DNA from: an uncultured Acidimicrobiales bacterium
Lineage (GTDB): Bacteria; Actinomycetota; Acidimicrobiia; Acidimicrobiales; Aldehydirespiratoraceae
Direction: 5' to 3'
Length of the DNA: 64,000 nucleotides
Assembly: GCA_958296055.1 (NCBI GenBank)
Contig: CATQHS010000001.1
Coordinates: 2,080,277 to 2,144,276, forward strand
Shown piece by piece: positions 1 to 64,000 of the stretch; within the stretch, counting starts at the first letter, position 1, and each line of letters starts with the position of its first letter. The translations under genes and the position numbers were made by a program. The notes under the pieces were generated by a model. That model was not told the DNA's origin. It did not search any database and saw only the letters and a program-made list of their open reading frames with translations.

Positions 1-181
1 CATCAAAGATGTGGATAATACCCTCAAGAGCAGGAAGACCATGCCTGGAGGCATCAATCAGCCTTTGTTCATTATCGGAATCGTTAATTAGCACGAATAA
101 TCGAGTGAAAGTTGGAGCATTCCTGTCGATTACAGTACGATATAGTTGATTTTTGAAGTCGTCTGTACGGATTTCAGTCAT
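1..181 (-). CDS. Partial AT-rich gene downstream of drmB, unknown function
   Basis: An open frame on the minus strand starts at an ATG (complement of 179-181), 16 bases after the drmB stop, and runs off the window after 60 codons without a stop. It begins MTEIRTDDFKNQLYRTVIDR and later reads LFVLINDSDNEQRLIDASR. Its base composition is much more AT-rich than drmB, like the cassette at 5.8-7.4 kb. In class 1 DISARM loci the position after drmB is usually taken by drmC, a phospholipase D-like protein. No HKD motif can be seen in these 60 residues, so I do not call it drmC. It may be an accessory gene gained by transfer. The frame and the spacing to drmB are seen; a link to defence is inferred from position only. 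Confidence 0.5.
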   Translation of the reverse strand, partial: MTEIRTDDFKNQLYRTVIDRNAPTFTRLFVLINDSDNEQRLIDASRHGLPALEGIIHIFD

Positions 182-197
182 AGACAGTGATTATATC

Positions 198-2075
198 TCA
201 CTGGAAGTAGGACCGGACTGGGTCGCCGAGGATGGGGACGACGGTGGCGCGGTCCAGGTAGCGGTTGCCGTGCTCGCAGGAGGTTTCCGGGGCGAACAGG
301 CAGGCGTGGCAGGCGGCGGCGTGGAGGGCGTCGGACTGCTCGCCGGCGTGATGGTCGGCGCACATCGGGTCGGTCGAGCAGAGCCGCCCCCGGCGCAGGG
401 CTTCCCGTAGCGTCGCCGACAGCCGGGCCGGGTCGGCCAGGGCCACCAAACCGCCGAGGGTGCCCTCGCTGTCGGGGGAGGCGGTGTAGAGCAGCACCCC
501 GGCCATGGGCTCGCCCTGCGAGTCGTCGGTGGTCCGGCAGTAGAGGCGCTCCCGGATCGACGCGGTCGAGTAGCCGGAGTCAATCGCCACCTGGTGGATC
601 AGCATGTGCGCCAGTGTGTGCACGAGCACAAACCGGCCCCTAGGTGTCGCCATCGGCTGCAGGCCGCGCCGGCGCCTCCAGGCCTGGTGGGCCGCCGCCA
701 ACTCCCGGTAGCGCCTGCTCGCCTCGAACTCCTCCTCCCACTGCTCGACTCTGGCTTCGGGCAGCCGGATGAGAATGCCTTCGCCCAGCGTCTCGGCCGA
801 CGGGAGCCAGTTGCTCGGCTCCGCCCAGATCGGCGCGAAGCGCTCCACGCGCTCCACGCTGCTGACATCGCCCGGCCCGTCGATGCGGGTGAAGCCGCAG
901 AGCGCGATCACTTCGCGCAGGCGATCCACCGCCACCGGGCTGTCCAGCGTCTTGGCGAACCCGTTCGGAACTCGAAGGTGCCGCACCTTGAAATGATCCG
1001 ACTCCACGGGAACAGGGGAGGTCATGGCCGCCCACTCGGGGCCCCGAAGGTCGCTGTGGGCGTGGTCTGCGCCGTCGCTGACGCCGTGATCGTCGCGCCG
1101 GTCGGTGATCGCCGTCCAAACGTCGTCTGGGTCGAAGTGCAGCAGCCAGCGCAACTGCTGCTCGCCCCGGCCCCTTTCGAGTCGCCTGACGATCACGTCG
1201 AATTCGTAGCGGTTATCGATGTCCTCGAGATCGTCCCAGAACTCCTCCACTTTCTGATCGATCCTCTCGGTCTCGGTGGGGATGGTCAGAGCCGACCGCG
1301 ACACCGCGAACCAGGAGTTGGACGCCCCCAACAGCAAGGCCCGGGTGGGCTGGTTGCAGACGGGATCGAACCGTTGCAGATGGGGGTGGCGGCCCCGGCA
1401 CCGGGGCAGATGCTCCCAGTCTTTGAGGCCGAAGGCGTCTTGGACTATCCGATCCGACCCGCATGTCTTGCACACCACCCTCACATCGGTGGCCCGGTTG
1501 GCCATGCCCACTTCCTTTAACTCCAAAATTGCCGCGCCGCCGCCCGGGCACCGGTCGCCCCGATGCACGTACTCGACCCAGGGGAAGTCGTCGAGATGGC
1601 CGTGCGGGCAGGCCACCATGAAGCGGGCGGGCACGGCGGAGGGCTTGTAGCCGTGGCAGTTGTTGTGGAAATACCGAGCCCGGTCCGGCCGGTAGTGCGG
1701 AACGTAGAGCGTGAACCGCCTCTGATCGACGGGGGCCAAGAGGTCGCAGCGGGTGCAGCGGAGCCAGCGGGGGAAGGGATGAACCGGGATGCCGACCCGG
1801 GCCCAATAGTCCATTGCGCTGGCGGTCTCGTTCTCCCAGGGCGGGGTGCGGAACTCCGAGACCTGAGAACAGCCGGGTATGGCCCGCACCGCCCCGATCA
1901 GCCGAGGCTCGCGGATCCGCTCAGTCTGGGCCAGGTCCCAATCGCCTATCCCGGCAACCACCACCGACATGCCCGGCAGGTCCACCACCGCGCCCGGCCC
2001 GTAGGTGTGGATCAACTGCGACGGCCGGACGCCGCCGACCCGCCGCGACTCGAACCGCTCCCTCTGGCTGCTCAT
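198..2075 (-). CDS. drmB: DrmB, DISARM DUF1998 protein
   Basis: DrmB is the DUF1998 component of DISARM, an anti-phage system in which DrmA and DrmB form the core complex that acts on incoming phage DNA. The protein is 625 aa. It has a Cys pair CTRCD near residue 107, more Cys/His in the middle (CPHGHLDDFPW, VCKTCG), and a C-terminal DUF1998 region with FVLVHTLAHMLIHQ at about residue 480. A terminal Cys cluster (MCADHH, CHACLF, CEHGNRYLD) looks metal-binding. Its ATG overlaps the drmA stop by 4 bp, which indicates translational coupling. Length and gene order match class 1 DISARM. No truncation is seen. Confidence 0.9.
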   Translation of the reverse strand: MSSQRERFESRRVGGVRPSQLIHTYGPGAVVDLPGMSVVVAGIGDWDLAQTERIREPRLIGAVRAIPGCSQVSEFRTPPWENETASAMDYWARVGIPVHPFPRWLRCTRCDLLAPVDQRRFTLYVPHYRPDRARYFHNNCHGYKPSAVPARFMVACPHGHLDDFPWVEYVHRGDRCPGGGAAILELKEVGMANRATDVRVVCKTCGSDRIVQDAFGLKDWEHLPRCRGRHPHLQRFDPVCNQPTRALLLGASNSWFAVSRSALTIPTETERIDQKVEEFWDDLEDIDNRYEFDVIVRRLERGRGEQQLRWLLHFDPDDVWTAITDRRDDHGVSDGADHAHSDLRGPEWAAMTSPVPVESDHFKVRHLRVPNGFAKTLDSPVAVDRLREVIALCGFTRIDGPGDVSSVERVERFAPIWAEPSNWLPSAETLGEGILIRLPEARVEQWEEEFEASRRYRELAAAHQAWRRRRGLQPMATPRGRFVLVHTLAHMLIHQVAIDSGYSTASIRERLYCRTTDDSQGEPMAGVLLYTASPDSEGTLGGLVALADPARLSATLREALRRGRLCSTDPMCADHHAGEQSDALHAAACHACLFAPETSCEHGNRYLDRATVVPILGDPVRSYFQ

Positions 2076-5000
2076 GGGCTCTGACTCAAGGCCTCGTCGG
2101 CGGCGATGGCCTGCTCGACCTCCTCGTCGGCGGCAGTCTCGGCCTGCGGTCTCCGGGACTCGGGCCCGGGCTTAGGTTGGCCGATGACGAAGCCCGGCTG
2201 ATCGCCGGCCTCGTAGGTCGGGTCCTCCTCGATGATTTGCAGATTCACCTGCACTTCGGTGTCGCGCAGCGAGTTGGGGCAGGTCCACTCGGTCCAGTCG
2301 CCCGCCTCGGGCTTGCTCAGGAAGCCCACGTCGTTGGCGGTGCGCTGCTGGTAGGAGAGGTTCGGCCGCCTCAGGGCCTCCTGCTCCCAAGCGTCCAGTC
2401 GCCGGTCCGCCAGGCTCTGCACTAGGTCCCCGGCCGCCGGATCGCCGCCCACCGCCTCGGCCCGGGCGACGAGGTCGGCGACGTGGGCCTTGATGCGCCG
2501 GTCGCGGCGTTGGTCGCCCAGGGCCCGGGCCCGGTCGTTCGGGTTCCAGTCCTCGTCGCCGTGCCGCACCCCGGCCACCAACACCCCGGTCAGCCCCTTG
2601 TCGAGGGCCCGCTCGGAGAACGGCGTGACTGAAAGCGGCTCGACGTGGCGGTGGAAGGTGGCGTGATAGTGGGAGAAGGACTCGTAGTAGGACAGGTCGC
2701 GGGGCCGGGCCCAGTTGAAGAGCGTTATCACCAGGCCCGGTCCATCGGCGGTCCGGCCCACCCGGGAGGTGGCCTGGATGTACTCGGCGGTGGCCTTGGG
2801 CTGGCCGACCACGATCATCGCCCCCAGCCGGGGCACGTCGACGCCCACTGAGATCATGTTGGTGGCCAACAGCAGGTCCACCGGGCGGTCCCCGGACTCC
2901 TTCGGCCGGGCCGGGTCGTGGGCGGTGAAGAGGCGGCGCAAGATCCGCTTGATGTCGTCGGCTGATACTCGCGAGGTGAGTTCTTCGAGATCGACCGACG
3001 GCCGGTTGGCCAGGCCGGTGGTGAACCGGGTCCGCCGGAGCTTGGTTCGCAGCTCGTCCTCGGCCATGCGCCTCATGCCGGCCAGCTCGCGGACCGCGTT
3101 GAAGTAGCCGACCGCGGTCATCCACGGGTCAATCCGCCCGCCCTCGGCTTTGAGTTCGTCGTACATCGCCTGAGCGGCGGCCATCAGCGTGGCGAAGACC
3201 CGCAACTCCACCTGCTTGAGCCGCTCCCCGTGGCCGCAAACCCCGATGTGCATCCTCCCCGGCGACTCGTCGCTCGGTGCCGTCTGTTCGGCGAAGAATG
3301 AGCGGTGCACGTCGAGCACCGGCGGCGGGAACACCCGCAGGTCTCTCCAGAAGACCGACCAAGTCTGCTGGCGGGCCCGCCGGATGGTGGCGGTGGAGGC
3401 CACCACCTTGGGCCGCACCGGCTTCCCCTCGTATTTCCAGGTGGCGAGGCGGTCGATGGCCGTCTCGTAGAGCCCGGCCATGGTCCCGAGTGGCCCGGTC
3501 ACCAAGTGCATCTCGTCTTGAAGGATGAGGTCGGGGGGCCGCAGCCGGGTGACGCCTGTCGTTCGGGCCGCCGGGAGGCCCTGGGCGGCGGTGTGGGCGT
3601 CGCGTTCCATCCAGTGCCCGCGGTGGGAGCGGTCGAGATCGGGGTTGCGGTAGCCGTGGCGCTCGCAGCGGCGCTCGACCCGGCCGAACAGGTTGGACAG
3701 GGCGCCGTTCCAGGGCAACTGGGCGAACTTGTCGATGGTGGCGATCACCAGGGCCGGGAGCAGCCGGTAGATCTGCGAGTCGACGGTGACTACGGGTATT
3801 CCCTCGCCGGGGGCGCCGGCCGGTGTGAACGGGCACTCCCGAAGCTCACCGCAGAACACCAGGAAGCGGGCGGCGGCTGCGTCGTACTGGCAGTCGTTGC
3901 GGGGGTTGAGCAGCCGCCCGCACCAGGGGCAGTCGCTCAATTGGAGGGGCGAGGACGAGGCCTGCCCCCGCCGGCTGCCGAGGCGCTGGCTCTGCACCCA
4001 CTCCTCGGCGTCTTTGTCCTGATTGGGGGTTACCGCGCCGCCGACCCACATCCCCAGCCGGAAAGGCGTGCCTTCGTAGCGCCGGTCGTGCTCGGCCCGG
4101 CGCCGGCGCAGCAGCTCGGCCGCGCACATCAGGGTGGCCGCCCGTTGGAACTGCTGGGCGGTCAACAGCCGCAGGGTGTAGCGCATCAGCACGGCCACGC
4201 CGTCGGCGCCGTCCACCGCGTCGGCGCCGCCGCCCACCACGCCCTGCAGGCGGCGCATGGCCATCGTGTAAGCGACCAGGCCCAGGTAGGCCTCGGTCTT
4301 GCCGCCCCCGGTGGGGAAGAACAACAGGTCGGCCAGGGCGGTGCCCGGCCGCCGGTCGGTATGGCCGGGGTCGGTCAGCGACGGCAGGCAGAGCAGCACG
4401 AAGGCGAGCTGGAACGGCCGCCACGAGCGGTTCTCGGCCATGTCGGCGGCGGTCACGGCCTCGGACAGCGACAGGTCCGGGTCGGATCGGCGCTTTGCGA
4501 TGGCGACGGTGTGGACCCGCTGCTTCCACATGGCCTGGTTGGCGAACCGGAAGGCGTCGAGCGCGTCGGCGTCGCCGCAGACCAGCTCGATGCCGTCCCG
4601 CACGGCGTCGGCCACCTCGCGGGCTTCGTTGAGGGAGGCCCGCGCCGCGCCTTCGTGGCCTGCGAGGCTGGCTTCGGGGTCGGCGATGCGCTCGGCTTCG
4701 GTGTCGAGCCAGCTCCGGTAGCCGTCGGCTAGCGGCAGCAGAGCCTGCTTGAGCAAGCTGGGCTCCAGCTCAGACAGCGCCTTCATGTCGGTGACCAGGC
4801 CAGCGAGCTGGGGCACCGTTTCGGGCTCGGGGGCGGCAGTGCTCCACACCTCGTGGCGGGGCAGCACCGCGGTGCCCACCCGAGCGGCTCGGTGCCCGCT
4901 GGACTGGCCGGTGCCGTCTGGGCTGGCTTCGTCCCAATCGACGCCGACCCCGTGGCCCACGGCCAGCTCGACCCGATCCCGGTACTGCATGTTGAGGATC

Positions 5001-5761
5001 GACCATTCGGCTCGCTCGGTCTCAGGCACGCTCGCGGCCGAGTCCAGAACCGCCTCCCGGCCCAGGAACACGGCCCGGCCGTCGGGCTCGGTCAAGTCGA
5101 GCTGGACCTGGAACAGCCAGCGGGAGTCTTTGTTGCGCTCGGCTTGGTCCTGCTCGTTGGACAGGAACACCGTGACCAGCCAGCAGCCGGACTCCATCCT
5201 GGCCCGGCCACTCAGCCGCACTCCTTCACCGTTGATGTCGATGGGCCCGATCGGTCCTTCGCTGATCTTGATTGGAATGAAGTAATCCTGGGGCCAGCGC
5301 TGCCACACCGAGGCTCGCGACCCGTCGGGATGATCCTCGAACTGGCGGCCGTAGCGGCCCCACCGGCACCGGGCCACCAGCGCGGTCACATCGGGCTGCA
5401 CCACGGTGGTGAGCCCGATTGACGACGGCCACAGCATCCGCTGGGCGGTGCGGCCGTCTTGGAGCCCGGGGTTGGGGTTCCCGTCCTCTTGGCCGATGTC
5501 GTCGTTTCGCTCCGGGTCGTTGTTGGCGTTGGTGCCCGCCGGGGCGAGCATCCCCACCAGGTAGCGGTCCCGCACCCGGCCCGGCGGCGACCAGGTTTCG
5601 TCGGGGCGCTGGTAGCCGCGGATCACCTCGTGCTCGCCGTCGAGCGGACCGAGCAGATCGTTCTCGACCCGGCGGATGAGTTCTCCCCGGGTCCTGCGAG
5701 GGGTGACAGCCCAATCGGGGAGGATCGCGCCGTTGTCGGAAGAGTCGTCGCGGCCGGTCAT
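2072..5761 (-). CDS. drmA: DrmA, DISARM helicase
   Basis: DrmA is the large superfamily 2 helicase of DISARM and works with DrmB. The protein is 1229 aa. Walker A is unusual, FFPTGGGKTEAYLG at about residue 485, a form seen in DrmA and related DUF1998-partner helicases. The Walker B/DExH motif is LILQDEMHLVTGPLG near residue 750. Helicase C-terminal motifs are ATNMISVGVDVPRLG and QATSRVGRT near residue 1000. The ATG (complement of 5759-5761) overlaps a TGA in the sequence just upstream, exactly as if drmMI had once ended there. That upstream sequence is the left copy of a 24-bp repeat whose right copy is the present drmMI end. The helicase looks intact. Confidence 0.92.
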   Translation of the reverse strand: MTGRDDSSDNGAILPDWAVTPRRTRGELIRRVENDLLGPLDGEHEVIRGYQRPDETWSPPGRVRDRYLVGMLAPAGTNANNDPERNDDIGQEDGNPNPGLQDGRTAQRMLWPSSIGLTTVVQPDVTALVARCRWGRYGRQFEDHPDGSRASVWQRWPQDYFIPIKISEGPIGPIDINGEGVRLSGRARMESGCWLVTVFLSNEQDQAERNKDSRWLFQVQLDLTEPDGRAVFLGREAVLDSAASVPETERAEWSILNMQYRDRVELAVGHGVGVDWDEASPDGTGQSSGHRAARVGTAVLPRHEVWSTAAPEPETVPQLAGLVTDMKALSELEPSLLKQALLPLADGYRSWLDTEAERIADPEASLAGHEGAARASLNEAREVADAVRDGIELVCGDADALDAFRFANQAMWKQRVHTVAIAKRRSDPDLSLSEAVTAADMAENRSWRPFQLAFVLLCLPSLTDPGHTDRRPGTALADLLFFPTGGGKTEAYLGLVAYTMAMRRLQGVVGGGADAVDGADGVAVLMRYTLRLLTAQQFQRAATLMCAAELLRRRRAEHDRRYEGTPFRLGMWVGGAVTPNQDKDAEEWVQSQRLGSRRGQASSSPLQLSDCPWCGRLLNPRNDCQYDAAAARFLVFCGELRECPFTPAGAPGEGIPVVTVDSQIYRLLPALVIATIDKFAQLPWNGALSNLFGRVERRCERHGYRNPDLDRSHRGHWMERDAHTAAQGLPAARTTGVTRLRPPDLILQDEMHLVTGPLGTMAGLYETAIDRLATWKYEGKPVRPKVVASTATIRRARQQTWSVFWRDLRVFPPPVLDVHRSFFAEQTAPSDESPGRMHIGVCGHGERLKQVELRVFATLMAAAQAMYDELKAEGGRIDPWMTAVGYFNAVRELAGMRRMAEDELRTKLRRTRFTTGLANRPSVDLEELTSRVSADDIKRILRRLFTAHDPARPKESGDRPVDLLLATNMISVGVDVPRLGAMIVVGQPKATAEYIQATSRVGRTADGPGLVITLFNWARPRDLSYYESFSHYHATFHRHVEPLSVTPFSERALDKGLTGVLVAGVRHGDEDWNPNDRARALGDQRRDRRIKAHVADLVARAEAVGGDPAAGDLVQSLADRRLDAWEQEALRRPNLSYQQRTANDVGFLSKPEAGDWTEWTCPNSLRDTEVQVNLQIIEEDPTYEAGDQPGFVIGQPKPGPESRRPQAETAADEEVEQAIAADEALSQSP

Positions 5762-5781
5762 GGGTCCTGCTCCCCGTCTGG
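5758..5781. repeat. Left copy of 24-bp direct repeat flanking the protease cassette
   Basis: These 24 bases are identical to 7379-7402. The right copy encodes the last residues and stop of DrmMI (DGEQDP-stop). The left copy has the same coding potential and its stop overlaps the drmA ATG. Weaker similarity continues past the left copy (ctcgggct). The AT-rich cassette lies between the two copies. Confidence 0.9.
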
Positions 5782-6157
5782 ATCGATCTCGGGCTGGGAT
5801 TGGCGCGGTTTGTGGTGCGAATTGGCTGGCCGGGCCGGTTGGCGCGCTGGCGGTTGGGTTGGTGGCGTGATGTTAGCGCTGTGGGTGGCTGGGCGGTTCT
5901 GAGCAGATTTTCGGGCGCGACTGGACGACCGTCATAGCTAACCGGCGGGTCGAAGTCTAGAGGACAGTGCCCATGCCGGTCGCTGGCTAGCGGCTTGTGA
6001 TCCCTTGCCCTTGCAATCTGCGGCCCGGCGGGCTAACCTACACATCAGTCGTAGGGGGTCTGCTTGGTGCCCACAGATTGGCGGAGAAGGAAACGGGTGG
6101 TTCAAATGCCGTATTTCTCTTTCCAGCGCACACCGATATCTGATACATGCGAATGCC
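5782..6157. other. Leader region of the protease cassette, no gene
   Basis: About 375 bases without a convincing gene. The first 130 are G-rich and look like decayed host sequence next to the left repeat copy. The rest becomes AT-richer towards the protease gene. It holds a sigma-70-like promoter (6011-6039) and an AGGGGG/GGAGAAGG purine stretch. A short ORF from an ATG at 6106 stops after 21 codons and overlaps the likely protease start, so it could be a leader peptide or the remains of another start. Confidence 0.5.
6011..6039 (+). promoter_or_regulatory. Putative sigma-70-type promoter for the SDH protease
   Basis: TTGCAA (6011-6016) and TAACCT (6034-6039) are separated by 17 bases, the ideal spacing for a housekeeping promoter. 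The likely protease start is about 120 bases downstream. Such matches can occur by chance. Support comes from position and strand: the cassette is opposite to DISARM and would need its own promoter. Confidence 0.4.
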
Positions 6158-7000
6158 ATGCGCCCTCTTGATGCCAGCGTCAAATCCCAGTTGAGTTGGT
6201 ATCTTCGTCGCATTGAAGAGACCTTGGAGGCAGACGCGGTTGCATTCGTCAGTCCGATCCTTTCTGGACTAGATCGTAGCTTGCTAGACGCAATAGAAGC
6301 TATCGAAGATAAAGGGAACTCCATCGCAGTAATCCTAGATACTCCAGGAGGCATCGTCGAGGTGGTTGAACGGATGGTGACAACGCTACGGTCTAACTAT
6401 GAAAATGTGACAGTCATCGTACCAGATCAGGCCATGTCTGCTGGCACTATATTTGCACTTAGCGCCGACCGAATTATGATGGACTATTTCTCGTGTCTAG
6501 GCCCCATAGATCCTCAGATTGTGAAGGATGGTAAACTGATTCCTGCCTTGTCATATTTGGCTCAATTTGCAAGATTGATGGCCAAGGGCAACACGCTCAC
6601 TACTGCTGAGTATGCTCTTCTAAACAAATTAGACCTTGGCGAATTGTATCAGTTTGAACAGGCGCGGGAACTGTCTGTAGAACTCTTGGTAAAATGGTTA
6701 TCTAAATACAAATTTAAGGGGTGGATAAAAACGGAAACGCGCGGTCTGAAGGTAACTAATAAAATGAAAGAAAATCGGGCACGAAAGATCGCAGACTTGC
6801 TGAATGATACTGAACGATGGCATTCTCACGAGCGAGGTATAGACATCAAAACGCTACAAAGAGAGGTCGGATTGAAGATTGATGATCTAGCTGATGTCCC
6901 AGAATTACGTGAAAATACACGACTATACTGTGATTTGCTAAAGGATTATATGGGACGTGAAGAGAATTATTCGGTTGTACACTCAAGGGGGTATTTCTAG
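6158..7000 (+). CDS. SDH-family (ClpP/SppA-fold) serine protease inserted in DISARM
   Basis: From the ATG at 6158 the protein is 280 aa; the frame is open further upstream from a TTG at 6005. It matches the serine dehydrogenase proteinase family, which has a crotonase/ClpP-like fold. Landmarks: AVILDTPGGIVEVVERMV (oxyanion-loop type GG) near residue 65-80, then VIVPDQAMSAGTIFALSADR with the expected nucleophile Ser in MSAGT near residue 100, then DYFSCLGPIDPQ, a family signature. The C-terminal third is Lys/Arg-rich and helical. There is no signal peptide or membrane segment, so it is probably cytoplasmic. It is AT-rich, on the strand opposite to DISARM, and placed between drmMI and drmA. It is not a known DISARM subunit. 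A role as a defence effector or regulator is inference. Confidence 0.8.
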   Translation: MRPLDASVKSQLSWYLRRIEETLEADAVAFVSPILSGLDRSLLDAIEAIEDKGNSIAVILDTPGGIVEVVERMVTTLRSNYENVTVIVPDQAMSAGTIFALSADRIMMDYFSCLGPIDPQIVKDGKLIPALSYLAQFARLMAKGNTLTTAEYALLNKLDLGELYQFEQARELSVELLVKWLSKYKFKGWIKTETRGLKVTNKMKENRARKIADLLNDTERWHSHERGIDIKTLQREVGLKIDDLADVPELRENTRLYCDLLKDYMGREENYSVVHSRGYF

Positions 7001-7001
7001 C

Positions 7002-7238
7002 ATGACTAGCAACCCGCACATTTCGCTGCCGGATCTAGATAAAAAGCTATGCCAGAATCCTAAGATCAACGTATCTATTGTGGCCACATACGAAAGACTC
7101 GAACGGGATCTTAAGAAACTTGGTGTAGAAATCAAGTCGGGCTATAATATTGAACCGGCCTTCGGGCTGCTCTCAACTAGAATTCACAATCGTAACCGTT
7201 CCAAGAGATCGCAGGACGCACGCCCGAGTTATCAGTGA
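7002..7238 (+). CDS. Small hypothetical protein after the SDH protease
   Basis: An ORF of 78 aa starts with ATG at 7002, one base after the protease stop. An AAGGGGG ribosome-binding site lies at about 6984-6990. It reads MTSNPHISLPDLDKKL and has a charged helical middle (TYERLERDLKKLGVEIKSG). It shares the low GC and strand of the protease and is very likely co-translated with it. No family is recognised. It could be a regulator or substrate adaptor of the protease. Seen: RBS, spacing, composition. Function unknown. Confidence 0.6.
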   Translation: MTSNPHISLPDLDKKLCQNPKINVSIVATYERLERDLKKLGVEIKSGYNIEPAFGLLSTRIHNRNRSKRSQDARPSYQ

Positions 7239-7378
7239 CAGATAGCTAGTGTTGAGGTTGTTGGGATAGCTCCAGTCTGCTTGAGCGGGTTTTGCATGAT
7301 GGCTCGGACGATGCTTTCTGGCGTCGGATATCGGTTCGGTTAGTTTTAGATACGGCACGGCGGCCGGGTTGGTCTTGA

Positions 7379-7402
7379 TCATGGGTCCTGCTCCCCGTCT
7401 GG
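7379..7402. repeat. Right copy of 24-bp direct repeat flanking the protease cassette
   Basis: Identical to 5758-5781. It encodes the C-terminus and stop of DrmMI on the minus strand. Between the two copies lie the SDH protease, the small ORF and a 140-base gene-free tail (7239-7378). Confidence 0.9.
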
Positions 7403-9538
7403 TTCGTCTGGTTCGCTCTCGGGCTCGGTGTCGGTTGTCATGTCCTCGGCCGGATCATCGGAGGGGGCGAACAACCCGCCGAGGTCCGTGTTGGTGGTTG
7501 CGACCCGGTTATCGTGCAGGCCCGCGGCCACCTCGACCCGGTAACAATCGCGGTTGAGTTCGAGCAGGCGGTCGAGGATCTCGTCGGCCGCTTCGGGAGC
7601 GAACGTGTAGCGGACTCCGGCACCGCGAACAGTATGGAAGCCGTGGTCGAGATTGAGGTCGTCCCAGTCGTAAGCCGCTCGGACGGCATGATCGAGGTCA
7701 CGATGCAGGGCGCGCATCTGCCGGATGGGCTGATCTTGGTTGGTGGGGTCGTGGATGCGGTTGTAAAGGGTTGTAAGCCCGATCCATTCGTTGACCATCA
7801 ATTGGCGGCGAAACTCGTCCATATTTCGCGCCGTGTCGTTGACTGCGTCGGAATAAGGCGGTTGTACAAATGTCTCAAACACATCTGAAGGCGTGTAACG
7901 AGTGTCTGTTCTCATTGAAGAGGCATACCGGACAACCCAGCGGAAGTGAAAGCCACTTGACAGAACCCCGAGGTGAAAGTCGTCATCGTAAGCGAAGACA
8001 ATGGTAGTGACCGACAACACTTGTCCGGTCGGGACGAACACTGGCATGACAGTCTTGCTAACCTGTGAAATAGCTATAATGCGATCAAGGTTTGAGATAG
8101 CACTGTACAGTGTAGAAGCACGCGCACCATATTGCCACCAATAATCACGTCTTGTTCTTACGTTATTTGTAGACCGTTGCGGTCGGACTTTTCTTTCCAC
8201 GATGCCGAAACACTCTGGGTACTGGCGAGCTTTCTCTTCAGGCCAGTCGAAGAAGTTAATAACCCACCGAGGCGCTGATTGTGTTGGTGACTGATTAAGA
8301 TCTTCACCGCCCAGGTAAGGGAATAGGATATCTTCGTTGTAAGGGTCATTGTTGATAAAGGTTTGAGCCTCTTCGGGAGTTATAATAAATCCCTCACCTA
8401 AAATAATGCTCCCTTGAAACGATTGATCAGCATTACAGGCAAGCCGCTGTTTGCGCCAGCCAGATCTACTGATCGGGTATAGCATTTCATCGATACCGTT
8501 CACGATCCGACCATCAAGAATTGATTGACCCTGCCACTCATCGGCACTGATCCAACACTTAGCGATCTCAAGAGAGGTCTGACCGGGCCAGCCAACTGAC
8601 GACACAGCTCGGTGAATCCTCCAACCAGCGTCGACAAGCTGACTCAAACCGACTCTACTAGTGTCCCCCTGAGCGATGGTGTTAGTGGCCAGATAGCCCA
8701 AGGACTTGGCTAGCTTGGTGGCGTTGAGGAAGAAATAGGCAACGAGATCAGCGGAGCCTCTGGTGCCATCAGCTATCCATTGGACCAGATAGTCTCGATA
8801 GTCAGAGCCTGCCGCTCCGGTGATCTTTTGGCCACCGATGAAAGGTGGGTTGCCGACCATGGCGTCGAATCGACTTACCTGTTGATCGGTTCGAGCGAAC
8901 ACCTCGGGGAACGCGGTCGGCCAGTGCAGAGGTCGGCGCGACGGCGCGGCAGCCGGTCTGGCCGCGTCGAGGCGTTGCCGAGCCCGTTGGTGTACTCGTT
9001 CCAGCACGCTGGCCTCGCTAACAGTGCCGAGTGAAGTTAGAAGCTCACCGATAGCGTCCAAGTCGGTATCTGATACCTCGGTGAGCCGCCTGGCCGGGTT
9101 GCTTTCTCCGGCAGTTGTGAGGGCAGCTCCAGAGAGCAGATCGGCGATCGCCGCGAGCACGGCGAGCTTTTGTTCACTGCTCCGGTTCAGCTCGGCCTTG
9201 CGGGTCACGTCGGCCAACGAGTGGGATGGCAACTCTTGCACCTGAGTGCGCAGGTCGAGCGCTTCATCTAGAAGTTCTTCGAGACGGGAGATGGCGTCGC
9301 GGCCGTCGATGAATCCGGCGAAACTGCGGGAGTGATCCCGGCCGGTGGCCGGGTCGAAGTGGAGGTGGCGGAGCTGGTCGAAGCTCCAGATGCCCAGGAG
9401 GGAGTCTCCCGGTTTGATGGCGTGGTCGAGGAAGCTGAAGGGGCGATCCTTGGCTACGGTGGTGAGCCACATCGACAGCTTGGCCATCTCCACGGCCATC
9501 GGGTTGCGGTCCACTCCGTAGCAGCAGCGCTCGGCCAC
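7379..9538 (-). pseudogene. drmMI: DrmMI adenine methyltransferase, C-terminal fragment
   Basis: DrmMI is the N6-adenine DNA methyltransferase that marks host DNA in class 1 DISARM. This frame opens with ERCCYGVDRNPMAVEMAK, the typical sequence after motif I in Eco57I/PglX-like enzymes. It holds the catalytic motif IV MVGNPPFIGGQ near residue 229, then a target-recognition region, and ends DGEQDP-stop. The upstream frame (to 10896) is shifted, and the segment with the SAM-binding motif I is absent between them. The target-recognition part (about 7840-8700) is clearly AT-richer than the rest, which suggests domain exchange. It is probably a broken gene, unless the junction near 9545 is an assembly error. 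Confidence 0.75.
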
Positions 9539-10896
9539 CAGCCGCCGGGCTCATAGACATGGCCGATCTGCTCCACATCGACCTGCCGGTAGGAGAGGCG
9601 GCGGGTGTCGGTGACGCCGGACGCCGATCGGAACCGCAACGTCAGCAAGGCGTCGAGCATGGCCAGAACGTCGAGGTCGGTGACGGGGATCGGCGTTCCC
9701 GGGCCATTGCGCCATTCCGAACCCCGGCCCTCCAGGAACGGAAACCGGTCGGGGTCGAAGAGGGCACCGCCGTAGGCGGGCATGACGAAATGGTGGGTGA
9801 GGTGATGGTGCTGCACGCCCGAATGCACGGCCCGGGCGGTGGCCAGCAGGCGGTGCCAGGCCGTTGATCTGGTCTCAAGGGCTTCAGGGTTGTCCTGCCG
9901 CCCGGCTTGGAGTTCTTCACGGAGCATCCGCACGGCGTAGAGCCTCTGATAGTCGAGGTCGTCCACCGGCAGCAGGCCGGATTCCTCGGCCCTCAACAGG
10001 AAGACCAGCCTCATCATCACCGTCACCGCGGCTTCGTACACCTCATGGGGCCCGACGCCTTCGAGCAGAGCTCCTTCCCGGTCGAGATTGGCCCGGGAGA
10101 TGGCGTTCACCAGCAGCTCGACCGCTTGGCGCACCTGGGTTCCGAGCTGGTTGGTGATGTCGGCCTGGGAGTCCACGGACTCGGCCAGCAGGGCCGAGGG
10201 TGTATCGCCGGGCTCGGCCGCAGTGAAGCGCCGGGCGTGGAGCATCGAGATGAACGAGCTGAGCAGGACGGGCTCGGAGGCGAACTCCGAGGCCCGCCAA
10301 GTCCCCCAACCGGTGGGGGTCTCTTTGTCGCGGGCGTGGACCAGCGTCAGATAGTCGCTGTCGGTCACCAAGGCGAGCGGAACGCCAAAATGACGGCAGG
10401 CCAGCGCGGCTCGCTGCACATGGGTGGCCGACCAGTTGTCGCCCCGGGGGCTGGCGAACGGCGACGTTCTCGCCGACAGCACGAACACCAGCACTCGGGG
10501 CTCCGGCGGTGGCGGGTCTTCGCCGTCGGGTTCGAAGTCGAAGCCGACCGGTGCCGCGGCCTTAGGGCAATGAGCACCGCTGGGCACGATGATCACGTCA
10601 TGACTGATGACCCCGGAGGCCAAATCATTTGGCAACTCGGAACTGGTCACGTAAGAACGGCCCCAGCCGAGGGCGTCGCGCAACAGCCAGTTCAGGTAAT
10701 CGGTCCAATCAGAGGTCTCGCGAGCGTCGGACCATCTGATCTTGTGCTCGGCGCGCGCTTCCTCCGAGGTCGGGTCCAGTCCCTGCGGGAAGGCCCGCTT
10801 GACCACGGGCAACGAGAACCACGGCGGTTCGGGGGCGGCGAGGTTGAGCCAGTCCTCGTGCTGGACCGCCGCCCGGCCGCTGGTCGGCCTCGCCAC
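9454..10896 (-). pseudogene. drmMI: DrmMI adenine methyltransferase, N-terminal fragment
   Basis: The GTG start at 10896 directly follows the drmD TAG. The frame reads through the N-terminal part typical of class 1 DrmMI: an endonuclease-like or specificity N-terminus (RVLVFVLSART), a helical region, and QVDVEQIGHVYEP near residue 450. In intact homologues that last motif continues as a GLL-type sequence before the methyltransferase core. Here it shifts out of frame at about 9545 and runs into a spurious tail (GGWWPSAAATEW). The expected D-P-x-x-G-S-G motif I is in neither fragment. The N-part and C-part therefore look like one gene with an internal deletion plus a frameshift. Confidence 0.7.
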
Positions 10897-13800
10897 CTAC
10901 CGCTCCCGGGCCGGTACCAGCAGCTCCACCGCCACCGGGAACCATTTGATATTCCGAACCTGGTAACGCTGGTGCAGATTCTCGATCTCGATGGCGATGT
11001 CGCCGTCGATCCGTTCGATGCGATTGCGCAGAGCGGTGATGTCGGTCTCGAATCTCTGGCGCTCCTCAGGGTCGAACAAGGGCAACTGCTCGAACAGAGA
11101 ACCCGACTCGATCTGTTCGAGGTGCCTGATGATCGAGGTCTTCAGATCGTTCAGGGTGCCGTGGAGCCGTTCCGCCTCCCGGTCGCGCTTGTCGTCCATG
11201 CGGCGCTCCCGCTGGCCTCGGATCTCGCCAGCCCTGGTTTTCAGCGCCTTTTTGAGCGCGGGCCGGACTCGGGGCCACTGGCCCGCGTAGCGATCCCGGA
11301 CGTGATCGGGAGGCGTGTCGTCGTAGGCGGCCGCCGCTGCGGTCCGGGTCTCTCCGACATTGAGGCGGCCCTGGCGGCCGCCCACCCGAACCGCGGCTGG
11401 CTCGATCACCTCGTCGAGGACCGACCCGTCCGCGCCGTTGACCACTACCCGGGCGTGAGCCACGGCCACCGGCTCGGGTACTTCCGCGTAACGAACCGCC
11501 ACCCGGTTGATGCTCCGATCGACGGCCGCCCCCCACACCTGGGCTCGAAGGGTTCGCAGGCAGCGGGCGACGAAGGGATGACCGACGTGCAGGTAGGCAA
11601 CGTCTTGATGACCCTGGGCCACGGAGGGATCGAAGGTGACCGGGCGCCGCCGGTCGACGACCTCGTCGTGGAGGCCGACCAGGGTCTCGCCCCAAGTGCC
11701 GGTGAGGTCCTGCACCTCGTGAACCGGAACCGGGCCGTCGGGCCGTTCGAGGCGAGCGGGCAGCAGCGGTGGCTGGCCCGCCACTCTCAGCCCGATCCGC
11801 ACGGCCCGTTCGATGGCGTCAGGGGTCATGTCCAGCTCGGCCACGCTGGCCTGGAATCGCTCGCGGACCTTGCCCATCTCGGCCTCGAACTCATGCTCCA
11901 GGCGTCTGAGGTCCACCCGGGCCTGGTCCCGCCGGGTGGTGATCAGATCGTCGATGTCGAGGTTGTCGTTGCCCTGGCGGAGCATTCGGGCCTCTATGCG
12001 CTCGGCCAGCACCGGCGACACCGCGCCCAGGTCGTCGCGGATGTCGTCCACTTTCTGCGCCACCCGGAGCAGGAAGGTGTGGTCGTAGCCGATGGTTTCG
12101 GCGGTGCCGGTCGGGCCGTCCTCCGGCGCTCCGGCGAAATGGTGGATCTCGACGTGAGGGCTCTTCTGGCCGTGGCGGTCGACTCGGCCGTTGCGCTGCT
12201 CCATCCGGTTGGGGTTGAACGGGATCTCGACGTGAACCAGCCGGTGGCACTGCATATGGAGGTCGATCCCCTCGGAGGCCGCGTCGGTGGCCAACAGGAT
12301 GCGGACCTTGGTCTCGGCCGGGTTGTAGTTGAACTCCCGGATGATCCGCTCTCGATCTTCGGTTGGGAGGCTGCCGTGGAACATCTCCACCCGATCCCGC
12401 ATCGGCGGCCGATCCGGGTGCTCGGCAGTGAGCATCTCGTGCAGATAGTTCAGCGTCGCCCGGTACTCGGTGAAGACGATCACCCGCTCGTTGTTCCAGG
12501 TTCCGTTCGGGTAACAGATCTCGCCGATCCAGTCGAGCAGCTTCTTGGTCTTGGTGTCGAGGCGGCGGTAGTTCGCGTCCGCCCTGACTCTGAGATCTTC
12601 GAGGACCCGGCGGGGTGCCCGGTAGGTGAGCGCCCGGGCCCGCATCCGGGCCAGCAGCACTTCATCGTTGGCGTCGGGGGCGGGCAGAGCTGAGGCGGCA
12701 ACGGCCAGCGCCTCGTGGACGAGCTCGTCGAGCACGGCGTCGTCTTCGACCTCGGCGTCGAGGGCGGCCGCGGCCTCTTCGATGGCCTGGGCCGAGGCTC
12801 GTCGGGCTGAGGCCCGGTTCATGGTCTGGATGTGCTGATCCAGGGTGTACTTGAAGGCCATGGGGGAGGAGAGCAGCCGCTTCTTCAGCAGCAACGCGAT
12901 GAACCGAGCCGCGGTCCGCTCGGCCTGGTCGGAGGAAGTGGCCCGCCGGGCCCCGGCGTACTCGTCGAGCAGTCCGAACATCTCCCGCTCGTTCTCGCTG
13001 AAATCGACCTCAATGGCCCGGATGCTGCGCTTGGGCAGACGCGAGCCGGCCTCGGGCAGCAGCCTGCGCAAATGCGACTTCAGCCGCCGGACCATCACCG
13101 CGTCCCGCTCGCGGTCGGTGACCGGTACCCCCTTGGCGAAGCGGTTGGGGTCGAGGAGTTCCAGAAGCGACTGGAACGACTCGGGGTAGCCGTTGTGGGG
13201 GGTGGCGGTGAGGAACAGCCGGTGCTCGAAGTGCGGGGCCAGCTCGCGCACCGCCTTGGTGCGCAGCGAGTCCTTGGCGTAGCGGCCCACCGCCGCCGGG
13301 GCGATCTGATGGGCCTCGTCCACGATCAGCAGGTCGAAGGCGCGGGGGTAGATGTTCGGATCGGGCGGCAGGAACTCGTGGAACCAGCGCATCTGGGAGT
13401 CGAACTTCACCCACTCCATCGACACGATGATCCGGGGGTGCGACCGGAACGGGTTCACCGCCACGCCCCGCTCGCGCCGAAGCTGCCGGACGTAGTCGGT
13501 GTCGATCACCTCGAAGCCCAGCCCGAACTTCTCGCCCATCTCGCTCTTCCACTTGCCGCACAGGCTGGGCGGGCAGATGACCAGGATCTTCTTCACCTGG
13601 TTGCGCAAAACCAGCTCTTCGGCGATCAGGCCGGCTTCGATGGTCTTGCCCAGCCCGACGTCATCGGCGATGAGCATCGTCACCCGAGGCATGGTCAGCG
13701 CTTTGACCAGCGGCAGGAGCTGGTAGTCCTCGATGTCGATCCCGGCCCGGAAAGGGGCCTGGAAAGCCGAGGGATCGGCGGAGGCCACCGCGCCCCAGCG

Positions 13801-14115
13801 CACCGCGTCTAGGAAGGCGGAGAAGGTCTCGGCGTCGTCCAGGCCCTTGGCCGGGTCGGGCAGGGCAGACTGATGCTTGATCTTGGTGCCGGGCTCCACC
13901 TCCCAGTACACGGTGAGCGGGTCCGGGCTCCCTTTGTCGTCGACGGGGACGAGCCCGACGGCGTGATGGACCGGCGGCGCGCCGATGGCCATCGGCCCAG
14001 CGGGCACGGGGTCGGAGGCAACGACCGACTCGACCACCCAGAGTCGGTCCCGCACCCGGACCAGGTTCCCCTGCTTGGGCACGGCGACGGCTCGGGGCGT
14101 CTCGACGAGGGCCAT
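10897..14115 (-). CDS. drmD: DrmD, DISARM SNF2-family helicase
   Basis: DrmD is the SNF2-like ATPase of class 1 DISARM. The protein is 1072 aa. Walker A is MLIADDVGLGKTIEAGL near residue 150. The DEAH box is LLIVDEAHQIAP near residue 267. Motif III is LFLTATPHNGY, and the C-terminal helicase signature is HVEIPFNPNRMEQRNGRVDR near residue 630. A long charged C-terminal region follows (LKKALKTRAGEIRGQRERR). The stop abuts the drmMI GTG, so the genes are one operon. All helicase motifs look intact, so the damage to the locus is confined to drmMI. Confidence 0.9.
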   Translation of the reverse strand: MALVETPRAVAVPKQGNLVRVRDRLWVVESVVASDPVPAGPMAIGAPPVHHAVGLVPVDDKGSPDPLTVYWEVEPGTKIKHQSALPDPAKGLDDAETFSAFLDAVRWGAVASADPSAFQAPFRAGIDIEDYQLLPLVKALTMPRVTMLIADDVGLGKTIEAGLIAEELVLRNQVKKILVICPPSLCGKWKSEMGEKFGLGFEVIDTDYVRQLRRERGVAVNPFRSHPRIIVSMEWVKFDSQMRWFHEFLPPDPNIYPRAFDLLIVDEAHQIAPAAVGRYAKDSLRTKAVRELAPHFEHRLFLTATPHNGYPESFQSLLELLDPNRFAKGVPVTDRERDAVMVRRLKSHLRRLLPEAGSRLPKRSIRAIEVDFSENEREMFGLLDEYAGARRATSSDQAERTAARFIALLLKKRLLSSPMAFKYTLDQHIQTMNRASARRASAQAIEEAAAALDAEVEDDAVLDELVHEALAVAASALPAPDANDEVLLARMRARALTYRAPRRVLEDLRVRADANYRRLDTKTKKLLDWIGEICYPNGTWNNERVIVFTEYRATLNYLHEMLTAEHPDRPPMRDRVEMFHGSLPTEDRERIIREFNYNPAETKVRILLATDAASEGIDLHMQCHRLVHVEIPFNPNRMEQRNGRVDRHGQKSPHVEIHHFAGAPEDGPTGTAETIGYDHTFLLRVAQKVDDIRDDLGAVSPVLAERIEARMLRQGNDNLDIDDLITTRRDQARVDLRRLEHEFEAEMGKVRERFQASVAELDMTPDAIERAVRIGLRVAGQPPLLPARLERPDGPVPVHEVQDLTGTWGETLVGLHDEVVDRRRPVTFDPSVAQGHQDVAYLHVGHPFVARCLRTLRAQVWGAAVDRSINRVAVRYAEVPEPVAVAHARVVVNGADGSVLDEVIEPAAVRVGGRQGRLNVGETRTAAAAAYDDTPPDHVRDRYAGQWPRVRPALKKALKTRAGEIRGQRERRMDDKRDREAERLHGTLNDLKTSIIRHLEQIESGSLFEQLPLFDPEERQRFETDITALRNRIERIDGDIAIEIENLHQRYQVRNIKWFPVAVELLVPARER

Positions 14116-14148
14116 CGTCGGTTGCGAGGGCTTGGCTGGGACGGGCGG

Positions 14149-14541
14149 TTAGGCGTTCTTCTCGGAGGCGGACCCGGGGACGTAGGTGCCCTTGTTGCGC
14201 CACAGGACCACCTCGTTGCCCCACGGGTCCCGGAAGGCGGCGTGGCGGGCGTCGAACTCCTCCCAGTACACCTCGTCCCACATCTTGGCCGCGCCCATCT
14301 CCATGGCTTCGGCCAGCTTGGCCGGAGGGTCGTCGACCATCACGTAGATCCGGGGCACCGGGCCGGTGACCGGCTCGGGCTCGAGGTGGATGCCCAGGTT
14401 GGGCTTCACCCCCGGCAGCACCTCGTGGAACTCACCGGCCGGGCGGCGCTTGTACTTCCAGTCGAACAGCTTCTCGTAGAACTGCGACGTGGCTTCGGGG
14501 TCGGGGGTGGGCAGATCCACGAAGATCAGCGGGTTCACCAT
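14149..14541 (-). CDS. VOC family (glyoxalase/bleomycin-resistance-like) protein
   Basis: A 130-aa single-domain vicinal oxygen chelate protein. It starts MVNPLIFVDLPTPDPEATSQ, and has DWKYKRRPAGEFHEV in the first beta-alpha-beta half and AAFRDPWGNEVVLW in the second, the usual C-terminal VOC signature. The start is supported by a good AAAGGAGAA site about 8 bases upstream. It ends 33 bases before drmD but belongs more naturally with the sugar kinase genes upstream. Substrate cannot be told from sequence. Confidence 0.85.
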   Translation of the reverse strand: MVNPLIFVDLPTPDPEATSQFYEKLFDWKYKRRPAGEFHEVLPGVKPNLGIHLEPEPVTGPVPRIYVMVDDPPAKLAEAMEMGAAKMWDEVYWEEFDARHAAFRDPWGNEVVLWRNKGTYVPGSASEKNA

Positions 14542-14591
14542 GCGGGGGTTCTCCTTTGGGTGCAGGGGGCGGTTCGGTCCTTTGCCGGGTC

Positions 14592-15893
14592 TCAGCCCTT
14601 TGTCAGTCGGGCCGCGGCGGCGTCGCCGGCCTCGATGAAGCGGCGGTAGGCGTCACGGTAGGCCGGGTCGGGCTCGGGGTCGATCCGGTGCATGGGCGGC
14701 AGGGGCCACGAGTCCATGTCGGCGGCGCCGATCCCGTCCCACCAGCCCACCGCCGCCCCCGCGGCCAGGGCGCACCCCCGGGCCGAGAGCTGGTCGGGCC
14801 GCTCCGGCGCCTCCACCGGCACTTCCAGCACCGAGGCCTTTATCCGACCCCACAGCCTGCTCAGGGCGGGCGAGCCCCCCGTGCCCAGCACCTCCAAGGC
14901 GATCCCGGACGCCTCCAAGCCCTCGCAGATGTGGCGCAGCCCGTAGGCCGCGCCCTCCAGCACCGCCCGGGCCACCTCGGCCGCCCCGGTCTCGAAGCTC
15001 AGCCCGTGGATCTCGCCTCGCAGCCGGGGCTCCCAGCGGGGGGCCCGCTCGCCGTCGTGGTAGGGGAGCACCAGCACCCCGCCCGCCCCCGGCGGCACCG
15101 CCTCGGCCCGCTCCAGCAGATCGGCCACGGACAGGCCCGACAGCGCCGACCACCACTCCAGCAGCTCGCCGTGGCCGTTCACCGGCCCGCCCACCACCTC
15201 CACTCCGGCCACGATGCCGTGGAACCCCACCACCTCGGGGGGCCGGTCGGCCGCGGCCACCGCCACCCCCACCCCGCCGGTGCGCCCGCCCGGGTCGTGG
15301 CCCCGGCCCGGTGTGCCCAGGCCCCCGGCCCAGAAGCTCATGTAGGCGTCGTTGGACCCGCTCACCAGCGGCGTCCCCGCCGCCAGCCCCAGCGATCCGT
15401 CGGCGTGGCCGATCACGACGCCCACCCCCACCGGCCGGCCGTAGCCGGGGATCGGGCCTTCGTCGGACCACAGGCCCTGCACGTCTCCGGCCCCGAGGCG
15501 GCGCAGGGCCCAGTCCCAGCTCTGGGCCGGGACGATCTCTCGACCCAGCTCGGCTTCCAAGAAATCGCGCTGGGCCAGGTGCTGGCCGATCCGGGCCTGC
15601 CCGTTGCCGGCCGGGTGCTGGCAGGTGACGGCCATCTCGTGGCTCATCGGCACCGTGGTGGGGCTTTGGCCGCCCACCCCCACCGCAGCGATGTCGAACC
15701 CGCCGCCGACCGCGCCCAGGGCCCGGCCCAACCCGGCCAGCCAGGCCTCGGGGTCGGCCCGGCCCGGCGGCCAGGAGTCGGCCCCGTCGAAGCGCTGGCG
15801 GGTCCAGGCCCTCACCTGGCCGCCGCGGTCCACGGCCACGGCCCGGACCCCGCTGCTGCCCAGGTCCACGCCGATCACGACGACGGTGGCCAT
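14592..15893 (-). CDS. FGGY-family carbohydrate kinase (xylulokinase-like)
   Basis: A 433-aa sugar kinase. The N-terminal phosphate-1 motif is VIGVDLGSSGVRAVAVDRGG. A mid region contains PLVSGSNDAYMSFWAGGLG, and the FGGY_C part has YGLRHICEGLEASG and VLGTGGSPALSRLWGRIKA. It is somewhat shorter than typical xylulokinase (about 480-500 aa). It lies just downstream of a zinc alcohol dehydrogenase on the same strand. The pair suggests oxidation of a polyol followed by phosphorylation of the ketose; the substrate is inferred. Confidence 0.85.
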   Translation of the reverse strand: MATVVVIGVDLGSSGVRAVAVDRGGQVRAWTRQRFDGADSWPPGRADPEAWLAGLGRALGAVGGGFDIAAVGVGGQSPTTVPMSHEMAVTCQHPAGNGQARIGQHLAQRDFLEAELGREIVPAQSWDWALRRLGAGDVQGLWSDEGPIPGYGRPVGVGVVIGHADGSLGLAAGTPLVSGSNDAYMSFWAGGLGTPGRGHDPGGRTGGVGVAVAAADRPPEVVGFHGIVAGVEVVGGPVNGHGELLEWWSALSGLSVADLLERAEAVPPGAGGVLVLPYHDGERAPRWEPRLRGEIHGLSFETGAAEVARAVLEGAAYGLRHICEGLEASGIALEVLGTGGSPALSRLWGRIKASVLEVPVEAPERPDQLSARGCALAAGAAVGWWDGIGAADMDSWPLPPMHRIDPEPDPAYRDAYRRFIEAGDAAAARLTKG

Positions 15894-15915
15894 GGCGACT
15901 GCGGGGCGGTCAGCG

Positions 15916-15983
15916 GGCCGGCATCAGCCGACCGGCGCCCGACTCCGATGCACCTGGGGAGAAACGGCCGGCATCAGCCGACC
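15916..15983. repeat. Duplicated 3' end of the alcohol dehydrogenase gene
   Basis: An exact 18-bp sequence at 15966-15983 covers the last codons and stop of the dehydrogenase. It is repeated at 15916-15933, 50 bases further downstream, followed by near-identical bases. It looks like a short tandem duplication of the gene end. Confidence 0.8.
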
Positions 15984-17000
15984 AGCACCCGGTACACGGG
16001 GGAGGAGGAGGCCAGATCCATGGCGACGGCCACGTCGGCCAGCCCGTAGCGGGCGGTGACCAGCCGGTCGAGGTCGGGGGCCAGCACCCCCGAGCGCAGC
16101 AGCCCGGCCGCGGTCTGCCAATCCGAGGGCTCCTGGCTGTAGACCCCGATGACCGACAGCTCGTGGTGGTGGATGCGGTCCACCGGAACCGAGGCGGTGA
16201 CCTCGGCGGGGAAGGCCCCGTACAGCACCACCGACCCGCCGTCGTCGCACAGGTCCAGGGCTGCCTCCACCGTGCCGGGCACCCCGGCGGTCACGAACAC
16301 CACGTCGTGGCCGCCCGTCCAGCCGTTGGGGCCGCCGAGTTCGTCGGGGGCGACCGCCCGGTCGGCCCCGGCGTCGATCGCCTCGGCCCGACGGGCCTCG
16401 CTCGGGTCCACGAACCCCACCGAGGCCGCTCCCCAGGCCCGGCACACGGCCTGATGCAGCCGGCCCATGTAGCCGGCGCCGATCACCGCCACCCGGTCGC
16501 CGGATCGGAACCCGCTCAGCCGCACCGAGTGGACCACGCAGGCCAGCGGCTCGCCCATGGTGGCGTGCTCCACCGGGATCTCGCCCACCGCGAAGGTCTG
16601 GGCCGCGGCCACCCGCACCGCCTCCGACAACCCCGCCCCCATGGATATGGTGCCGTCGCTCAGGGCCCCGCCCTGGGGCTGCTTGCACAAAGCGCTGCGC
16701 CCTCGCCGGCACATGCGGCAGGTGCCGCAGCGGGTCAGCAGATCCATGGTGACCAGATCGCCGATTTGGGGCGACCCGTCCAGGGCGGCCGCGGCCTCGC
16801 CCGCCTCCACCACCCGTCCAGCCGCCTCGTGGCCCGGCGCCACCGGGTAGATCCGCTTGGTGCCCGAGAACAGCCGCCGCTCCATGGTGCACAGGCCACA
16901 GGCGGCCACCTCCACCACCACGTCGTCGGGTCCAGGCCGGGGCCGGGGCTCGTCGCGCAGCTCGACCGAGCCCGGACCGGTGACGACGGCGACCTTCATG
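15974..17000 (-). CDS. Zinc-binding alcohol/polyol dehydrogenase (MDR family)
   Basis: The start is set at the ATG complementary to 16998-17000 (MKVAVVTGPGSVELRDEPRP), with GGAGG 5 bases upstream. This gives 341 aa, usual for medium-chain dehydrogenases; the frame stays open to 17182 but the extension has no family similarity. Features: catalytic zinc Cys in CGLCTMERR, the GHEAAGRV motif, a four-Cys structural zinc lobe (CGTCRMCRRGRSALC), and a Rossmann VAVIGAGYMGRLHQAV. Similar to sorbitol/threonine dehydrogenases. Both its start region and its end are duplicated in tandem. Likely partner of the FGGY kinase. Confidence 0.88.
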
Positions 17001-17064
17001 CTTCCTCCCGGCCGGTGACGACGGCGACCTTCATGCTTCCTCCCGGCCGGTGACGACGGCGACC
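16977..17064. repeat. 35-bp tandem repeat spanning the dehydrogenase start
   Basis: About 2.5 copies of a 35-bp unit. Each full unit contains a GGAGG site, an ATG and the first codons (MKVAVVTG). Because 35 is not a multiple of 3, the upstream copy starts a 12-codon ORF (MKVAVVTGREEA) whose stop overlaps the real ATG (ATGA). It could act as a coupled leader or be neutral. Confidence 0.85.
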
Positions 17065-17174
17065 ACAGTGCGGGCGACCCTAGCCGGGCTCGTCCACCGG
17101 AGTTCCCTCCGGCCGACGGCAAGGAGCCCGATTCGGGCGCGGCCCGGGCCTCGCGGTGGGCGATGACGGCCGTG

Positions 17175-17200
17175 CCGGCCACGGTGGCCAGCTCGAAGGC
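17175..17200. repeat. 26-bp scar identical to the amidohydrolase gene
   Basis: Identical to 19225-19250 inside the amidohydrolase gene and in the same orientation. In the minus frame it encodes AFELATVAG. It sits at the border between GC-rich DNA and the AT-rich glycosyltransferase island (17201-18911). Confidence 0.8.
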
Positions 17201-17207
17201 TTGGATT

Positions 17208-18896
17208 TCATGGATCAGTTATTCGGTAGATCGTGGCCTCAGGTGTCTGGACTATAGGTTCCAAATACGGCGATAATTTTGGCTCCAATTCTGCAATTGG
17301 ACAAGTTTTTACCCAGTTCTTGTTGAAGTATACGATGTAGGTAGGGTCTGATGTCAAACCTTTAACCCAGGCCAAGCAACCCCTGTCTTGGTCAGGATAG
17401 TGTGGAATAAACGGCACGAGCCTTTGCCGCTCAAAGGCGAACCAATAGATTGCGGCGCTCTCGTTGCTATAAATCTGGCCATCTATAGGATTCTCTCTTA
17501 AATATCTTATCATCTCTGTGTCGGAGGTGTACCCATGTATATGGTTCTCAGCATCATCTGCTAAAGCCGCAGAGGTAGTCCATAGATTCATTCGTGAAGC
17601 GGTGACGATACTGCTAAAGAGACCAATTAATATAAAACAAATGGTGGTCCAACTCATGAAGGCTAGTCGTCGGGCACTGCTATATAGAAGCCGGTCCAGC
17701 CCTACTATTATCACCAACAGAACTGGTATATATGCAGGAGCTAAATATCGGGGCAGTATGCGTATTGACTCTACTAAAGAAGTCATTGCAAGGATTGGTA
17801 AATATATTATAACGAATAGACTAAAGGGTAGAGCCAACTTCCAGCTAATCGGCTCTCTAAACTCCTCCCCCTTCTCAAAGACACCCCTCCGGCATGGGTG
17901 GGGCCTCAAATAGGAGACAATTTCGATGCGATATAAACGGCAGAATAACAGTAATCCTATAAGTAACGATGCAACTATACTGATAACTACCCATGTGTTA
18001 TAGTTCCATGCTTGGCGAATCCACAACCACTGATATCCAATATCATAAATTTCATGTAATCTATCAGGTAGTTTACTCATCAAGTTATTTATCAGTCCAC
18101 CCTCTCTTTCTTCATAAATGTAACCATCACCTACTCGTCTCTGACCAAAAAGAGTACCGGAAGTTAGATAGTTTCTAGTTACCCAAGCTGTCAGGGGTGT
18201 TGACGATATGGCCGTGTAGAAGGCTACAGATTTTAATTTATCATATAGTATTGAGAAGCCTGGACGTACTAGTATTATGATAATCCCGGTCAATATAACT
18301 ACAACCCCGAGGTAGCGCGTTGTTGCCGCGAGAGCGCTGAAGCCTGCCGACCAAGCCAGGGTGGGCCAAGATCGGTCTGGTGATTTGAGAAATGAACTCA
18401 TCTTTACCAAGGCTAGCAACGTAAATAAGATGAACAGGGTATCGGTTCTTAACCACGACGGTTCTGAACTCAATGGAATAGCTGACACCAGAGCTATAGC
18501 TGATATCACTACTAAGAATGGGTTCCTTATATGGCGGTTTAGCCAGTGATAAGTAACCCATAGAATAATACCGAATCCAATAATATTAACGACCCTCCCT
18601 GCATCTACGGGATCAATTCCGAGCCAGGCAAAGACGGCCAGGAGCAAAGGGAAAAGAGGTGGCTTTAAAATGTACGTAGCCTGACTGTAAGTTAGGAAAC
18701 CGTTCCCAGCAGCCAAGTTTTCTGCCACTGAAACATACGACACGCTGTCTACAGTTATATTCGGTCCGTAGTTGGAGGTACGGATGTAAAGATGAGCTAC
18801 ACCTAGTAGGATCATCAACACTTGGAATATGTAAATGACCGAACCCTGATGACGAGTCCGTGCAAGCCATGAACGCCAATTACGGTGAAGAATCAC
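17208..18896 (-). CDS. GT-C-like polytopic membrane glycosyltransferase (GT39-type), probably acquired
   Basis: A 562-aa AT-rich gene. The first membrane segment (VIYIFQVLMILLGVAHLYI) is followed by NITVDSVSYVSVAENLAAG, an acidic first-loop pattern of GT-C enzymes that use polyprenyl-phosphate sugars, then KPPLFPLLLAVFAWLG. About ten hydrophobic segments follow. A C-terminal extracytoplasmic domain contains SNESAAIYWFAFERQR. The start is taken as GTG at 18896; it is uncertain because the ribosome-binding site is weak. Base composition is far below its neighbours, and a 26-bp amidohydrolase scar lies beyond its end. The sugar acceptor cannot be told. Confidence 0.7.
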   Translation of the reverse strand: MILHRNWRSWLARTRHQGSVIYIFQVLMILLGVAHLYIRTSNYGPNITVDSVSYVSVAENLAAGNGFLTYSQATYILKPPLFPLLLAVFAWLGIDPVDAGRVVNIIGFGIILWVTYHWLNRHIRNPFLVVISAIALVSAIPLSSEPSWLRTDTLFILFTLLALVKMSSFLKSPDRSWPTLAWSAGFSALAATTRYLGVVVILTGIIIILVRPGFSILYDKLKSVAFYTAISSTPLTAWVTRNYLTSGTLFGQRRVGDGYIYEEREGGLINNLMSKLPDRLHEIYDIGYQWLWIRQAWNYNTWVVISIVASLLIGLLLFCRLYRIEIVSYLRPHPCRRGVFEKGEEFREPISWKLALPFSLFVIIYLPILAMTSLVESIRILPRYLAPAYIPVLLVIIVGLDRLLYSSARRLAFMSWTTICFILIGLFSSIVTASRMNLWTTSAALADDAENHIHGYTSDTEMIRYLRENPIDGQIYSNESAAIYWFAFERQRLVPFIPHYPDQDRGCLAWVKGLTSDPTYIVYFNKNWVKTCPIAELEPKLSPYLEPIVQTPEATIYRITDP

Positions 18897-18911
18897 AGGA
18901 TTAGATAAGCC

Positions 18912-20372
18912 CTAATGGCAGTCGATGTGGGGCCAGAGACGGGGAATCTCCAGGCCAGCTCGGGCCAGCAGCGACCGTTGGGCCTCGACGGCCCGGTCCC
19001 GCAAGTCGTCTAAATCCACGGTGACGCACACCCCGTCGCGCACCACCGGGCGGCCCGCCACCACCACATCGCGCACCGACCGGCCGTCGGTGCCCCATAC
19101 GAGCTGCAAAACCGTCTCGCCCCGGGGTGTCCAGGAGATTGAGGAGGTGTCGTGGACCACCAGGTCGGCTTGCTTGCCCGGCGCGATGGAGCCGATCCGG
19201 TCGCCCATCCCGATGGCGGCTGCCCCGGCCACGGTGGCCAGCTCGAAGGCGGTGTGGGCGCCGAAGCGCTCCGGGTCCACCCTGGCGTCGCGGGCGATCC
19301 CGGCCGCCAGCGCGGCGGCTCGCAGGATGTCGCAGGTGTCGCCGGCGTTGGAGGCGTCGCAGCCCAGCGCCACTCGGCCCCCCCGCTCGGTGATCTCGGC
19401 GTGGCGGCCCTGGCCGGTCACCCCCTGGCCCAGCCGCAGGTAGGCCCACGGGCAGTAGGCGACGGCGGTTCCGGTGGCGAGCACCAACTCCACCTCGGCG
19501 TCGTCCAGCCACACCCCGTGGCCGATCAGCAGATGGGGGCCGAGCACCCCTAGGGCGTCCAGGTGAACCAGGGGCCGCCGCCCGGTGCGGGCCAAGTAGC
19601 GCTCCGGGTCCGACGAGGTGGGCGACATGTGCATAGTCAGGCCCGTGCCCCGGTCACGGGCCAGATCGGCCGCCCCGTCCAGCAGCTCGTCGGAGGCCAG
19701 GTCGTGGCCCACCAGCGTCACCCACCCCTCCACCAGCCCGCCCGGGGGGTGGGCGTCGAGTACCGCGGCCTGGCGGGCCAGCACCTCGTCGGCTCCGGCG
19801 GCGAACGGGCCCTGCTCGATGTCCCAGCCCCAGGTGCCCATGGTGCCCCTGATCCCGGCTGCCTCCATGCCGGCCACGGCCCGGTCGGGATGGGCGACGG
19901 TGCCGGCTTCCACCACGGTGGTCACCCCGTTGGCGAGGTTCTCCACCGACGACAGCAGCGCGGAGAGTTCGTCGTCGTCGCCGGTGTGGGCCCCGTGGGC
20001 CGGAACCGACCACTCGAAGATGGAGGCGCCCGGGGGCAGCAGGTCGGGGATGCAGCTCCGGATCAGCGGGTCGCCGGTGAGGTGCTGGTGGGCGTTGACC
20101 ATCCCCGGGGTGACCACACACCCCGCGGCGTCGATCACCGCCGCGCCCCGGTGGCGGGCGGCCAGCTCGGCGGCGGACCCGACCTCGGTGATCACCTGGC
20201 CGCGAACGGCCACCGCCCCGCCCACCAGTACCTCTCGGCGGGGGTTCATGGTGACCACGTCGCCGCCGACGATCAACAGGTCGGCCCCGTTCGGCCTCCC
20301 CCCGGCGGGTGCGGGACCGGCCTCGCCCCGGTTCGCCTCGATGGCGGGGCCGTCGGCGTTCGAGTCGTCCAC
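18912..20372 (-). CDS. Amidohydrolase (SAH/chlorohydrolase-like metal-dependent deaminase family)
   Basis: The start is put at GTG 20372 (VVDDSNADGPAIEANRGE), giving 486 aa; the frame is open much further upstream but that part overlaps the divergent aldehyde dehydrogenase. Motifs of the subtype III amidohydrolase barrel: the N-terminal composite domain LLIVGGDVVTMNPRREVLVGG, the metal site TPGMVNAHQHL, HMSPTS, LIGHGVWL, and the terminal Asp in VALGCDASNAGD. The C-terminal IGSIAPGKQADLVV is typical. It is cytoplasmic. It is divergent from ALDH with about 40 bases between starts. A nearby amidase suggests nitrogen-compound breakdown. Confidence 0.87.
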   Translation of the reverse strand: MDDSNADGPAIEANRGEAGPAPAGGRPNGADLLIVGGDVVTMNPRREVLVGGAVAVRGQVITEVGSAAELAARHRGAAVIDAAGCVVTPGMVNAHQHLTGDPLIRSCIPDLLPPGASIFEWSVPAHGAHTGDDDELSALLSSVENLANGVTTVVEAGTVAHPDRAVAGMEAAGIRGTMGTWGWDIEQGPFAAGADEVLARQAAVLDAHPPGGLVEGWVTLVGHDLASDELLDGAADLARDRGTGLTMHMSPTSSDPERYLARTGRRPLVHLDALGVLGPHLLIGHGVWLDDAEVELVLATGTAVAYCPWAYLRLGQGVTGQGRHAEITERGGRVALGCDASNAGDTCDILRAAALAAGIARDARVDPERFGAHTAFELATVAGAAAIGMGDRIGSIAPGKQADLVVHDTSSISWTPRGETVLQLVWGTDGRSVRDVVVAGRPVVRDGVCVTVDLDDLRDRAVEAQRSLLARAGLEIPRLWPHIDCH

Positions 20373-20414
20373 GACCGGAGCATAGGCCCCGGCCTGCGTG
20401 CCAGAATCCGCCCC

Positions 20415-21977
20415 ATGACTGCCGACACCGTTGACACCTCCACCGACACCGCTAGCGCTGGCGCTGGCGCCGACCGGATCGAACCGGCCTGGATCTCGTC
20501 GGACCCCTACCGCCAGCTCATCGACGGCGCCGAGCGGGGCGACGGCCCGACCCGCCCGGTGCTGGACCCGTCCACCGGGGCCGAGCCCGCCGCCTGGCTG
20601 GAGGCGACCCCGGCCGAGGTGGGCGCGGCGGTGGCCGCCGCCCGCCGGTCCTTCGACTCCGGGGTGTGGGCCCGGGCCTCCAACCCGGCCCGGGCCGAGG
20701 TGCTGGAGGCGGCCGCGGCCCGCATCCGGGCCGACGCCGACCGCTTGGCCGCCCTGGAGGCCCTTGACACCGGCAAGGCGGTGGGCGGGGCCCTGATCTT
20801 CGACGTCCACGAGGCCGCCACCGCTTTCGCTTGCGCGGCCGGGGCGGCCCGCGACCTGCACGGCGACGTGCGCCGGGGGGCGTTCCCGCCCCTGCTGCTG
20901 CCCGGCGGCGGCCCCGACCTGTGGAACCTGCGGCTGCCCGAGCCGGCCGGGGTGGTGGCCGAGCTGCTCCCCTGGAACGGGCCGCTCATGACCGGCAGCC
21001 AGCGCATCGCCGCCGCCTTGGCCGCCGGGTGTTCGGTCGTGGCCAAGCCGCCTGAGGAGGCTGTGGTCACCCTGGTCGAGTTGGGCCGCATTCTGGCCGA
21101 GTGCGGGCTGCCCGACGGCGTGCTCAACATCGTGTTGGGTCCGGGTGAGACGGTGGGCGAGCAGCTCGTGGCCGACCCCCGGGTCGATCTGGTGAGCCTC
21201 ACCGGCAGCCCCGAGACCGGCCGGCGGGTGATGGGCCTGGCCGCCGCCAACCTCACCCCGGTTCACCTGGAGCTGGGGGGCAAGGCCCCGGTGGTCGTCT
21301 TCGCCGACGCCGACCTAGACCAGGCCGCCCAGTGGGCCATGATGGCCGCCTTCGTAAACATGGGCGAGGTGTGCGTGGCCGGCAGCCGCCTGCTGGTGCA
21401 GCGGCCCGTCTACGAGCAGGTCACCGAGGCGGTGGCGGCCATGTCGGCCGGGCTGCCCATCGGCGACGCCCTGCACCCCGACACCTTCATCGGTCCCCTG
21501 GTGAACCCGGCCCACGCCGACCGGGTGAGGGGCTTCATCGACGGCGCCGTCGGCGACGGCACCGCCTCGCTCGTCGGGGCCGGGCGGGTGCCCGAGGGCC
21601 TGCCTTCGAGTTTCGTGGCCCCCACCGTGCTGGGCCGGGTGCAGCGGGGCTCGACCCTGGAGCAGACCGAGGTGTTCGGGCCGGTGCTGGCCGCCCTGGC
21701 CTTCGACGACGACGACGAGGCCCTGGCCATCGCCAACGGCACCCCCTACGGGCTCAACGCCGCGGTGTTCACCGCCGACATGGGCCGGGCCCTGCGGATG
21801 GCCCAGGAACTGGACGTGGGCGAGGTCACCGTCAACCACCACTTCTCGGCCGACATGAACGGGGGCCGGGGCGAGCCCCGCAAAGCCAGCGGCTTCGCCC
21901 GCACCGGGGTGGAGGCCTATACCCGGGTCAAGTCGGTGGCGCTGGTGGCCCGCCCGTCGCTGGGCCAGGGCGGGTGA
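20415..21977 (+). CDS. Aldehyde dehydrogenase (NAD(P)-dependent)
   Basis: A 520-aa aldehyde dehydrogenase beginning MTADTVDTSTDTAS. Family motifs: PWNGPLMTGSQRIAAALAAG (oxyanion Asn) near residue 195, SLTGSPETGRRVMG (cofactor loop), LELGGKAPVVVFADADLD (general base Glu) near residue 285, and catalytic Cys in NMGEVCVAGSRL near residue 320. It ends KASGFARTGVEAYTRVKSV. It has a slightly extended, Thr/Ala-rich N-terminus. It probably oxidises an aldehyde made by the neighbouring dehydrogenase or amidohydrolase pathway; substrate unknown. Confidence 0.9.
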   Translation: MTADTVDTSTDTASAGAGADRIEPAWISSDPYRQLIDGAERGDGPTRPVLDPSTGAEPAAWLEATPAEVGAAVAAARRSFDSGVWARASNPARAEVLEAAAARIRADADRLAALEALDTGKAVGGALIFDVHEAATAFACAAGAARDLHGDVRRGAFPPLLLPGGGPDLWNLRLPEPAGVVAELLPWNGPLMTGSQRIAAALAAGCSVVAKPPEEAVVTLVELGRILAECGLPDGVLNIVLGPGETVGEQLVADPRVDLVSLTGSPETGRRVMGLAAANLTPVHLELGGKAPVVVFADADLDQAAQWAMMAAFVNMGEVCVAGSRLLVQRPVYEQVTEAVAAMSAGLPIGDALHPDTFIGPLVNPAHADRVRGFIDGAVGDGTASLVGAGRVPEGLPSSFVAPTVLGRVQRGSTLEQTEVFGPVLAALAFDDDDEALAIANGTPYGLNAAVFTADMGRALRMAQELDVGEVTVNHHFSADMNGGRGEPRKASGFARTGVEAYTRVKSVALVARPSLGQGG

Positions 21978-22082
21978 CATCGACGGGATCAGGGCCATCG
22001 CCCGGAGCGCCGGGGCGGGGCGGGTGACGGGCGCGGGCGGGCCCGTCCGTCGCCGGACGGTGATGCCGCGGGGGCGGGGCGG

Positions 22083-23210
22083 GTGATCCTGCAGCCGGGC
22101 CGGGGCCGCATCAACAGCGACAACTACCTGCCGGTTGATCCGGGAACGAGCTGCTGGGGGTGGTGGCCGAGCCGGGCCGCCGAGCCGGTGATGGCCGTGG
22201 ACGACGGGGCCGTGGTCACCGTCGACACCCTGTCGCACGAGGGGATCATGGAGGACCAGGGCCGGGACCCGGTCGGGTTCTTCGGCGCGCACGGGGTGGA
22301 GCGGTCGGCGGTGCTCGCCGACGCCGTGGCTTTCGCCGATGAGGCCGACCACCGTTACGGGATCGACGGCGCCCACGTGGTTACCGGGCCGATCAAGGTT
22401 CGGGGGGCCGAGCCGGGGGACCTGCTACGGGTGGACGTGCTGGGCGCGGCCATGCGGGTGCCTTACGGGGTGACCTCCAACCGGCACGGGCTGGGGGCCC
22501 TGCCCGGCGAGATGCCCAACGGCGCCGAGCCGGCCTCGGCGGTGGCCTGGAGCGCCGGCCACGGCACGGTCTCGGTGTTCACCTCGGTGGAGGGCGCCGG
22601 GGTGGAGGCCGCCGCGGTGCTGCGCTACCGGCCCGAGGGCTCCGGTGTCGAGCGGGAGGAGCGGGAGATCCGATATCCGGTGGCGCCGTTTTTGGGGATG
22701 ATGGGGGTGGCTCCAGACGCCGACGGCCCGGTGCCGTCTCGCCCGCCGGGCCGCCACGGCGGCAACCTGGACGTGAAGTGGCTGACCGCGGGTGCCGCGC
22801 TGTATGTGCCGGTGCAGGTTCCGGGGGCCTTGTTCGCGGTGGGCGACCCCCACTTCGCCCAGGGCAACGGCGAGGTGGCGTTGACTGCCCTGGAGGGTTC
22901 GCTGCGGGCCGATCTGCGTTTGTCGGTGCTGCGGAGCCCAGAGGCCCGGCGGGCGGTCGGGCTGATCGACAATCCTTTCGTTGAGACTGACAAGCACTGG
23001 ATCCCGATCGGGCTCCACACCGACCTAGACGAGGCCATGCGAGGCGCGGTGCGGGAGGCTCTGCGGTTCTGCCGGACCCGGCTGGCCCTGCCCGCCCACA
23101 TCGCCTACGCCTATTTGAGCGCGGCGGCCGACTTCGAGGTCACCCAGGTGGTCAACGAAGTGAAGGGCGTCCACTGCCGGATCCGCAAACGCGACTTCTC
23201 CGGCTGCTAA
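22083..23210 (+). CDS. Acetamidase/formamidase family protein
   Basis: A GTG start gives 375 aa (VILQPGRGRINSDNYLPVDP). It matches the FmdA_AmdA family: HVVTGPIKVRGAEPGDLLRVDVL in the first half, then NLDVKWLTAGAALYVPVQVPG and FAVGDPHFAQGNGEVALTALE, which hold the conserved D-H and E of this family. It hydrolyses short amides to acid and ammonia. It lies 105 bases after ALDH on the same strand; that gap is filled with GGGGCGGG-type short repeats. With the amidohydrolase it suggests amide nitrogen salvage. Confidence 0.85.
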   Translation: MILQPGRGRINSDNYLPVDPGTSCWGWWPSRAAEPVMAVDDGAVVTVDTLSHEGIMEDQGRDPVGFFGAHGVERSAVLADAVAFADEADHRYGIDGAHVVTGPIKVRGAEPGDLLRVDVLGAAMRVPYGVTSNRHGLGALPGEMPNGAEPASAVAWSAGHGTVSVFTSVEGAGVEAAAVLRYRPEGSGVEREEREIRYPVAPFLGMMGVAPDADGPVPSRPPGRHGGNLDVKWLTAGAALYVPVQVPGALFAVGDPHFAQGNGEVALTALEGSLRADLRLSVLRSPEARRAVGLIDNPFVETDKHWIPIGLHTDLDEAMRGAVREALRFCRTRLALPAHIAYAYLSAAADFEVTQVVNEVKGVHCRIRKRDFSGC

Positions 23211-23636
23211 AATATGAAGGCTGCTCTCGGAACTGATAGCTCGTAATCGAAGAATCACCCGGATCTTCCAGCTCTAAATGATCCAACTGTCACCGCCGAT
23301 CGCCCCCGAAATTGAGCCCAGCGTCAAAGGGCTAACAGCGCTGATAAACACGCGTGTTGGGTCCGGGGCGCTTCGTCAGGTGGTGGCTGGCATGCCTCCA
23401 CCGTAGCGACGGCCCCGCCGTCTCACCCCTAACCGCGGCCCGTCCGCCTCGGGGCGGCCCGGCCGCCTTCGGGGGTGACTGTCACAGGGGGTGGTTACGG
23501 TTTCGATCACGGTTTCATGGACCTCTCGGCCGGGCCGGCCGGCGGGGTCCGTCACTTCCCCGGACCGACTCGCCGGCTGCGGCCGGCCCGCAAGTCGATG
23601 CTGGTCCCGTTGGGGCCTTTGTGAGGGGAGGACGCC
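23211..23636. other. Intergenic region with no recognised gene
   Basis: About 425 bases. The first 130 are mixed-composition and stop-rich in all frames (tgaaggctgctctcgg onward). The rest is GC-rich and carries only frames antisense to or out of phase with the HNH gene. A good GGGGAGGAC site at its right end serves the HNH gene. No RNA gene, terminator stem or repeat was seen. Confidence 0.5.
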
Positions 23637-24989
23637 GTGTTCGACCGGTTTGCAACCGAACTGAACGCCCTGGACCCGTCGGTGATGGGTCCTGCTGGGC
23701 GGCGCGACGCCGCGGTCGGGGTGAAACGGGTGCGGGCCGCGCTGGACGCCTTCGAAGCCCGGCTGCTGAAGGCGGCGGCCGATCGGTCGGCCGACGGCTG
23801 CGCCAAGACCGGGATCGAGCTGATGCGGACCGCGGGCGGCTGCTCCCAGCGCGAGGCCCGCCGCCGGTCTCACCGGGCCGAGGCTCTGGCCGAGATGCCC
23901 GCGGTGGCCGGGGCGCTGGCCGAGGGGGCCATCACCGCCGAACACGCCGACGCCTTGGTCCGAGCCGCCCAGGCCACTTCGGCCGAGGCGGTGGACGCCG
24001 ACCCGAGCCTGCTGGAGCGGGCCAAGTCGATGCCCGCTGACCTGGCCGCCCGAGAGGTGACCGACTGGACCTGCCGCCACCAGTCAATGGAAGACCGCGA
24101 GGCCAAGTTCCGCCGCCAGCGGGCCATGCGCAGCCACCGGGCTTGGATCGGCGGCGACGGCATGGTCAACTTCCGCACCCGCTTGGACCCTGTGACCGGC
24201 GCCCAGGCTCGGGCCGTCTTCGACGACATCTCCAACCGGCTGTACCAACTCGACGGCGGCCGTGATGGGAAGCCGGATCAGGCCCGCACCTGGGATCAGC
24301 GCAACGCCGACGCCTTCGCCGCTGCTTTGGGCATAAACCCCGTCCCCGGCTCGGGCCACAACGGTGGCGAGTTCAGCGGCATCGGTCAGCATCCTGCCGC
24401 CAAGCCCGTGAGCAAAGACCCCAGCCGTGAGACCGCCGCCCCCGCCGGCCGGGACACTCCAGCTCTGAGCCTGCGCAACCAGATCCTGGTTATCGCCCAC
24501 AGCGACGCCATCACTGGCGCCGACCCCCTCGCCCGCTGCGAAATCCCCGGCGCCGGTCCAATACCGAGTTCCGAGCTTGAGCGCCTGGCCTGCCAAGCCG
24601 ACATATTCGGAGCGCTTTTCTCCCGCGACGGCCTTCCCCTGTGGCACGGCCGCCGGGTTCGAACCGTCTCACCTCAGCAATGGCGGATGCTCGTGGCCCG
24701 AGACCGCGGTTGTGTCCTCTGCGCGGCCAGCCCGTCCTACTGCCACGCCCACCACATCGTGGCCTGGACCGCCCCTTCCAAAGGCCCCACCGACATCGAC
24801 AACCTCGCCCTGGTCTGCAACCGGCACCACCACCACATTCATCAACACGACCTCACCCTCACCCGCGGTCCTGACGGTCAATGGACTGCCGGCGCTCTCG
24901 GCCAACCGCGGACCGCAGGCGCCCGCCGTCGACCAGACAGAACCTCGGCGGGCAACAGCCGAATACCGGCTGTGGGTCTAGAGGCCTGA
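23637..24989 (+). CDS. DUF222/13E12-type HNH endonuclease
   Basis: A GTG start (after GGGGAGGACGCC) gives 450 aa. The N-terminal two thirds are the helical DUF222 region (AALDAFEARLLKAAADRSAD, AITAEHADALVRAA, GGDGMVNFRTRLDPVTGAQ). The C-terminal HNH domain has CVLCAASPSYCHAHHIV and NLALVCNRHHHHIHQHDL, a zinc-bound beta-beta-alpha nuclease. This family is multi-copy in actinobacteria and is often linked to mobile elements. Its 3' end overlaps tadC by 12 bases, tail to tail. Role unknown. Confidence 0.9.
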   Translation: MFDRFATELNALDPSVMGPAGRRDAAVGVKRVRAALDAFEARLLKAAADRSADGCAKTGIELMRTAGGCSQREARRRSHRAEALAEMPAVAGALAEGAITAEHADALVRAAQATSAEAVDADPSLLERAKSMPADLAAREVTDWTCRHQSMEDREAKFRRQRAMRSHRAWIGGDGMVNFRTRLDPVTGAQARAVFDDISNRLYQLDGGRDGKPDQARTWDQRNADAFAAALGINPVPGSGHNGGEFSGIGQHPAAKPVSKDPSRETAAPAGRDTPALSLRNQILVIAHSDAITGADPLARCEIPGAGPIPSSELERLACQADIFGALFSRDGLPLWHGRRVRTVSPQQWRMLVARDRGCVLCAASPSYCHAHHIVAWTAPSKGPTDIDNLALVCNRHHHHIHQHDLTLTRGPDGQWTAGALGQPRTAGARRRPDRTSAGNSRIPAVGLEA

Positions 24990-25877
24990 CATGCCTGAGA
25001 TGGTGCTTGAGTCCATGATCCCGGCCAGGGGCGGATAGCCCATCAGCACCATGAAGGCGCCGCCGATGAGGGCCAGAGGCGCCCCCATCTTCTCGCTGGA
25101 GGAGGCCGCGGCCGCGTCGGCTTCGAACATGGCCTTGGACCGGGCCGACTCGACTTGGGCCAGGATCGTCCGGCGGGACTCCGCCCCGGTGGTGCCGGCC
25201 AGCTCCAGTGCGGCGCAGAACGGGTCCAGGAACCGCAGCCGGCGGGCGTCGGCCATGGTGCGCAGCCCCGTCCACGGGGGCTCGCCCCGGGCGGCCGACA
25301 CCCGCAGCGCCTCCTGGAGGGTCACGAACACCGGCTGCTCGCTGTAGGAGGCGGCCTTGACCAGCGCGGCGAACGTGTCGGAGCCAGCCGTGACCAATTG
25401 GCCAGCCAGCTCCAGCCACGACTCGGTCACCTGCTGGAAGTAGAGCCGCTCCTTGTCGGCCTCGGTGCGCAGCATGGAGTCGGGCAGCCACCATCCCAGC
25501 CCGGCCCCCACGGCGCCGACCAGTGCCAGGGCCGGGGTGGGGACGGCCAACCCGAACAGCGACAAGAACAGCCCGAACCCGACGGCTACGGCCAGGCCCA
25601 GCACCAGCCCGGCCGCCTTGGCCAGGGCGTGCACCTCCAGGGACCGGCCCACCATCAGCGCGTCCTGCACCAGCTCGGCTTTCTTTTGCAGGTTTCGCTG
25701 GATCAGCTCTTTCAAGCCCCGGGACTGCTTGGTGCCATCGGCGGGCCGGGCTGCGGCCGGGTTGGCGGGCTGGCTTTCGTTGGGCTCGGGTCGGACCGCG
25801 AACGCCCATATGACCAAGAACAGCCCCAGTCCTACGGCCGCGCCCAGAGCCAGCACCGCCGAGGTCACGAGCGCCAC
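24978..25877 (-). CDS. tadC: TadC-like type II secretion F domain membrane protein
   Basis: A 299-aa inner-membrane protein of the Tad pilus machine. An N-terminal membrane segment (VTSAVLALGAAVGLGLFLVIWAF) and further segments at about 90-135 and at the C-terminus enclose a cytoplasmic T2SSF helical bundle (FAALVKAASYSEQPVFVTLQEALRV). The GTG start lies 13 bases inside the end of tadB, so the two are coupled. Together with TadB it would form the platform on which TadA drives pilin assembly. Assignment as TadC rather than TadB is from order. Confidence 0.8.
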   Translation of the reverse strand: MALVTSAVLALGAAVGLGLFLVIWAFAVRPEPNESQPANPAAARPADGTKQSRGLKELIQRNLQKKAELVQDALMVGRSLEVHALAKAAGLVLGLAVAVGFGLFLSLFGLAVPTPALALVGAVGAGLGWWLPDSMLRTEADKERLYFQQVTESWLELAGQLVTAGSDTFAALVKAASYSEQPVFVTLQEALRVSAARGEPPWTGLRTMADARRLRFLDPFCAALELAGTTGAESRRTILAQVESARSKAMFEADAAAASSSEKMGAPLALIGGAFMVLMGYPPLAGIMDSSTISGMSGL

Positions 25878-26854
25878 CCCACGTTTTGGATCTCGCTCTT
25901 GGCCCCGCCCGCGCTCTTGGCCTTGCCCTTGGCCTTGGCCGCACCCTGGCCGGGGCTGGCGCTAGCGCCGACGCCGGCACCGGCGGGAGCGTCGATCTCA
26001 AGCAGTCGGATGGGCGTGCCCGACTCCGACAGCTTCAGCACCCAGAAGATGCTGCCCGCCATCAGTCCGCCCACGCCCATCAGCACGGCTTGGCCGGTGA
26101 CGGTGCCGAACGGCTCGAAGAACCCCCGGTTCACGACGGCCAGCAGCGCCACCACCACGAACGTGACCAGCAGGATGGACACCACCTGGGTCCAGGCCCG
26201 GCTGTTGGCCACCTCGTTGCGCCGCCGCATGTCCACCTCGGCCCGCATGGCCCGGGCCGCGCTCTCGAACGCCTCGGTCACCCGGGCGCCGGAGTCCCAG
26301 GCGATGCGAAGGCCCAGCACCAGCCGGTCGGCGTAGGGGGAGCGCATCTCCGAGGCGAACCACTCCATGGCCGCGGGCAGCCCCAGGGTGCGGGCCATGG
26401 CCGCCATGTTCATCACCGCCGGGCGCAGCAGGGCCGGCGCGTTGTCGGCCGACAGGGTCACCGCCTCGAACAGCGAGCCGCTGGCCCCGACCAGGTCGCG
26501 GATCTGCTCGGTCCACTGCGAGTAGGCCTCGATCTCCTCGGTGGCCCGGCGCCGCCGTTTCGGCGCCTGCGCTATCTGCGGCCCGGCCCAGCCAGCCACC
26601 ACGCCGATCAGCGCCGCCGCGTACCAGCGGGTGAGCAGCCACGCCACCAGGCCCAGCCCAAGGCTCAGCGCTATCTGCATCGTGTTGTCGGCCCGCTTGG
26701 TGGCCTGGGCCGATCGGGGCCCCTTGGCCTTGAACTTCTTGAGCTTCAGCGGTGCTTTCCGGGTCGGCGGCGGCTTGCGGGTGAAGCCGACCACGACCGC
26801 GAAGAGGCCAATCCCCAACGCCGCCCCCAGCAGGACGACGACTGGCCCGATCAC
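25865..26854 (-). CDS. tadB: TadB-like type II secretion F domain membrane protein
   Basis: A 329-aa platform protein. The N-terminal membrane segment is GPVVVLLGAALGIGLFAVVVG, followed by a basic linker (TRKAPLKLKKFKAKG) and a second segment. The T2SSF domain includes WTEQIRDLVGASGSLFEAV and VLGLRIAWDSGARVTEAFE, and a final pair of membrane segments begins at about residue 225. The C-terminus carries a Lys/Ala/Gly-rich tail (GAAKAKGKAKSAGGAKSE). The start overlaps the tadA stop by 4 bp. Confidence 0.83.
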   Translation of the reverse strand: MIGPVVVLLGAALGIGLFAVVVGFTRKPPPTRKAPLKLKKFKAKGPRSAQATKRADNTMQIALSLGLGLVAWLLTRWYAAALIGVVAGWAGPQIAQAPKRRRRATEEIEAYSQWTEQIRDLVGASGSLFEAVTLSADNAPALLRPAVMNMAAMARTLGLPAAMEWFASEMRSPYADRLVLGLRIAWDSGARVTEAFESAARAMRAEVDMRRRNEVANSRAWTQVVSILLVTFVVVALLAVVNRGFFEPFGTVTGQAVLMGVGGLMAGSIFWVLKLSESGTPIRLLEIDAPAGAGVGASASPGQGAAKAKGKAKSAGGAKSEIQNVGWRS

Positions 26855-29148
26855 TCGACCCGCCTTTCGCGGCGGGGAATGTTGGTTACGTCGGCGATGT
26901 CGGCGGGGTTGGCCATGAGCGAGGCCGTCTCTCGGACCGGCGCGGGCTGGGGGGCGCCTGGCTCGGGCGGGTGGGCCGTTGTGGGCCCGGGCCCGGGCTG
27001 TGGTGCGCCGGGCCCGGGTTGAGCGATCGGTACCACTGGCGCGGCGGGCGCGGGCCCTCTGATGGGCTGGGGCGCCGGTTGAGTCGGGCGGGCAGGAGGC
27101 GCGGCGGGTTGAACGGGTGCTGGTCGGGCCGGTTGGGGGGCTGCGGCGGCCGTGGGTTGTGTGGGTGCTGGTCGGGCTGGTTGGGGGGCCGTCGCGGCGG
27201 CGGGTTGTGTGGGTGCTGGTCGGGCTGGTTGGGGGGCTGCCGCGGCGGCGGGTTGTGTGGGTGCTGGTCGGGCTGGTTGGGGGGCTGCCGCGGCGGCGGG
27301 TTGTGTGGGTGCTGGTCGGGCTGGTTGGGGGGCTGCCGCGGCGGCGGGTTGTGTGGGTGCTGGTCGGGCTGGTTGGGGGGCTGCCGCGGCGGCGGGTTGT
27401 GTGGGTGCTGGGCGGGCTGGTTGGGGGGCTGCCGCGGCGGCGGGTTGTGTGGGTGCTGGGCGGGCTGGTTGGGGGGCGGTGCCTGTCGTGGGTTGGGCGG
27501 GCGGAACCGAAGGGCGGATCGGGGCCATCGGGTCCGGGGTCTGGTAGGGCAGTCCCGGCGGGGCCGCCGCGGGCTGGCGGGCCGGTGCCGGTACCTGGGG
27601 CTGGACTCGATGTAGGGCCGGGGCGGCCGCCGGTCGGGCTGGTGCTGTTGGAGCGGTGGCGGCAGGTTGGGCGGGTGCTGGTCGGGCCGGTTGAGGGGCC
27701 GCCGCTGGTCGGGTTGGTTGAGGGGCTGCCGCGGCCGCGGGTTGGGCGGGTGCTGGTCGGGCCGGGGCGGCCGCCGGTCCAACGGGCGCTGGTCGGGCTG
27801 GTTGAGGGGCCGTCGCGGCCGCGGGCTGGGCGGGTGCCGGTCTAGCCGGTTGAGAGGCCGGCGGGCCCAGCTCGGCCGGGTCGAAGCCCGAAACCAACAG
27901 CCGGGCCAGGGTCTCGCCCCCCGGCGCGAACGGCCGGGTGTAGACGGCGGTGCCGGCGGGGCCGGGGGCGAACACCTCCGAGGTGATCACCTCCCCGTCG
28001 GCGAAGCCGGTCACCTCCCGGATGGAGGTAACAGCCCGGCGCCCGTCGGGGAGCTTCTTGATGTACACCAGCAGGTGCAGGACCTCGGCGATCTCGCGCA
28101 GCACCGAGTCGGGGGTGGGGGCGTCGGGGGAGCGCTGCGCGTAGATGAGGATCTTGTTGATGGCGGCCTGGGTGCTGCCCGCGTGGATCGTGCCCACCGA
28201 GCCGTCGTTGCCGATGCCCATGGCCTGCAGGAGCTGCATCACCTCGCCGCCCCGCACCTCGCCCACGATCACCCGGTCCGGCGACATCCGCAGGGCGGCC
28301 TTGGCCAAGTCGTACATCGAGATCTCGCCCGTTCCCTCGGTGTTGGAGGTGCGGGTCTCCAGGGCCAGGGTGCGCTCGTGCAGGCCGGAAGTCCCCAGGT
28401 GCAGCTCGAGGGTGTCCTCGATGGTCACCAGCAGCTCGCTCTGGGGCACCTCCGACAGCAGCGACCGCAGCAGCGTGGTCTTGCCCGCGCCCGTGCCCCC
28501 CACCACCAGCAGGTTGGCCGGGTTGGGGGGGCGCACCGCCGCCTCTAGGACCGTCCTGATCTGAGGGGTGATCGTCCCCTTCTTTTCAAGCTCCCCCAGC
28601 GAGGCCGAGAGCATCCGGTGGCGGCGGATGACCACCGAGGTGCGCTCGGCCACCGAGGTGATGGCGAACAGCCGGTGGCCCGAGGCCAGCCTCAGGTCCA
28701 GGATGGGCGACGCCGTGTCGAACCGCCGGGAGGTGTGGCCGGCGGTGGCGGCCAGATGGCGGATCAGGGTGACCAGCTCGGGCTCGCTGGAGGCCACGGG
28801 CGGGCCGGGGATGCGGTTGCCGTCGGCCAGGGACAAGACCACGTTGTTGTGGCCGAGGATGTGGATGTTCTCCACGTCGGGCCGGTCTAGCAGGGGGTTC
28901 AGGGCGCCGCCGCCCATGAGACCCCGGACTCGGGCCAAGAAGTCCCGCCGGTCCTCGACGGTGAACTGGTGCCGGCCCGTGATCAGGGCGGTGGTGTTGT
29001 GCTCTTGGAGGATGCCCTCGGCGATAGTCATGAGCTGGCGGTCGATGACGTCGGCGGGGAGCTTCTGGCGCTCCATGTCGAGGTACCGCTCGAGCAGCAG
29101 CTCGTGGTTGGCGTTGAAGAGGTTGAAGCCCGAGCTGATGTCGGTCAT
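26851..29148 (-). CDS. tadA: TadA/CpaF-type secretion ATPase with long Pro/Ala repeat tail
   Basis: The start is the ATG at 29148 (MTDISSGFNLFNANHELLLE); the open frame upstream is a shadow of the CpaE-like gene. The length is 765 aa, against about 420-480 for usual TadA. Residues 1-430 are the ATPase: Walker A LLVVGGTGAGKTTLLRSL near 215, the Asp box TIEDTLELHL, Walker B RVIVGEVRGGEVMQLLQAM, and the His box VGTIHAGST. The remaining 330 residues are low-complexity Pro/Ala/Gln with seven or more 16-residue repeats (PQPARPAPTQPAAA). It powers Tad pilus assembly. The tail is unusual and probably disordered. Confidence 0.9.
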   Translation of the reverse strand: MTDISSGFNLFNANHELLLERYLDMERQKLPADVIDRQLMTIAEGILQEHNTTALITGRHQFTVEDRRDFLARVRGLMGGGALNPLLDRPDVENIHILGHNNVVLSLADGNRIPGPPVASSEPELVTLIRHLAATAGHTSRRFDTASPILDLRLASGHRLFAITSVAERTSVVIRRHRMLSASLGELEKKGTITPQIRTVLEAAVRPPNPANLLVVGGTGAGKTTLLRSLLSEVPQSELLVTIEDTLELHLGTSGLHERTLALETRTSNTEGTGEISMYDLAKAALRMSPDRVIVGEVRGGEVMQLLQAMGIGNDGSVGTIHAGSTQAAINKILIYAQRSPDAPTPDSVLREIAEVLHLLVYIKKLPDGRRAVTSIREVTGFADGEVITSEVFAPGPAGTAVYTRPFAPGGETLARLLVSGFDPAELGPPASQPARPAPAQPAAATAPQPARPAPVGPAAAPARPAPAQPAAAAAPQPTRPAAAPQPARPAPAQPAATAPTAPARPAAAPALHRVQPQVPAPARQPAAAPPGLPYQTPDPMAPIRPSVPPAQPTTGTAPQPARPAPTQPAAAAAPQPARPAPTQPAAAAAPQPARPAPTQPAAAAAPQPARPAPTQPAAAAAPQPARPAPTQPAAAAAPQPARPAPTQPAAATAPQPARPAPTQPTAAAAPQPARPAPVQPAAPPARPTQPAPQPIRGPAPAAPVVPIAQPGPGAPQPGPGPTTAHPPEPGAPQPAPVRETASLMANPADIADVTNIPRRERRVE
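27156..27491. repeat. 48-bp in-frame tandem repeat in the tadA tail
   Basis: Seven near-identical copies of a 48-bp unit (starts at 27156, 27204, 27252, 27300, 27348, 27396, 27444). Each encodes 16 residues of the TadA tail. Copies differ by a few bases, so they are recent duplications. Copy number is likely to vary between strains. Confidence 0.92.
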
Positions 29149-29173
29149 GCCTGAAGTCCCGAGGTCGCGGCCC

Positions 29174-30604
29174 TCAGGAGGAGATACCTCTGCGTTCGGT
29201 GGCCTTCTTGTGGCCGCCGGTCTGGCTGTGCATCCTGGCCGCCAAGTCCCGGAACGACCCCGAGGGCGGGATGTCCGGAGGCTCCGGCGCCGGTTCGGGG
29301 ATCGGTGGGGGCTGAACCGGGGGAGCGGCCGCCTGGGCCGGGTACGGGGCCGGCGGGTACCCCGGCCCGGCTGGCGCGGGCGGCGCGGTTGGGGTCTGGT
29401 AGGGCGGGGCCTCCGGTTGAGGGGCGGGGGTCTGGTAGGGCTGGGGCTGGGTGCCGGGCGGGTATGCCGTCGGCGGGGCCGGGTACGCCGCCGGGGCTTC
29501 GGGCTGCGGCGCGGGCGGGGTCTGATAGGGCTGGGGCGCCGGGGCCGGGTACGCCGCGGCGGGCTCGGGCTGCGGGGCTGGAGTCTGGTACGCCGCGGGG
29601 GGCTCGGGCTGGGGCGCGGGCGGGGTCTGATAGGGCTCGGGTTGGGGCTCTGGGGCCGGGTACGCCGCGGGGGCCTCGGGCTGCGGGGCCGGAGCTTCGG
29701 GTTGGGGCTCTGGGGTCTGGTATGCCGCGGGGGGTTCGGGTTGTGGCTCTGGGGTCTGGTATGCCGCTGGAGCTTCGGGGTACGCCGCCGGAGCTTCGGG
29801 CTGCGGGGCTGGCATAACCGGCGGGGCCGGAGCCGCCGCGGCCAGCGGCGGGGCGGGGAGCGGGCGGGGCCGGACGGAGGGGTCGGGCGCGGCCAGGGGC
29901 CACAACTGGTCGGCCACCGCATTCAGGCTGGACCGCCACTTCTTGGTTTTTCGCTTGGCCTTGTCCAAGAACACCGAAAGATCCACGGCCGTCTCGGGCG
30001 AACTCTCGATGGTGCCGCACAACTCCAGACCGCACTTCTGGGGGAAGTCGGCCGGGCTCCACAGCGGCTTGCCGATGGTCACCACGCACCCGCTAGCCGG
30101 CCCGACGGACCCGCCCGAGTCGGCGAAGGCGCTGGCGAGGTTCTCGAGGTTGGACATCGAGCTGCCCGAGTCGCCCCTAACCACCACCGCCACTCCGGCC
30201 GCGCTGGCCAGCCACTTCTCGGTGAAGGGACCCGAGCCGACTCGCCCGGCGTCCACCACCACCGCCATGTCGTTCTCGGAGACGTCCCGCAGCTCCTCGG
30301 CCCTCTCCGCGAAGGATTCGATGATCGCCCGGGTGCTCGACGGGCACGGCATGACGTGCAGGTTCGTGAACAGGATGTCCTGGGAATGGTCGACCAGATC
30401 GCCCTTGCGGATCGGTGAGCCGGAGGCGACGAAGGAGGCCGCTCCGGGCGTGAACTGGATGCCCAGGTTGCGACTCATCGACCCGCCCGCGGGGTCGGCT
30501 TCCAGCAGCAGCACCTCGCGGCCCGAAGAGGCCCAATTGGCGGCCACATGGATGGCCGTGGTGGACGCGCCAGGCGAGCCGGGCACGCCATAGACGATCA
30601 GCAC
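29174..30604 (-). CDS. CpaE/ParA-like pilus-assembly ATPase with Pro/Gln/Tyr-rich tail
   Basis: A 476-aa protein. The N-terminal 240 residues resemble MinD/ParA/CpaE: LIVYGVPGSPGASTTAIHVA in the P-loop position, EVLLLEADPAGGSMSRNLG (switch Asp), and NDMAVVVDAGRVGSG (Walker B). The P-loop lacks the usual Lys (GSPGASTT), so nucleotide binding may be altered. The C-terminal 230 residues are low-complexity (QTPEPQPEPPAAY units), with a short conserved-looking end (GSFRDLAARMHSQTGGHKK). It lies 25 bases before tadA in the tad operon and probably helps localise the pilus machine. Confidence 0.78.
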   Translation of the reverse strand: MLIVYGVPGSPGASTTAIHVAANWASSGREVLLLEADPAGGSMSRNLGIQFTPGAASFVASGSPIRKGDLVDHSQDILFTNLHVMPCPSSTRAIIESFAERAEELRDVSENDMAVVVDAGRVGSGPFTEKWLASAAGVAVVVRGDSGSSMSNLENLASAFADSGGSVGPASGCVVTIGKPLWSPADFPQKCGLELCGTIESSPETAVDLSVFLDKAKRKTKKWRSSLNAVADQLWPLAAPDPSVRPRPLPAPPLAAAAPAPPVMPAPQPEAPAAYPEAPAAYQTPEPQPEPPAAYQTPEPQPEAPAPQPEAPAAYPAPEPQPEPYQTPPAPQPEPPAAYQTPAPQPEPAAAYPAPAPQPYQTPPAPQPEAPAAYPAPPTAYPPGTQPQPYQTPAPQPEAPPYQTPTAPPAPAGPGYPPAPYPAQAAAPPVQPPPIPEPAPEPPDIPPSGSFRDLAARMHSQTGGHKKATERRGISS

Positions 30605-30608
30605 GCTA

Positions 30609-31430
30609 TTATTGTACGGGCTCGGCGCCTGATCCGGTTTCGGCGGCGGGCCCTCCGGCCTCGCCCGGCGCTCCCGTCGATCCGGTCAGCCACCTTTCAT
30701 AGACGTCGCTCAAAGACTCTAGGGAGATGCCGAAGCCGAGCTTCCAGATCCGGCGGTCGGAAGAACCGTTGAACCGATCCACGATGTCGTGGATGGCCAG
30801 AGCCTCCTCCGGGGTCACGATGTAGATGAGCTGGCCGTCGAGCACGAAGTCGAGGGTCAAGACGCCGATCAGCCCGTAGGCGCCCTCCCCGAGCGGGTCG
30901 CCGTCCGGGCCGGAAGGAGCGGCCTCGCGGCCGAACAGGGCCAGCTTGTCGCCGGCCGCCATCCCTCCGAAGGGCACTTCGTCCGCCGGCAGGCCGACCT
31001 CGATGATGACTTTGTCGGTCTCGTCCTCACTCGACAGGGGCGGGGTCTGGAACATCCCCTCGGTCACGATGGTCCCGGCCGGGATGGAGCCGGTGGCCCA
31101 CCGGCCGACGAGGGCGTCCAGCCGGTTCACTCCCAGAGCCGACGCCTGACCCACGTTGGCCTCCACCGCGGTGAAGTCCCCGACCGACACCAAGTCCCAG
31201 CGCTGGATGTCCCGGGCCGCCACCAAGACCTGCTGGCGGTCGTCCACCGACATCAGGACGTACCAGAACCCAAACACGGCCCCGACGATCAGCAGGACGC
31301 CGATCAGCAGCAGCCCGCCGCGCACCCCGTCCTGCTTCTTTTGGGCCTTGCCGGGGATGCTGACCTGGCGTTGCTGGTGGGGGGCCGGGGTGATCACCGG
31401 CCGCTTTCTGGGGTTGGAAACGTCCGACAT
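30609..31430 (-). CDS. SAF-domain protein, CpaB/RcpC-like pilus assembly
   Basis: A 273-aa protein. A basic cytoplasmic start (RKRPVITPAPHQQRQ) is followed by one membrane segment (GGLLLIGVLLIVGAVFGFWYVL). The extracytoplasmic SAF-like domain has VLVAARDIQRWDLVSVGDF and GSIPAGTIVTEGMF. A second domain carries LPADEVPFGGMAAGDKLALFG. CpaB/RcpC proteins sit at the outer side of Tad systems. It is the first gene of the tad operon and ends 4 bases before the CpaE-like start. Confidence 0.78.
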   Translation of the reverse strand: MSDVSNPRKRPVITPAPHQQRQVSIPGKAQKKQDGVRGGLLLIGVLLIVGAVFGFWYVLMSVDDRQQVLVAARDIQRWDLVSVGDFTAVEANVGQASALGVNRLDALVGRWATGSIPAGTIVTEGMFQTPPLSSEDETDKVIIEVGLPADEVPFGGMAAGDKLALFGREAAPSGPDGDPLGEGAYGLIGVLTLDFVLDGQLIYIVTPEEALAIHDIVDRFNGSSDRRIWKLGFGISLESLSDVYERWLTGSTGAPGEAGGPAAETGSGAEPVQ

Positions 31431-31570
31431 CGGCTCTGAGGATCGGCTGCTCTGCGGATCGGCGGCGGTGAGCGCCCGGGACTGAGCGGTGCCCCGGGCA
31501 GCGCCCCCAGCCTACCGGGTCCCGCTCTGATCCCGCCGGACAGCCCTCCGCCGGAACTTGCCCGGCCGGG

Positions 31571-31702
31571 AAAACTTACCTGCCTGGTTTTGTGAGCAAG
31601 GATTGTCGCTGTAGGACAACGGATGCTCAGAAAAACTTGCCCGCCTGGTTTTGTGAGCAAGGATTGTCGCTATAGGACAACGGATGCTCAGAAAAACTTG
31701 CC
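31571..31702. repeat. 61-bp tandem repeat with paired hairpins between tad and peptidase genes
   Basis: Two full copies of a 61-bp unit and the start of a third (four mismatches over the two copies). Each copy holds an interrupted inverted repeat (31594-31628 and 31655-31689): GAGCA, 4 bases, TTGTC, 7 bases, GACAA, 4 bases, TGCTC. The unit is AT-richer than its surroundings. The remainder of this 310-base intergenic region has no gene. Confidence 0.85.
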
Positions 31703-31742
31703 GGGATCGACTGGCCGGGTCGGCGGCTAGGGGCGGGCGGCG

Positions 31743-32234
31743 GTGATCTCGGCCGGGTTCGCGCTGGCCGCCCTGGCCGCGTGGGCCGGCGCGGGCGTGT
31801 GGCTGTCGGTGATCGACTGGCGCACCCGGCTCCTGCCCACCCGGATGATCTGGGCCGCGGCCGGGGCGGTGTGGGCCTTGTACTCGGTGGCCTCGTTGAT
31901 CGAGTCCGACCCGACCGGGCTGATCGGCGCGGCGACCGGCGGGCTCGGGTGCGGGGCGGCGCTGGCCGCGGTGCACTTCGCCCACCCGCCGTCGCTGGGC
32001 TTCGGCGACGTGCGCCTCGGGGTGCTCAACGGCCTGGTGTGCGGCTGGTGGGGATGGCAGGCGGCGCTGGTCGGGCTGGCCGTCGGGTTCGTGCTGGCGC
32101 TGCCCCAGGCCGTTTGGACCCTGATCCGCGAGGACGCCCGGACCGGCAAGCCCCTCGGCCCCTACCTGGTGGCCGGCTCGGCGGTGGTGGTGGCCAGGCA
32201 GGCTGCGACCGGCGGCCTGGTCCCGTTCGCCTGA
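31743..32234 (+). CDS. A24 prepilin peptidase (TadV/CpaA-like)
   Basis: GTG start, 163 aa, almost entirely hydrophobic with five or six membrane segments. The two catalytic Asp sites of aspartyl prepilin peptidases are present: VIDWRTRLLPTRMI near residue 25 and SLGFGDVRLGVLNG (GxGD) near residue 85. It has only the peptidase part and no methylase domain, as in Tad systems. It is divergent from the tad operon, so it probably processes its Flp-type pilin, which is not in this window. Confidence 0.85.
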   Translation: MISAGFALAALAAWAGAGVWLSVIDWRTRLLPTRMIWAAAGAVWALYSVASLIESDPTGLIGAATGGLGCGAALAAVHFAHPPSLGFGDVRLGVLNGLVCGWWGWQAALVGLAVGFVLALPQAVWTLIREDARTGKPLGPYLVAGSAVVVARQAATGGLVPFA

Positions 32235-32242
32235 CTGCGAGG

Positions 32243-34003
32243 TCAGTGCTCGGCCAACCGGGCCGCCGCGGCCCGGGAGCGCCCGTCCACCAGATTGGTC
32301 CGAAGGGAGATCTCCCGATGGCGGGCCCGGGCCGGATGCACGACCCCGGCGAGGATGTCGGCGGCGGGGTCGATCCGCCGCAGGTCCGGCATGTTGATGA
32401 ACCCGTCGAAGGGCTGCGAGCGAGACCGGGACCACAGGGAGTCGGCGGGCGGGTCGATCAGGACACAACCCGCCACCGGGCCGGCCGGCGCCGCGGCCAC
32501 CACGCAGGCCCGGTTCTCGGCCGCCCGCTCGGCCAGCATCAAGTCCACGTCGGCGGGCTCGGCCGGCTGGTGGCACACCGCCACCACCGCCGCCCCGGAC
32601 ACCGCGGCCAGCCGGGCCACCTCGGGCAGGCGGATGTCGTCGCCCACTACCACCGCTAGCCGGCCCCAGGGCAGATCCGCGGTCAACAGCCCGTCGCCGC
32701 TGGCCCGGGCCCACGGCAGTCTCGGCGACTCGTGGAGCTGGGGCTGCTCCAGCAGGACCCCCGAGGCGCCGAGCGCCATCCCCACGTGGCGGTCGCCGTC
32801 GCGGCGGGTGAAGACGACCGTCACCCCCTCGGGTATGCGAGCGGGCGGATCGGCCAACTCGGGCATGACCACCAGCCGGGGCCGACCCTCCGCCGCCGGA
32901 GCCTTCAGCGCCACGGCCGCGCCCGGCGGGCCGGTGACCGCGGCAGCGGCCAGGGTCTCGGACGCTCCAGCCAGCGCCACGGCCGCGCTGGGCGGACCTG
33001 CGGCGGCGGCGGTGCCGGGCGAGTCGAGCGAGGCGGTGACCGCGGCGGCTGCTCCGGCCGGGCCCGGCGGGCCGGTGACCGCCGCGGCCGGGCCCGGCGG
33101 GCTGGTGACGGCGGCGGCGGTCAGGGTCTCGGCCGGGCTGGCGGGCGGGTCGGCGCCGGGTTCGGCCAAGGGGGCGTAGAGGTCGGGCCGCCGGACCGGC
33201 GCCGGGCGGGCCGCCCGCACTCGGGCCACCTCGGCCAAGTCGATGGCCGCGCTCACCACGGCGCGGCCACCTCGGGGCGCCTTGGCCAGCACCGCGCCGT
33301 CGGGGGCCACGATCTGACTCTCCCCCGCCCCGTGCAAGGCGGCGGCGCCGACGCCCAGGGCGGCGGCTAAATCGTCGATCCGGTCGGCGGGCACCAGCGG
33401 CCCCACCTTGTTGGCGGCCACCGCGAATACCTGATTCTCAGCCGCCCGCACCGGCACGTGCAGCGCGGCCTCGTCGAGGGCGAACGAGTTGAGGCTGTTG
33501 GTGAGCAGGACCGCACCCTGCACGGCCAGCGCCCTGGGCACCTCGCAGGTCACCCCGTCCATGCACGAGTACATGCCGACGATCCCCAGGGGCGTCTCGA
33601 CCACGGGGGCCACGTTGGGCCCCGGCCGCAGGTAGGCCCGCTCGTTGCCCATCAGCGTCTGCTTGTCGGCCTGGGCCGCCACCCGACCGGCGGGATCGAG
33701 GAGCAGGTTGGTGATGGTCACCCCGCCGGGCCGCCGGACGGTGACGGTGAGAACGACGTAGACGGCCCGGTCCCGGGCCCGCCGGGCGCAGGCGGTCACG
33801 AACGGCCCGTCGAGATCGACCGCCACCCGGCGGCAGTGCTCGGCGTCGTCGTAGACGGAGAGGTGGTTGCAGAGTTCGGGCAGGACGATGAGCTGCGCGC
33901 CGGCGTCGGCGGCCTCGTCGATCATCTCCAGGCAGACGGCCAGGTTCTCCTCGACGTCGGCGGACGTGGCGAACTGGGCCGCGGCGACGATCGCCTCGGT
34001 CAC
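32243..34003 (-). CDS. Nitrilase-superfamily protein with a second, degenerate domain
   Basis: GTG start, 586 aa, about twice the usual size. The N-terminal domain has a full Glu-Lys-Cys triad: LIVLPELCNHL, AQADKQTLMGNE and GMYSCMDGVTCEV. A Pro/Ala/Val-rich repetitive linker (about residues 270-385) follows. The C-terminal domain keeps nitrilase-like strands (RLVVMPELADPP, LAVVVGDDIRLPEVARLA) but has Asp where the nucleophile Cys should be. It probably hydrolyses a carbon-nitrogen bond; substrate unknown. It is in line with the IclR gene (34154-34954) and may belong to the same regulon as the catabolic operon. The sequence around its start is triplicated. Confidence 0.8.
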   Translation of the reverse strand: MTEAIVAAAQFATSADVEENLAVCLEMIDEAADAGAQLIVLPELCNHLSVYDDAEHCRRVAVDLDGPFVTACARRARDRAVYVVLTVTVRRPGGVTITNLLLDPAGRVAAQADKQTLMGNERAYLRPGPNVAPVVETPLGIVGMYSCMDGVTCEVPRALAVQGAVLLTNSLNSFALDEAALHVPVRAAENQVFAVAANKVGPLVPADRIDDLAAALGVGAAALHGAGESQIVAPDGAVLAKAPRGGRAVVSAAIDLAEVARVRAARPAPVRRPDLYAPLAEPGADPPASPAETLTAAAVTSPPGPAAAVTGPPGPAGAAAAVTASLDSPGTAAAAGPPSAAVALAGASETLAAAAVTGPPGAAVALKAPAAEGRPRLVVMPELADPPARIPEGVTVVFTRRDGDRHVGMALGASGVLLEQPQLHESPRLPWARASGDGLLTADLPWGRLAVVVGDDIRLPEVARLAAVSGAAVVAVCHQPAEPADVDLMLAERAAENRACVVAAAPAGPVAGCVLIDPPADSLWSRSRSQPFDGFINMPDLRRIDPAADILAGVVHPARARHREISLRTNLVDGRSRAAAARLAEH

Positions 34004-34142
34004 CGCCCGGTCACCGGGTCACCGGCGAACCGCCACTGGGTCGCGGCGACGATCGCCTCGGTCACCGCCCGGTCACCGCCCGATCACCGGGTCACCGGCG
34101 AACCGCCCCCGGGCCGCGGCGACGATCGCCTCGGTCACCGCC
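33981..34142. repeat. Threefold repeat of the nitrilase start region
   Basis: A 27-bp sequence encoding the first codons (GTG ACC GAG GCG ATC GTC GCC) occurs at 33981-34007 (the real start), 34043-34069 and 34116-34142, with related spacers of TCACCGGG. The extra copies open only short frames. Confidence 0.85.
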
Positions 34143-34153
34143 TGGTCACCGGG

Positions 34154-34954
34154 TCACTCCCGCTCCGGCGGGGCGCCGAGCTTGCGGGACAGCGCCTTGG
34201 CCGCGGCCACCAGCTCGGCGGCCGCGGCCGCCACCTCCGACTTGAACCGCTGGAGCGGGCCGCACAGGCTGAGCACCGCCACCGGTCGGAGCTGGTCGTC
34301 CAGCAGCGGGGCGGCCACCGAGCCCGCGCCAGGCTGGCGCTCCCCCAGTGAAACCGCGAACCCCTGCTCGCGGATCCGGTCCAGCTCCCGGCGCAGCTCG
34401 GACGGGTTGACGATGGTGGCCTCGGTGAGCGCGGCCAGCGGCGCCTCGACGTGTCGGCGGCGCTCGTCGGCGGGCAGCCAGGCCAGGAAGGCCTTGGACG
34501 AGGCGCCGGCGTGGAGCGGGAACGACGAGCCGATCTCCACCGTCATCCTCACTTCCCGGTTGGGGGTGACCTGATCGACGTAAACCCGCCGGCCGTTGTG
34601 CAGGATGGACAGCGTCGACGTCTCGTCGGTGGCCCGGACCAAGTCCCGCATCGTGTCCAGCGCCAGGGCCCGGACGTCGAGCTGCGAGCGGTAGGCGGCG
34701 GCCAACTCCAACACGGCCGGGCCCAGCGAGTAGAGCCGGGTGCCGGCGTCCAGGGCCACCAGGTCGCGCTGGACCAGCGATGTGAGGATGCGGTGGACCA
34801 CGGCCTTGGAGATGCCCAGCTCGGAGGCGATCTCGGTCACCCCCCGGCGGGGGTTGCCCCCGGCGAGGCAGAACAAGACGTCGCTGGCCCGCTCCACCGA
34901 GGCGACGCCCCGCCCGGCCGGAGCGCCCGGCGCGTTCTCCGCCTGCGTGCCCAC
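34154..34954 (-). CDS. IclR-family transcriptional regulator
   Basis: GTG start with GGGAGGT upstream, 266 aa. The N-terminal winged helix is VASVERASDVLFCLAGG to GVTEIASELGISKAVVHRILTSL (recognition helix near residue 50). The C-terminal IclR effector domain has GSSFPLHAGASSKAFLAWLP and QGFAVSLGERQPGAGSVAAP. It is divergent from the CaiB gene, with an inverted repeat between them (35035-35069) that is a likely binding site. It probably senses a small organic acid or the operon substrate. Confidence 0.9.
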   Translation of the reverse strand: MGTQAENAPGAPAGRGVASVERASDVLFCLAGGNPRRGVTEIASELGISKAVVHRILTSLVQRDLVALDAGTRLYSLGPAVLELAAAYRSQLDVRALALDTMRDLVRATDETSTLSILHNGRRVYVDQVTPNREVRMTVEIGSSFPLHAGASSKAFLAWLPADERRRHVEAPLAALTEATIVNPSELRRELDRIREQGFAVSLGERQPGAGSVAAPLLDDQLRPVAVLSLCGPLQRFKSEVAAAAAELVAAAKALSRKLGAPPERE

Positions 34955-35034
34955 CTCCGCACCTCCCGCTTCTCGGGGGCCGCCTCTCGGGGCCGCCTCT
35001 GGGGGCCACTTCTCCGGTTCTCCCCGGGGCGATT

Positions 35035-35069
35035 GTAAACACTGTTCCGCTCAACGAAACAGCGTTTAC
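35035..35069. promoter_or_regulatory. Inverted-repeat operator between iclR-type gene and CaiB operon
   Basis: The arms GTAAACACTGTT and AACAGCGTTTAC are complementary with one mismatch and are 11 bases apart. Nested inside is TTCCG-5-CGAAA, close to known IclR-family half sites. Another CGTTTAC half site follows at about 35078-35084, next to the CaiB start at 35094. The AT-rich palindrome stands out from the surrounding GC-rich DNA. Confidence 0.75.
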
Positions 35070-35093
35070 GGAACGGCGTTTACAATTCGGCCC

Positions 35094-36323
35094 GTGAACC
35101 CGAGCCCCCCGGAGACTACGACGACTCCGGTCCGGTCCGGCCCCCTGGCCGACCTGCGGGTCTTGGACTGCTCCACCATGCTGGCCGGTCCGCTCGCCTG
35201 CCAGATGCTGGCCGACTACGGGGCCGACGTGATCAAGATCGAGCACCCGACCCGGGGCGACAGCCTGCGGGGCCACGGCCGCCAGAAGGACGGCCACGGG
35301 CTGTGGTGGAAGATGGTGAGCCGCAACAAGCGCTGCGTCGGCCTCTACCTGGGCGACCCCGCCGCCGCGGCCGTGTTCATCGAGATGGCCGCCACCGCCG
35401 ACGTCGTGGTCGAGAACTTCAGGCCCGGCACCCTGGAACGGTGGGGACTGGGCTGGGACCGGCTCCGGGAGGCCAACCCCGGCCTGATCCTGTGCCGGGT
35501 GACCGGGTTCGGCCAGGACGGCCCCTACGCCTCCCGGCCCGCCTTCGGCACGCTGATAGAGGCCATGAGCGGGTTCGCGGCCATGACCGGCGAACCCGGC
35601 GGCCCCCCGGTGCTCCCCCCGCTGGGGCTGGCCGACAGCATCGCCGGGTTCGCGGCCGCGGCCGCCGTGCTCATGGCCCTGCGGCACCGCGACGCCGGCG
35701 GCGGCGGACAGGTGGTGGACCTCAGCATCTTCGAGCCGATGGCCACCGCCCTCGGCCCGCCCGTGCTGGTGTACGACCAGTTCGGCGAGGTCCCCCGCCG
35801 GCTGGGCAACCGCTCGGCCAACAACGCCCCCCGCAACACCTACCGGACCGCCGACGGGTCATGGGTGGCGGTATCGGCCAGCGCCGAGCCGGTGGCCGAG
35901 CGGGCCTTGGGGCTGGTCGGGCGGCCCGACTTGGCGGCCCAGCCGTGGTTCGCCACCGGCGCCGGGCGGGCCGCCCACGGCGACGAGATCGACGCGGCCA
36001 TGGCCGCTTGGATCGGGGCGCGTTCCCTCGGCGAGGTGATCGCCGCCTTCGGGGCGGCCGAGGTGGCCGTCGCCCCCGTCTACGACGCCGCCGACTACGT
36101 GGCCGACCCGCAGGTGGCCCACCGAGAGGCGGTGGTGGCCGTGCCCGACGAGGAACTCGGCCCGCTGCGCATGCAGAACGTGGCCTTCCGGCTGTCGGAG
36201 ACGCCGGGGGCGATCCGCCACACCGGGCGGCGGCTGGGGGCCGACACCGACGAGGTGCTCGACGAGCTGGGCATCGCCCCCGAAGTGGTGGCCGAACTGC
36301 GAGACCGGCGGGTTCTGGCGTGA
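35094..36323 (+). CDS. CaiB/BaiF family (class III) CoA-transferase
   Basis: GTG start just after the operator, 409 aa. Class III motifs: LRVLDCSTMLAGPLACQMLADYGA, VIKIEHPTRGDSLRG, VVVENFRPGTLERWGLG, DGPYASRPAFGTLIEAMSG, and the late GGQVVDLSIFEPM. It transfers CoA to an organic acid. It is the first gene of a seven-gene operon and its stop overlaps the next GTG by 4 bp. The acid is not identified; MmgE/PrpD downstream would fit a di- or tricarboxylate. Confidence 0.88.
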   Translation: MNPSPPETTTTPVRSGPLADLRVLDCSTMLAGPLACQMLADYGADVIKIEHPTRGDSLRGHGRQKDGHGLWWKMVSRNKRCVGLYLGDPAAAAVFIEMAATADVVVENFRPGTLERWGLGWDRLREANPGLILCRVTGFGQDGPYASRPAFGTLIEAMSGFAAMTGEPGGPPVLPPLGLADSIAGFAAAAAVLMALRHRDAGGGGQVVDLSIFEPMATALGPPVLVYDQFGEVPRRLGNRSANNAPRNTYRTADGSWVAVSASAEPVAERALGLVGRPDLAAQPWFATGAGRAAHGDEIDAAMAAWIGARSLGEVIAAFGAAEVAVAPVYDAADYVADPQVAHREAVVAVPDEELGPLRMQNVAFRLSETPGAIRHTGRRLGADTDEVLDELGIAPEVVAELRDRRVLA

Positions 36324-37201
36324 CCGGGGGTCGGGCGTCGGACCCTGCGGGTTCTGGTGTGACTGCGGGCCGTTCGTCGGCGCAGCGGCGCCTGTTGGAG
36401 TTGGTGGCCGGGGCCCGGGTGTTCGACTTAGGCCGGCCCCTGCGCAACGGCATGGCCCAGTCGCCCAACCACCCGGCCTTCCGCCACTGCCTGGACCGCC
36501 GCCACGGCGACCGGGTCCGGGCCGACGGGGGCTCGGCTGCCGCCGACCTGATCAGCCTCGGCTGCCATGTCGGCACCCATGTGGACGCGCTGGCCCACGT
36601 GAGCCACCAGGGCCGGCTCCACGGCGGTGCCGACGCCTTCGAAGCCCAGTCCGGGGGAGTCTTCGAGTCGCTCGGCATCCACCGGCTCGCGCCGTTCGCG
36701 GGCCGGGGCGTGCTCCTCGACGCCGCCGCCCATCTCGGGCTGGACTGCTGCCCCGGCGGCTACGAGATCGGCCCCGGCGACCTCGAGGCCGCGGCCGAGG
36801 CCCAGGGCACCCCCCTCGAGCCGGGCGACGCGGTGCTGATCCGCACCGGCTGGGGCCGCTGGGCCGACGACCCGGCCCGCTACCTGGGCCGCGACACCGG
36901 CGTGCCCGGCGTGGGGGAGGAGGGGGCCCGCTGGCTGGCCGACCGGGGGGCCCGGCTGGCCGGGTCCGACACCATCGCCTTCGAGGTGATCGCCCCCGGC
37001 GCGGGCCACGCCCGGCTGCCGGCCCACCGGGTGCTGCTGGTGGAGGCCGGGGTCAACATCGTCGAGGCGCTGGAGTTGGAGGAGTTGAGCCGCTCCGGAT
37101 GCCGGGAGTTCCTGTTCGTGCTGGCCCACCTCAACGTCCACGGCGCCACTGGGGCCCCGGCCCGCCCCTTGGCCATTGTCGCCGCCGATAGCGGCCCGTG
37201 A
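36320..37201 (+). CDS. Cyclase family protein (kynurenine formamidase-like fold)
   Basis: GTG at 36320 overlaps the CaiB stop and gives 293 aa. A second GTG at 36359 lies in a near copy of the same sequence (the N-terminus reads VTGGRASDPAGSGVTAGRSS), so either may be used. The metal motif is LGCHVGTHVDALAHVS (HxGTHxD) near residue 80; YEIGPGDLEAAA and VLIRTGWGRWADD follow. The family includes metal-dependent hydrolases of cyclic amides and imides. This matches the hydantoinase genes downstream. Confidence 0.85.
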   Translation: MTGGRASDPAGSGVTAGRSSAQRRLLELVAGARVFDLGRPLRNGMAQSPNHPAFRHCLDRRHGDRVRADGGSAAADLISLGCHVGTHVDALAHVSHQGRLHGGADAFEAQSGGVFESLGIHRLAPFAGRGVLLDAAAHLGLDCCPGGYEIGPGDLEAAAEAQGTPLEPGDAVLIRTGWGRWADDPARYLGRDTGVPGVGEEGARWLADRGARLAGSDTIAFEVIAPGAGHARLPAHRVLLVEAGVNIVEALELEELSRSGCREFLFVLAHLNVHGATGAPARPLAIVAADSGP

Positions 37202-37350
37202 CCCGGCTCGCCCCGGCCGCCCCCGGTTCGGTTCTGTGACCGCCGTTCGGGCCGGTGGCCCCCGGCGCGGCTCTGTGACCCGGCTCGGGCCGGCCGCCCC
37301 CGGTTCGGCTACATGACCCGGCTCGGGCCGGTGGCCCCCGGCGTGGTTCT
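37198..37350. repeat. 38-bp tandem repeats ahead of the MmgE/PrpD start
   Basis: Four degenerate copies (about 38-39 bp; starts at 37198, 37236, 37275, 37313) lead up to the real GTG at 37351. Each copy begins with GTGACC or ATGACC and continues with a GGCTCGGGCCGG-like stretch. Every copy therefore offers a stop and a possible start codon in a different frame. Confidence 0.85.
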
Positions 37351-38883
37351 GTGACCGCCGAGACCGTTCTGGGCGCGCTGGGGCGGATGGCCGCTGGGCC
37401 GATGCCCGCAGAGTTGCTGGCCGCCATGGGCAACCGGGTCCTCGACATCGCCGGTATCGCCGTGCGGGCCACCGCCCTCGACACCAGCCGGGCCGTGGCC
37501 GGCTTCGTCCTGGACCAAGGGGGCCGGCCCGTCTCCAGCGCGGTCGGCGTGCCCGAGAAGCTGCCCGCCGCCGAGGCCGCCTTCGTGAACGGGGTGCTGG
37601 CCCACTCGCTGGACTTCGACGACACCCACCTCCCGTCGATCCTGCACCCCAGCGCCTCGGTGGCGCCCGCTGCGCTGGCCACCGCCGAAAGCGTCGGGGC
37701 TTCTGGCGCCGAGACCCTGGCCGCTATCGCCGCGGGTATCGAGGTGTGCGTCCGCCTCGGGATGGGGGGATTCGACCCCGACGCCCGCCAGTCGGTGTTC
37801 TTCGAGCGGGGCCAGCACGCCACCTCCATCTGCGGGGCGGTGGGCAGCGCGGCCGCCTCGGCCCGGGCCCGGGGCGCGGGGGCGGGCGGCACGGCTGAGG
37901 CCATGGCCGTGGCCTGCTCCATGGCCAGCGGGATACTGGAGACCAACCGGACGGGTGGCACGGCCAAGCGGCTGCACTGCGGGTGGGCGGCCCGGGTCGG
38001 GGTGGTGGCCGCCGACCTGGCCGGCCGGGGCCTGACTGGCGCTCCCACCGCGGCGGAGGGCCGGTTCGGGCTGCTGAGGGCCTTCCTGGGCGATGAGGCC
38101 CGGATCGACGCGGTCACCGACGGCCTCGGTCACCGCTGGCATGCCGCGGAGGTGTTCTACAAGCCCTATCCGGCCAATCACTTCACCCATGCCGGCATTG
38201 ACGCCGCCTTGGCCCTGCGGGACCGGGGGCTGCGGCCCGAGGAGGTGGCGTCGGCCACCCTGGCCGTCGCCCCGCCCACGGTGCGCACTATCGGGGAGCC
38301 GATAGAGGCCAAGCGGGCCCCCCGCACCGGCTACGAGGCCCAGTTCAGCGGCCCCTACGCGGTGGCGGCCGCGCTGTGCGGCGGCGGAGGGCTGGGGGTG
38401 GGCCTCGACGATTTCACCGACGAGGAGGCCCGCCAGCCCCGGCGGCGGGAGCTGATGGCTCGGATCGAGGTGGTCGGCGACCCGGCCCTGCTGAAGATCT
38501 ACCCGTATCAGTTCCCGGCGGTGCTGACCGTGGACACGGTGGACGGCTTGCGGCTGGTGGAGGAGCGCCGGACCAACCGGGGCGGGCCGGAGCGGCCGCT
38601 GACCCCCGCCGACTTGGCCGCCAAGTTCGCCGCCAACACCGACGGCCTCTGCCCCCCGGCCCGCCGCGACGAACTGGCCGAGCGGATCGCCGCCCTGGGC
38701 GCGGCCGACGCCGACGGGGTCGCTGCCCTCATGGCCCGGCTGCGCCGATCCGGCGACCCCCAGATGTGTACTCCGCTGCCGAAGTCTCTAGCTGCGGGCG
38801 CTCCGGGGCCGGGGTCTTCCCCCGCTGCGGGCGGCCCGCAGCCGGGGTCTCCCGTCACGGGCGGCCCTGGGACGGGCCCATGA
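37351..38883 (+). CDS. MmgE/PrpD family protein
   Basis: GTG start, 510 aa. Motifs of the MmgE/PrpD (2-methylcitrate dehydratase / cis-aconitate decarboxylase) family: VNGVLAHSLDFDDTH near residue 85, SASVAPAALATAES, GGTAKRLHCGWAARVG near 205 and KPYPANHFTHAGIDAAL near 270. The C-terminal 30 residues are a Pro/Gly/Ser-rich tail. The family acts on tricarboxylate-like acids, so it may process the carbon skeleton released in this pathway. The stop overlaps the next ATG by 4 bp. Confidence 0.87.
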   Translation: MTAETVLGALGRMAAGPMPAELLAAMGNRVLDIAGIAVRATALDTSRAVAGFVLDQGGRPVSSAVGVPEKLPAAEAAFVNGVLAHSLDFDDTHLPSILHPSASVAPAALATAESVGASGAETLAAIAAGIEVCVRLGMGGFDPDARQSVFFERGQHATSICGAVGSAAASARARGAGAGGTAEAMAVACSMASGILETNRTGGTAKRLHCGWAARVGVVAADLAGRGLTGAPTAAEGRFGLLRAFLGDEARIDAVTDGLGHRWHAAEVFYKPYPANHFTHAGIDAALALRDRGLRPEEVASATLAVAPPTVRTIGEPIEAKRAPRTGYEAQFSGPYAVAAALCGGGGLGVGLDDFTDEEARQPRRRELMARIEVVGDPALLKIYPYQFPAVLTVDTVDGLRLVEERRTNRGGPERPLTPADLAAKFAANTDGLCPPARRDELAERIAALGAADADGVAALMARLRRSGDPQMCTPLPKSLAAGAPGPGSSPAAGGPQPGSPVTGGPGTGP

Positions 38884-40586
38884 CCGCGGGCCGGGCCGGG
38901 CTGGACCCGGTGACCCTGGCCGTGCTGCAGGGGCGGTTCGAGCAGTTGGTGGACGAGATGGACGCCACCCTGTTCCGGTCGGCCTTCAACCCGATCATCG
39001 CCGAGGCCCACGACGCCTCCCACGCCATCCACCACCCGGTTACCGGGGCCACCCTGGTGCAGGGCGCCTCCGGCCTGCCCGTCTTCGCCGGGGCGCTGGC
39101 CGGGGCGGCGGCGTTGGCCATCGATGCGGCCGCCGCCTCCGGCGGCCCCGCCCCCGGCGACGTGTGGGTCTTCAACGACCCGTACCGGGGCGGCACCCAC
39201 CTCAACGACATGAAGCTGGTGGAGCCCTACTTCTGCGGCGAAGAGCTCTTCTGCTGGCTGGCGTCGGTGGGGCACTACACCGACGTGGGGGGCGCCGTCC
39301 CCGGCAACTACAACCCCTCGGCCACCGAGAGCCCCCAAGAGGGCGTGCTGATCCCGCCCATGAAGCTGCGCCACCGGGGCGAGCTGCGAACCGACGTGGT
39401 GGACCTGATCCGCAGCATCGGCCGGGTGCCCACCGACGCCTACGGCGACCTCAACGCCCAGCTCAACGCCTTGGACCTGGGCCGGCGGCGGCTGGGAGAG
39501 GTGATCGGCGAATACGGCGCCCCGACGGTGGCCGCCGCCTTCGCCGAGCTGACGGACCGGGCCGCCCGGCTGATGCGGGCCGGCATCGCCTCGGTGCCCG
39601 ACGGGACCTACGCGGCCGAGGACTTTCTGGACAACGACGGCATCGCCGACGAGCCCATACCGATCACCCTGGAGCTGCGAGTCAGCGGCGAGAACATGGC
39701 CATGGACTTCTCCGGCACCTCGGCGGCGGTGGCCGGGCCGGTGAACATCTCCGCGGTCACGGCCCGGGCCGCCTGCTACGTGGCCCTCAAGCACCTCTTC
39801 GCCGACGTGCCCGCCAACTCGGGCTGCCTGGAGCCCGTCGAGATCATCATCCCCGCCGGCTCGCTGCTCGACGCGGCCTGGCCCCGTCCGGTGGGGGGGT
39901 ACACCGAGACCATCCTGCGGGTCATGGACGTGATCTTTAGGGCGGTGGCCGAGGCCGCGCCCGAGCGGTCCAACGGCTGCTCCTACGGCACTATCAACGC
40001 CCTGTCGGTGGCCGGGCGCCGCCCCGACGGCCGGCGCTGGGTGATGTTCACCTTCTACGGGGGCGGGCTGGGGGGCAGCCCGGTGAGCGACGGGCTCAAC
40101 CACGGCAACGCCCCCCTGTCCACCGCCACCATCCCCCCGGTGGAGATCCTCGAGGCCGCCTACCCCGTCCGTTACACCAAATGGGCCCTGCGGCCCGACT
40201 CGGGGGGGCCGGGCCGGTTTCGGGGCGGGCTCGGCGCCGAATACGAGATCGAGCTGCTGGCCGAGGCCGCCGAGGCCTTCGCCTTCGCCGACCGGGGCCG
40301 CTTCGCCCCCCGGGGAGTGGCCGGCGGCGGACCGGCCGCCTGCAACCGGGTGGCCTTCGACGCCCCCGGCGGCGCAGTGGAGGTGCCGCTGGTGTCCAAG
40401 ATCACCGGCGTCGAGTTGGAGCGGGGGAGCCGGATCCGCATCTGGAGCCCCGGCGGCGGCGGCTACGGGGACCCGGCCGACCGGGACCCGGCCGCCCTGG
40501 CCCGGGACCTCCGCCTCGGCTACGCCACCCCCGACCACGTCCGGCGGGCCTACGGCGCCGACCCGGCCGAGCTGGACGCCTTATGA
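38880..40586 (+). CDS. hyuB: Hydantoinase B / oxoprolinase family subunit
   Basis: The ATG at 38880 overlaps the MmgE/PrpD stop; 568 aa. Family features: LDPVTLAVLQGRFEQLVDEM at the start, DVWVFNDPYRGGTHLNDM near residue 95, ASVGHYTDVGGAVPG, and the C-terminal SPGGGGYGDPADRDPAAL. With HyuA it would form an ATP-dependent enzyme that opens a cyclic amide ring (hydantoin, N-methylhydantoin or oxoproline type). Its 3' end is duplicated just downstream (40567-40659). Confidence 0.9.
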   Translation: MTAGRAGLDPVTLAVLQGRFEQLVDEMDATLFRSAFNPIIAEAHDASHAIHHPVTGATLVQGASGLPVFAGALAGAAALAIDAAAASGGPAPGDVWVFNDPYRGGTHLNDMKLVEPYFCGEELFCWLASVGHYTDVGGAVPGNYNPSATESPQEGVLIPPMKLRHRGELRTDVVDLIRSIGRVPTDAYGDLNAQLNALDLGRRRLGEVIGEYGAPTVAAAFAELTDRAARLMRAGIASVPDGTYAAEDFLDNDGIADEPIPITLELRVSGENMAMDFSGTSAAVAGPVNISAVTARAACYVALKHLFADVPANSGCLEPVEIIIPAGSLLDAAWPRPVGGYTETILRVMDVIFRAVAEAAPERSNGCSYGTINALSVAGRRPDGRRWVMFTFYGGGLGGSPVSDGLNHGNAPLSTATIPPVEILEAAYPVRYTKWALRPDSGGPGRFRGGLGAEYEIELLAEAAEAFAFADRGRFAPRGVAGGGPAACNRVAFDAPGGAVEVPLVSKITGVELERGSRIRIWSPGGGGYGDPADRDPAALARDLRLGYATPDHVRRAYGADPAELDAL

Positions 40587-40659
40587 CCGGCCTCATGACC
40601 GGAGGGTCGGCGACCGCCCTGCGAACCGAGCTGGACGCCTTATGACCGGCCTCATGACC
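40567..40659. repeat. Duplicated hyuB 3' end
   Basis: 34 identical bases at 40567-40600 and 40626-40659, period 59. The first copy covers the last codons (ELDAL) and stop of hyuB and two ATGACC sequences; the second repeats them in the gap before hyuA. Confidence 0.88.
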
Positions 40660-40688
40660 TCCGGCGGCGGCCCCGTGAACCAAGACCC

Positions 40689-42797
40689 GTGACCGGAGAT
40701 TCCCCGGCCGAGGGCTCGGCGACTGGGCTGGGCGCAGTGGTGGCGGGCATCGACGTCGGGGGCACCTTCACCGACGTCTGCGTACTGGACGAGCGCACCG
40801 GCCGGATCGGCGTGTCCAAGTCGCCCTCCACCCGGGGCCGGGAAGCCGACGGCTTCATGAGGGGGCTGCTCGGGGGGCTGGAGGGGGCCGATGGCGGCCT
40901 GGGCGCGGTGGTCGCCATCGTGCACGGCACCACCGTGGGCACCAATGCCCTGCTTGAGCGCAAGCTGGCCCCGGTCGGGCTGATCACCACCGAGGGATTC
41001 CGAGACGTGCTGGAGATGCGCCGGCGCGACCGCCCCCGCACTTGGGGCCTGTGGGGCGATTTCGAGCCGGTCGTGCCCCGGGACCGCCGCCTGGAGGTGG
41101 CCGAGCGGGTTCTGGCCGACGGGACGGTGCTGGTGGAGGTCGACCCGGCCGAGGCGGCCGAAGCGGCCCGGACCCTGCTCGAAGCCGGGGCCGAGGCCTG
41201 CTGCGTGGCCTTTCTGAACTCCTACGCCAACCCGGCCAACGAAATCCGGGCCCTCGAAGCGGTAAAGCGGGTCTGGCCCAACCCCCACATCGCCGCCGCC
41301 TCGTCGGTCCTTTCCGAGATCCGCGAGTTCGAGCGCACCTCGACCGTGGCCCTCAACGCCGGTCTGCAGCCGGTGGTGGGCGGCTACCTGGCCGCCTTGG
41401 AGGCCGCGCTGGCCGGCGGGGGCTTCGGCGGGCGCTTCTTCCTGGTCCAGTCCAACGGCGGGGTGATGACCGCGGCCGCGGCCCGGGCCCTGCCGGTGCG
41501 CACCGCCCTGGGCGGCCCGGCCGCGGGGGTGATCGCCTGCTCCGAGCTGGCCCGGGCCGCGGGCTACGACAACGTGATCACCTGCGACATGGGCGGCACC
41601 AGCTTCGACGTGGCCGTGGTGAACGCCGGGCGCACCGTGACCAGCGCCCAGGCCGCCATCGATTTCGGGCTGGTGATCCGGACCCCGATGATCGAGATCA
41701 CCACCATCGGGGCCGGGGGCGGCTCCATCGCCCGGGTGGACGCGGGCGGGCTGCTGCGGGTGGGACCGGAGTCGGCCGGGTCGGCGCCCGGTCCGGCCTG
41801 CTACTCCGCCGGCGGCGACCGGCCCACGGTCACCGACGCCCACTTGGTGCTGGGCCGCATCAACGGCCAGTCGCCCATCGGCGGGCTCGACCCCCTGGAC
41901 GCGGCCGCAGCCCGGGCCGCCATCGCCGATCAGGTGGCCGGGCCGCTGGGGCTGGGGGTGGAGGAGGCGGCCGAAGCCATCGTCGAGGTGGCCACCAGCT
42001 CCATGGCCGGGGCCATCCGGCTGGTCTCGGTGGAGCGGGGGCTGGACCCGGCCCGGTTCGCGGCCATGACCTTCGGGGGGGCGGGGGCGCTGCACGCCTG
42101 TCGACTGGTGGCCGAGGTCGGCCTTCAGGGCGCGGTGATCCCCCGCCATCCGGGCGTGGTCAGCGCCTACGGCTGCCTGATCGCCGACTTCGGCCACGAC
42201 CTGGTGCAGACCGTGAACCTGGACGTGGCCTCCATCGATCCCGACGGCCTAACCGAGCGGCTGCGCTCGGCCGAGGAGCGGACCCTGCGGTTCTTGGCCG
42301 ACACCGGTCTGGCTCTGGATGAGCCGTCGGTGCGCCACGAGTTCGACATGGCCTACGAGGGCCAGACCCACACCATCGCGGTGGACGCCTCCGGCCTTGA
42401 GAACCCGGGGCCCGAAAGCGTCCAGGCCGCCTTCGACCGGGCCTACGCCGCCGCCTACGGGCGGACCCTGGACGGCGTGGCCGCCCGGCTGCTGTCGGTG
42501 CGCACCGCGGTGGTGGGCCGCCGCCCCCGCATCGACCCCCGGGCCTTCGCCCCCCCTTCGGCAGCGGCGGAGGCGGCGGCCCGGCCCGGCGGCGGGCCGC
42601 GGCGGACCCGGCCGGTGTATCTCGACGGCGAGTGGGTCGACGTGGCGGTGCTGGCCCGGCTCGACCTGCGGGCGGGCGAGACGGTGGCCGGACCGGCCGT
42701 GCTGGAGCAGCCCGACGCCACCATCGTGGTAGAGCCTGGCTTCGCGGGCCGGGTCGACGAACTCGGCAACCTGGTGCTGGAGCAGCCGGGCCGGTGA
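40689..42797 (+). CDS. hyuA: Hydantoinase A / oxoprolinase family subunit
   Basis: GTG start, 702 aa. An actin-like ATPase fold: the phosphate-1 loop VVAGIDVGGTFTDVCVLDE near residue 20, VHGTTVGTNALLERK near 80, ITCDMGGTSFDVAVV near 300, and TFGGAGALHACRLV near 460. Partner of the HyuB-like protein upstream. The pair cleaves cyclic ureides or lactams with ATP. The 84 bases after its stop contain two copies of GGGCCGGTGACCGGGCGG, which again place TGACC before the next gene. Confidence 0.9.
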   Translation: MTGDSPAEGSATGLGAVVAGIDVGGTFTDVCVLDERTGRIGVSKSPSTRGREADGFMRGLLGGLEGADGGLGAVVAIVHGTTVGTNALLERKLAPVGLITTEGFRDVLEMRRRDRPRTWGLWGDFEPVVPRDRRLEVAERVLADGTVLVEVDPAEAAEAARTLLEAGAEACCVAFLNSYANPANEIRALEAVKRVWPNPHIAAASSVLSEIREFERTSTVALNAGLQPVVGGYLAALEAALAGGGFGGRFFLVQSNGGVMTAAAARALPVRTALGGPAAGVIACSELARAAGYDNVITCDMGGTSFDVAVVNAGRTVTSAQAAIDFGLVIRTPMIEITTIGAGGGSIARVDAGGLLRVGPESAGSAPGPACYSAGGDRPTVTDAHLVLGRINGQSPIGGLDPLDAAAARAAIADQVAGPLGLGVEEAAEAIVEVATSSMAGAIRLVSVERGLDPARFAAMTFGGAGALHACRLVAEVGLQGAVIPRHPGVVSAYGCLIADFGHDLVQTVNLDVASIDPDGLTERLRSAEERTLRFLADTGLALDEPSVRHEFDMAYEGQTHTIAVDASGLENPGPESVQAAFDRAYAAAYGRTLDGVAARLLSVRTAVVGRRPRIDPRAFAPPSAAAEAAARPGGGPRRTRPVYLDGEWVDVAVLARLDLRAGETVAGPAVLEQPDATIVVEPGFAGRVDELGNLVLEQPGR

Positions 42798-42881
42798 CCC
42801 GGGCGGGCCGGTGACCGGGCGGCCTGCGGGTTCGGGCCGGGCCGGTGACCGGGCGGTGAGCGCGGCCGCCATACTTGGGGC

Positions 42882-44486
<1,605 letters not shown>

Positions 44487-44520
44487 CCCGGACCGGCCTC
44501 GGCGACCGGGCGGAACCGGG

Positions 44521-45969
44521 GTGACCTCCGCCTTCGAGGGTTCGGCGTCGGGGAGTTCGGCGTCCGAGCGATCCACTTTCCAGCGTTACGCCCGGCGCCT
44601 GGAGGCTCACCGACTGGTCGAGCGGGGGGCGATCACCGAGTCTGAGCTGATCGATGCCGTCGATGCCATCGATGCCGCCGTGGCCATCGTCGATGGCCGC
44701 GGGTTTGAGGTCACCCCCTTCGCCCCTCGCCCGGAGCTGGCCTCAGCCGTCGGCCTGGACCCGTCCGTTGAGCTGTGGGTGAAGGACGAGACCGGCAACG
44801 TGTCGGGCACCCACAAGGCCCGCCACCTCTTCGGCGCCGCCCTGGCCCACCGGCTGGCCGCCGCGCCCCCCGAAGCCCCCGCCGCTCACGCCGACCTTGA
44901 GGCTTCCCACGATTCCGACGCCTTTGTCGACTCCGGGGCCTCCCGCGGTCCTGAGGCCCCTTACGCCATCGCGAGCTGCGGCAACGCCGCGCTGGCCGCG
45001 GCGGTGCTGGCCCGGGCGGTGGACCGGGCCCTGGACGTGTTCGTGCCGGTCTGGGCCAATCCGGCCGTGGTGGAGCGCATAACCGAGTTGGGGGGCCGGG
45101 TGGTGCGCTGCCCCCGCTCCGAGGGCGTGCTCGGCGACCCGGCCCATCACGCCATGAGGGCCGCCGTCGAGGCCGGGGCCGTGCCCTTCTCGTGCCAGGG
45201 CCCCGACACCCCGGCCGCCATCGACGGGGCCCGGACCCTGGCCTACGAGATAGCCGACTCCCTGGCCGCCGCCGACCATCCCGACCCGGCCCGGCTCGAC
45301 CGGGTCTTCGTGCAGGTCGGCGGCGGGGCCCTGGCCACCGCGCTGGTGACCGGCCTGGCCGCCTCGGAGGGCCTGGGCCGCCTGCCCGCGATTCACGCCG
45401 TGCAGCCGGAGGGCAACCATCCCCTGGTCCGGGCCTGGGACCGGGTGACGGCCGAGATCACCGGCGGCCCGGCCCCGGCCGACAACCGGGCCCGGTCGGC
45501 GGCCGCCGCCGGGCTGGGGAAGCTGGGCGACGAGGCGGTCCGGGCGGTGATGGCCCGCTTGGCCGCTGACCCGCAGCGGTACATGACGCCGTGGGAGACC
45601 GAGCCCGTCTCCTACGCCACCGGCATCCTCGACGACATCGCCTACGACTGGACGGCGGTGGTGGAGGCCATGCTGCGGTCCGGCGGGCATCCCGTGGTAG
45701 CCGGTGAGGACGACCTGCGCCGGGCCCACCGCCTGGCCCGCCTCCACACCGGCATCGACGTGTGCCCCACCGGCGCAGCCGGCCTCGGCGGCCTGCTCGC
45801 CCTACTGGCCGCCGGCCCGGGCGCTGGCGGGTCAGGCACCACCGGGTCAGACGCCGCGGCCGGGTCAGACACCGACGGGTCAGGCGGCCCGGCCGTCAGA
45901 CCCGGCGAGCGGGTGGTGGTGCTGTTCACCGGCCGTCTGCGCCCCGGCGACCCCGATCCGCTGGGGTAA
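44521..45969 (+). CDS. PLP-dependent fold type II lyase (threonine synthase/ammonia-lyase-like)
   Basis: GTG start, 482 aa. PLP Lys in NVSGTHKARHLFGAAL near residue 98, the Asn loop YAIASCGNAALAAAVL near 155, and the Gly loop FVQVGGGALATALVTG near 265. An insertion of acidic/Ala residues (PPEAPAAHADLEASHDSDAF) lies between the Lys and Asn motifs. A Gly/Ser/Asp repeat linker near residue 440 (GSGTTGSDAAAGSDTDGSG) precedes the last strand. Likely works after the PLP enzyme upstream. It converges with the AddA-like gene. Confidence 0.8.
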   Translation: MTSAFEGSASGSSASERSTFQRYARRLEAHRLVERGAITESELIDAVDAIDAAVAIVDGRGFEVTPFAPRPELASAVGLDPSVELWVKDETGNVSGTHKARHLFGAALAHRLAAAPPEAPAAHADLEASHDSDAFVDSGASRGPEAPYAIASCGNAALAAAVLARAVDRALDVFVPVWANPAVVERITELGGRVVRCPRSEGVLGDPAHHAMRAAVEAGAVPFSCQGPDTPAAIDGARTLAYEIADSLAAADHPDPARLDRVFVQVGGGALATALVTGLAASEGLGRLPAIHAVQPEGNHPLVRAWDRVTAEITGGPAPADNRARSAAAAGLGKLGDEAVRAVMARLAADPQRYMTPWETEPVSYATGILDDIAYDWTAVVEAMLRSGGHPVVAGEDDLRRAHRLARLHTGIDVCPTGAAGLGGLLALLAAGPGAGGSGTTGSDAAAGSDTDGSGGPAVRPGERVVVLFTGRLRPGDPDPLG

Positions 45970-45973
45970 GGGC

Positions 45974-48900
45974 TCAGGTTTCTGCGGCGGCGGCGCCGAC
46001 GGCGGCGACCGCTCGGCGGACCTCCTCGACCGCGGCGGCCAGATCGGGTAGCTCGGCCTCGGTAGCGCCTTCGGGGCGCAGGAACCCGAACACCACCCGG
46101 GCCACCGGCTCGCCGGTGACGGCGGCGACCGCGGCCGCGTAGCCCGCGCCCTGCAGGCGGTAGCGGTCGAGCAGGGCGGCCACGCCGTCTTCGCTGTCGA
46201 CGCGGTCGGTCTTCCAGTCCACCACCACCAGCCGCCCGTCGGGGCCCCGGTAGAGCAGATCGATGTAGCCCTCCACCAGTCTGCCGCCGACGGGCGCGGC
46301 CACCCACAGCTCCCGCCAATGCTGGCCCGCGGCCGCGGTCCGGGCCGTCTCGGTGGCCAGTCCGGCTCGGGCCAGCCGGGCCACGTCCCGGTGCCGGGAA
46401 CCCACCCCTTCGGCCGCGGCCTGGGTTCGGGCCAGCTCGTCGAGGCCCTCGCCGGTGGCCAGGTCCACCGTCTGGAGCACGGCGTGGACGGCCCGCCCCA
46501 CCGCCGTGCCGTAGCGCCCCTTCTTCCAGGGCGGGAGCTCGAGGTCGGGCTCGTCCTTGTCCAAGCCGGGGTCGCTGGCGCCGGGGGTGCCGTCGTCGGT
46601 GGTCCAGCGGGCCAGCCCGGTGGCCGACACCGCCTCGGGCACCGAGGCCCGGGCCAGGGCCCGATCCCGCTCGGCCAGCCAGGCGGCCCGGTCCGGCAAC
46701 GGCTCGGGGTCTGGCTCCGGCTTGGCCGGCGCCGCCTCAGCCCGGGCCGCCGGGGGCTCAGAGGCGCCGTTCAACCCGACGGCTCCGGCTCCGGCCGCCC
46801 CGGTCTCGGCCAGAATCGACGCCGCCGTCCGGCGTTTGGTCTCGGCCCGGCGGGTCAGGCTGACGATGAGATGGTCCCGGGCCCGGGTGCAGGCCACGTA
46901 CAGCAGCCGAAGCCGCTCGTGCTCGTCCATCTGCTCGTCGATGGGCTGCCACTGCTCGAAGCCGCCGGACTCCACGCCGGCCCGGAGTCGGATGGCCGGG
47001 GGGCGTCCGGGCGGGAAGGCGACGGTCGGCCCCCGGGCGGGCCGGGCCAACTGGGTGGTCAGGCCCGAGACCACGGTCACGGGGAACTCGAGGCCCTTGG
47101 CCCCGTGGACGGTGAGGATGCGCACGCTGTCGTCGTCGGTCTCGGGGAGCACGGTCTCGGTCACCCGGGCGTTCTCGGCCCCCTGGAGCCGGGCCCATTC
47201 CAAGTAGCCGCGCAGATCGGCCCCGCCCGCGTCGGCCCAGGCCCGGGCCTGATCGACCAGAAACCGCAGCCGCCTCCATGAGTCGCGGGGCCGGCCCGCC
47301 GCCACCGCTGTCTCCAGCGCCCCCCGATCCCGCAGCAGCTTCTCCAGCAGCATGGGCGGGCTGGTCCACCGCCGGGCCTTGTGCAGCTCCCGCAGGTGGG
47401 CCAGGCCGTCAGCCACCGGATGGCCCGCGTGTTCGGATACGTCGGCGTACAGCGAGAACCGGCCCCCGAGGCCGAGCCGCCAGTGGGCCAGGTCGTCGTC
47501 GCCGCAGCCGTACAGCGGCGAGCGCAGGGCGGCCACCGCGGCCAGCTCGTCGGTGGGGTCGTCCGCCGCGGTCAGAGCCATCAGCGCGTCCCGCACTTCC
47601 CTGGTGGCGTACACCAGCGACGAGGTTTCCATCCGGTAGGAGATCCCGGCCGCCTCCAGGGCCGCCTCCAGGGCGGGCAGGCTGGTGCGGGCCGGCACCA
47701 GGATGGCCACGTCGCCGGCCCGGGCCGGCCGCCAACTCGGCCGGTCGGCGTCGCCGTCGTCCACTTCCCAGCCCTCGTCCAGGACGGCGGCCACCGCGGC
47801 GGCCACCGAATCGGCCTCCCTTTGGCGAAGCTCGTCGGCCTTGAGGTCTTCTTCGATGGATTTGGCGCCGACCACGGCCACGGCCGGGCCCCGGCCCCCC
47901 GAAGGTCGCCGGGCCCGCAGGGGCTCGTACTCGGGCTGGCTCCCTTCGACGGGGGCGATGAGCCGGCCGAAGACGGCGTTGACCCAGTCGATGACGCCTG
48001 GGACGGACCGGAAGTTGGTGACCAGGGCGGCGCGGTCTTCGAACCGGGCCCGGGCCCGCAGGTACATGGCGATGTCGGCTCGCCGGAACCGATAGATCGA
48101 CTGCTTGGGGTCGCCGACGAAGAAGAGCCGGCCCGGATCGGTGTCGAGTTCGTACCACGGGGCGCCGCCCACATCGGGTTGGCCGCAGCCGAGCAGGACG
48201 GCCAGGTCGATCTGGACCGGGTCGGTGTCCTGGAACTCGTCCAGCAGGAGATGGCGGTAACGCCGCCGGAGCGCCGCCCGCACCGCCGGGCCGTGCTCCG
48301 GGTGGCGCAGCAGCCGCCGGGCCCGCACCAGCAGGTCGTGGTATTCGAGCCGCCCCGAGGTCTGGCGGTCGTCCGCCGCCTTCAGGGTGAAGGCGGCCAG
48401 CCGGGCCGCCAGATGCTCCAGCGCGGCCTGGTTGGCCGCTTCGACCAGGTCGCGGGTCGCCTCGGTGAGATCCTTCAACTGCTGGTGGGCTTCGGCCTTG
48501 TCGATTGGGCCGGCCCAGTTCGCCGCCGCGCCGAGATTGCCGAACTTCTCCGCCCCCAGGGCTATGACCGCCTCCAGCCGGTCGATCTCTTCGTCGGCGG
48601 CGAGCCGTTCCCGGTAGGGCTCGAGTTCGCCGATCCTCCGGCTGAGCGAGTCGACGGGGCCGGTGCAGTCATCGGGCAGCGCCAGCGCTCCGGCCACCGC
48701 GGCCCGCACCGGTCCGGCGTCCACGGGTGGCGGTACCGGGGCGTCGAGCGGGATGCCGGTCTCCACCAAGTCCCAGTTGTCGTCGAGTTGCACGGCCAGT
48801 TTGCGCAGGTGGTCCAGCCGCACCCTGCTCGCCTCCAGTATCAGCAGCGACCGGCCCGCCTCGGGGTCCTCCAGCAGGCGCTCGACGAAACCCTGCCAGC

Positions 48901-49372
48901 GCCGGTCCATCTCAATCCCCGAGCCGATCTCGTCCATCACCTCCACCCCGGGCGGGAGGCCGGCCTCGACCGGGTGCTCGCCGAGGATCCGCAGCGCGAA
49001 GGAGTGGAGGGTGCCGACCGCGGCCCCGTCGAGCTGCTGCAGCGCCGCCGTGGCCGAACTCCGATCGGGATCGCCGAGATCGGCCTCGATCGACTCCAGG
49101 CGCCGGCGGATGCGGTCCCGCAGCTCCGTGGCCGCCTTCTCGGTGAAGGTGATGGCCACGATGCTCTCCATGGGGATCCCGGACCGGATCAGCAGCTCCA
49201 CCCGGTCGACCAGGGCCCGGGTCTTGCCCGACCCGGCCCCGGCCTCCACGAACAGGGTGCGGTCCAGATCCGAGGCGATCATGTCTCGGACGGCCTGATC
49301 GGCCAGGGGCTCAGCCTCAGCCTCGCCGGGAGCGCCGACGGACTCGGCGATCGGGTCGTTCTTGTCGTTCAC
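45974..49372 (-). CDS. AddA/AdnA-like UvrD helicase-nuclease
   Basis: GTG start overlapping the upstream AddB-like stop by 3 bases; 1132 aa. UvrD/RecB helicase motifs: TLFVEAGAGSGKTRALVDRV (Walker A) near residue 42, AITFTEKAATELRDR (motif Ia), HLLLDEFQDTDPVQID near 380, FFVGDPKQSIYRFRRAD, LTVHGAKGLEFPVTVVSG near 755, and LLYVACTRARDHLIVSLTR. A C-terminal PD-(D/E)XK nuclease has LVEGYIDLLYRG and LVVVDWKTD near residue 1060. With its partner it resects double-strand breaks and can degrade foreign linear DNA. It looks complete. Confidence 0.88.
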   Translation of the reverse strand: MNDKNDPIAESVGAPGEAEAEPLADQAVRDMIASDLDRTLFVEAGAGSGKTRALVDRVELLIRSGIPMESIVAITFTEKAATELRDRIRRRLESIEADLGDPDRSSATAALQQLDGAAVGTLHSFALRILGEHPVEAGLPPGVEVMDEIGSGIEMDRRWQGFVERLLEDPEAGRSLLILEASRVRLDHLRKLAVQLDDNWDLVETGIPLDAPVPPPVDAGPVRAAVAGALALPDDCTGPVDSLSRRIGELEPYRERLAADEEIDRLEAVIALGAEKFGNLGAAANWAGPIDKAEAHQQLKDLTEATRDLVEAANQAALEHLAARLAAFTLKAADDRQTSGRLEYHDLLVRARRLLRHPEHGPAVRAALRRRYRHLLLDEFQDTDPVQIDLAVLLGCGQPDVGGAPWYELDTDPGRLFFVGDPKQSIYRFRRADIAMYLRARARFEDRAALVTNFRSVPGVIDWVNAVFGRLIAPVEGSQPEYEPLRARRPSGGRGPAVAVVGAKSIEEDLKADELRQREADSVAAAVAAVLDEGWEVDDGDADRPSWRPARAGDVAILVPARTSLPALEAALEAAGISYRMETSSLVYATREVRDALMALTAADDPTDELAAVAALRSPLYGCGDDDLAHWRLGLGGRFSLYADVSEHAGHPVADGLAHLRELHKARRWTSPPMLLEKLLRDRGALETAVAAGRPRDSWRRLRFLVDQARAWADAGGADLRGYLEWARLQGAENARVTETVLPETDDDSVRILTVHGAKGLEFPVTVVSGLTTQLARPARGPTVAFPPGRPPAIRLRAGVESGGFEQWQPIDEQMDEHERLRLLYVACTRARDHLIVSLTRRAETKRRTAASILAETGAAGAGAVGLNGASEPPAARAEAAPAKPEPDPEPLPDRAAWLAERDRALARASVPEAVSATGLARWTTDDGTPGASDPGLDKDEPDLELPPWKKGRYGTAVGRAVHAVLQTVDLATGEGLDELARTQAAAEGVGSRHRDVARLARAGLATETARTAAAGQHWRELWVAAPVGGRLVEGYIDLLYRGPDGRLVVVDWKTDRVDSEDGVAALLDRYRLQGAGYAAAVAAVTGEPVARVVFGFLRPEGATEAELPDLAAAVEEVRRAVAAVGAAAAET

Positions 49373-52300
49373 GGCTCAGAGGGGTGGTCGAGGCTCTTGA
49401 GGAGGTCCGGCTCGGCCACGGCCAGGTAGGGCCGCAGGTCGGGGTCGGCCAGCTTGCGCGTCCAGTCGCTCCACTGGTCGCGAGTGCCCAACCCGTCGGG
49501 GTCGCAGAACCAGCAGGGGACGAACGGCCGCCACTTCAGGTCGGCGGGATGAGGCGGGTACAGCCCGGCGGCGATGCCGTCGACCACCGCCCCCACCGTT
49601 TCGAGCACCCGGTCCCGAACCTCATCGGTGACGTCATAGCCCCGGTGCTTGAACCCCCCTTTGGCCGACACGAACCAGTAGTCGGCCCTGATCGGGGCTC
49701 CGGGCTGGTCCTGGATGGCCCGGATGGCCTCGGCGTAGAGGACGAGTTGGAGGCGCCGCCCCCCCATGCTCGGGTTCTCCGGGCTCAGCTTCTCATAGCT
49801 CCGATCGGAGCCCGTCTTGTAGTCGATCACCGCCAGACCCCCTTCCTCGGTGGCGTCGACCCGGTCGATGGACCCGCGGAGCCGGATGGCCCGGCCCCCG
49901 CCGATCTCGACGGCCACCGCGTCCTGGTCCGAGCCGGGCTGGCCGAACCCGAGCTCGGCCGCCACCGGAGTCGACTTGACTCCGGCCCTCGTCTTGTCCG
50001 CCCGCCTCTGGTCGCCGGCCCGCCTCTGGTCGTCGTGGCCGATGAAGGCGTCGAGGTCGTCGAGCAGTCGCTGCCGGTCGCGGCCCCAGTACAGGGGCCG
50101 TCCGGTCAGACCCCGGGCCTCGAAGCGGTCGCACTCCTCGGCCCCGATCTCCCGCAGCCGCCGCCGGGCCTCGGGGGGCCAGGGCGCGCCCAGGGCCCCG
50201 ATGGCGCTCGCTTCCAACATCTCGTCGATCCAGCGTTTGAGTACGAGGTGGACTAAGTGGCCCCGGGTCAGGGCGCTGATTCGATAATCGGCGTCGGGAT
50301 CCTCCACCGCGTCCACGCCCAGCACGTGGCGCACGAAGTAAGCGTGGGGGCACTCGGCCCATTTCTCCAGCCGGGTGGCCGAGACGGCGCCGCCTTCGCC
50401 GACGGGGTCGGGGAGGACCGCGCCCCGCAGGTCGCCGTCGGCCAAGTTGCCGTCGAAGCGGGTGAGTCGGTTGGACCCCCGGCCCCGCCGCAGCTCGATC
50501 CCCCGCCGCAGCTCGACCCGCTGCCGCACCGAGTCGATGGCCCATCCGCCCGAACGGGCGCCGGATCGGTGCCGGCTGAGTCGCCGGTCGTGATGGTCGA
50601 GCAGGGCCCGCATGTCGTACTCCTGAACGTGGGCCGGGAAGCCCGTCCGCCTCAGCCCGGCCACGAAAGACGGCACCTCGGTGAGCCAAGGGCCCGAAAC
50701 CCGCCCCAGATCCTCGGTGCCGGGCCGGCGGCCGTCGATGGCCTCGGCCGCGTCCAGCAGCCAGCGGCTGGGGATCAGCGGCGCCGACCGCCGCAGATCG
50801 CCGCGGGGGTGCAGCAACAGCACGCGTCGGGCCCCGGCCGCCACCGCCAGCAGGGCCCGGTGGTCGTCGCCGTGATCGGACCGCCGGGGCAGGTCGGCCC
50901 CGGCCGCGGCCCGCTCCCGGTCGGGCAGCAGCGCGTCGTCGCGGCGGCGGGCCGGGAAAACCCCCTCGGCCATCCCGCACACCACCGCCAAGTCCAGATC
51001 CAGCCCGAGGGCGAAGCCGACCGGGCCCACCAGCACCCCGGCGCCGAACCGCCCGCGCCGGCCCGGATCGGCGACCAGCTCGGTCTGCAGAGCCTGGCGG
51101 AACGCTTCCACCGACGGCTGGTCGTCGATGCCGTCCAGCTCGCTCAGCCGGTCGACGGCGGCCTCTACTTCCCGGGCGTGGCGCTGCTCCTCGTCGGGCC
51201 AGCGCCGCCGGGTCTCCGGGCCGCCCAGATAGCCGCGGACCAGCCCGCGGCACCACCGGCCCAGCTCCCGCCAGCTCCGGGCCTCGGCCCCGGCGTCGAG
51301 ATCGACGCCGAGTTGCTGAACGAAGGCGGCCAGCGCCCGGGCTTCGCCGGCCCGGCGCCGGCGCCGCTCCGCCCACCCGGCCCGCTCCTCGTCGTCGATC
51401 ATCTCGTCGGCCTCGGCCTCGAGCTCGTCGGCCCAACGACCCAGACGGCTCGTCCACTGCTCCGCCCCCGCTATCACCCCGGCGGCCCGGGCCGCTCGCT
51501 CCCAGGCCGCGGCGGGCGCCGTCCGACGGTCGGCCCGGACCACCCCCGACGCCAGCCAGGCGGTTACGTCCGACCGGGACATGCGGTTGTCTTTCAGGGC
51601 CAGCATGGCCAGCAGCGACTGGCCCAGCCGCGAGGTCTCAGCCGTTTGCACCGCCGCCCCGCACCACTCGATCCCGGCGGAGTCCAAGGCGTCGCCCACC
51701 AGCCGGGCGTAGGGGTCGGCCGACCCGTACACGACGGCGCAGCGGCCCAGGCTCGCGCTGGCCCGAACCGCCTCCAGCACCGCCCGCACCCCGTGGCGGA
51801 CCTCGTCGTCGGGGTCGGAGACGCTGATGGCCCGCACCCCGGGTCGCTCGCCGCCCGCGGCGTCGAAGGCGCTGTCGGCCCGCACCGCGTGGCACCCGCC
51901 GTCCGCGGCGTCGGAGGCAGTGGTGGCTCGCGCTTCGCCGCCGCCGGAGAAGACGCCGCCTCCCGCCGCCTCGGCTGCCTCGAAGACCGGGATCGGGTCG
52001 GGCCTCAGGTCCAGCCGGCCCAGCGAGGACTTCACCGCCGCGTCGGCGTCGTCCGCCCCGGTCTTGCCGGCGATCACCGTCAGGGCCGTGCGCCCGGCCA
52101 CGGCGTTGAGCAGCCGGGCCTGACCCGCCGTGAGCCGCTGGGGCAAAAAGACGATCACCGGCCCCAGTTCCGCCAGCGGTGCCGAACCGGCGGCCAACTC
52201 CTTCACCGCTGCCGCGATCAGGTCCTGCTCGTCGTGGAACCGGGCGGCCAGGCCGTCTCTGACGGCGCGGTGGATCCGCACCACGTCGCTGGCCCGCTCG

Positions 52301-52743
52301 GAGGCGGCGGTCAGCCGGTCCAGCCCCGGCCGGGGAACTTCGGAGAGTTCCCGGTGGGCCCCCACCAGGGCCCTCTCGGTGGCCGGGTGGCCTTCCACCC
52401 CGGCGAAATAGCCGGGTTCGGTCCGCAGGATCGAGCGCACCCGGGCCGCTATCACCGATGTGGACAGCGGCCGCCGCCCCCCGGCCGCCATCGCCGCCGC
52501 CCCCAGCATCCCGGCCAGCCGGTAGGGGGTGGCGAAGGCCACCGCCGCGATGCCCCGGCGCCGGGCCAGGGCCCGCCGGGCCCCCAGGCCCACGTAGTTG
52601 CTGGGCACCACCACCGTCACCGGGGCCAGCCGGTCATCGGCCTGGGCCCGGTCCACCGCCGTGGCCAGAGCCTCATGGGCCGCCGGGCCGTAGCCGGTGA
52701 CGACGATGGGGGGCTTCGGCGGGGCGGCGTCGGCGTCGGTCAT
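49369..52743 (-). CDS. AddB-like PD-(D/E)XK nuclease subunit
   Basis: The start is set at ATG 52743 (MTDADAAPPKPPIVVTGYG); 1124 aa. No Walker A is seen at the N-terminus, so the helicase part is inactive, as in many AddB-like partners. The C-terminal nuclease has IRLRGSIDRVD and LAVIDYKTGSD near residue 975. The first Cys of the AddB iron-sulfur site (KWAECPHAYFVRHVLG) and a CxxC (PCWFCDPDGLG) are present, but the last Cys expected 6 residues on is Gly. A helix-rich middle is typical. An internal repeat-like stretch at about 285-330 is Ala/Asp-rich. Confidence 0.8.
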   Translation of the reverse strand: MTDADAAPPKPPIVVTGYGPAAHEALATAVDRAQADDRLAPVTVVVPSNYVGLGARRALARRRGIAAVAFATPYRLAGMLGAAAMAAGGRRPLSTSVIAARVRSILRTEPGYFAGVEGHPATERALVGAHRELSEVPRPGLDRLTAASERASDVVRIHRAVRDGLAARFHDEQDLIAAAVKELAAGSAPLAELGPVIVFLPQRLTAGQARLLNAVAGRTALTVIAGKTGADDADAAVKSSLGRLDLRPDPIPVFEAAEAAGGGVFSGGGEARATTASDAADGGCHAVRADSAFDAAGGERPGVRAISVSDPDDEVRHGVRAVLEAVRASASLGRCAVVYGSADPYARLVGDALDSAGIEWCGAAVQTAETSRLGQSLLAMLALKDNRMSRSDVTAWLASGVVRADRRTAPAAAWERAARAAGVIAGAEQWTSRLGRWADELEAEADEMIDDEERAGWAERRRRRAGEARALAAFVQQLGVDLDAGAEARSWRELGRWCRGLVRGYLGGPETRRRWPDEEQRHAREVEAAVDRLSELDGIDDQPSVEAFRQALQTELVADPGRRGRFGAGVLVGPVGFALGLDLDLAVVCGMAEGVFPARRRDDALLPDRERAAAGADLPRRSDHGDDHRALLAVAAGARRVLLLHPRGDLRRSAPLIPSRWLLDAAEAIDGRRPGTEDLGRVSGPWLTEVPSFVAGLRRTGFPAHVQEYDMRALLDHHDRRLSRHRSGARSGGWAIDSVRQRVELRRGIELRRGRGSNRLTRFDGNLADGDLRGAVLPDPVGEGGAVSATRLEKWAECPHAYFVRHVLGVDAVEDPDADYRISALTRGHLVHLVLKRWIDEMLEASAIGALGAPWPPEARRRLREIGAEECDRFEARGLTGRPLYWGRDRQRLLDDLDAFIGHDDQRRAGDQRRADKTRAGVKSTPVAAELGFGQPGSDQDAVAVEIGGGRAIRLRGSIDRVDATEEGGLAVIDYKTGSDRSYEKLSPENPSMGGRRLQLVLYAEAIRAIQDQPGAPIRADYWFVSAKGGFKHRGYDVTDEVRDRVLETVGAVVDGIAAGLYPPHPADLKWRPFVPCWFCDPDGLGTRDQWSDWTRKLADPDLRPYLAVAEPDLLKSLDHPSEP

Positions 52744-52798
52744 GACAGAGCGTCCTGGGCGGGTTCGGTGAGTCGTATGGTCGGAGCCAACAGTAAGA

Positions 52799-54730
52799 AT
52801 GGGGTGTGACAGTGGGAGCGGGGATGTGAGCGACCCCGGCCGGACCCTCGACCGGGCCGAGCTGGCCGCGGCGGCCGGGGTGCCTGTATTCATAGCCGAT
52901 CTGGTGATCGGTGCCGGCCTGATCACCCCGGTCGAGGGTGCCCCGGCCGACCCGGACGGGATCGAGCGGTTCGACCCCGCTGCCGTCGAGATGCTGGCCG
53001 CGGCCCGGACCCTGGTGGACGAGGGGGTGGCGGTCGAGGAACTGGCCGCCCTGGCCATGCGCCACGCCACCCACGTCGAGGGCGTCATCGACGACGCCAT
53101 TGAGCTCTTCGAACGCGGCCGCGGCCGGACCGGCCGGGACCAGTCGGGGCTGAGCGCCACCCTGCACCGGCTCGCCCCGGTGGTGGCCGACTTGGTGGCC
53201 AAGCACTTCGAGAAAACCCTGGTGAACCGGGCCTTGAACCGGGCCGGGTCCGGGGGCACCGCGGCCGGCGCCGTGGTGGTGTGCTCCCGCCGCCTCGACC
53301 GGCGGGTGGACCCGCTGGCCGTCTACTCCTCCGCTGCCGACTTCCACCGCAGCCTGTGGCTCCGCCCCGACGCCGGGGCCGGGATGGCCGCGGTGGGCGC
53401 GGTGGAGGTGTTGGCGCCGTCCGGCCCGGACCGGTTCTCGGCCGCCTCGGCGGCCAGGGCCGTGCTGGCTGCCCGGGTCCGCCGCCACGGCCCGGCGTCG
53501 GCCCCGGCCCCGGTGTTGGTCGGCGGGTTCTCGTTCCGCCCCGGCCCCGACGGAAGGCTTCCGGACTGGACCGGCTTCGGGGACTGTCGGCTGGTGCTGC
53601 CCGAGCTGACGGTGATCGACCAGCCCGACGGGACCTGGGTGCAGAAGGCGGCCCGGGTCGGCCCCGGCGGCGACGAACCGGCCGCGGTGGCCGCCCTAGA
53701 CCGGGAGCTGGCCGCCATGGACTTCTCGCCGGGCTCGGTGGCCGCCGCCGCGGAGGCCCCGCCGTCCCCGTCCCCGGCGGGCGACCCGTCCCCGGCTCCG
53801 GCCCCGGATGACGGTGGCGGGTCGGCCCCAGTCGGCGGCGGGCTGTCCCCGTCCCCGGCGGGCGACCCGTCCCCGGCTCCGGCTCGAGCCGCCGATGACC
53901 CGGCCTACCTGGAGCTGGTGGCCGAGGGGATCGGCGCGGTGGGCCGGGGAGAGCTGAACAAAGTGGTGTGCGCCCGGATGCTGGCCCTCGCCCCCGGCCC
54001 CGGGGAGGCCGCCGTGCTGGAGGGCCTGCGGCGCCGCAACCCCAACTGCGCCGTGTTCGCCTTCACCGCCGGGGCCGTCACCTTCCTGGGGGCCACCCCC
54101 GAGGAACTGGCAATCCTGGACGGGCACCGGCTTTCCACCTCGGCCGTGGCCGGGACCGCCCCCCGGGACGCCGACGCCGCCGAGGACGCCCGGCTGGCGG
54201 ACGAACTGCGGGCATCGGCCAAGGAGCGGGCCGAGCACCGGTTCGTGGTGGAGGCCATCACCGCCGGGCTCGAGGGCCTGGGCCTGGTGGACCCGACCCC
54301 GACCGAGCCCGAGATCCTGGCCCTGGCCAACCTCCAGCACCTCCGCACCCCCATCACCTCCCGGGTGCGGCAGCGGTCCGGGGGGGTCAACGACATGGAC
54401 GTGCTCCGGGTGGCCGGGGTGCTGCACCCGACCCCGGCCACCGGCGGTGCCCCCCTCGACGCCGCTTTGGCCTTCATCGACGGCCGCGAGCCCTTCGACC
54501 GGGGCTGGTACGCGGCCCCGGTGGGCTGGTGCGACCTGGACGGCAACGGCGAGCTGCGGGTGGCGCTGCGGTCGATGCTGGCCACCGACGACGGCCTGCG
54601 CCTGTTCGCCGGGGCCGGGGTGGTGGCCGGCTCCACCCCCGAGGGGGAACTGGCCGAGACCTCGGTCAAGCTCCAGGCCCTGCTGGACGCGCTCGCCGGT
54701 CTGGACGGGTCGGGTGGCGGCTCGGAATGA
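52799..54730 (+). CDS. menF: Isochorismate synthase MenF with N-terminal MerR-like domain
   Basis: An open frame of 643 aa; the start is ATG 52799 or GTG 52826. Residues about 10-100 look like a MerR HTH (RAELAAAAGVPVFIADLV, AGLITPVEG, RFDPAAVEMLAAARTL). A helical segment follows (HFEKTLVNRALNR). Isochorismate synthase starts near residue 160 (RRLDRRVDPLAVYSSAAD). The chorismate-binding part has GELNKVVCARMLAL, LSTSAVAGTAPRD, EHRFVVEAI, LQHLRTPITSRV, HPTPATGGAPLDAAL and FAGAGVVAGSTPEGE. A Pro/Ser/Ala insertion near 320-365 contains a 39-bp direct repeat. It makes isochorismate for menaquinone. The stop overlaps menD. Confidence 0.85.
   Translation: MGCDSGSGDVSDPGRTLDRAELAAAAGVPVFIADLVIGAGLITPVEGAPADPDGIERFDPAAVEMLAAARTLVDEGVAVEELAALAMRHATHVEGVIDDAIELFERGRGRTGRDQSGLSATLHRLAPVVADLVAKHFEKTLVNRALNRAGSGGTAAGAVVVCSRRLDRRVDPLAVYSSAADFHRSLWLRPDAGAGMAAVGAVEVLAPSGPDRFSAASAARAVLAARVRRHGPASAPAPVLVGGFSFRPGPDGRLPDWTGFGDCRLVLPELTVIDQPDGTWVQKAARVGPGGDEPAAVAALDRELAAMDFSPGSVAAAAEAPPSPSPAGDPSPAPAPDDGGGSAPVGGGLSPSPAGDPSPAPARAADDPAYLELVAEGIGAVGRGELNKVVCARMLALAPGPGEAAVLEGLRRRNPNCAVFAFTAGAVTFLGATPEELAILDGHRLSTSAVAGTAPRDADAAEDARLADELRASAKERAEHRFVVEAITAGLEGLGLVDPTPTEPEILALANLQHLRTPITSRVRQRSGGVNDMDVLRVAGVLHPTPATGGAPLDAALAFIDGREPFDRGWYAAPVGWCDLDGNGELRVALRSMLATDDGLRLFAGAGVVAGSTPEGELAETSVKLQALLDALAGLDGSGGGSE
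53764..53883. repeat. 39-bp direct repeat in the menF linker
   Basis: Two identical 39-bp copies (53764-53802 and 53845-53883), period 81 bases, in frame. Each encodes SPSPAGDPSPAPA within an inserted linker of MenF. Confidence 0.9.
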
Positions 54731-56796
54731 GCGACCCCGCCTACGCCACGGTGGCCGCCTTCGCGGCCCGCCTGGCCGCCCTGGGAGTGACCGACGCCGT
54801 CGTCAGCCCCGGGTCGCGGTCGGCGCCGTTGGCCCTGTGCCTCCACGCCCGGCTGCGGACCTGGGTGCAGATCGACGAGCGGTCGGCCGGTTTCTTCGCC
54901 CTGGGGCTGGGCCGGGCCACGGGCCGGCCGGCCGTGCTGGTATGCACGTCGGGCACGGCTGCGGCCAACTACCTGCCGGCCGTGGTTGAGGCCCATCACG
55001 GCGGGGTTCCCCTCATCGCCTGTACTGCCGACCGCCCCCCCGAGCGGCGGGGCTGGGGCGAGCCCCAGACCATCGACCAAGTCGGTCTGTACCGGCCAGC
55101 CGGGCGCTGGGACTGCGACCTGCCTGTCCCGGACCGGTCCACGGTCGCGGCCGCGCCGGGCTGGGCCGAGACCGCCTTCGCCGCCGCCGCCGGGCCCGAC
55201 CCCGGCCCGGTCCATCTCAACTGGCCCTTCCGCGAGCCCCTCGAGCCCGCCGCCGCCGGCCCCTGGCTTTCCGAGGATTCCGAGGCGCCCGGGGCCGACC
55301 GAGATGCCGGAGCTTCCGAGGTCTCTGGGGCCGACCGGGATGCCGGAGACTCCGAGGCGCCCGATTCCGGCCGACCCGGCTCACCCCATGCTGACTCTGC
55401 CCGCCCCCCGGCCGGGCCCGAGCATCGAGAACTGGCCGAGCTGATCACGAGTTGCGACCGGGGGGTGGTGGTGGCTGGCCCCTGGCCCGCCGGCGGGCTC
55501 GATGCCGAGCGGGCCTGGGCCGGAGCCGCGGCTGGCCTGGCCGCTCGGGCGGGCTGGCCCCTCATCGGCGAGCCGATCGCCCACGTCCGGGGCCTGAGCC
55601 GCACCGGGGCCTGCGTGGTCACCGCCGCCGACCACCTCCTGAGCGACGAGACCCTCGGCGACGAGATGCGGCCCGACGCCGTCGTCATGGTCGGCCGGAC
55701 CCCCACCACCAAGCCGGTGCGGCTCTGGCTGGAGCGGACCCGGCCCGACCACGTGGTCCTGATCGACCCTGAGGGTCGCTGGGGCCGAGCCGACTTCGCC
55801 CTTCGGCTCACCGGCCACGTCTCGGCCCCGGTAGACCGGCTCGCCCTCGGCCCGGCCGCCGATCCCGAGCCGAGCGGCCGGCTCCGCCCCGTCACCGCTG
55901 AGCCGACCCCCGAGCCGAGCGGCCGGCTCCGCCCCGTCACCGCTGAGCCGACCCCCGAGCCGAGCGACCGCCGCCGCCGTTGGCTGGCCGCCTGGGAGCG
56001 CCTCGAATCCGAGGCCCGGGCAGCCCTGGACCGGGGGATCGGCAAACAACCGCTGCTGTCGGCCCGGACGGCCCGGGTTTTGGTCGCCTCGCTGCCGGCC
56101 GGGTCGGTGCTGCTGGCCTCCAACTCGCTGCCGGTGCGGGACCTCGACGCCTTCGTGCCCGACACCGCCGCCGTCACCGTCGTCGGCAACCGGGGCGCCT
56201 CGGGGATAGACGGGGTCGTCTCCACCGCCCTGGGCCTGGCCGCGGCCGACCCCGACCGGCCCGTCGCCCTGTACACCGGCGACCTGGCCCTGCTGCATGA
56301 CCTGTCCGGGTTGGCCGCGGCGGCCCGGCTCGGCCTGCACCTCACCATCGTGTGCGTCGATAACGGCGGGGGCGGGATCTTCTCGCTTCTGCCGGTGGCT
56401 GACCGCATCGACCCCGCCCACTTCGACGCCTTGTTCCGCACCCCCTCCGGCGTCTCCTTCGAGGATCTGCACGGGTTCGCCGGCATCCGGGTCCGGCGGG
56501 CCGAGGAGGCCGAAGCCCTGGCCGCCACTGTCCGAGCGGCCGCGGCCGCCCGGGCGCCGGGGGTGGACCTGGTGGTGGTACCGGTTGACGGCGACGCCGA
56601 CGCGGCCCAGCGCCGGACTCTGACCGCAGCCGTGGTCCGAGCGGCCAGAGCTGGCCGTGGGTCAGGCCCGACCGGGTTGGCCCGACCCGGCCGCGAGTCA
56701 GGTCCCGACCGGGTTGGCCCACCTCCAGCCCCGGCCCCACCTCCAACCCCGGCCCCGAATCGGGCCGCGGCGGCCGGACCGGGTGACGGCCGGTGA
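54727..56796 (+). CDS. menD: MenD, SEPHCHC synthase
   Basis: 689 aa from ATG 54727, which overlaps the menF stop. MenD joins isochorismate and 2-oxoglutarate with thiamine diphosphate. N-terminal PYR domain: DAVVSPGSRSAPLALCLHAR, IDERSAGFFALGLGRATG (catalytic Glu), CTSGTAAANYLPAVVEA. C-terminal PP domain: VVGNRGASGIDGVVSTALG, ALYTGDLALLHDLSGL and IVCVDNGGGGIFSLLP (GDL and DN-type metal site). Two low-complexity insertions, near 180-225 (GADRDAG units) and near 380-415 (15-residue repeats), make it longer than usual MenD (about 550 aa). A Pro-rich tail ends it. Confidence 0.93.
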   Translation: MSDPAYATVAAFAARLAALGVTDAVVSPGSRSAPLALCLHARLRTWVQIDERSAGFFALGLGRATGRPAVLVCTSGTAAANYLPAVVEAHHGGVPLIACTADRPPERRGWGEPQTIDQVGLYRPAGRWDCDLPVPDRSTVAAAPGWAETAFAAAAGPDPGPVHLNWPFREPLEPAAAGPWLSEDSEAPGADRDAGASEVSGADRDAGDSEAPDSGRPGSPHADSARPPAGPEHRELAELITSCDRGVVVAGPWPAGGLDAERAWAGAAAGLAARAGWPLIGEPIAHVRGLSRTGACVVTAADHLLSDETLGDEMRPDAVVMVGRTPTTKPVRLWLERTRPDHVVLIDPEGRWGRADFALRLTGHVSAPVDRLALGPAADPEPSGRLRPVTAEPTPEPSGRLRPVTAEPTPEPSDRRRRWLAAWERLESEARAALDRGIGKQPLLSARTARVLVASLPAGSVLLASNSLPVRDLDAFVPDTAAVTVVGNRGASGIDGVVSTALGLAAADPDRPVALYTGDLALLHDLSGLAAAARLGLHLTIVCVDNGGGGIFSLLPVADRIDPAHFDALFRTPSGVSFEDLHGFAGIRVRRAEEAEALAATVRAAAAARAPGVDLVVVPVDGDADAAQRRTLTAAVVRAARAGRGSGPTGLARPGRESGPDRVGPPPAPAPPPTPAPNRAAAAGPGDGR
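55864..55965. repeat. 45-bp tandem repeat inside menD
   Basis: Two full 45-bp copies and part of a third (starts 55864, 55909, 55954). They encode PEPSGRLRPVTAEPT twice in a loop between the central and C-terminal MenD domains. The reading frame is kept. Confidence 0.9.
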
Positions 56797-57611
56797 CGGC
56801 GGTCCCGACCAGGGTGGCCGCCGCTGGCGTCGCCCTCGCCGTCGACTCTTGGGGCTCAGGACCGCCGGTGGTGGTGCTGCACGGCTTCACCGGGTCGGCC
56901 GCAGCCATGGCCCCTCTTACTTCGCGGCTGGAGGACCTCACCGTGATCGCCCCCGACTTGGTCGGCCACGGCCGCTCGGAGTCGCCCTCCGACCCGGCCC
57001 GCTACACGGTGCCGGCCATGGCCGACCAGGCGCTGGCCGCGGCCGCCGCCCTGGGCCATCGCCGGGTTCACCTGCTCGGGTACTCGATGGGGGGCCGGGT
57101 GGCGCTGGCCGCGGCCTGCCGGGCCCCGGACCGGGTGCGGTCGCTCACCGTCATCGGCGCCACCGCCGGCATCGCCGACCCCGAGCTGCGCCGCCGGCGG
57201 ATCGAGGCCGACCGGGCCCGGGCCAACCTGATCTCCACCGATCTCGCCGCCTTCGTGGACCAGTGGATGAGCGCCCCGCTGCTGGCCGGCCAGGCCCGGC
57301 TGGGCCCCGACCACCTCCGGGCCGCCCGGGCCCAGCGGCTGGCCTCCGACCCGGCCGGGCTGGCCCTGTCCCTGCGGATGGGCGGCGCCGGGGCCATGGC
57401 CGCGCTGCACGACCAACTCCGGCGCTACCGAGCGCCCGCCCACATCGTGGCCGGCGCCGACGACGCCAAGTTCTGCGCCCTGGCCGACGAGCTGGCCGCT
57501 CTGCTGCCCCGGGCCGCGGTCACCCTCATCGACGGGGCCGGCCACGCCGCCCATCTGGAACAGCCCGAGGCTGTTGCCGCGGCCGTCGCCGCCTTCCTGG
57601 CCTCCGCCTGA
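56793..57611 (+). CDS. menH: MenH-like alpha/beta hydrolase (SHCHC synthase)
   Basis: GTG start overlapping the menD stop by 4 bp; 272 aa. Alpha/beta hydrolase features: PPVVVLHGFTGSAAAM (oxyanion HGFTGS), PDLVGHGRSESPSD, nucleophile elbow VHLLGYSMGGRVALA with Ser near residue 96, and a C-terminal catalytic His in DGAGHAAHLEQPEAVA. Position between menD and menC fits the pyruvate-eliminating step from SEPHCHC to SHCHC. Confidence 0.88.
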   Translation: MTAVPTRVAAAGVALAVDSWGSGPPVVVLHGFTGSAAAMAPLTSRLEDLTVIAPDLVGHGRSESPSDPARYTVPAMADQALAAAAALGHRRVHLLGYSMGGRVALAAACRAPDRVRSLTVIGATAGIADPELRRRRIEADRARANLISTDLAAFVDQWMSAPLLAGQARLGPDHLRAARAQRLASDPAGLALSLRMGGAGAMAALHDQLRRYRAPAHIVAGADDAKFCALADELAALLPRAAVTLIDGAGHAAHLEQPEAVAAAVAAFLASA

Positions 57612-57631
57612 TCCAAGCGATTGAGTTCGGC

Positions 57632-58726
57632 ATGGACGAGGAAGCATTCGCCGGTGAACCCGTCGTGAGCGGGCTGCGGGTGGAGCTGGCGCCGTTTTGG
57701 CTGCCGCTGCGGGCGCCGCTGGTCACCGGCCGGGCCACCGTCGCCCACCGGGCCGGGGTGCTGGTGAAGCTGACCGACGGCGACCACGCCGGCTGGGGGG
57801 AGGCATCCCCGCTGCCCGGCTGGTCCCGCACCACCCTGGCCGCCGTCGTCGTCGACCTGGCCCAGGCCCGTTTCGAGATCGCCGACGGCGGGGCGCCGGC
57901 CCTGGCCTCGGCCATCGACGCCCTGGCCCGATCGCCCCAGGCTCGGGCCGGCCTGGCCGGGGCCTGGGCCGACCTGCGGGCCCGGCGGAACGGCATCCCC
58001 CTGGCCCGCGAGCTGGCCCCCGATCCGGCCCCGGCCGTGGCCGTCAACGCCCTGGTCGCCGCCGCCGACCCCGACGGGGTGGAGGCGCAGGCCGCCGCCG
58101 CCGTCGCCGCCGGCCACGCCTGCGTCAAGCTCAAAGTGGCAAGGGCCGATCCCGCCACCGACGCCGACCGGGTGCGGGCCGCCCGCTCCGGGCTCGGGAC
58201 CGGCCCCGAGCTGCGCCTCGACGCCAACGGGGCCTGGGACCGCCCCACCGCGCTGAAGGTCCTGCGGGCGGTCGAGCCGCTGAGCGTCTCCTACTGCGAG
58301 GAGCCGGTGGCCGGCATCGAGGCCATGGCCTCCCTGAGCCGGGAGACGGCCGTGGGGGTGGCCGCCGACGAGTCGATACGCAACCACATCGACGCCGACC
58401 GGGCCCTCGGCCTGGGCCTGAGCGTCCTGATCGTCAAGCCCCAGGCCCTGGGCGGACCGGACGCGGCCATGAGCGTGGCCGCCCTGGCCGCCGCCGCCGG
58501 GGCCCGGGCGGTGGTCACCTCCTTCGCCGACTCGGCCGTGGGCCTGGCCCACGCCCTGCATGTGGCCGCCGCCGCGGACCAGGGCCGGGGCGAGGCCCAC
58601 GGCCTGGCCACCGCCTCGCTGCTGGCCCAGGACACTGCCGCGCCCCCCGCCGTCGTCGCCGGCCGGATGGAGCTGCCCGCCGGCGAGGGCCTGGGCCTGG
58701 AGCCCTCAGTCGGTCGCCTGCTCTAG
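57632..58726 (+). CDS. menC: MenC, o-succinylbenzoate synthase
   Basis: Start at ATG 57632 (MDEEAFAGEPVVSGLRVEL), 364 aa. Enolase superfamily: N-terminal capping domain (WLPLRAPLVTGRATVAHRAG), KxK motif HACVKLKVARADP near residue 165, metal ligands RLDANGAWD, SYCEEPVAGIEA and GVAADESIRN, and the second Lys in VLIVKPQALGG near 268. It dehydrates SHCHC to o-succinylbenzoate. It follows menH by 20 bases and is the last of four men genes here. Confidence 0.9.
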   Translation: MDEEAFAGEPVVSGLRVELAPFWLPLRAPLVTGRATVAHRAGVLVKLTDGDHAGWGEASPLPGWSRTTLAAVVVDLAQARFEIADGGAPALASAIDALARSPQARAGLAGAWADLRARRNGIPLARELAPDPAPAVAVNALVAAADPDGVEAQAAAAVAAGHACVKLKVARADPATDADRVRAARSGLGTGPELRLDANGAWDRPTALKVLRAVEPLSVSYCEEPVAGIEAMASLSRETAVGVAADESIRNHIDADRALGLGLSVLIVKPQALGGPDAAMSVAALAAAAGARAVVTSFADSAVGLAHALHVAAAADQGRGEAHGLATASLLAQDTAAPPAVVAGRMELPAGEGLGLEPSVGRLL

Positions 58727-58775
58727 GGCTCTACGGCACCGGTCCCTTCGGCGGCCGGTTGCCCGGTTGCCACAC

Positions 58776-60437
58776 CTAGTCCCCGAGGGTCTGCTTCCTC
58801 TCGAGGATCCGCCTCACCGCCGCCCTGGCTTCGTCCAGGTTCTCCACGAAGTGCTCGGCGGGAACCCGCCGGAAGACGCCGAAGCCCGCCATGACCTCGG
58901 CGGGCATCCCCTGCAGGCCCATCACGATGCACTCGGTGTTCTCCTCCGCGGCGATGTCGATCATCTGCTCCACCACCATGGCCGCGCTGTCGTCCATATA
59001 GACGGTTTCGGAGAAGTCGAGGATGACGATCTCGTGATCCTCGATGTCGGTGCCTATCGACTCGACCAGCTTGTTGGAGGACGCGACCGAGAAGTTCCCT
59101 CTGAGCTTGATCAGGCCGGCTCGGGCCGAGAAGGCCTCGTCTTCGTCGCCCTCTCCCGGCTCTTCCTGCCCGGTGCTGGCCCCGTCGTCATCGAGGAAGC
59201 TTCGGTCCAGCAGCGGCGCCGATATCACGCTGTCGAGCTGCAGGCTCTCCATCTGCCGGGCGCTGGTCATCCCCGCCACGATCAGGCCCATCGCCACCGC
59301 GGCGACGACGTCGACGAACACCGTGAGTCCCATGGTGATCAACATCACCGTGAGATGGATTTTCTGGATGTGGCGGCATCGAACGATGAACCGCCAGTCG
59401 ATGGAATCCCAGCCCACTTTCACCAGGATGCCGGCTATGGCCGCGTGGGGAACCGACTCGATGAATCGGCTCAGCTCTACTATCACTCCTACGATGACCA
59501 GGGCCCGCACCAACCCCGAAACCCGTGTCCGCCCGCCGGACCGCAGGTTTGTCATCGTTTCCATGGTGGATCCGGCGCCGGGCAGACCTCCGACCAACCC
59601 GGCCACGGTGTTCCCGACCCCCTGGCCCAGGAGTTCCCTGTCCGGGTTGTGGCGGACGCCGGTCATGGCGTCGGTGGTCAGGGAAGTGACCAGGCTGTCT
59701 ATGGAGCCGAGCAGCGCCAGAACCATCGCCGGCTGCAGCGAGCCCACCACCGAGTCGACGGAGAGGTCCGGCAGCAGCCGATCGGGCCAACCGATTTCCA
59801 GGGGGCCGATGACGGGCTCGCCGGTCAGCCACATCTCGCCCACGAAGGCTCCGACCACGATGGCGACCAGGTAGCCGGGTATGTAACTGTCCAGGCGGCG
59901 GGGCCAGGCCACGGCCACCAGCAGCGTCAGGATGGCGACCAAAAACCCGTTCATATTGAAATTCGCCGCCGCGTTCGGAAGGGCTCGCAACGCTCCCCTC
60001 ACCCCGCCCTCGACCACCGGCTCTCCCAGGAAGGGCAGGATGTTGATGATGATGATGATGATGCCGATTCCGGACATGAACCCGGATATGACCGAGTACG
60101 GCGTGTAAGCGATGAAACGGCCGGCTCGCGACAGGCCCAGTATGACCTGTATCAGCCCCGCCATGATAATTATGGTGAGTACCGCGCATACATTTTCATC
60201 CTGGCTGACATAGATGGCGGCTATGGCCACGGCCATAGGGCCGGTGGGTCCCGACATCTGACCCGGCGTCCCTCCGATCAGCGCGGCCAGGCACCCCAGC
60301 GCTATCAGCCCGTACACGCCGGCGCTCGCCCCCAGACCCGAAGTCACGCCGAAGGCCAGCGCCAGCGGCAGGCTCACCACCGCGGTGATGGTGCCGCCGT
60401 AGAGATCACCTCTGAGGGTTTTCAGGTCGTAGGACAT
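58776..60437 (-). CDS. SulP family inorganic anion transporter with STAS domain
   Basis: 553 aa from ATG 60437. About 11 hydrophobic segments with SulP signatures: GDLYGGTITAVVSLPLALAFG at the start, GGTPGQMSGPTGPMAVAIAA near residue 60, TPYSVISGFMSGIGIIIII, and GLVGGLPGAGSTMETMTNLRSGGRT near 280. An acidic linker (DDDGASTGQEEPGEGDEDE) leads to a C-terminal STAS domain (LIKLRGNFSVASSNKLVE, IVILDFSETVYMDDSAAM). Likely substrates are sulfate or bicarbonate. It converges with menC and is divergent from the GlmS-like gene. Confidence 0.9.
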   Translation of the reverse strand: MSYDLKTLRGDLYGGTITAVVSLPLALAFGVTSGLGASAGVYGLIALGCLAALIGGTPGQMSGPTGPMAVAIAAIYVSQDENVCAVLTIIIMAGLIQVILGLSRAGRFIAYTPYSVISGFMSGIGIIIIIINILPFLGEPVVEGGVRGALRALPNAAANFNMNGFLVAILTLLVAVAWPRRLDSYIPGYLVAIVVGAFVGEMWLTGEPVIGPLEIGWPDRLLPDLSVDSVVGSLQPAMVLALLGSIDSLVTSLTTDAMTGVRHNPDRELLGQGVGNTVAGLVGGLPGAGSTMETMTNLRSGGRTRVSGLVRALVIVGVIVELSRFIESVPHAAIAGILVKVGWDSIDWRFIVRCRHIQKIHLTVMLITMGLTVFVDVVAAVAMGLIVAGMTSARQMESLQLDSVISAPLLDRSFLDDDGASTGQEEPGEGDEDEAFSARAGLIKLRGNFSVASSNKLVESIGTDIEDHEIVILDFSETVYMDDSAAMVVEQMIDIAAEENTECIVMGLQGMPAEVMAGFGVFRRVPAEHFVENLDEARAAVRRILERKQTLGD

Positions 60438-60586
60438 GGCCTCCGACTACACCCGACGGCGACAGCCGCCTCTTGGAGCGGCCGACGCGAAGACCCTCCG
60501 GGCGGGGGAGAGATCGACCTCAACTGTCACCAACGGCCCATCCTAAACGACTTCGGGGCCCGGGCAAGCTCCTAAGGTAGGTGCTC

Positions 60587-63500
60587 GTGTGCGGGATCGT
60601 CGCCATCCTCCGCCGGCCGGCGGGTCGCCCGCCCCCCAGTGCCGCCGAGGTGATCGGCTCGATCCCCGGCCCCGATCCGCTGACCGGTCCCGACCCGGCC
60701 TCGGAGTTGGCCCGGACCGCGGCCGGGCTGGCCCGGGCCGACGCCCTCCTCGGGGGCGTGCCCGGGCTGAGGCTGATGCTCTCGGACCGTTCCCTGGCCG
60801 CCGCCCTCGATCACCGGCTCGGCGCCTTAGCCGAGGCGATCGCCGAGATCGAAGCCCGCCTCGACGCCGGGGACATCACCGCCGGAACCGCCGAACTGGA
60901 GCGGCTCAACCACGATCTGATCGGGGTCCGCGACGGCATCTGGGCCCTGCGCCGGGATCGCCTGGAGTCGGCCCGCTCGGTGCGCGGCCTCATCGGCGCC
61001 GCCCGCTCCGAGGCGGTCGTGACCGCCGGCCTGTCCGTCCATCAGGCCCTGGCCGCCCTCGACCGCCTCGAGGTCCGGGGCCGCGACTCGGCCGGGCTGC
61101 ACCTGCTCGTCCGCGGCCACGGCCTGGAACTCGACGACCCGGCCGTCGCCTCCGCCGTCGAGGCCCGGAGCCGGGACCGAGACTTCGGCTCCGGCTCGGT
61201 CCGCCTGGCCGACGGGATGTTGAGCTTCGTGTACAAGACGGCGGCCGAGATCGGCAATCTGGGCGACAACACCGCCGCGCTGCGAGCCGCCATCGGAGAC
61301 GACGAGCTGCTGGCCGCGGCCCTGGCCGGAGACGAGGCCCGGACCTTGGTGCTGGCCCACACCCGCTGGGCCTCGGTCGGCATCATCTCCGAGCCCAACG
61401 CCCACCCCCTCAACAGCGAGCTGATCGGCCCGCCCGGCGGCTGGGGCGACGACCCGGCCGCCGCTCCCTACGTGGTCGGGGCGGTCAACGGCGACATCGA
61501 CAACTACGCCGACCTCATGGTCGCCGAGGAGATGGCGCCGTCGCCGGCCATCACCACCGACTCCAAGGCCATGCCCGCGCTGATGAGCCGCCGCCTGGCC
61601 GCCGGCCTGCCCGCCGTCGAGGCCTTCCGGCGCACCGTGGCCTCCTTCGAGGGCTCGGTGGCCGCCGCCGCCTGCACGACCGCCGCCCCCGGCCGCCTCC
61701 AGCTCGCCCTCCGGGGCAGCGGCCAGGCCCTCTACGTCGGTCTGGCCGAGGACGCCTACGTGGTGGCCAGCGAGCCCTACGGACTGGTCGAGGCCACCGA
61801 CCGCTACCTCCGCATGGACGGCGAAACCTCCGGCAACCCCGACAACCCCAGCGCCGGACGGGGCCAAGTCGTCGAACTCGACGAGGACTCGGCCGGGGAA
61901 CTGGAGGGCGTCTCCCGCTGGTCCTACGACTCCACCGATCTGCCGGTGGCCGGCGCCGACGCCGTCCGGGCCTCGATCACCACCCGAGACATCGACCGGG
62001 GCGACCACCCCCACTACCTGCTCAAGGAGCTCACCCAGGCCCCGGACTCGTTTCGCAAGACCCTGCGGGGCAAGATCGTCGACACCGCCGCCGGCCCCCG
62101 GGTGTCGCTCGGCCCCGAGATCCTCCCCGATCGGGTCAAACAGGGGCTGCGCTCCGGATCGGTGAACCGGGTGCTGGCCGTGGGCCAGGGCACCGCGGCC
62201 GTGGCCTGCGAAAGCCTGGCCGCCGTCCTGGACGCCCTGGCCGGCCGCGCCGTCACCGCCTTGGCTCTGCCCGCCACCGAGCTGTCGGGCTTCGGCCTGC
62301 GCTGGGACATGTCCGACACCGTCGTGATCGCCATATCCCAGTCGGGCACCACCACCGACACCAACCGCACCGTCGATCTGGTGAGGGACCGGGGGGCGGC
62401 GGTGGTCGCCATCGTCAACCGCCGCAACAGCGACTTGACCGAGCGGGCCGACGGGGTGCTCTACACCTCCGACGGCCGCGACGTGGAGATGAGCGTCGCC
62501 TCCACCAAGGCCTTCTACTCCCAGATCGCCGCCGGGCTGCTGCTGGCCGCGGCCGTCGCCGAGGAGGTGGCCGGCGGTGCCGGGGCCGAGGAGCGGGCCC
62601 GGCTCCTCGACGCGGTCCGGGCCCTGCCCGCTGCTCTGGAGGAGGTGCTGGAGACCAGGGGCGCCATCGGCGAGGCGGCCCGCCGGTTCGCCCCTTCCCG
62701 CCGCCACTGGGCGGTGGTGGGCAGCGGGTCCAACCGGATCGCCGCCCGCGAGATCCGAATCAAGCTCTCGGAGCTGTGCTACAAGTCGATCTCCAGCGAC
62801 GCCATCGAGGACAAGAAACACATCGACTTGTCGTCGGAGCCGCTGGTGCTGGTGTGCGCGGCGGGCCTGACCGGCTCCACCGCCACCGACGCGGCCAAGG
62901 AGGTGGCCATCTTCCGGGCCCACAAGGCGGCCCCGATCGTGGTGGCCGACATAGGCGAGGAGCGCTTCGACGCCGCCCTGGCCGTGCTCGGCGTCCCCGC
63001 CACCGACCCTCGGCTCTCGTTCGTGCCCGCGGCCATGGTCGGGCACCTCTTCGGCTACGAGGCGGCCCTGGCCATTGACGCCCAGGCCCGGCCCTTGCGC
63101 GAAGCCCACCGGGCGCTGGAGCGGGCCGCGGCCCGGCCCGGAGCCACCAGCGAGGAGGTCATGGCCGAGATCGCCCCGGCGGTGGGGCGGGCCGCGGCCG
63201 CCTTCTCCGACGGCCTGCGCCGAGGCGACTACAACGGCCACCTCGAGGCCTCCACCGCGGTGCGAGTCTCCACCGCCCTGCGCTACGCCCTGGGCCGCAC
63301 CCCCCTGGACGGCTACCAGTTGGAGCTGGGCAAGGTGGGCACCCCGACCGCGGTGATAGAGGACTTGGCCGCCGCCCTCGCTCTGGGCATCGCCGAGCTG
63401 TCCCGCCCCATCGACGCCATCCGCCACCAGGCCAAGACGGTGACGGTGGGGATCTCCCGCTCCGACCAGGCGCTGCTGCAGGCCCGGCTGGCCCGGGCCG

Positions 63501-64000
63501 TCATCGACGCCGGCGCCCCCCGGGACCAGCTCGCCTGGTCGGTCCTGCGGACCCTGGCCGACCTCGACCCGGCCGTGGCCGCCGTGGTCGGCCACACCCG
63601 CTACCGGGTCGAGAGCCTCGAAGTCGGCGACGACGAGGCCCGGCTGGTGGTGGTGGACCGGGGCGGCATCTCGGTGAGCATCACCTCCCGGGCCGACCGG
63701 ACCCCCGACCTGATCGGCACCAAGCACCTGGTGGCCGTCGAGCGCCAGGTGCTGGTGGCCACCGGCCGCCGCGACGGCCGCACCGTGGTGCTGGTGCCCG
63801 AGGTCAAGAACGGCGTGACCACCGGGATCACCCTGCTGCACGTCGCCTTCGCCGAGCGCCTGTCGGTGGACGCCGCCCGGGGGGTGCTGCAGGGGTACCG
63901 CAACCGCTACTCGGAACTGCGCGACGCCGTCACCGAGACCGAGCCCTCCTTCCGGGAAGATCTGCTGGCCGCCATCGCCCCGGTGAAGCTGCTGACCGAG
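60587..64000 (+). CDS. Oversized GlmS-like glutamine amidotransferase/double SIS protein, 3' partial
   Basis: The start is chosen at GTG 60587 because it puts Cys at position 2 (VCGIVAILRRPAG), needed as the N-terminal nucleophile; another GTG lies 6 bases upstream. The frame runs off the window after 1138 codons. Glutaminase motifs: RGRDSAGLHLLV near residue 164 (about 26 in E. coli GlmS), LAHTRWASVGIIS near 258, AVNGDIDNYADL near 301. SIS 1: VIAISQSGTTTDTNRTVD near 585 and VEMSVASTKAFYSQI. SIS 2: IRIKLSELCYKSIS near 725 and IRHQAKTVTVG near 945. A helical insertion of about 135 residues follows the N-terminus and at least 190 residues follow the usual end. Likely hexosamine-phosphate synthesis; paralogous role possible. 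Confidence 0.82.
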   Translation, partial: MCGIVAILRRPAGRPPPSAAEVIGSIPGPDPLTGPDPASELARTAAGLARADALLGGVPGLRLMLSDRSLAAALDHRLGALAEAIAEIEARLDAGDITAGTAELERLNHDLIGVRDGIWALRRDRLESARSVRGLIGAARSEAVVTAGLSVHQALAALDRLEVRGRDSAGLHLLVRGHGLELDDPAVASAVEARSRDRDFGSGSVRLADGMLSFVYKTAAEIGNLGDNTAALRAAIGDDELLAAALAGDEARTLVLAHTRWASVGIISEPNAHPLNSELIGPPGGWGDDPAAAPYVVGAVNGDIDNYADLMVAEEMAPSPAITTDSKAMPALMSRRLAAGLPAVEAFRRTVASFEGSVAAAACTTAAPGRLQLALRGSGQALYVGLAEDAYVVASEPYGLVEATDRYLRMDGETSGNPDNPSAGRGQVVELDEDSAGELEGVSRWSYDSTDLPVAGADAVRASITTRDIDRGDHPHYLLKELTQAPDSFRKTLRGKIVDTAAGPRVSLGPEILPDRVKQGLRSGSVNRVLAVGQGTAAVACESLAAVLDALAGRAVTALALPATELSGFGLRWDMSDTVVIAISQSGTTTDTNRTVDLVRDRGAAVVAIVNRRNSDLTERADGVLYTSDGRDVEMSVASTKAFYSQIAAGLLLAAAVAEEVAGGAGAEERARLLDAVRALPAALEEVLETRGAIGEAARRFAPSRRHWAVVGSGSNRIAAREIRIKLSELCYKSISSDAIEDKKHIDLSSEPLVLVCAAGLTGSTATDAAKEVAIFRAHKAAPIVVADIGEERFDAALAVLGVPATDPRLSFVPAAMVGHLFGYEAALAIDAQARPLREAHRALERAAARPGATSEEVMAEIAPAVGRAAAAFSDGLRRGDYNGHLEASTAVRVSTALRYALGRTPLDGYQLELGKVGTPTAVIEDLAAALALGIAELSRPIDAIRHQAKTVTVGISRSDQALLQARLARAVIDAGAPRDQLAWSVLRTLADLDPAVAAVVGHTRYRVESLEVGDDEARLVVVDRGGISVSITSRADRTPDLIGTKHLVAVERQVLVATGRRDGRTVVLVPEVKNGVTTGITLLHVAFAERLSVDAARGVLQGYRNRYSELRDAVTETEPSFREDLLAAIAPVKLLTE

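Follow-up and report, generated by a model that had tools for sequence, protein, structure and literature searches.

Homology-facilitated illegitimate recombination (HFIR) is the nearest described route to the arrangement reported here. Its products, according to PMC3240628, usually combine a deletion of similar size with 3-10 bp of microhomology at the illegitimate joint, and PMC5361080 proposes an HFIR route for effector-immunity modules. Genomic islands with an integrase and att repeats offer a further point of comparison, as do, for the encoded protein, GT-C enzymes of the ArnT and PMT type. In searches that reached a limited part of the literature, we found no paper describing the combination of features seen at our locus. 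It lies in a window of 64,000 nucleotides (the whole stretch of DNA analysed) from an uncultured Acidimicrobiales bacterium, where an AT-rich gene for a GT-C-type membrane glycosyltransferase (GT) stands alone between two metabolic genes, an amidohydrolase and an alcohol dehydrogenase (ADH).

Read along the minus strand, on which all three genes lie, the order is amidohydrolase, 15 bp, GT, 7 bp, a 40-bp amidohydrolase fragment (the scar), about 96 bp of filler, 2.7 copies of a 35-bp unit and ADH (Table 1). An earlier, sequence-only reading had described a lone, low-GC GT-C gene directly after the amidohydrolase stop and an exact 26-bp piece of the amidohydrolase at the far border in the same orientation, and both descriptions are borne out. 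The GC content is 0.44 in the GT gene and 0.71 across the whole window, and third-position GC is 0.44 against 0.88-0.95 in six host genes (ALDH left out). According to the ORF list, read by eye, the GT is the sole long ORF in the island, and its transcription may come from its two same-strand neighbours.

Table 1. Coordinates of the features discussed (positions in the window unless another place is named).
Feature	Position	Strand	Remarks
DrmB	198-2075	-	
DrmA	2072-5761	-	
DrmMI, in two ORFs	9454-10896 and 7379-9538	-	profile parts 6-433 and 671-1327
DrmD	10897-14115	-	
Zinc-type alcohol dehydrogenase ORF (ADH), downstream neighbour	15974-16999	-	PF00107, PF08240
35-bp unit, 2.7 copies, over ADH start	16971-17064	-	absent from the sequence-only reading
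Filler between scar and ADH repeats, about 96 bp	17065-17160	.	no strong second source in the genome
Scar, 40-bp amidohydrolase fragment	17161-17200	-	36/40 identical; exact 26-mer 17175-17200; 7 bp past GT stop
GT-C-type membrane glycosyltransferase ORF (GT)	17208-18896	-	562 aa, AT-rich
Complete amidohydrolase ORF, upstream neighbour	18912-20375	-	start codon uncertain; PF01979, E 2e-33
Amidohydrolase-internal repeat copy	19211-19250	-	exact 26-mer 19225-19250
Further own GT homologues	79k, 1475k, 1918k, 2055k, 2682k, 2767k, 2770k		2055k copy broken
Related ORF	594k		917 residues; GC 0.49; two copies of C-terminal domain
C-terminal domain sites	G000:C1:594042-594710; L016 8646-9152; also loci L051-L053		
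Three close GT copies	L012 7836-9521 and 10728-12383; L013 8942-10585		near-identical first halves, divergent second halves

Elsewhere in the window, PADLOC reports a DISARM class 1-like gene set at 198-14115, all on the minus strand, in which DrmMI appears to be broken. DrmA and DrmMI are separated by an AT-rich SDH_protease-like ORF (PF01972; 6005-7000) that runs on the plus strand, opposite to theirs, and has no PADLOC match. In addition, self-matches reveal in-frame-looking repeat arrays in a proline-rich coding region, at 27101-27863 and 29335-29813.

Among the seven intact copies of the GT in this genome, five reach PMT_2 and three reach PMT at E≤0.1 (Pfam; best 1e-4), and six partially match NF047440 of NCBIfam (LA_3751/LA_3752 family putative glycosyltransferase; best 1.3e-8). 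Membership of NF047440 was rejected for the window GT, which scores 32 bits against a cut-off of 200. An AlphaFold2 model of the protein (m111e9115be50), built from ten sequences and of moderate confidence (pLDDT 65.8, pTM 0.72), has the many membrane helices and the periplasmic part of the GT-C fold. Foldseek returned ArnT (5ezm/5f15; E 1.1e-7) as its best match, followed by Pmt4, ALG9 and oligosaccharyltransferases (OST), and nearly all of the 24 PDB matches at E≤1e-3 are GT-C enzymes or oligosaccharyltransferase-containing complexes. The model shares the polytopic membrane fold and the C-terminal soluble part with enzymes of the ArnT and PMT type, from which the window GT differs in having no Pfam match and no relative by sequence among PDB chains at E≤0.01. 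Its assignment to the GT-C type is well supported by the predicted structure. Enzymes of the GT-C superfamily carry a catalytic acidic residue in the first external loop; D50 is invariant across the seven own copies, and its column is not invariant in a ten-row alignment with outside homologues. The GT is probably a polyprenyl-phosphate-sugar-dependent membrane glycosyltransferase that would decorate a surface glycan. The sequence-only reading also raised phage receptor change, with which exchanges of surface glycosyltransferases are commonly associated and in which this GT might conceivably play a part.

Synteny in relatives, a check proposed in the sequence-only reading, shows that the GT and its scar are not conserved in place. 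Both neighbours are held by five of the six sister-genus genomes searched and are adjacent without the GT in all five, with 33-41 bp between the end of the amidohydrolase alignment and the ADH start; the sixth genome (G004) yielded neither neighbour at 1e-30. The amidohydrolase is 84% identical to its counterparts in two relatives, G013 (of the sister genus) and G019, and across 41 genomes (our own and 40 relatives) it passes 1e-60 in 14 and ADH does so in 3, our own being counted in both. Because the neighbours adjoin without the GT in the sister genus, the GT is an insertion, a foreign gene placed in the short amidohydrolase-ADH gap after the split from that genus. The event is real and recent, and it is a compositionally foreign but ordinary kind of gene acquisition. 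Could the gene instead be ancestral at this site and lost in the sister genus? Distant homologues in other families of the order would allow it (29 of 397 genomes of the order, including our own, match the GT family profile at 1e-20, the host's family being absent among the other 28 matches listed), but the foreign codon make-up, the lack of any GT homologue at 1e-3 in 24 same-family genomes and the five genomes with an intact short gap make such a loss barely credible. A weak GT homologue is present in a genome of another family (G034). The empty site is also found for a second own copy, at 1475k, in five of five sister-genus genomes. In the sister genus (G013 contig C3), about 6-7 kb separate the empty site of the 1475k gene from that of the window gene, and here the distance is 620 kb, which indicates that the region was rearranged.

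A genome-wide search for the 26-mer, another of the suggested checks, located it at exactly two places in 3.3 Mb, allowing up to 3 mismatches. The repeat is beyond chance, as none of 2000 randomly placed pairs of 1-kb flanks, set 1.7 kb apart (overlapping draws from 184 kb of the same genome, GT loci excluded), attained 26 bp; among them, exact direct repeats measured 22 bp at most. The repeat lies in the amidohydrolase reading frame, with matching residues AFELATVAG. If these residues came from a region conserved in amidohydrolases, the 26-mer might reflect chance or motif similarity, as its reading frame and the roughly 40 bits of the best other genome matches to the junction segment (17040-17215) would allow; yet the local amidohydrolase copy scores 55 bits against that segment and is the sole match to the 26-mer within 3 mismatches, and with the outcome of the placement control we consider this explanation very unlikely. 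Beyond itself and the local copy, the junction segment found no second source in the genome above about 40 bits. Past the 40 bp, no amidohydrolase homology was detected in the GT-ADH gap (local score 18; shuffle mean 18.9; 716 of 1000 shuffles as high), and an eroded longer amidohydrolase tail in the filler was rejected for want of such a signal.

The direct repeats had also been thought to allow excision of the island. As a clean reversal this is not supported, since the old site would not be regained: recombining the two 26-mers would take out the GT together with the last ~103 amidohydrolase codons and fuse the remainder in frame to ADH, giving a 783-codon open frame. A pair of exact, genome-unique direct repeats is what one might expect of an excisable element that leaves cleanly through them, but one 26-mer is part of the coding sequence of the amidohydrolase, reading the listed ORFs of 10000-27000 by eye revealed none that is integrase-like, and border repeats within 1 kb of the six other intact copies reach 12 bp at most, far from 26 bp, so that such an element is hardly conceivable here. 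Like a genomic island with an integrase and att repeats, the insert is AT-rich and bordered by direct repeats; it differs in comprising a single gene, in showing no integrase-like ORF, in having no tRNA gene anywhere in the window and in the position of one repeat within a coding sequence. A site-specific or mobile unit with fixed ends was likewise rejected, as the border repeats differ among copies and no shared end sequence was visible by eye except in the close trio.

We postulate, with a probability of roughly 0.7, that the GT was inserted after the sister-genus split and that the scar is a by-product of joining and not an excision site. Its presence implies that the GT was at one time flanked by amidohydrolase sequence on either side, or that such sequence was copied as the ends were joined, and we infer that it arose by one-sided recombination or local duplication. 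Perhaps recombination was anchored in the amidohydrolase on one side, with an illegitimate join on the other; or, perhaps the amidohydrolase end was duplicated locally and the redundant copy then mostly deleted. The sequence-only reading had proposed an imprecise insertion or a duplication followed by deletion: the insertion is supported by the empty sites, and the route would still be the best class of explanation. As in HFIR, there is a recipient-like piece on one side of the insert and none on the other, and the 26-40 bp of amidohydrolase sequence past the GT might represent the homologous anchor. The similar-sized recipient deletion of HFIR is absent, however, both neighbours being complete and the relatives' gap so short. 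Given that just 26-40 bp of amidohydrolase are recognisable, the recombination route rests on little sequence.

A fuller version of the window arrangement is shown by the 2682k copy (L013), where the GT island lies between a complete gene (putative pheS) and its broken direct copies (100% over 59 bp, 95% over 208 bp). In G013 and G019, 83 bp separate the two sides. Besides the GT, this place contains a DDE_3 transposase ORF and a fragment of the 2767k flank. The 79k copy (L015) carries a multi-kilobase direct duplication, and together with the 2682k remnants it speaks for duplication, or else one-sided recombination, with subsequent decay. In addition, at the 2055k copy (L016) right-flank DNA recurs as a direct repeat of 36 bp (92%) starting at the edge of the broken GT, and no comparable direct repeat was found at 1475k (L011), 1918k (L014) or the 594k GT. 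A possible, if unlikely, alternative is that the GT was end-joined or template-switched and that repair templated on adjacent DNA produced the 40 bp, and perhaps the 35-bp ADH units as well, the amidohydrolase not having been duplicated before. It would suit a junction that carries short copies from both neighbours and an amidohydrolase match that ends after the 40 bp, but the match is 36/40 instead of exact, and what was copied at 2682k is a long, internally deleted remnant of a gene, a better fit to duplication and decay. Insertion with a scar left by joining is our preferred account of the window locus. The notion that direct repeats flank GT copies as a rule was rejected: such repeats (1.5-6 kb apart, E≤1e-6) occur in 3 of 7 GT stretches and 4 of 20 evenly spaced 12-kb control stretches, with no clear enrichment, the GT duplication at L012 itself not being counted.

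More interesting than the single insertion is the scattered GT-C set to which it belongs. The genome holds six more intact GT homologues and one broken one, scattered and all AT-rich, with a GC content of 0.42-0.46 in the intact copies. An AT-rich patch, at the same threshold, is present in 8 of 20 evenly spaced 20-kb stretches (one patch being the 594k GT), and AT-rich DNA is therefore not confined to GT-type genes. A C-terminal domain of about 100 residues, with no Pfam match, is found at the C-termini of three own GTs (L011, L014 and L015), twice on the 594k protein and once alone. In three Dehalococcoidia genomes there are 33, 30 and 42 GT-profile matches, about 85 of the 105 to the C-terminal end alone, often in tandem.

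A single scan of GTDB contigs gave 17 relatives, the best four of them from uncultured Dehalococcoidia (31-42% identical), whose records we take to be sponge-associated. The GC content of these homologues is within about 0.05 of that of their flanks, and no AT-rich donor was found, the nearest homologues not being AT-rich. A viral origin was rejected, as viral contigs gave 127 pattern matches and 0 relatives. The phylogeny that the sequence-only reading had called for comprises 27 rows (7 own, 12 loci from three Dehalococcoidia genomes and 8 others) and leaves out 10 of the 17 scan matches (two being the same gene via another locus), the broken copy and the 594k gene. In this tree the window GT pairs with the 1475k copy, these two and the trio at 2682k, 2767k and 2770k join one Dehalococcoidia group, and the 79k and 1918k copies fall among other Dehalococcoidia genes. 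A single clade for the seven own copies is rejected (p-AU 8e-5, with a long-branch warning). Judging from the tree, at least two GT acquisitions are likely.

The trio offers a closer view of how such genes may change. The 2682k and 2767k places have about 220 bp in common past the GT stop, at 98%, which indicates that the 2682k copy was made within its own genome or a close ancestor. In the first 245 codons dN is 0.03-0.06, and in the middle it is 0.15-0.20, with dN/dS of 0.73-0.77. Polarised changes give an equilibrium GC of 0.42, and the trio is therefore not drifting toward host composition. A run-clustering test counted 116 runs against a minimum of 132 in 5000 shuffles, to which local misalignment at indels may add. 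The test supports mosaicism of the trio, and recombination with other AT-rich alleles explains both its divergence pattern and its composition, with relaxed or diversifying selection as an alternative.

It is tempting to speculate, although we regard the idea as rather doubtful, that the AT-rich GT-C genes form a scattered and mosaic repertoire maintained by this genome, that they entered it on more than one occasion from an unseen AT-rich source on which neighbours such as Dehalococcoidia also drew, and that reshuffling mainly of the second half, likely the acceptor-recognising part, would yield a changeable surface glycan. The window GT illustrates that a single gene of foreign make-up can take its place between two others with neither harmed, and that border repeats are not necessarily the sign of a mobile element. 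If the broader idea is true, the repeated gain of one enzyme type, together with variation concentrated in the second half of three close copies, would make surface-glycan diversification directly testable in an uncultured lineage.

Follow-up and report, generated by a model that had tools for sequence, protein, structure and literature searches.

GlmS is an essential and well-studied antibacterial target, and the bacterial enzymes are viewed as compact proteins of ~610 residues that are regulated through RNA. The eukaryotic form, GFAT, is regulated allosterically by UDP-GlcNAc. A review lists Cys1, Glu488, His504 and Lys603 as the catalytic residues of GlmS and places the control of the bacterial enzyme at the RNA level (PMC9272926). 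We analyzed a glmS gene that departs from this compact form. It begins at 60587 on the forward strand of the window (the whole 64,000-nucleotide stretch of DNA under study), which sits within a 3.27-Mb contig of a 95%-complete genome in 3 contigs. The gene is a single open frame that occupies 60587..64000 and runs past the window end. The contig sequence beyond supplied its 3' end, consisting of 14 further residues and a stop at window-equivalent 64043-64045, 45 bases past the window, and the complete protein is 1,152 residues long. The longest frame opens at 60581, but translation is likely to start from the GTG at 60587, since this codon gives the Met-Cys-Gly-Ile-Val that the enzyme class requires, with Cys at position 2, and has the sequence AAGGTAGG five bases upstream (Table 1). 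No RNA element, whether a glmS ribozyme or another, was found at gathering thresholds between 60300 and 60700, the region searched upstream of the gene.

Table 1. Features of the giant glmS gene, in window coordinates with the corresponding protein residues
Feature	Position	Strand	Basis or remark
Shine-Dalgarno-like AAGGTAGG	60574..60581	+	5 bases 5' of the GTG; direct reading
Cys codon, equivalent of catalytic Cys1	60590..60592	+	Cys in 101/101 giants that reach the N-terminus
N-terminal helical insertion, residues 9-145	60611..61021	+	Between strand 1 and helix 1 of the glutaminase domain
Remaining glutaminase domain, residues 146-465	61022..61981	+	Motifs RGRDSAG, HTRWAS, NGDIDN, TTD
33-aa insertion in the glutaminase domain, residues 180-212	61124-61222	+	Alignment
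First SIS domain, residues ~466-690	61982..62656	+	SQSGTTTDT, SVASTKAF; PF01380, 65.5 bits at 527-655
Second SIS domain, residues ~691-829	62657..63073	+	Alignment and fold match
Helical insertion before the C-tail, residues 830-941	63074..63409	+	Alignment; helical bundle in the pLDDT 95 model
GlmS C-tail, residues 942-955 (..RHQAKTVTVG)	63410..63451	+	K950 = Lys603
C-terminal extension domain, residues 956-1152	63452..64000 (last 14 residues outside the window)	+	PAS-like alpha/beta domain and C-terminal helices

To place the borders of the insertions, we aligned the protein to 16 canonical GlmS sequences of the same class, which gave four main extra blocks of 137, 33, ~110 and 197 residues, besides small ones. 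A previous sequence-only reading of this DNA had recognized an amidotransferase with two SIS domains, a helical insertion of about 135 residues that splits the glutaminase after its N-terminus, and a new domain of at least 190 residues past the usual end. All three claims hold: the catalytic residues and the fold match over residues 2-957, and the two additions measure 137 and 197 residues. Its inventory named these two insertions correctly and missed those at 180-212 and 830-941. The N-terminal insertion is helical in our model, as that reading had proposed, and has no match in Pfam (residues 9-145). Pfam found one SIS domain and a sub-threshold glutaminase in the whole protein, nothing consistent in the inserts and no match for the C-terminal domain (956-1152), and a search of solved structures by sequence with a profile of this domain also returned no match. 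A 782-aa open reading frame (E 1e-4) that might have been an independent relative of the C-terminal domain was rejected as a chance match, since its sequence reads as a methylmalonyl-CoA mutase.

By sequence, the closest solved structures to the giant are E. coli GlmS and human GFAT-1. Curated GlmS models match its residues 242-830 with E 1e-55 to 1e-60, yet far under their cut-off: the NCBIfam equivalog TIGR01135 scores 189 bits where its cut-off is 418.05 and describes a protein of ~607 aa that ends at the C-tail, whereas 197 residues follow the tail here. Judged by its conserved residues, the enzyme is of the GlmS kind, a variant that fails the curated GlmS model and whose additions match no Pfam family. 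The glutaminase residues Cys1, Arg73, Asn98, Gly99 and Asp123 are identical in all 101-103 giants that cover these columns, and Arg26 and His71 are likewise invariant wherever the column is covered. In the isomerase half, Glu488, His504 and Lys603 are invariant in 105/105 giants, and Glu481, Lys485 and Lys503 are kept just as strictly. Two parts of the ammonia channel, Trp74 in the Q-loop and ..AKTVTV.. in the C-tail, are invariant as well. The second SIS signature, previously described as divergent, does not bear out that description: the 20 residues of KLSELCYKSISSDAIEDKKH pair gaplessly with a 20-residue canonical stretch, and Glu481, Lys485, Glu488, Lys503 and His504 of E. coli GlmS (E722, K726, E729, K744 and H745 of the giant) are present in all 105 relatives, which rules out a degenerate second SIS site. 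Positions that differ group-wide in the giants, as read from the alignment, are the non-catalytic His77, His97, Glu351 and Ser303; Ser303, at the phosphate site, is replaced by Ala, Glu351 by Thr and His97 by a hydrophobic residue. In addition, the giants have NGD after the HNG motif where the canonical enzymes have NGI.

Windows of high G+C content yield spurious long open reading frames on all frames, as would be expected if the giant were an artefact of gene prediction or assembly, or a decayed copy. However, 105 relatives share its architecture, with the same frame and length and with invariant catalytic sites, which refutes this explanation and excludes chance or a local frameshift. In one other genome (G047, 2 contigs), a giant open reading frame is apparently broken into two frames, one of 812 and one of 431 residues (contig 1, 1179749-1182446), in what appears to be a frameshift or sequencing error.

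The genome studied here encodes one SIS-domain protein, the giant GlmS. A search with the GlmS model found no further GlmS-like protein that includes an isomerase half; its three other matches read, by sequence, as one AsnB-like protein and two GlxB-like glutaminases. On this basis we rejected the presence of a second, normal glmS elsewhere in this 95%-complete genome. Two stand-alone class II glutaminase-like proteins were observed at L004 (1432-2592) and L005 (1099-2055). After one of them comes a GXGXG-type protein, and a glutamine-synthetase-like gene adjoins on the other strand; on reading, these genes would make up a GlxB-type cluster.

Six of 61 relatives score above the GlmS cut-off; most of the others show the giant. 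We then counted both forms in 150 genomes of the class from the survey table: a giant-type match is present in 65, the canonical ~610-aa form in 81 (79 that pass the GlmS cut-off and 2 with canonical fragments) and neither at threshold in 4. The C-terminal domain is found in exactly 65 of the 150 genomes, all of them giant-type, and in 0 of the 81 canonical ones, and within our sample no family contains both forms. Giants also occur in 7 genomes from other classes of the phylum; the scan of genome contigs that bears on occurrence in distant phyla covers the best 80 matches listed. The sequence-only reading had considered the giant unusual unless it was the sole GlmS and its length was normal in the class, and this is what we found. 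As the sole GlmS, with a long form in 65 of 150 class genomes, the giant is a regular form of the lineage and not a local oddity. A class-wide actinobacterial group thus uses a diverged GlmS nearly twice as large as the ordinary form, which it does without. The curated annotation model misses this protein, and automatic annotation would therefore report these genomes as having no GlmS. Public MAGs under the names Bifidobacterium breve, Acidobacteria or Thermoanaerobacterales (L058, L083, L051, L061 and L062) encode a typical acidimicrobial giant GlmS and have probably been misnamed.

Downstream of the giant lie acpS (in an alternative frame), nnr, alr, a gene for an S58-type peptidase, tsaB, tsaD, groEL and guaA, all named by sequence reading. 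At the 81 loci examined (3 of them canonical), nnr is present in 63 and alr in 57, and many of the remaining loci are short contigs. Just upstream, on the opposite strand (58776-60437), is a gene for a SulP-type anion transporter with a STAS-like end, which is absent at every other locus examined. A canonical glmS of the same order adjoins the same nnr-alr-tsaB-tsaD genes. Given that giant and canonical glmS occupy the same gene neighbourhood, replacement of one form by the other in place fits best. Mean core identity is 29.7% between giant and canonical proteins, compared with 59.5% among canonical proteins and 66.1% among giants, and an unrooted tree sets the two apart with full support and very long branches. 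The four other-class giants placed in this core tree nest among the giants of the class, which suggests horizontal transfer of an essential cell-wall gene to other classes. One of the other-class giants lies on a 986-kb contig and is therefore not a stray contaminant contig.

The sequence-only reading had also proposed that the enzyme may use another sugar. An amidotransferase for another sugar phosphate, in a cell that makes GlcN-6-P in another way, would be in line with the ~30% core identity to canonical GlmS, the phosphate-loop substitutions and NGD in place of NGI. We consider this very improbable, however, because the giant genomes would then have no GlmS, while exactly the non-giant genomes have the canonical form in the same neighbourhood, and because Glu488, His504 and Lys603 in the isomerase half never vary. 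Instead, the giant is almost certainly a working GlmS: it is the sole candidate, lies in a glmS-type neighbourhood, excludes the canonical form genome by genome and has intact catalytic residues, from which we infer its catalysis and substrate. The mutual exclusion of the two forms also lends indirect support to the production of GlcN-6-P from glutamine and fructose-6-phosphate. Counted against the GlmS reading are the score below the curated cut-off, the substitutions at Ser303, Glu351 and His97, and the weakness of the PAS-like match described below.

In the amino-sugar pathway around GlmS, GlmM is present in the same genome just under its cut-off, NagB gave no match over its cut-off, and there is no recognisable GlmU (54.5 bits at best). 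A bifunctional enzyme, whose C-terminal domain would catalyse a further glucosamine-phosphate step or some other activity, could account for the lack of GlmU and for the invariant acidic, basic and tyrosine residues of that domain. Nevertheless, most GlmU matches in the same order stop near model position 344 of 452 whatever the GlmS type, canonical-GlmS families included, so that these matches lack the end of the GlmU acetyltransferase part, and other orders of the class have a full-length GlmU, including families that carry the giant. The state of GlmU is thus independent of the type of GlmS, which rules out that the giant compensates for a missing GlmU. As the C-terminal domain moreover matched no enzyme fold, we regard a second activity as improbable.

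We modelled the structure of the giant in full and in part. The full-length model, built from 15 sequences, has a pLDDT of 75 and is poor in the second SIS domain; over residues 2-957 it matches full-length GlmS and GFAT chains with Z 26.4-27.6 and 534-555 residues aligned. The model of residues 826-1152, built from 89 sequences, reaches a pLDDT of 95.3; in it, the C-tail is preceded by a helical bundle and followed by a beta-sheet domain and then helices. Structural matches to the insertion before the C-tail (Z ~7 to 8) are generic, as is usual for helical bundles. For the C-terminal domain, the best structural match is the large glutamate dehydrogenase of M. smegmatis (7jsr, chain residues 175-361), a weak match (VIA Z 9.3, rmsd 4.7, 163 aligned, 12% identity), followed by GAF and PAS domains (Z ~7 to 7.5); the best Foldseek E is 0.019. 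In a relative, the homologous stretch matches 7jsr chain positions 215-376 and ends in the Pfam GDH helical motif 1, from which the matched part of this dehydrogenase would be its PAS-type domain together with helical motif 1. A profile-profile comparison spans the region and gives marginal support, 5 of 150 column shuffles scoring as high. We regard the likeness as a resemblance of fold, short of proven homology.

The additions differ in how they evolve. The N-terminal insertion is the fastest-evolving part of the giants, with a mean majority of 0.49, and its small set of conserved residues (E105, D116, W119, D124 and R125) suggests a helical interface. The C-tail is the most conserved region. 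The C-terminal domain has 33 residues at >=95% identity across the giants, many of them charged or polar; the highly conserved ones include R958, R979, Y1006, D1024, R1035, K1046, D1063, R1065, E1072, Y1104, R1107 and E1117. Helical bundles often mediate assembly, and the largely helical inserts and the rapid change of the N-terminal one would suit an active GlmS whose additions are purely structural and provide a larger or more stable oligomer with no sensing. We consider this unlikely: the C-terminal domain is conserved like the glutaminase core (mean majority 0.68 vs 0.69) and has more invariant charged and polar residues than a plain scaffold would usually need. Still, assembly is the main alternative to regulation for this domain. 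Overall, our findings support, with a probability of roughly 0.78, the reading that the giant is the sole GlmS of its genome, an ancient, very diverged form that takes the place of the canonical one in close to half of the class, and that its additions most likely serve assembly and allostery.

We propose that fructose-6-phosphate binding would order the C-tail and Q-loop of the giant, that Cys1 would hydrolyse glutamine, as its conserved residues imply, and that the ammonia would cross an internal channel to the isomerase half of two SIS domains, which would turn fructose-6-phosphate into glucosamine-6-phosphate for peptidoglycan. Most likely, the additions determine how the oligomer assembles and provide allosteric control: the PAS-like C-terminal domain may sense a metabolite and act on the C-tail, which closes the sugar site and channel, and could open or lock this tail in response. 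Allosteric control is our best guess for the regulatory role that we infer, since the domain directly extends the C-tail, the segment closing over the sugar site. A new kind of regulation, as the sequence-only reading had envisaged, is plausible for a separately folding C-terminal domain with many invariant charged residues that is fused to the C-tail. Only tentatively do we suggest that in this whole lineage the first step towards amino sugars and the cell wall is catalysed by a giant GlmS bearing its own PAS-like allosteric sensor on the C-tail. If so, a metabolite signal would act directly on sugar-site closure and ammonia channelling and, since the known control of bacterial GlmS is at the RNA level, such a sensor would be a distinct solution built into the protein. 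In human GFAT-1, tags at the termini interfere with the enzyme (PMC7000685), and therefore a large domain on the C-tail was likely accommodated by selection. Conversely, human GFAT2 tolerates a C-terminal His-tag (PMC7948480), which shows that an extension on the C-tail need not be a regulator. The giant is in this respect a natural experiment in extending a channelling enzyme at its mechanistically sensitive C-tail.

Our literature search returned no relevant open-access paper on a giant GlmS in Acidimicrobiia or on a GlmS with a PAS domain, and as far as we found this form is undescribed in the open-access literature searched. Of the known systems, the closest to the C-terminal domain is L-GDH180 (7jsr), in which the PAS-type domain and helical motif 1 give the best full-length match, only modestly above those to GAF and PAS domains (Z ~7 to 7.5). 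The PAS-type module of L-GDH180 has been proposed to sense metabolites (PMC8175468). Unlike L-GDH180, the giant has no glutamate dehydrogenase domain, and the two show no significant sequence relation. Eukaryotic GFAT (human GFAT-1, 6r4f and 6r4j) has the same core fold and is, like the giant, enlarged in the glutaminase half, with no sign of shared insert sequence; its loops lie elsewhere and are short relative to the 137-aa insert, and GFAT ends at the C-tail. With canonical GlmS (TIGR01135 / NF001484; E. coli 1jxa and 2j6h), the giant shares the Cys glutaminase, the two SIS domains, the catalytic residues, the C-tail with Lys603 and the gene neighbourhood, but it differs in its length (1,152 vs ~610 aa), in its core (~30% identity) and in its four insertions, including the domain that follows the tail.
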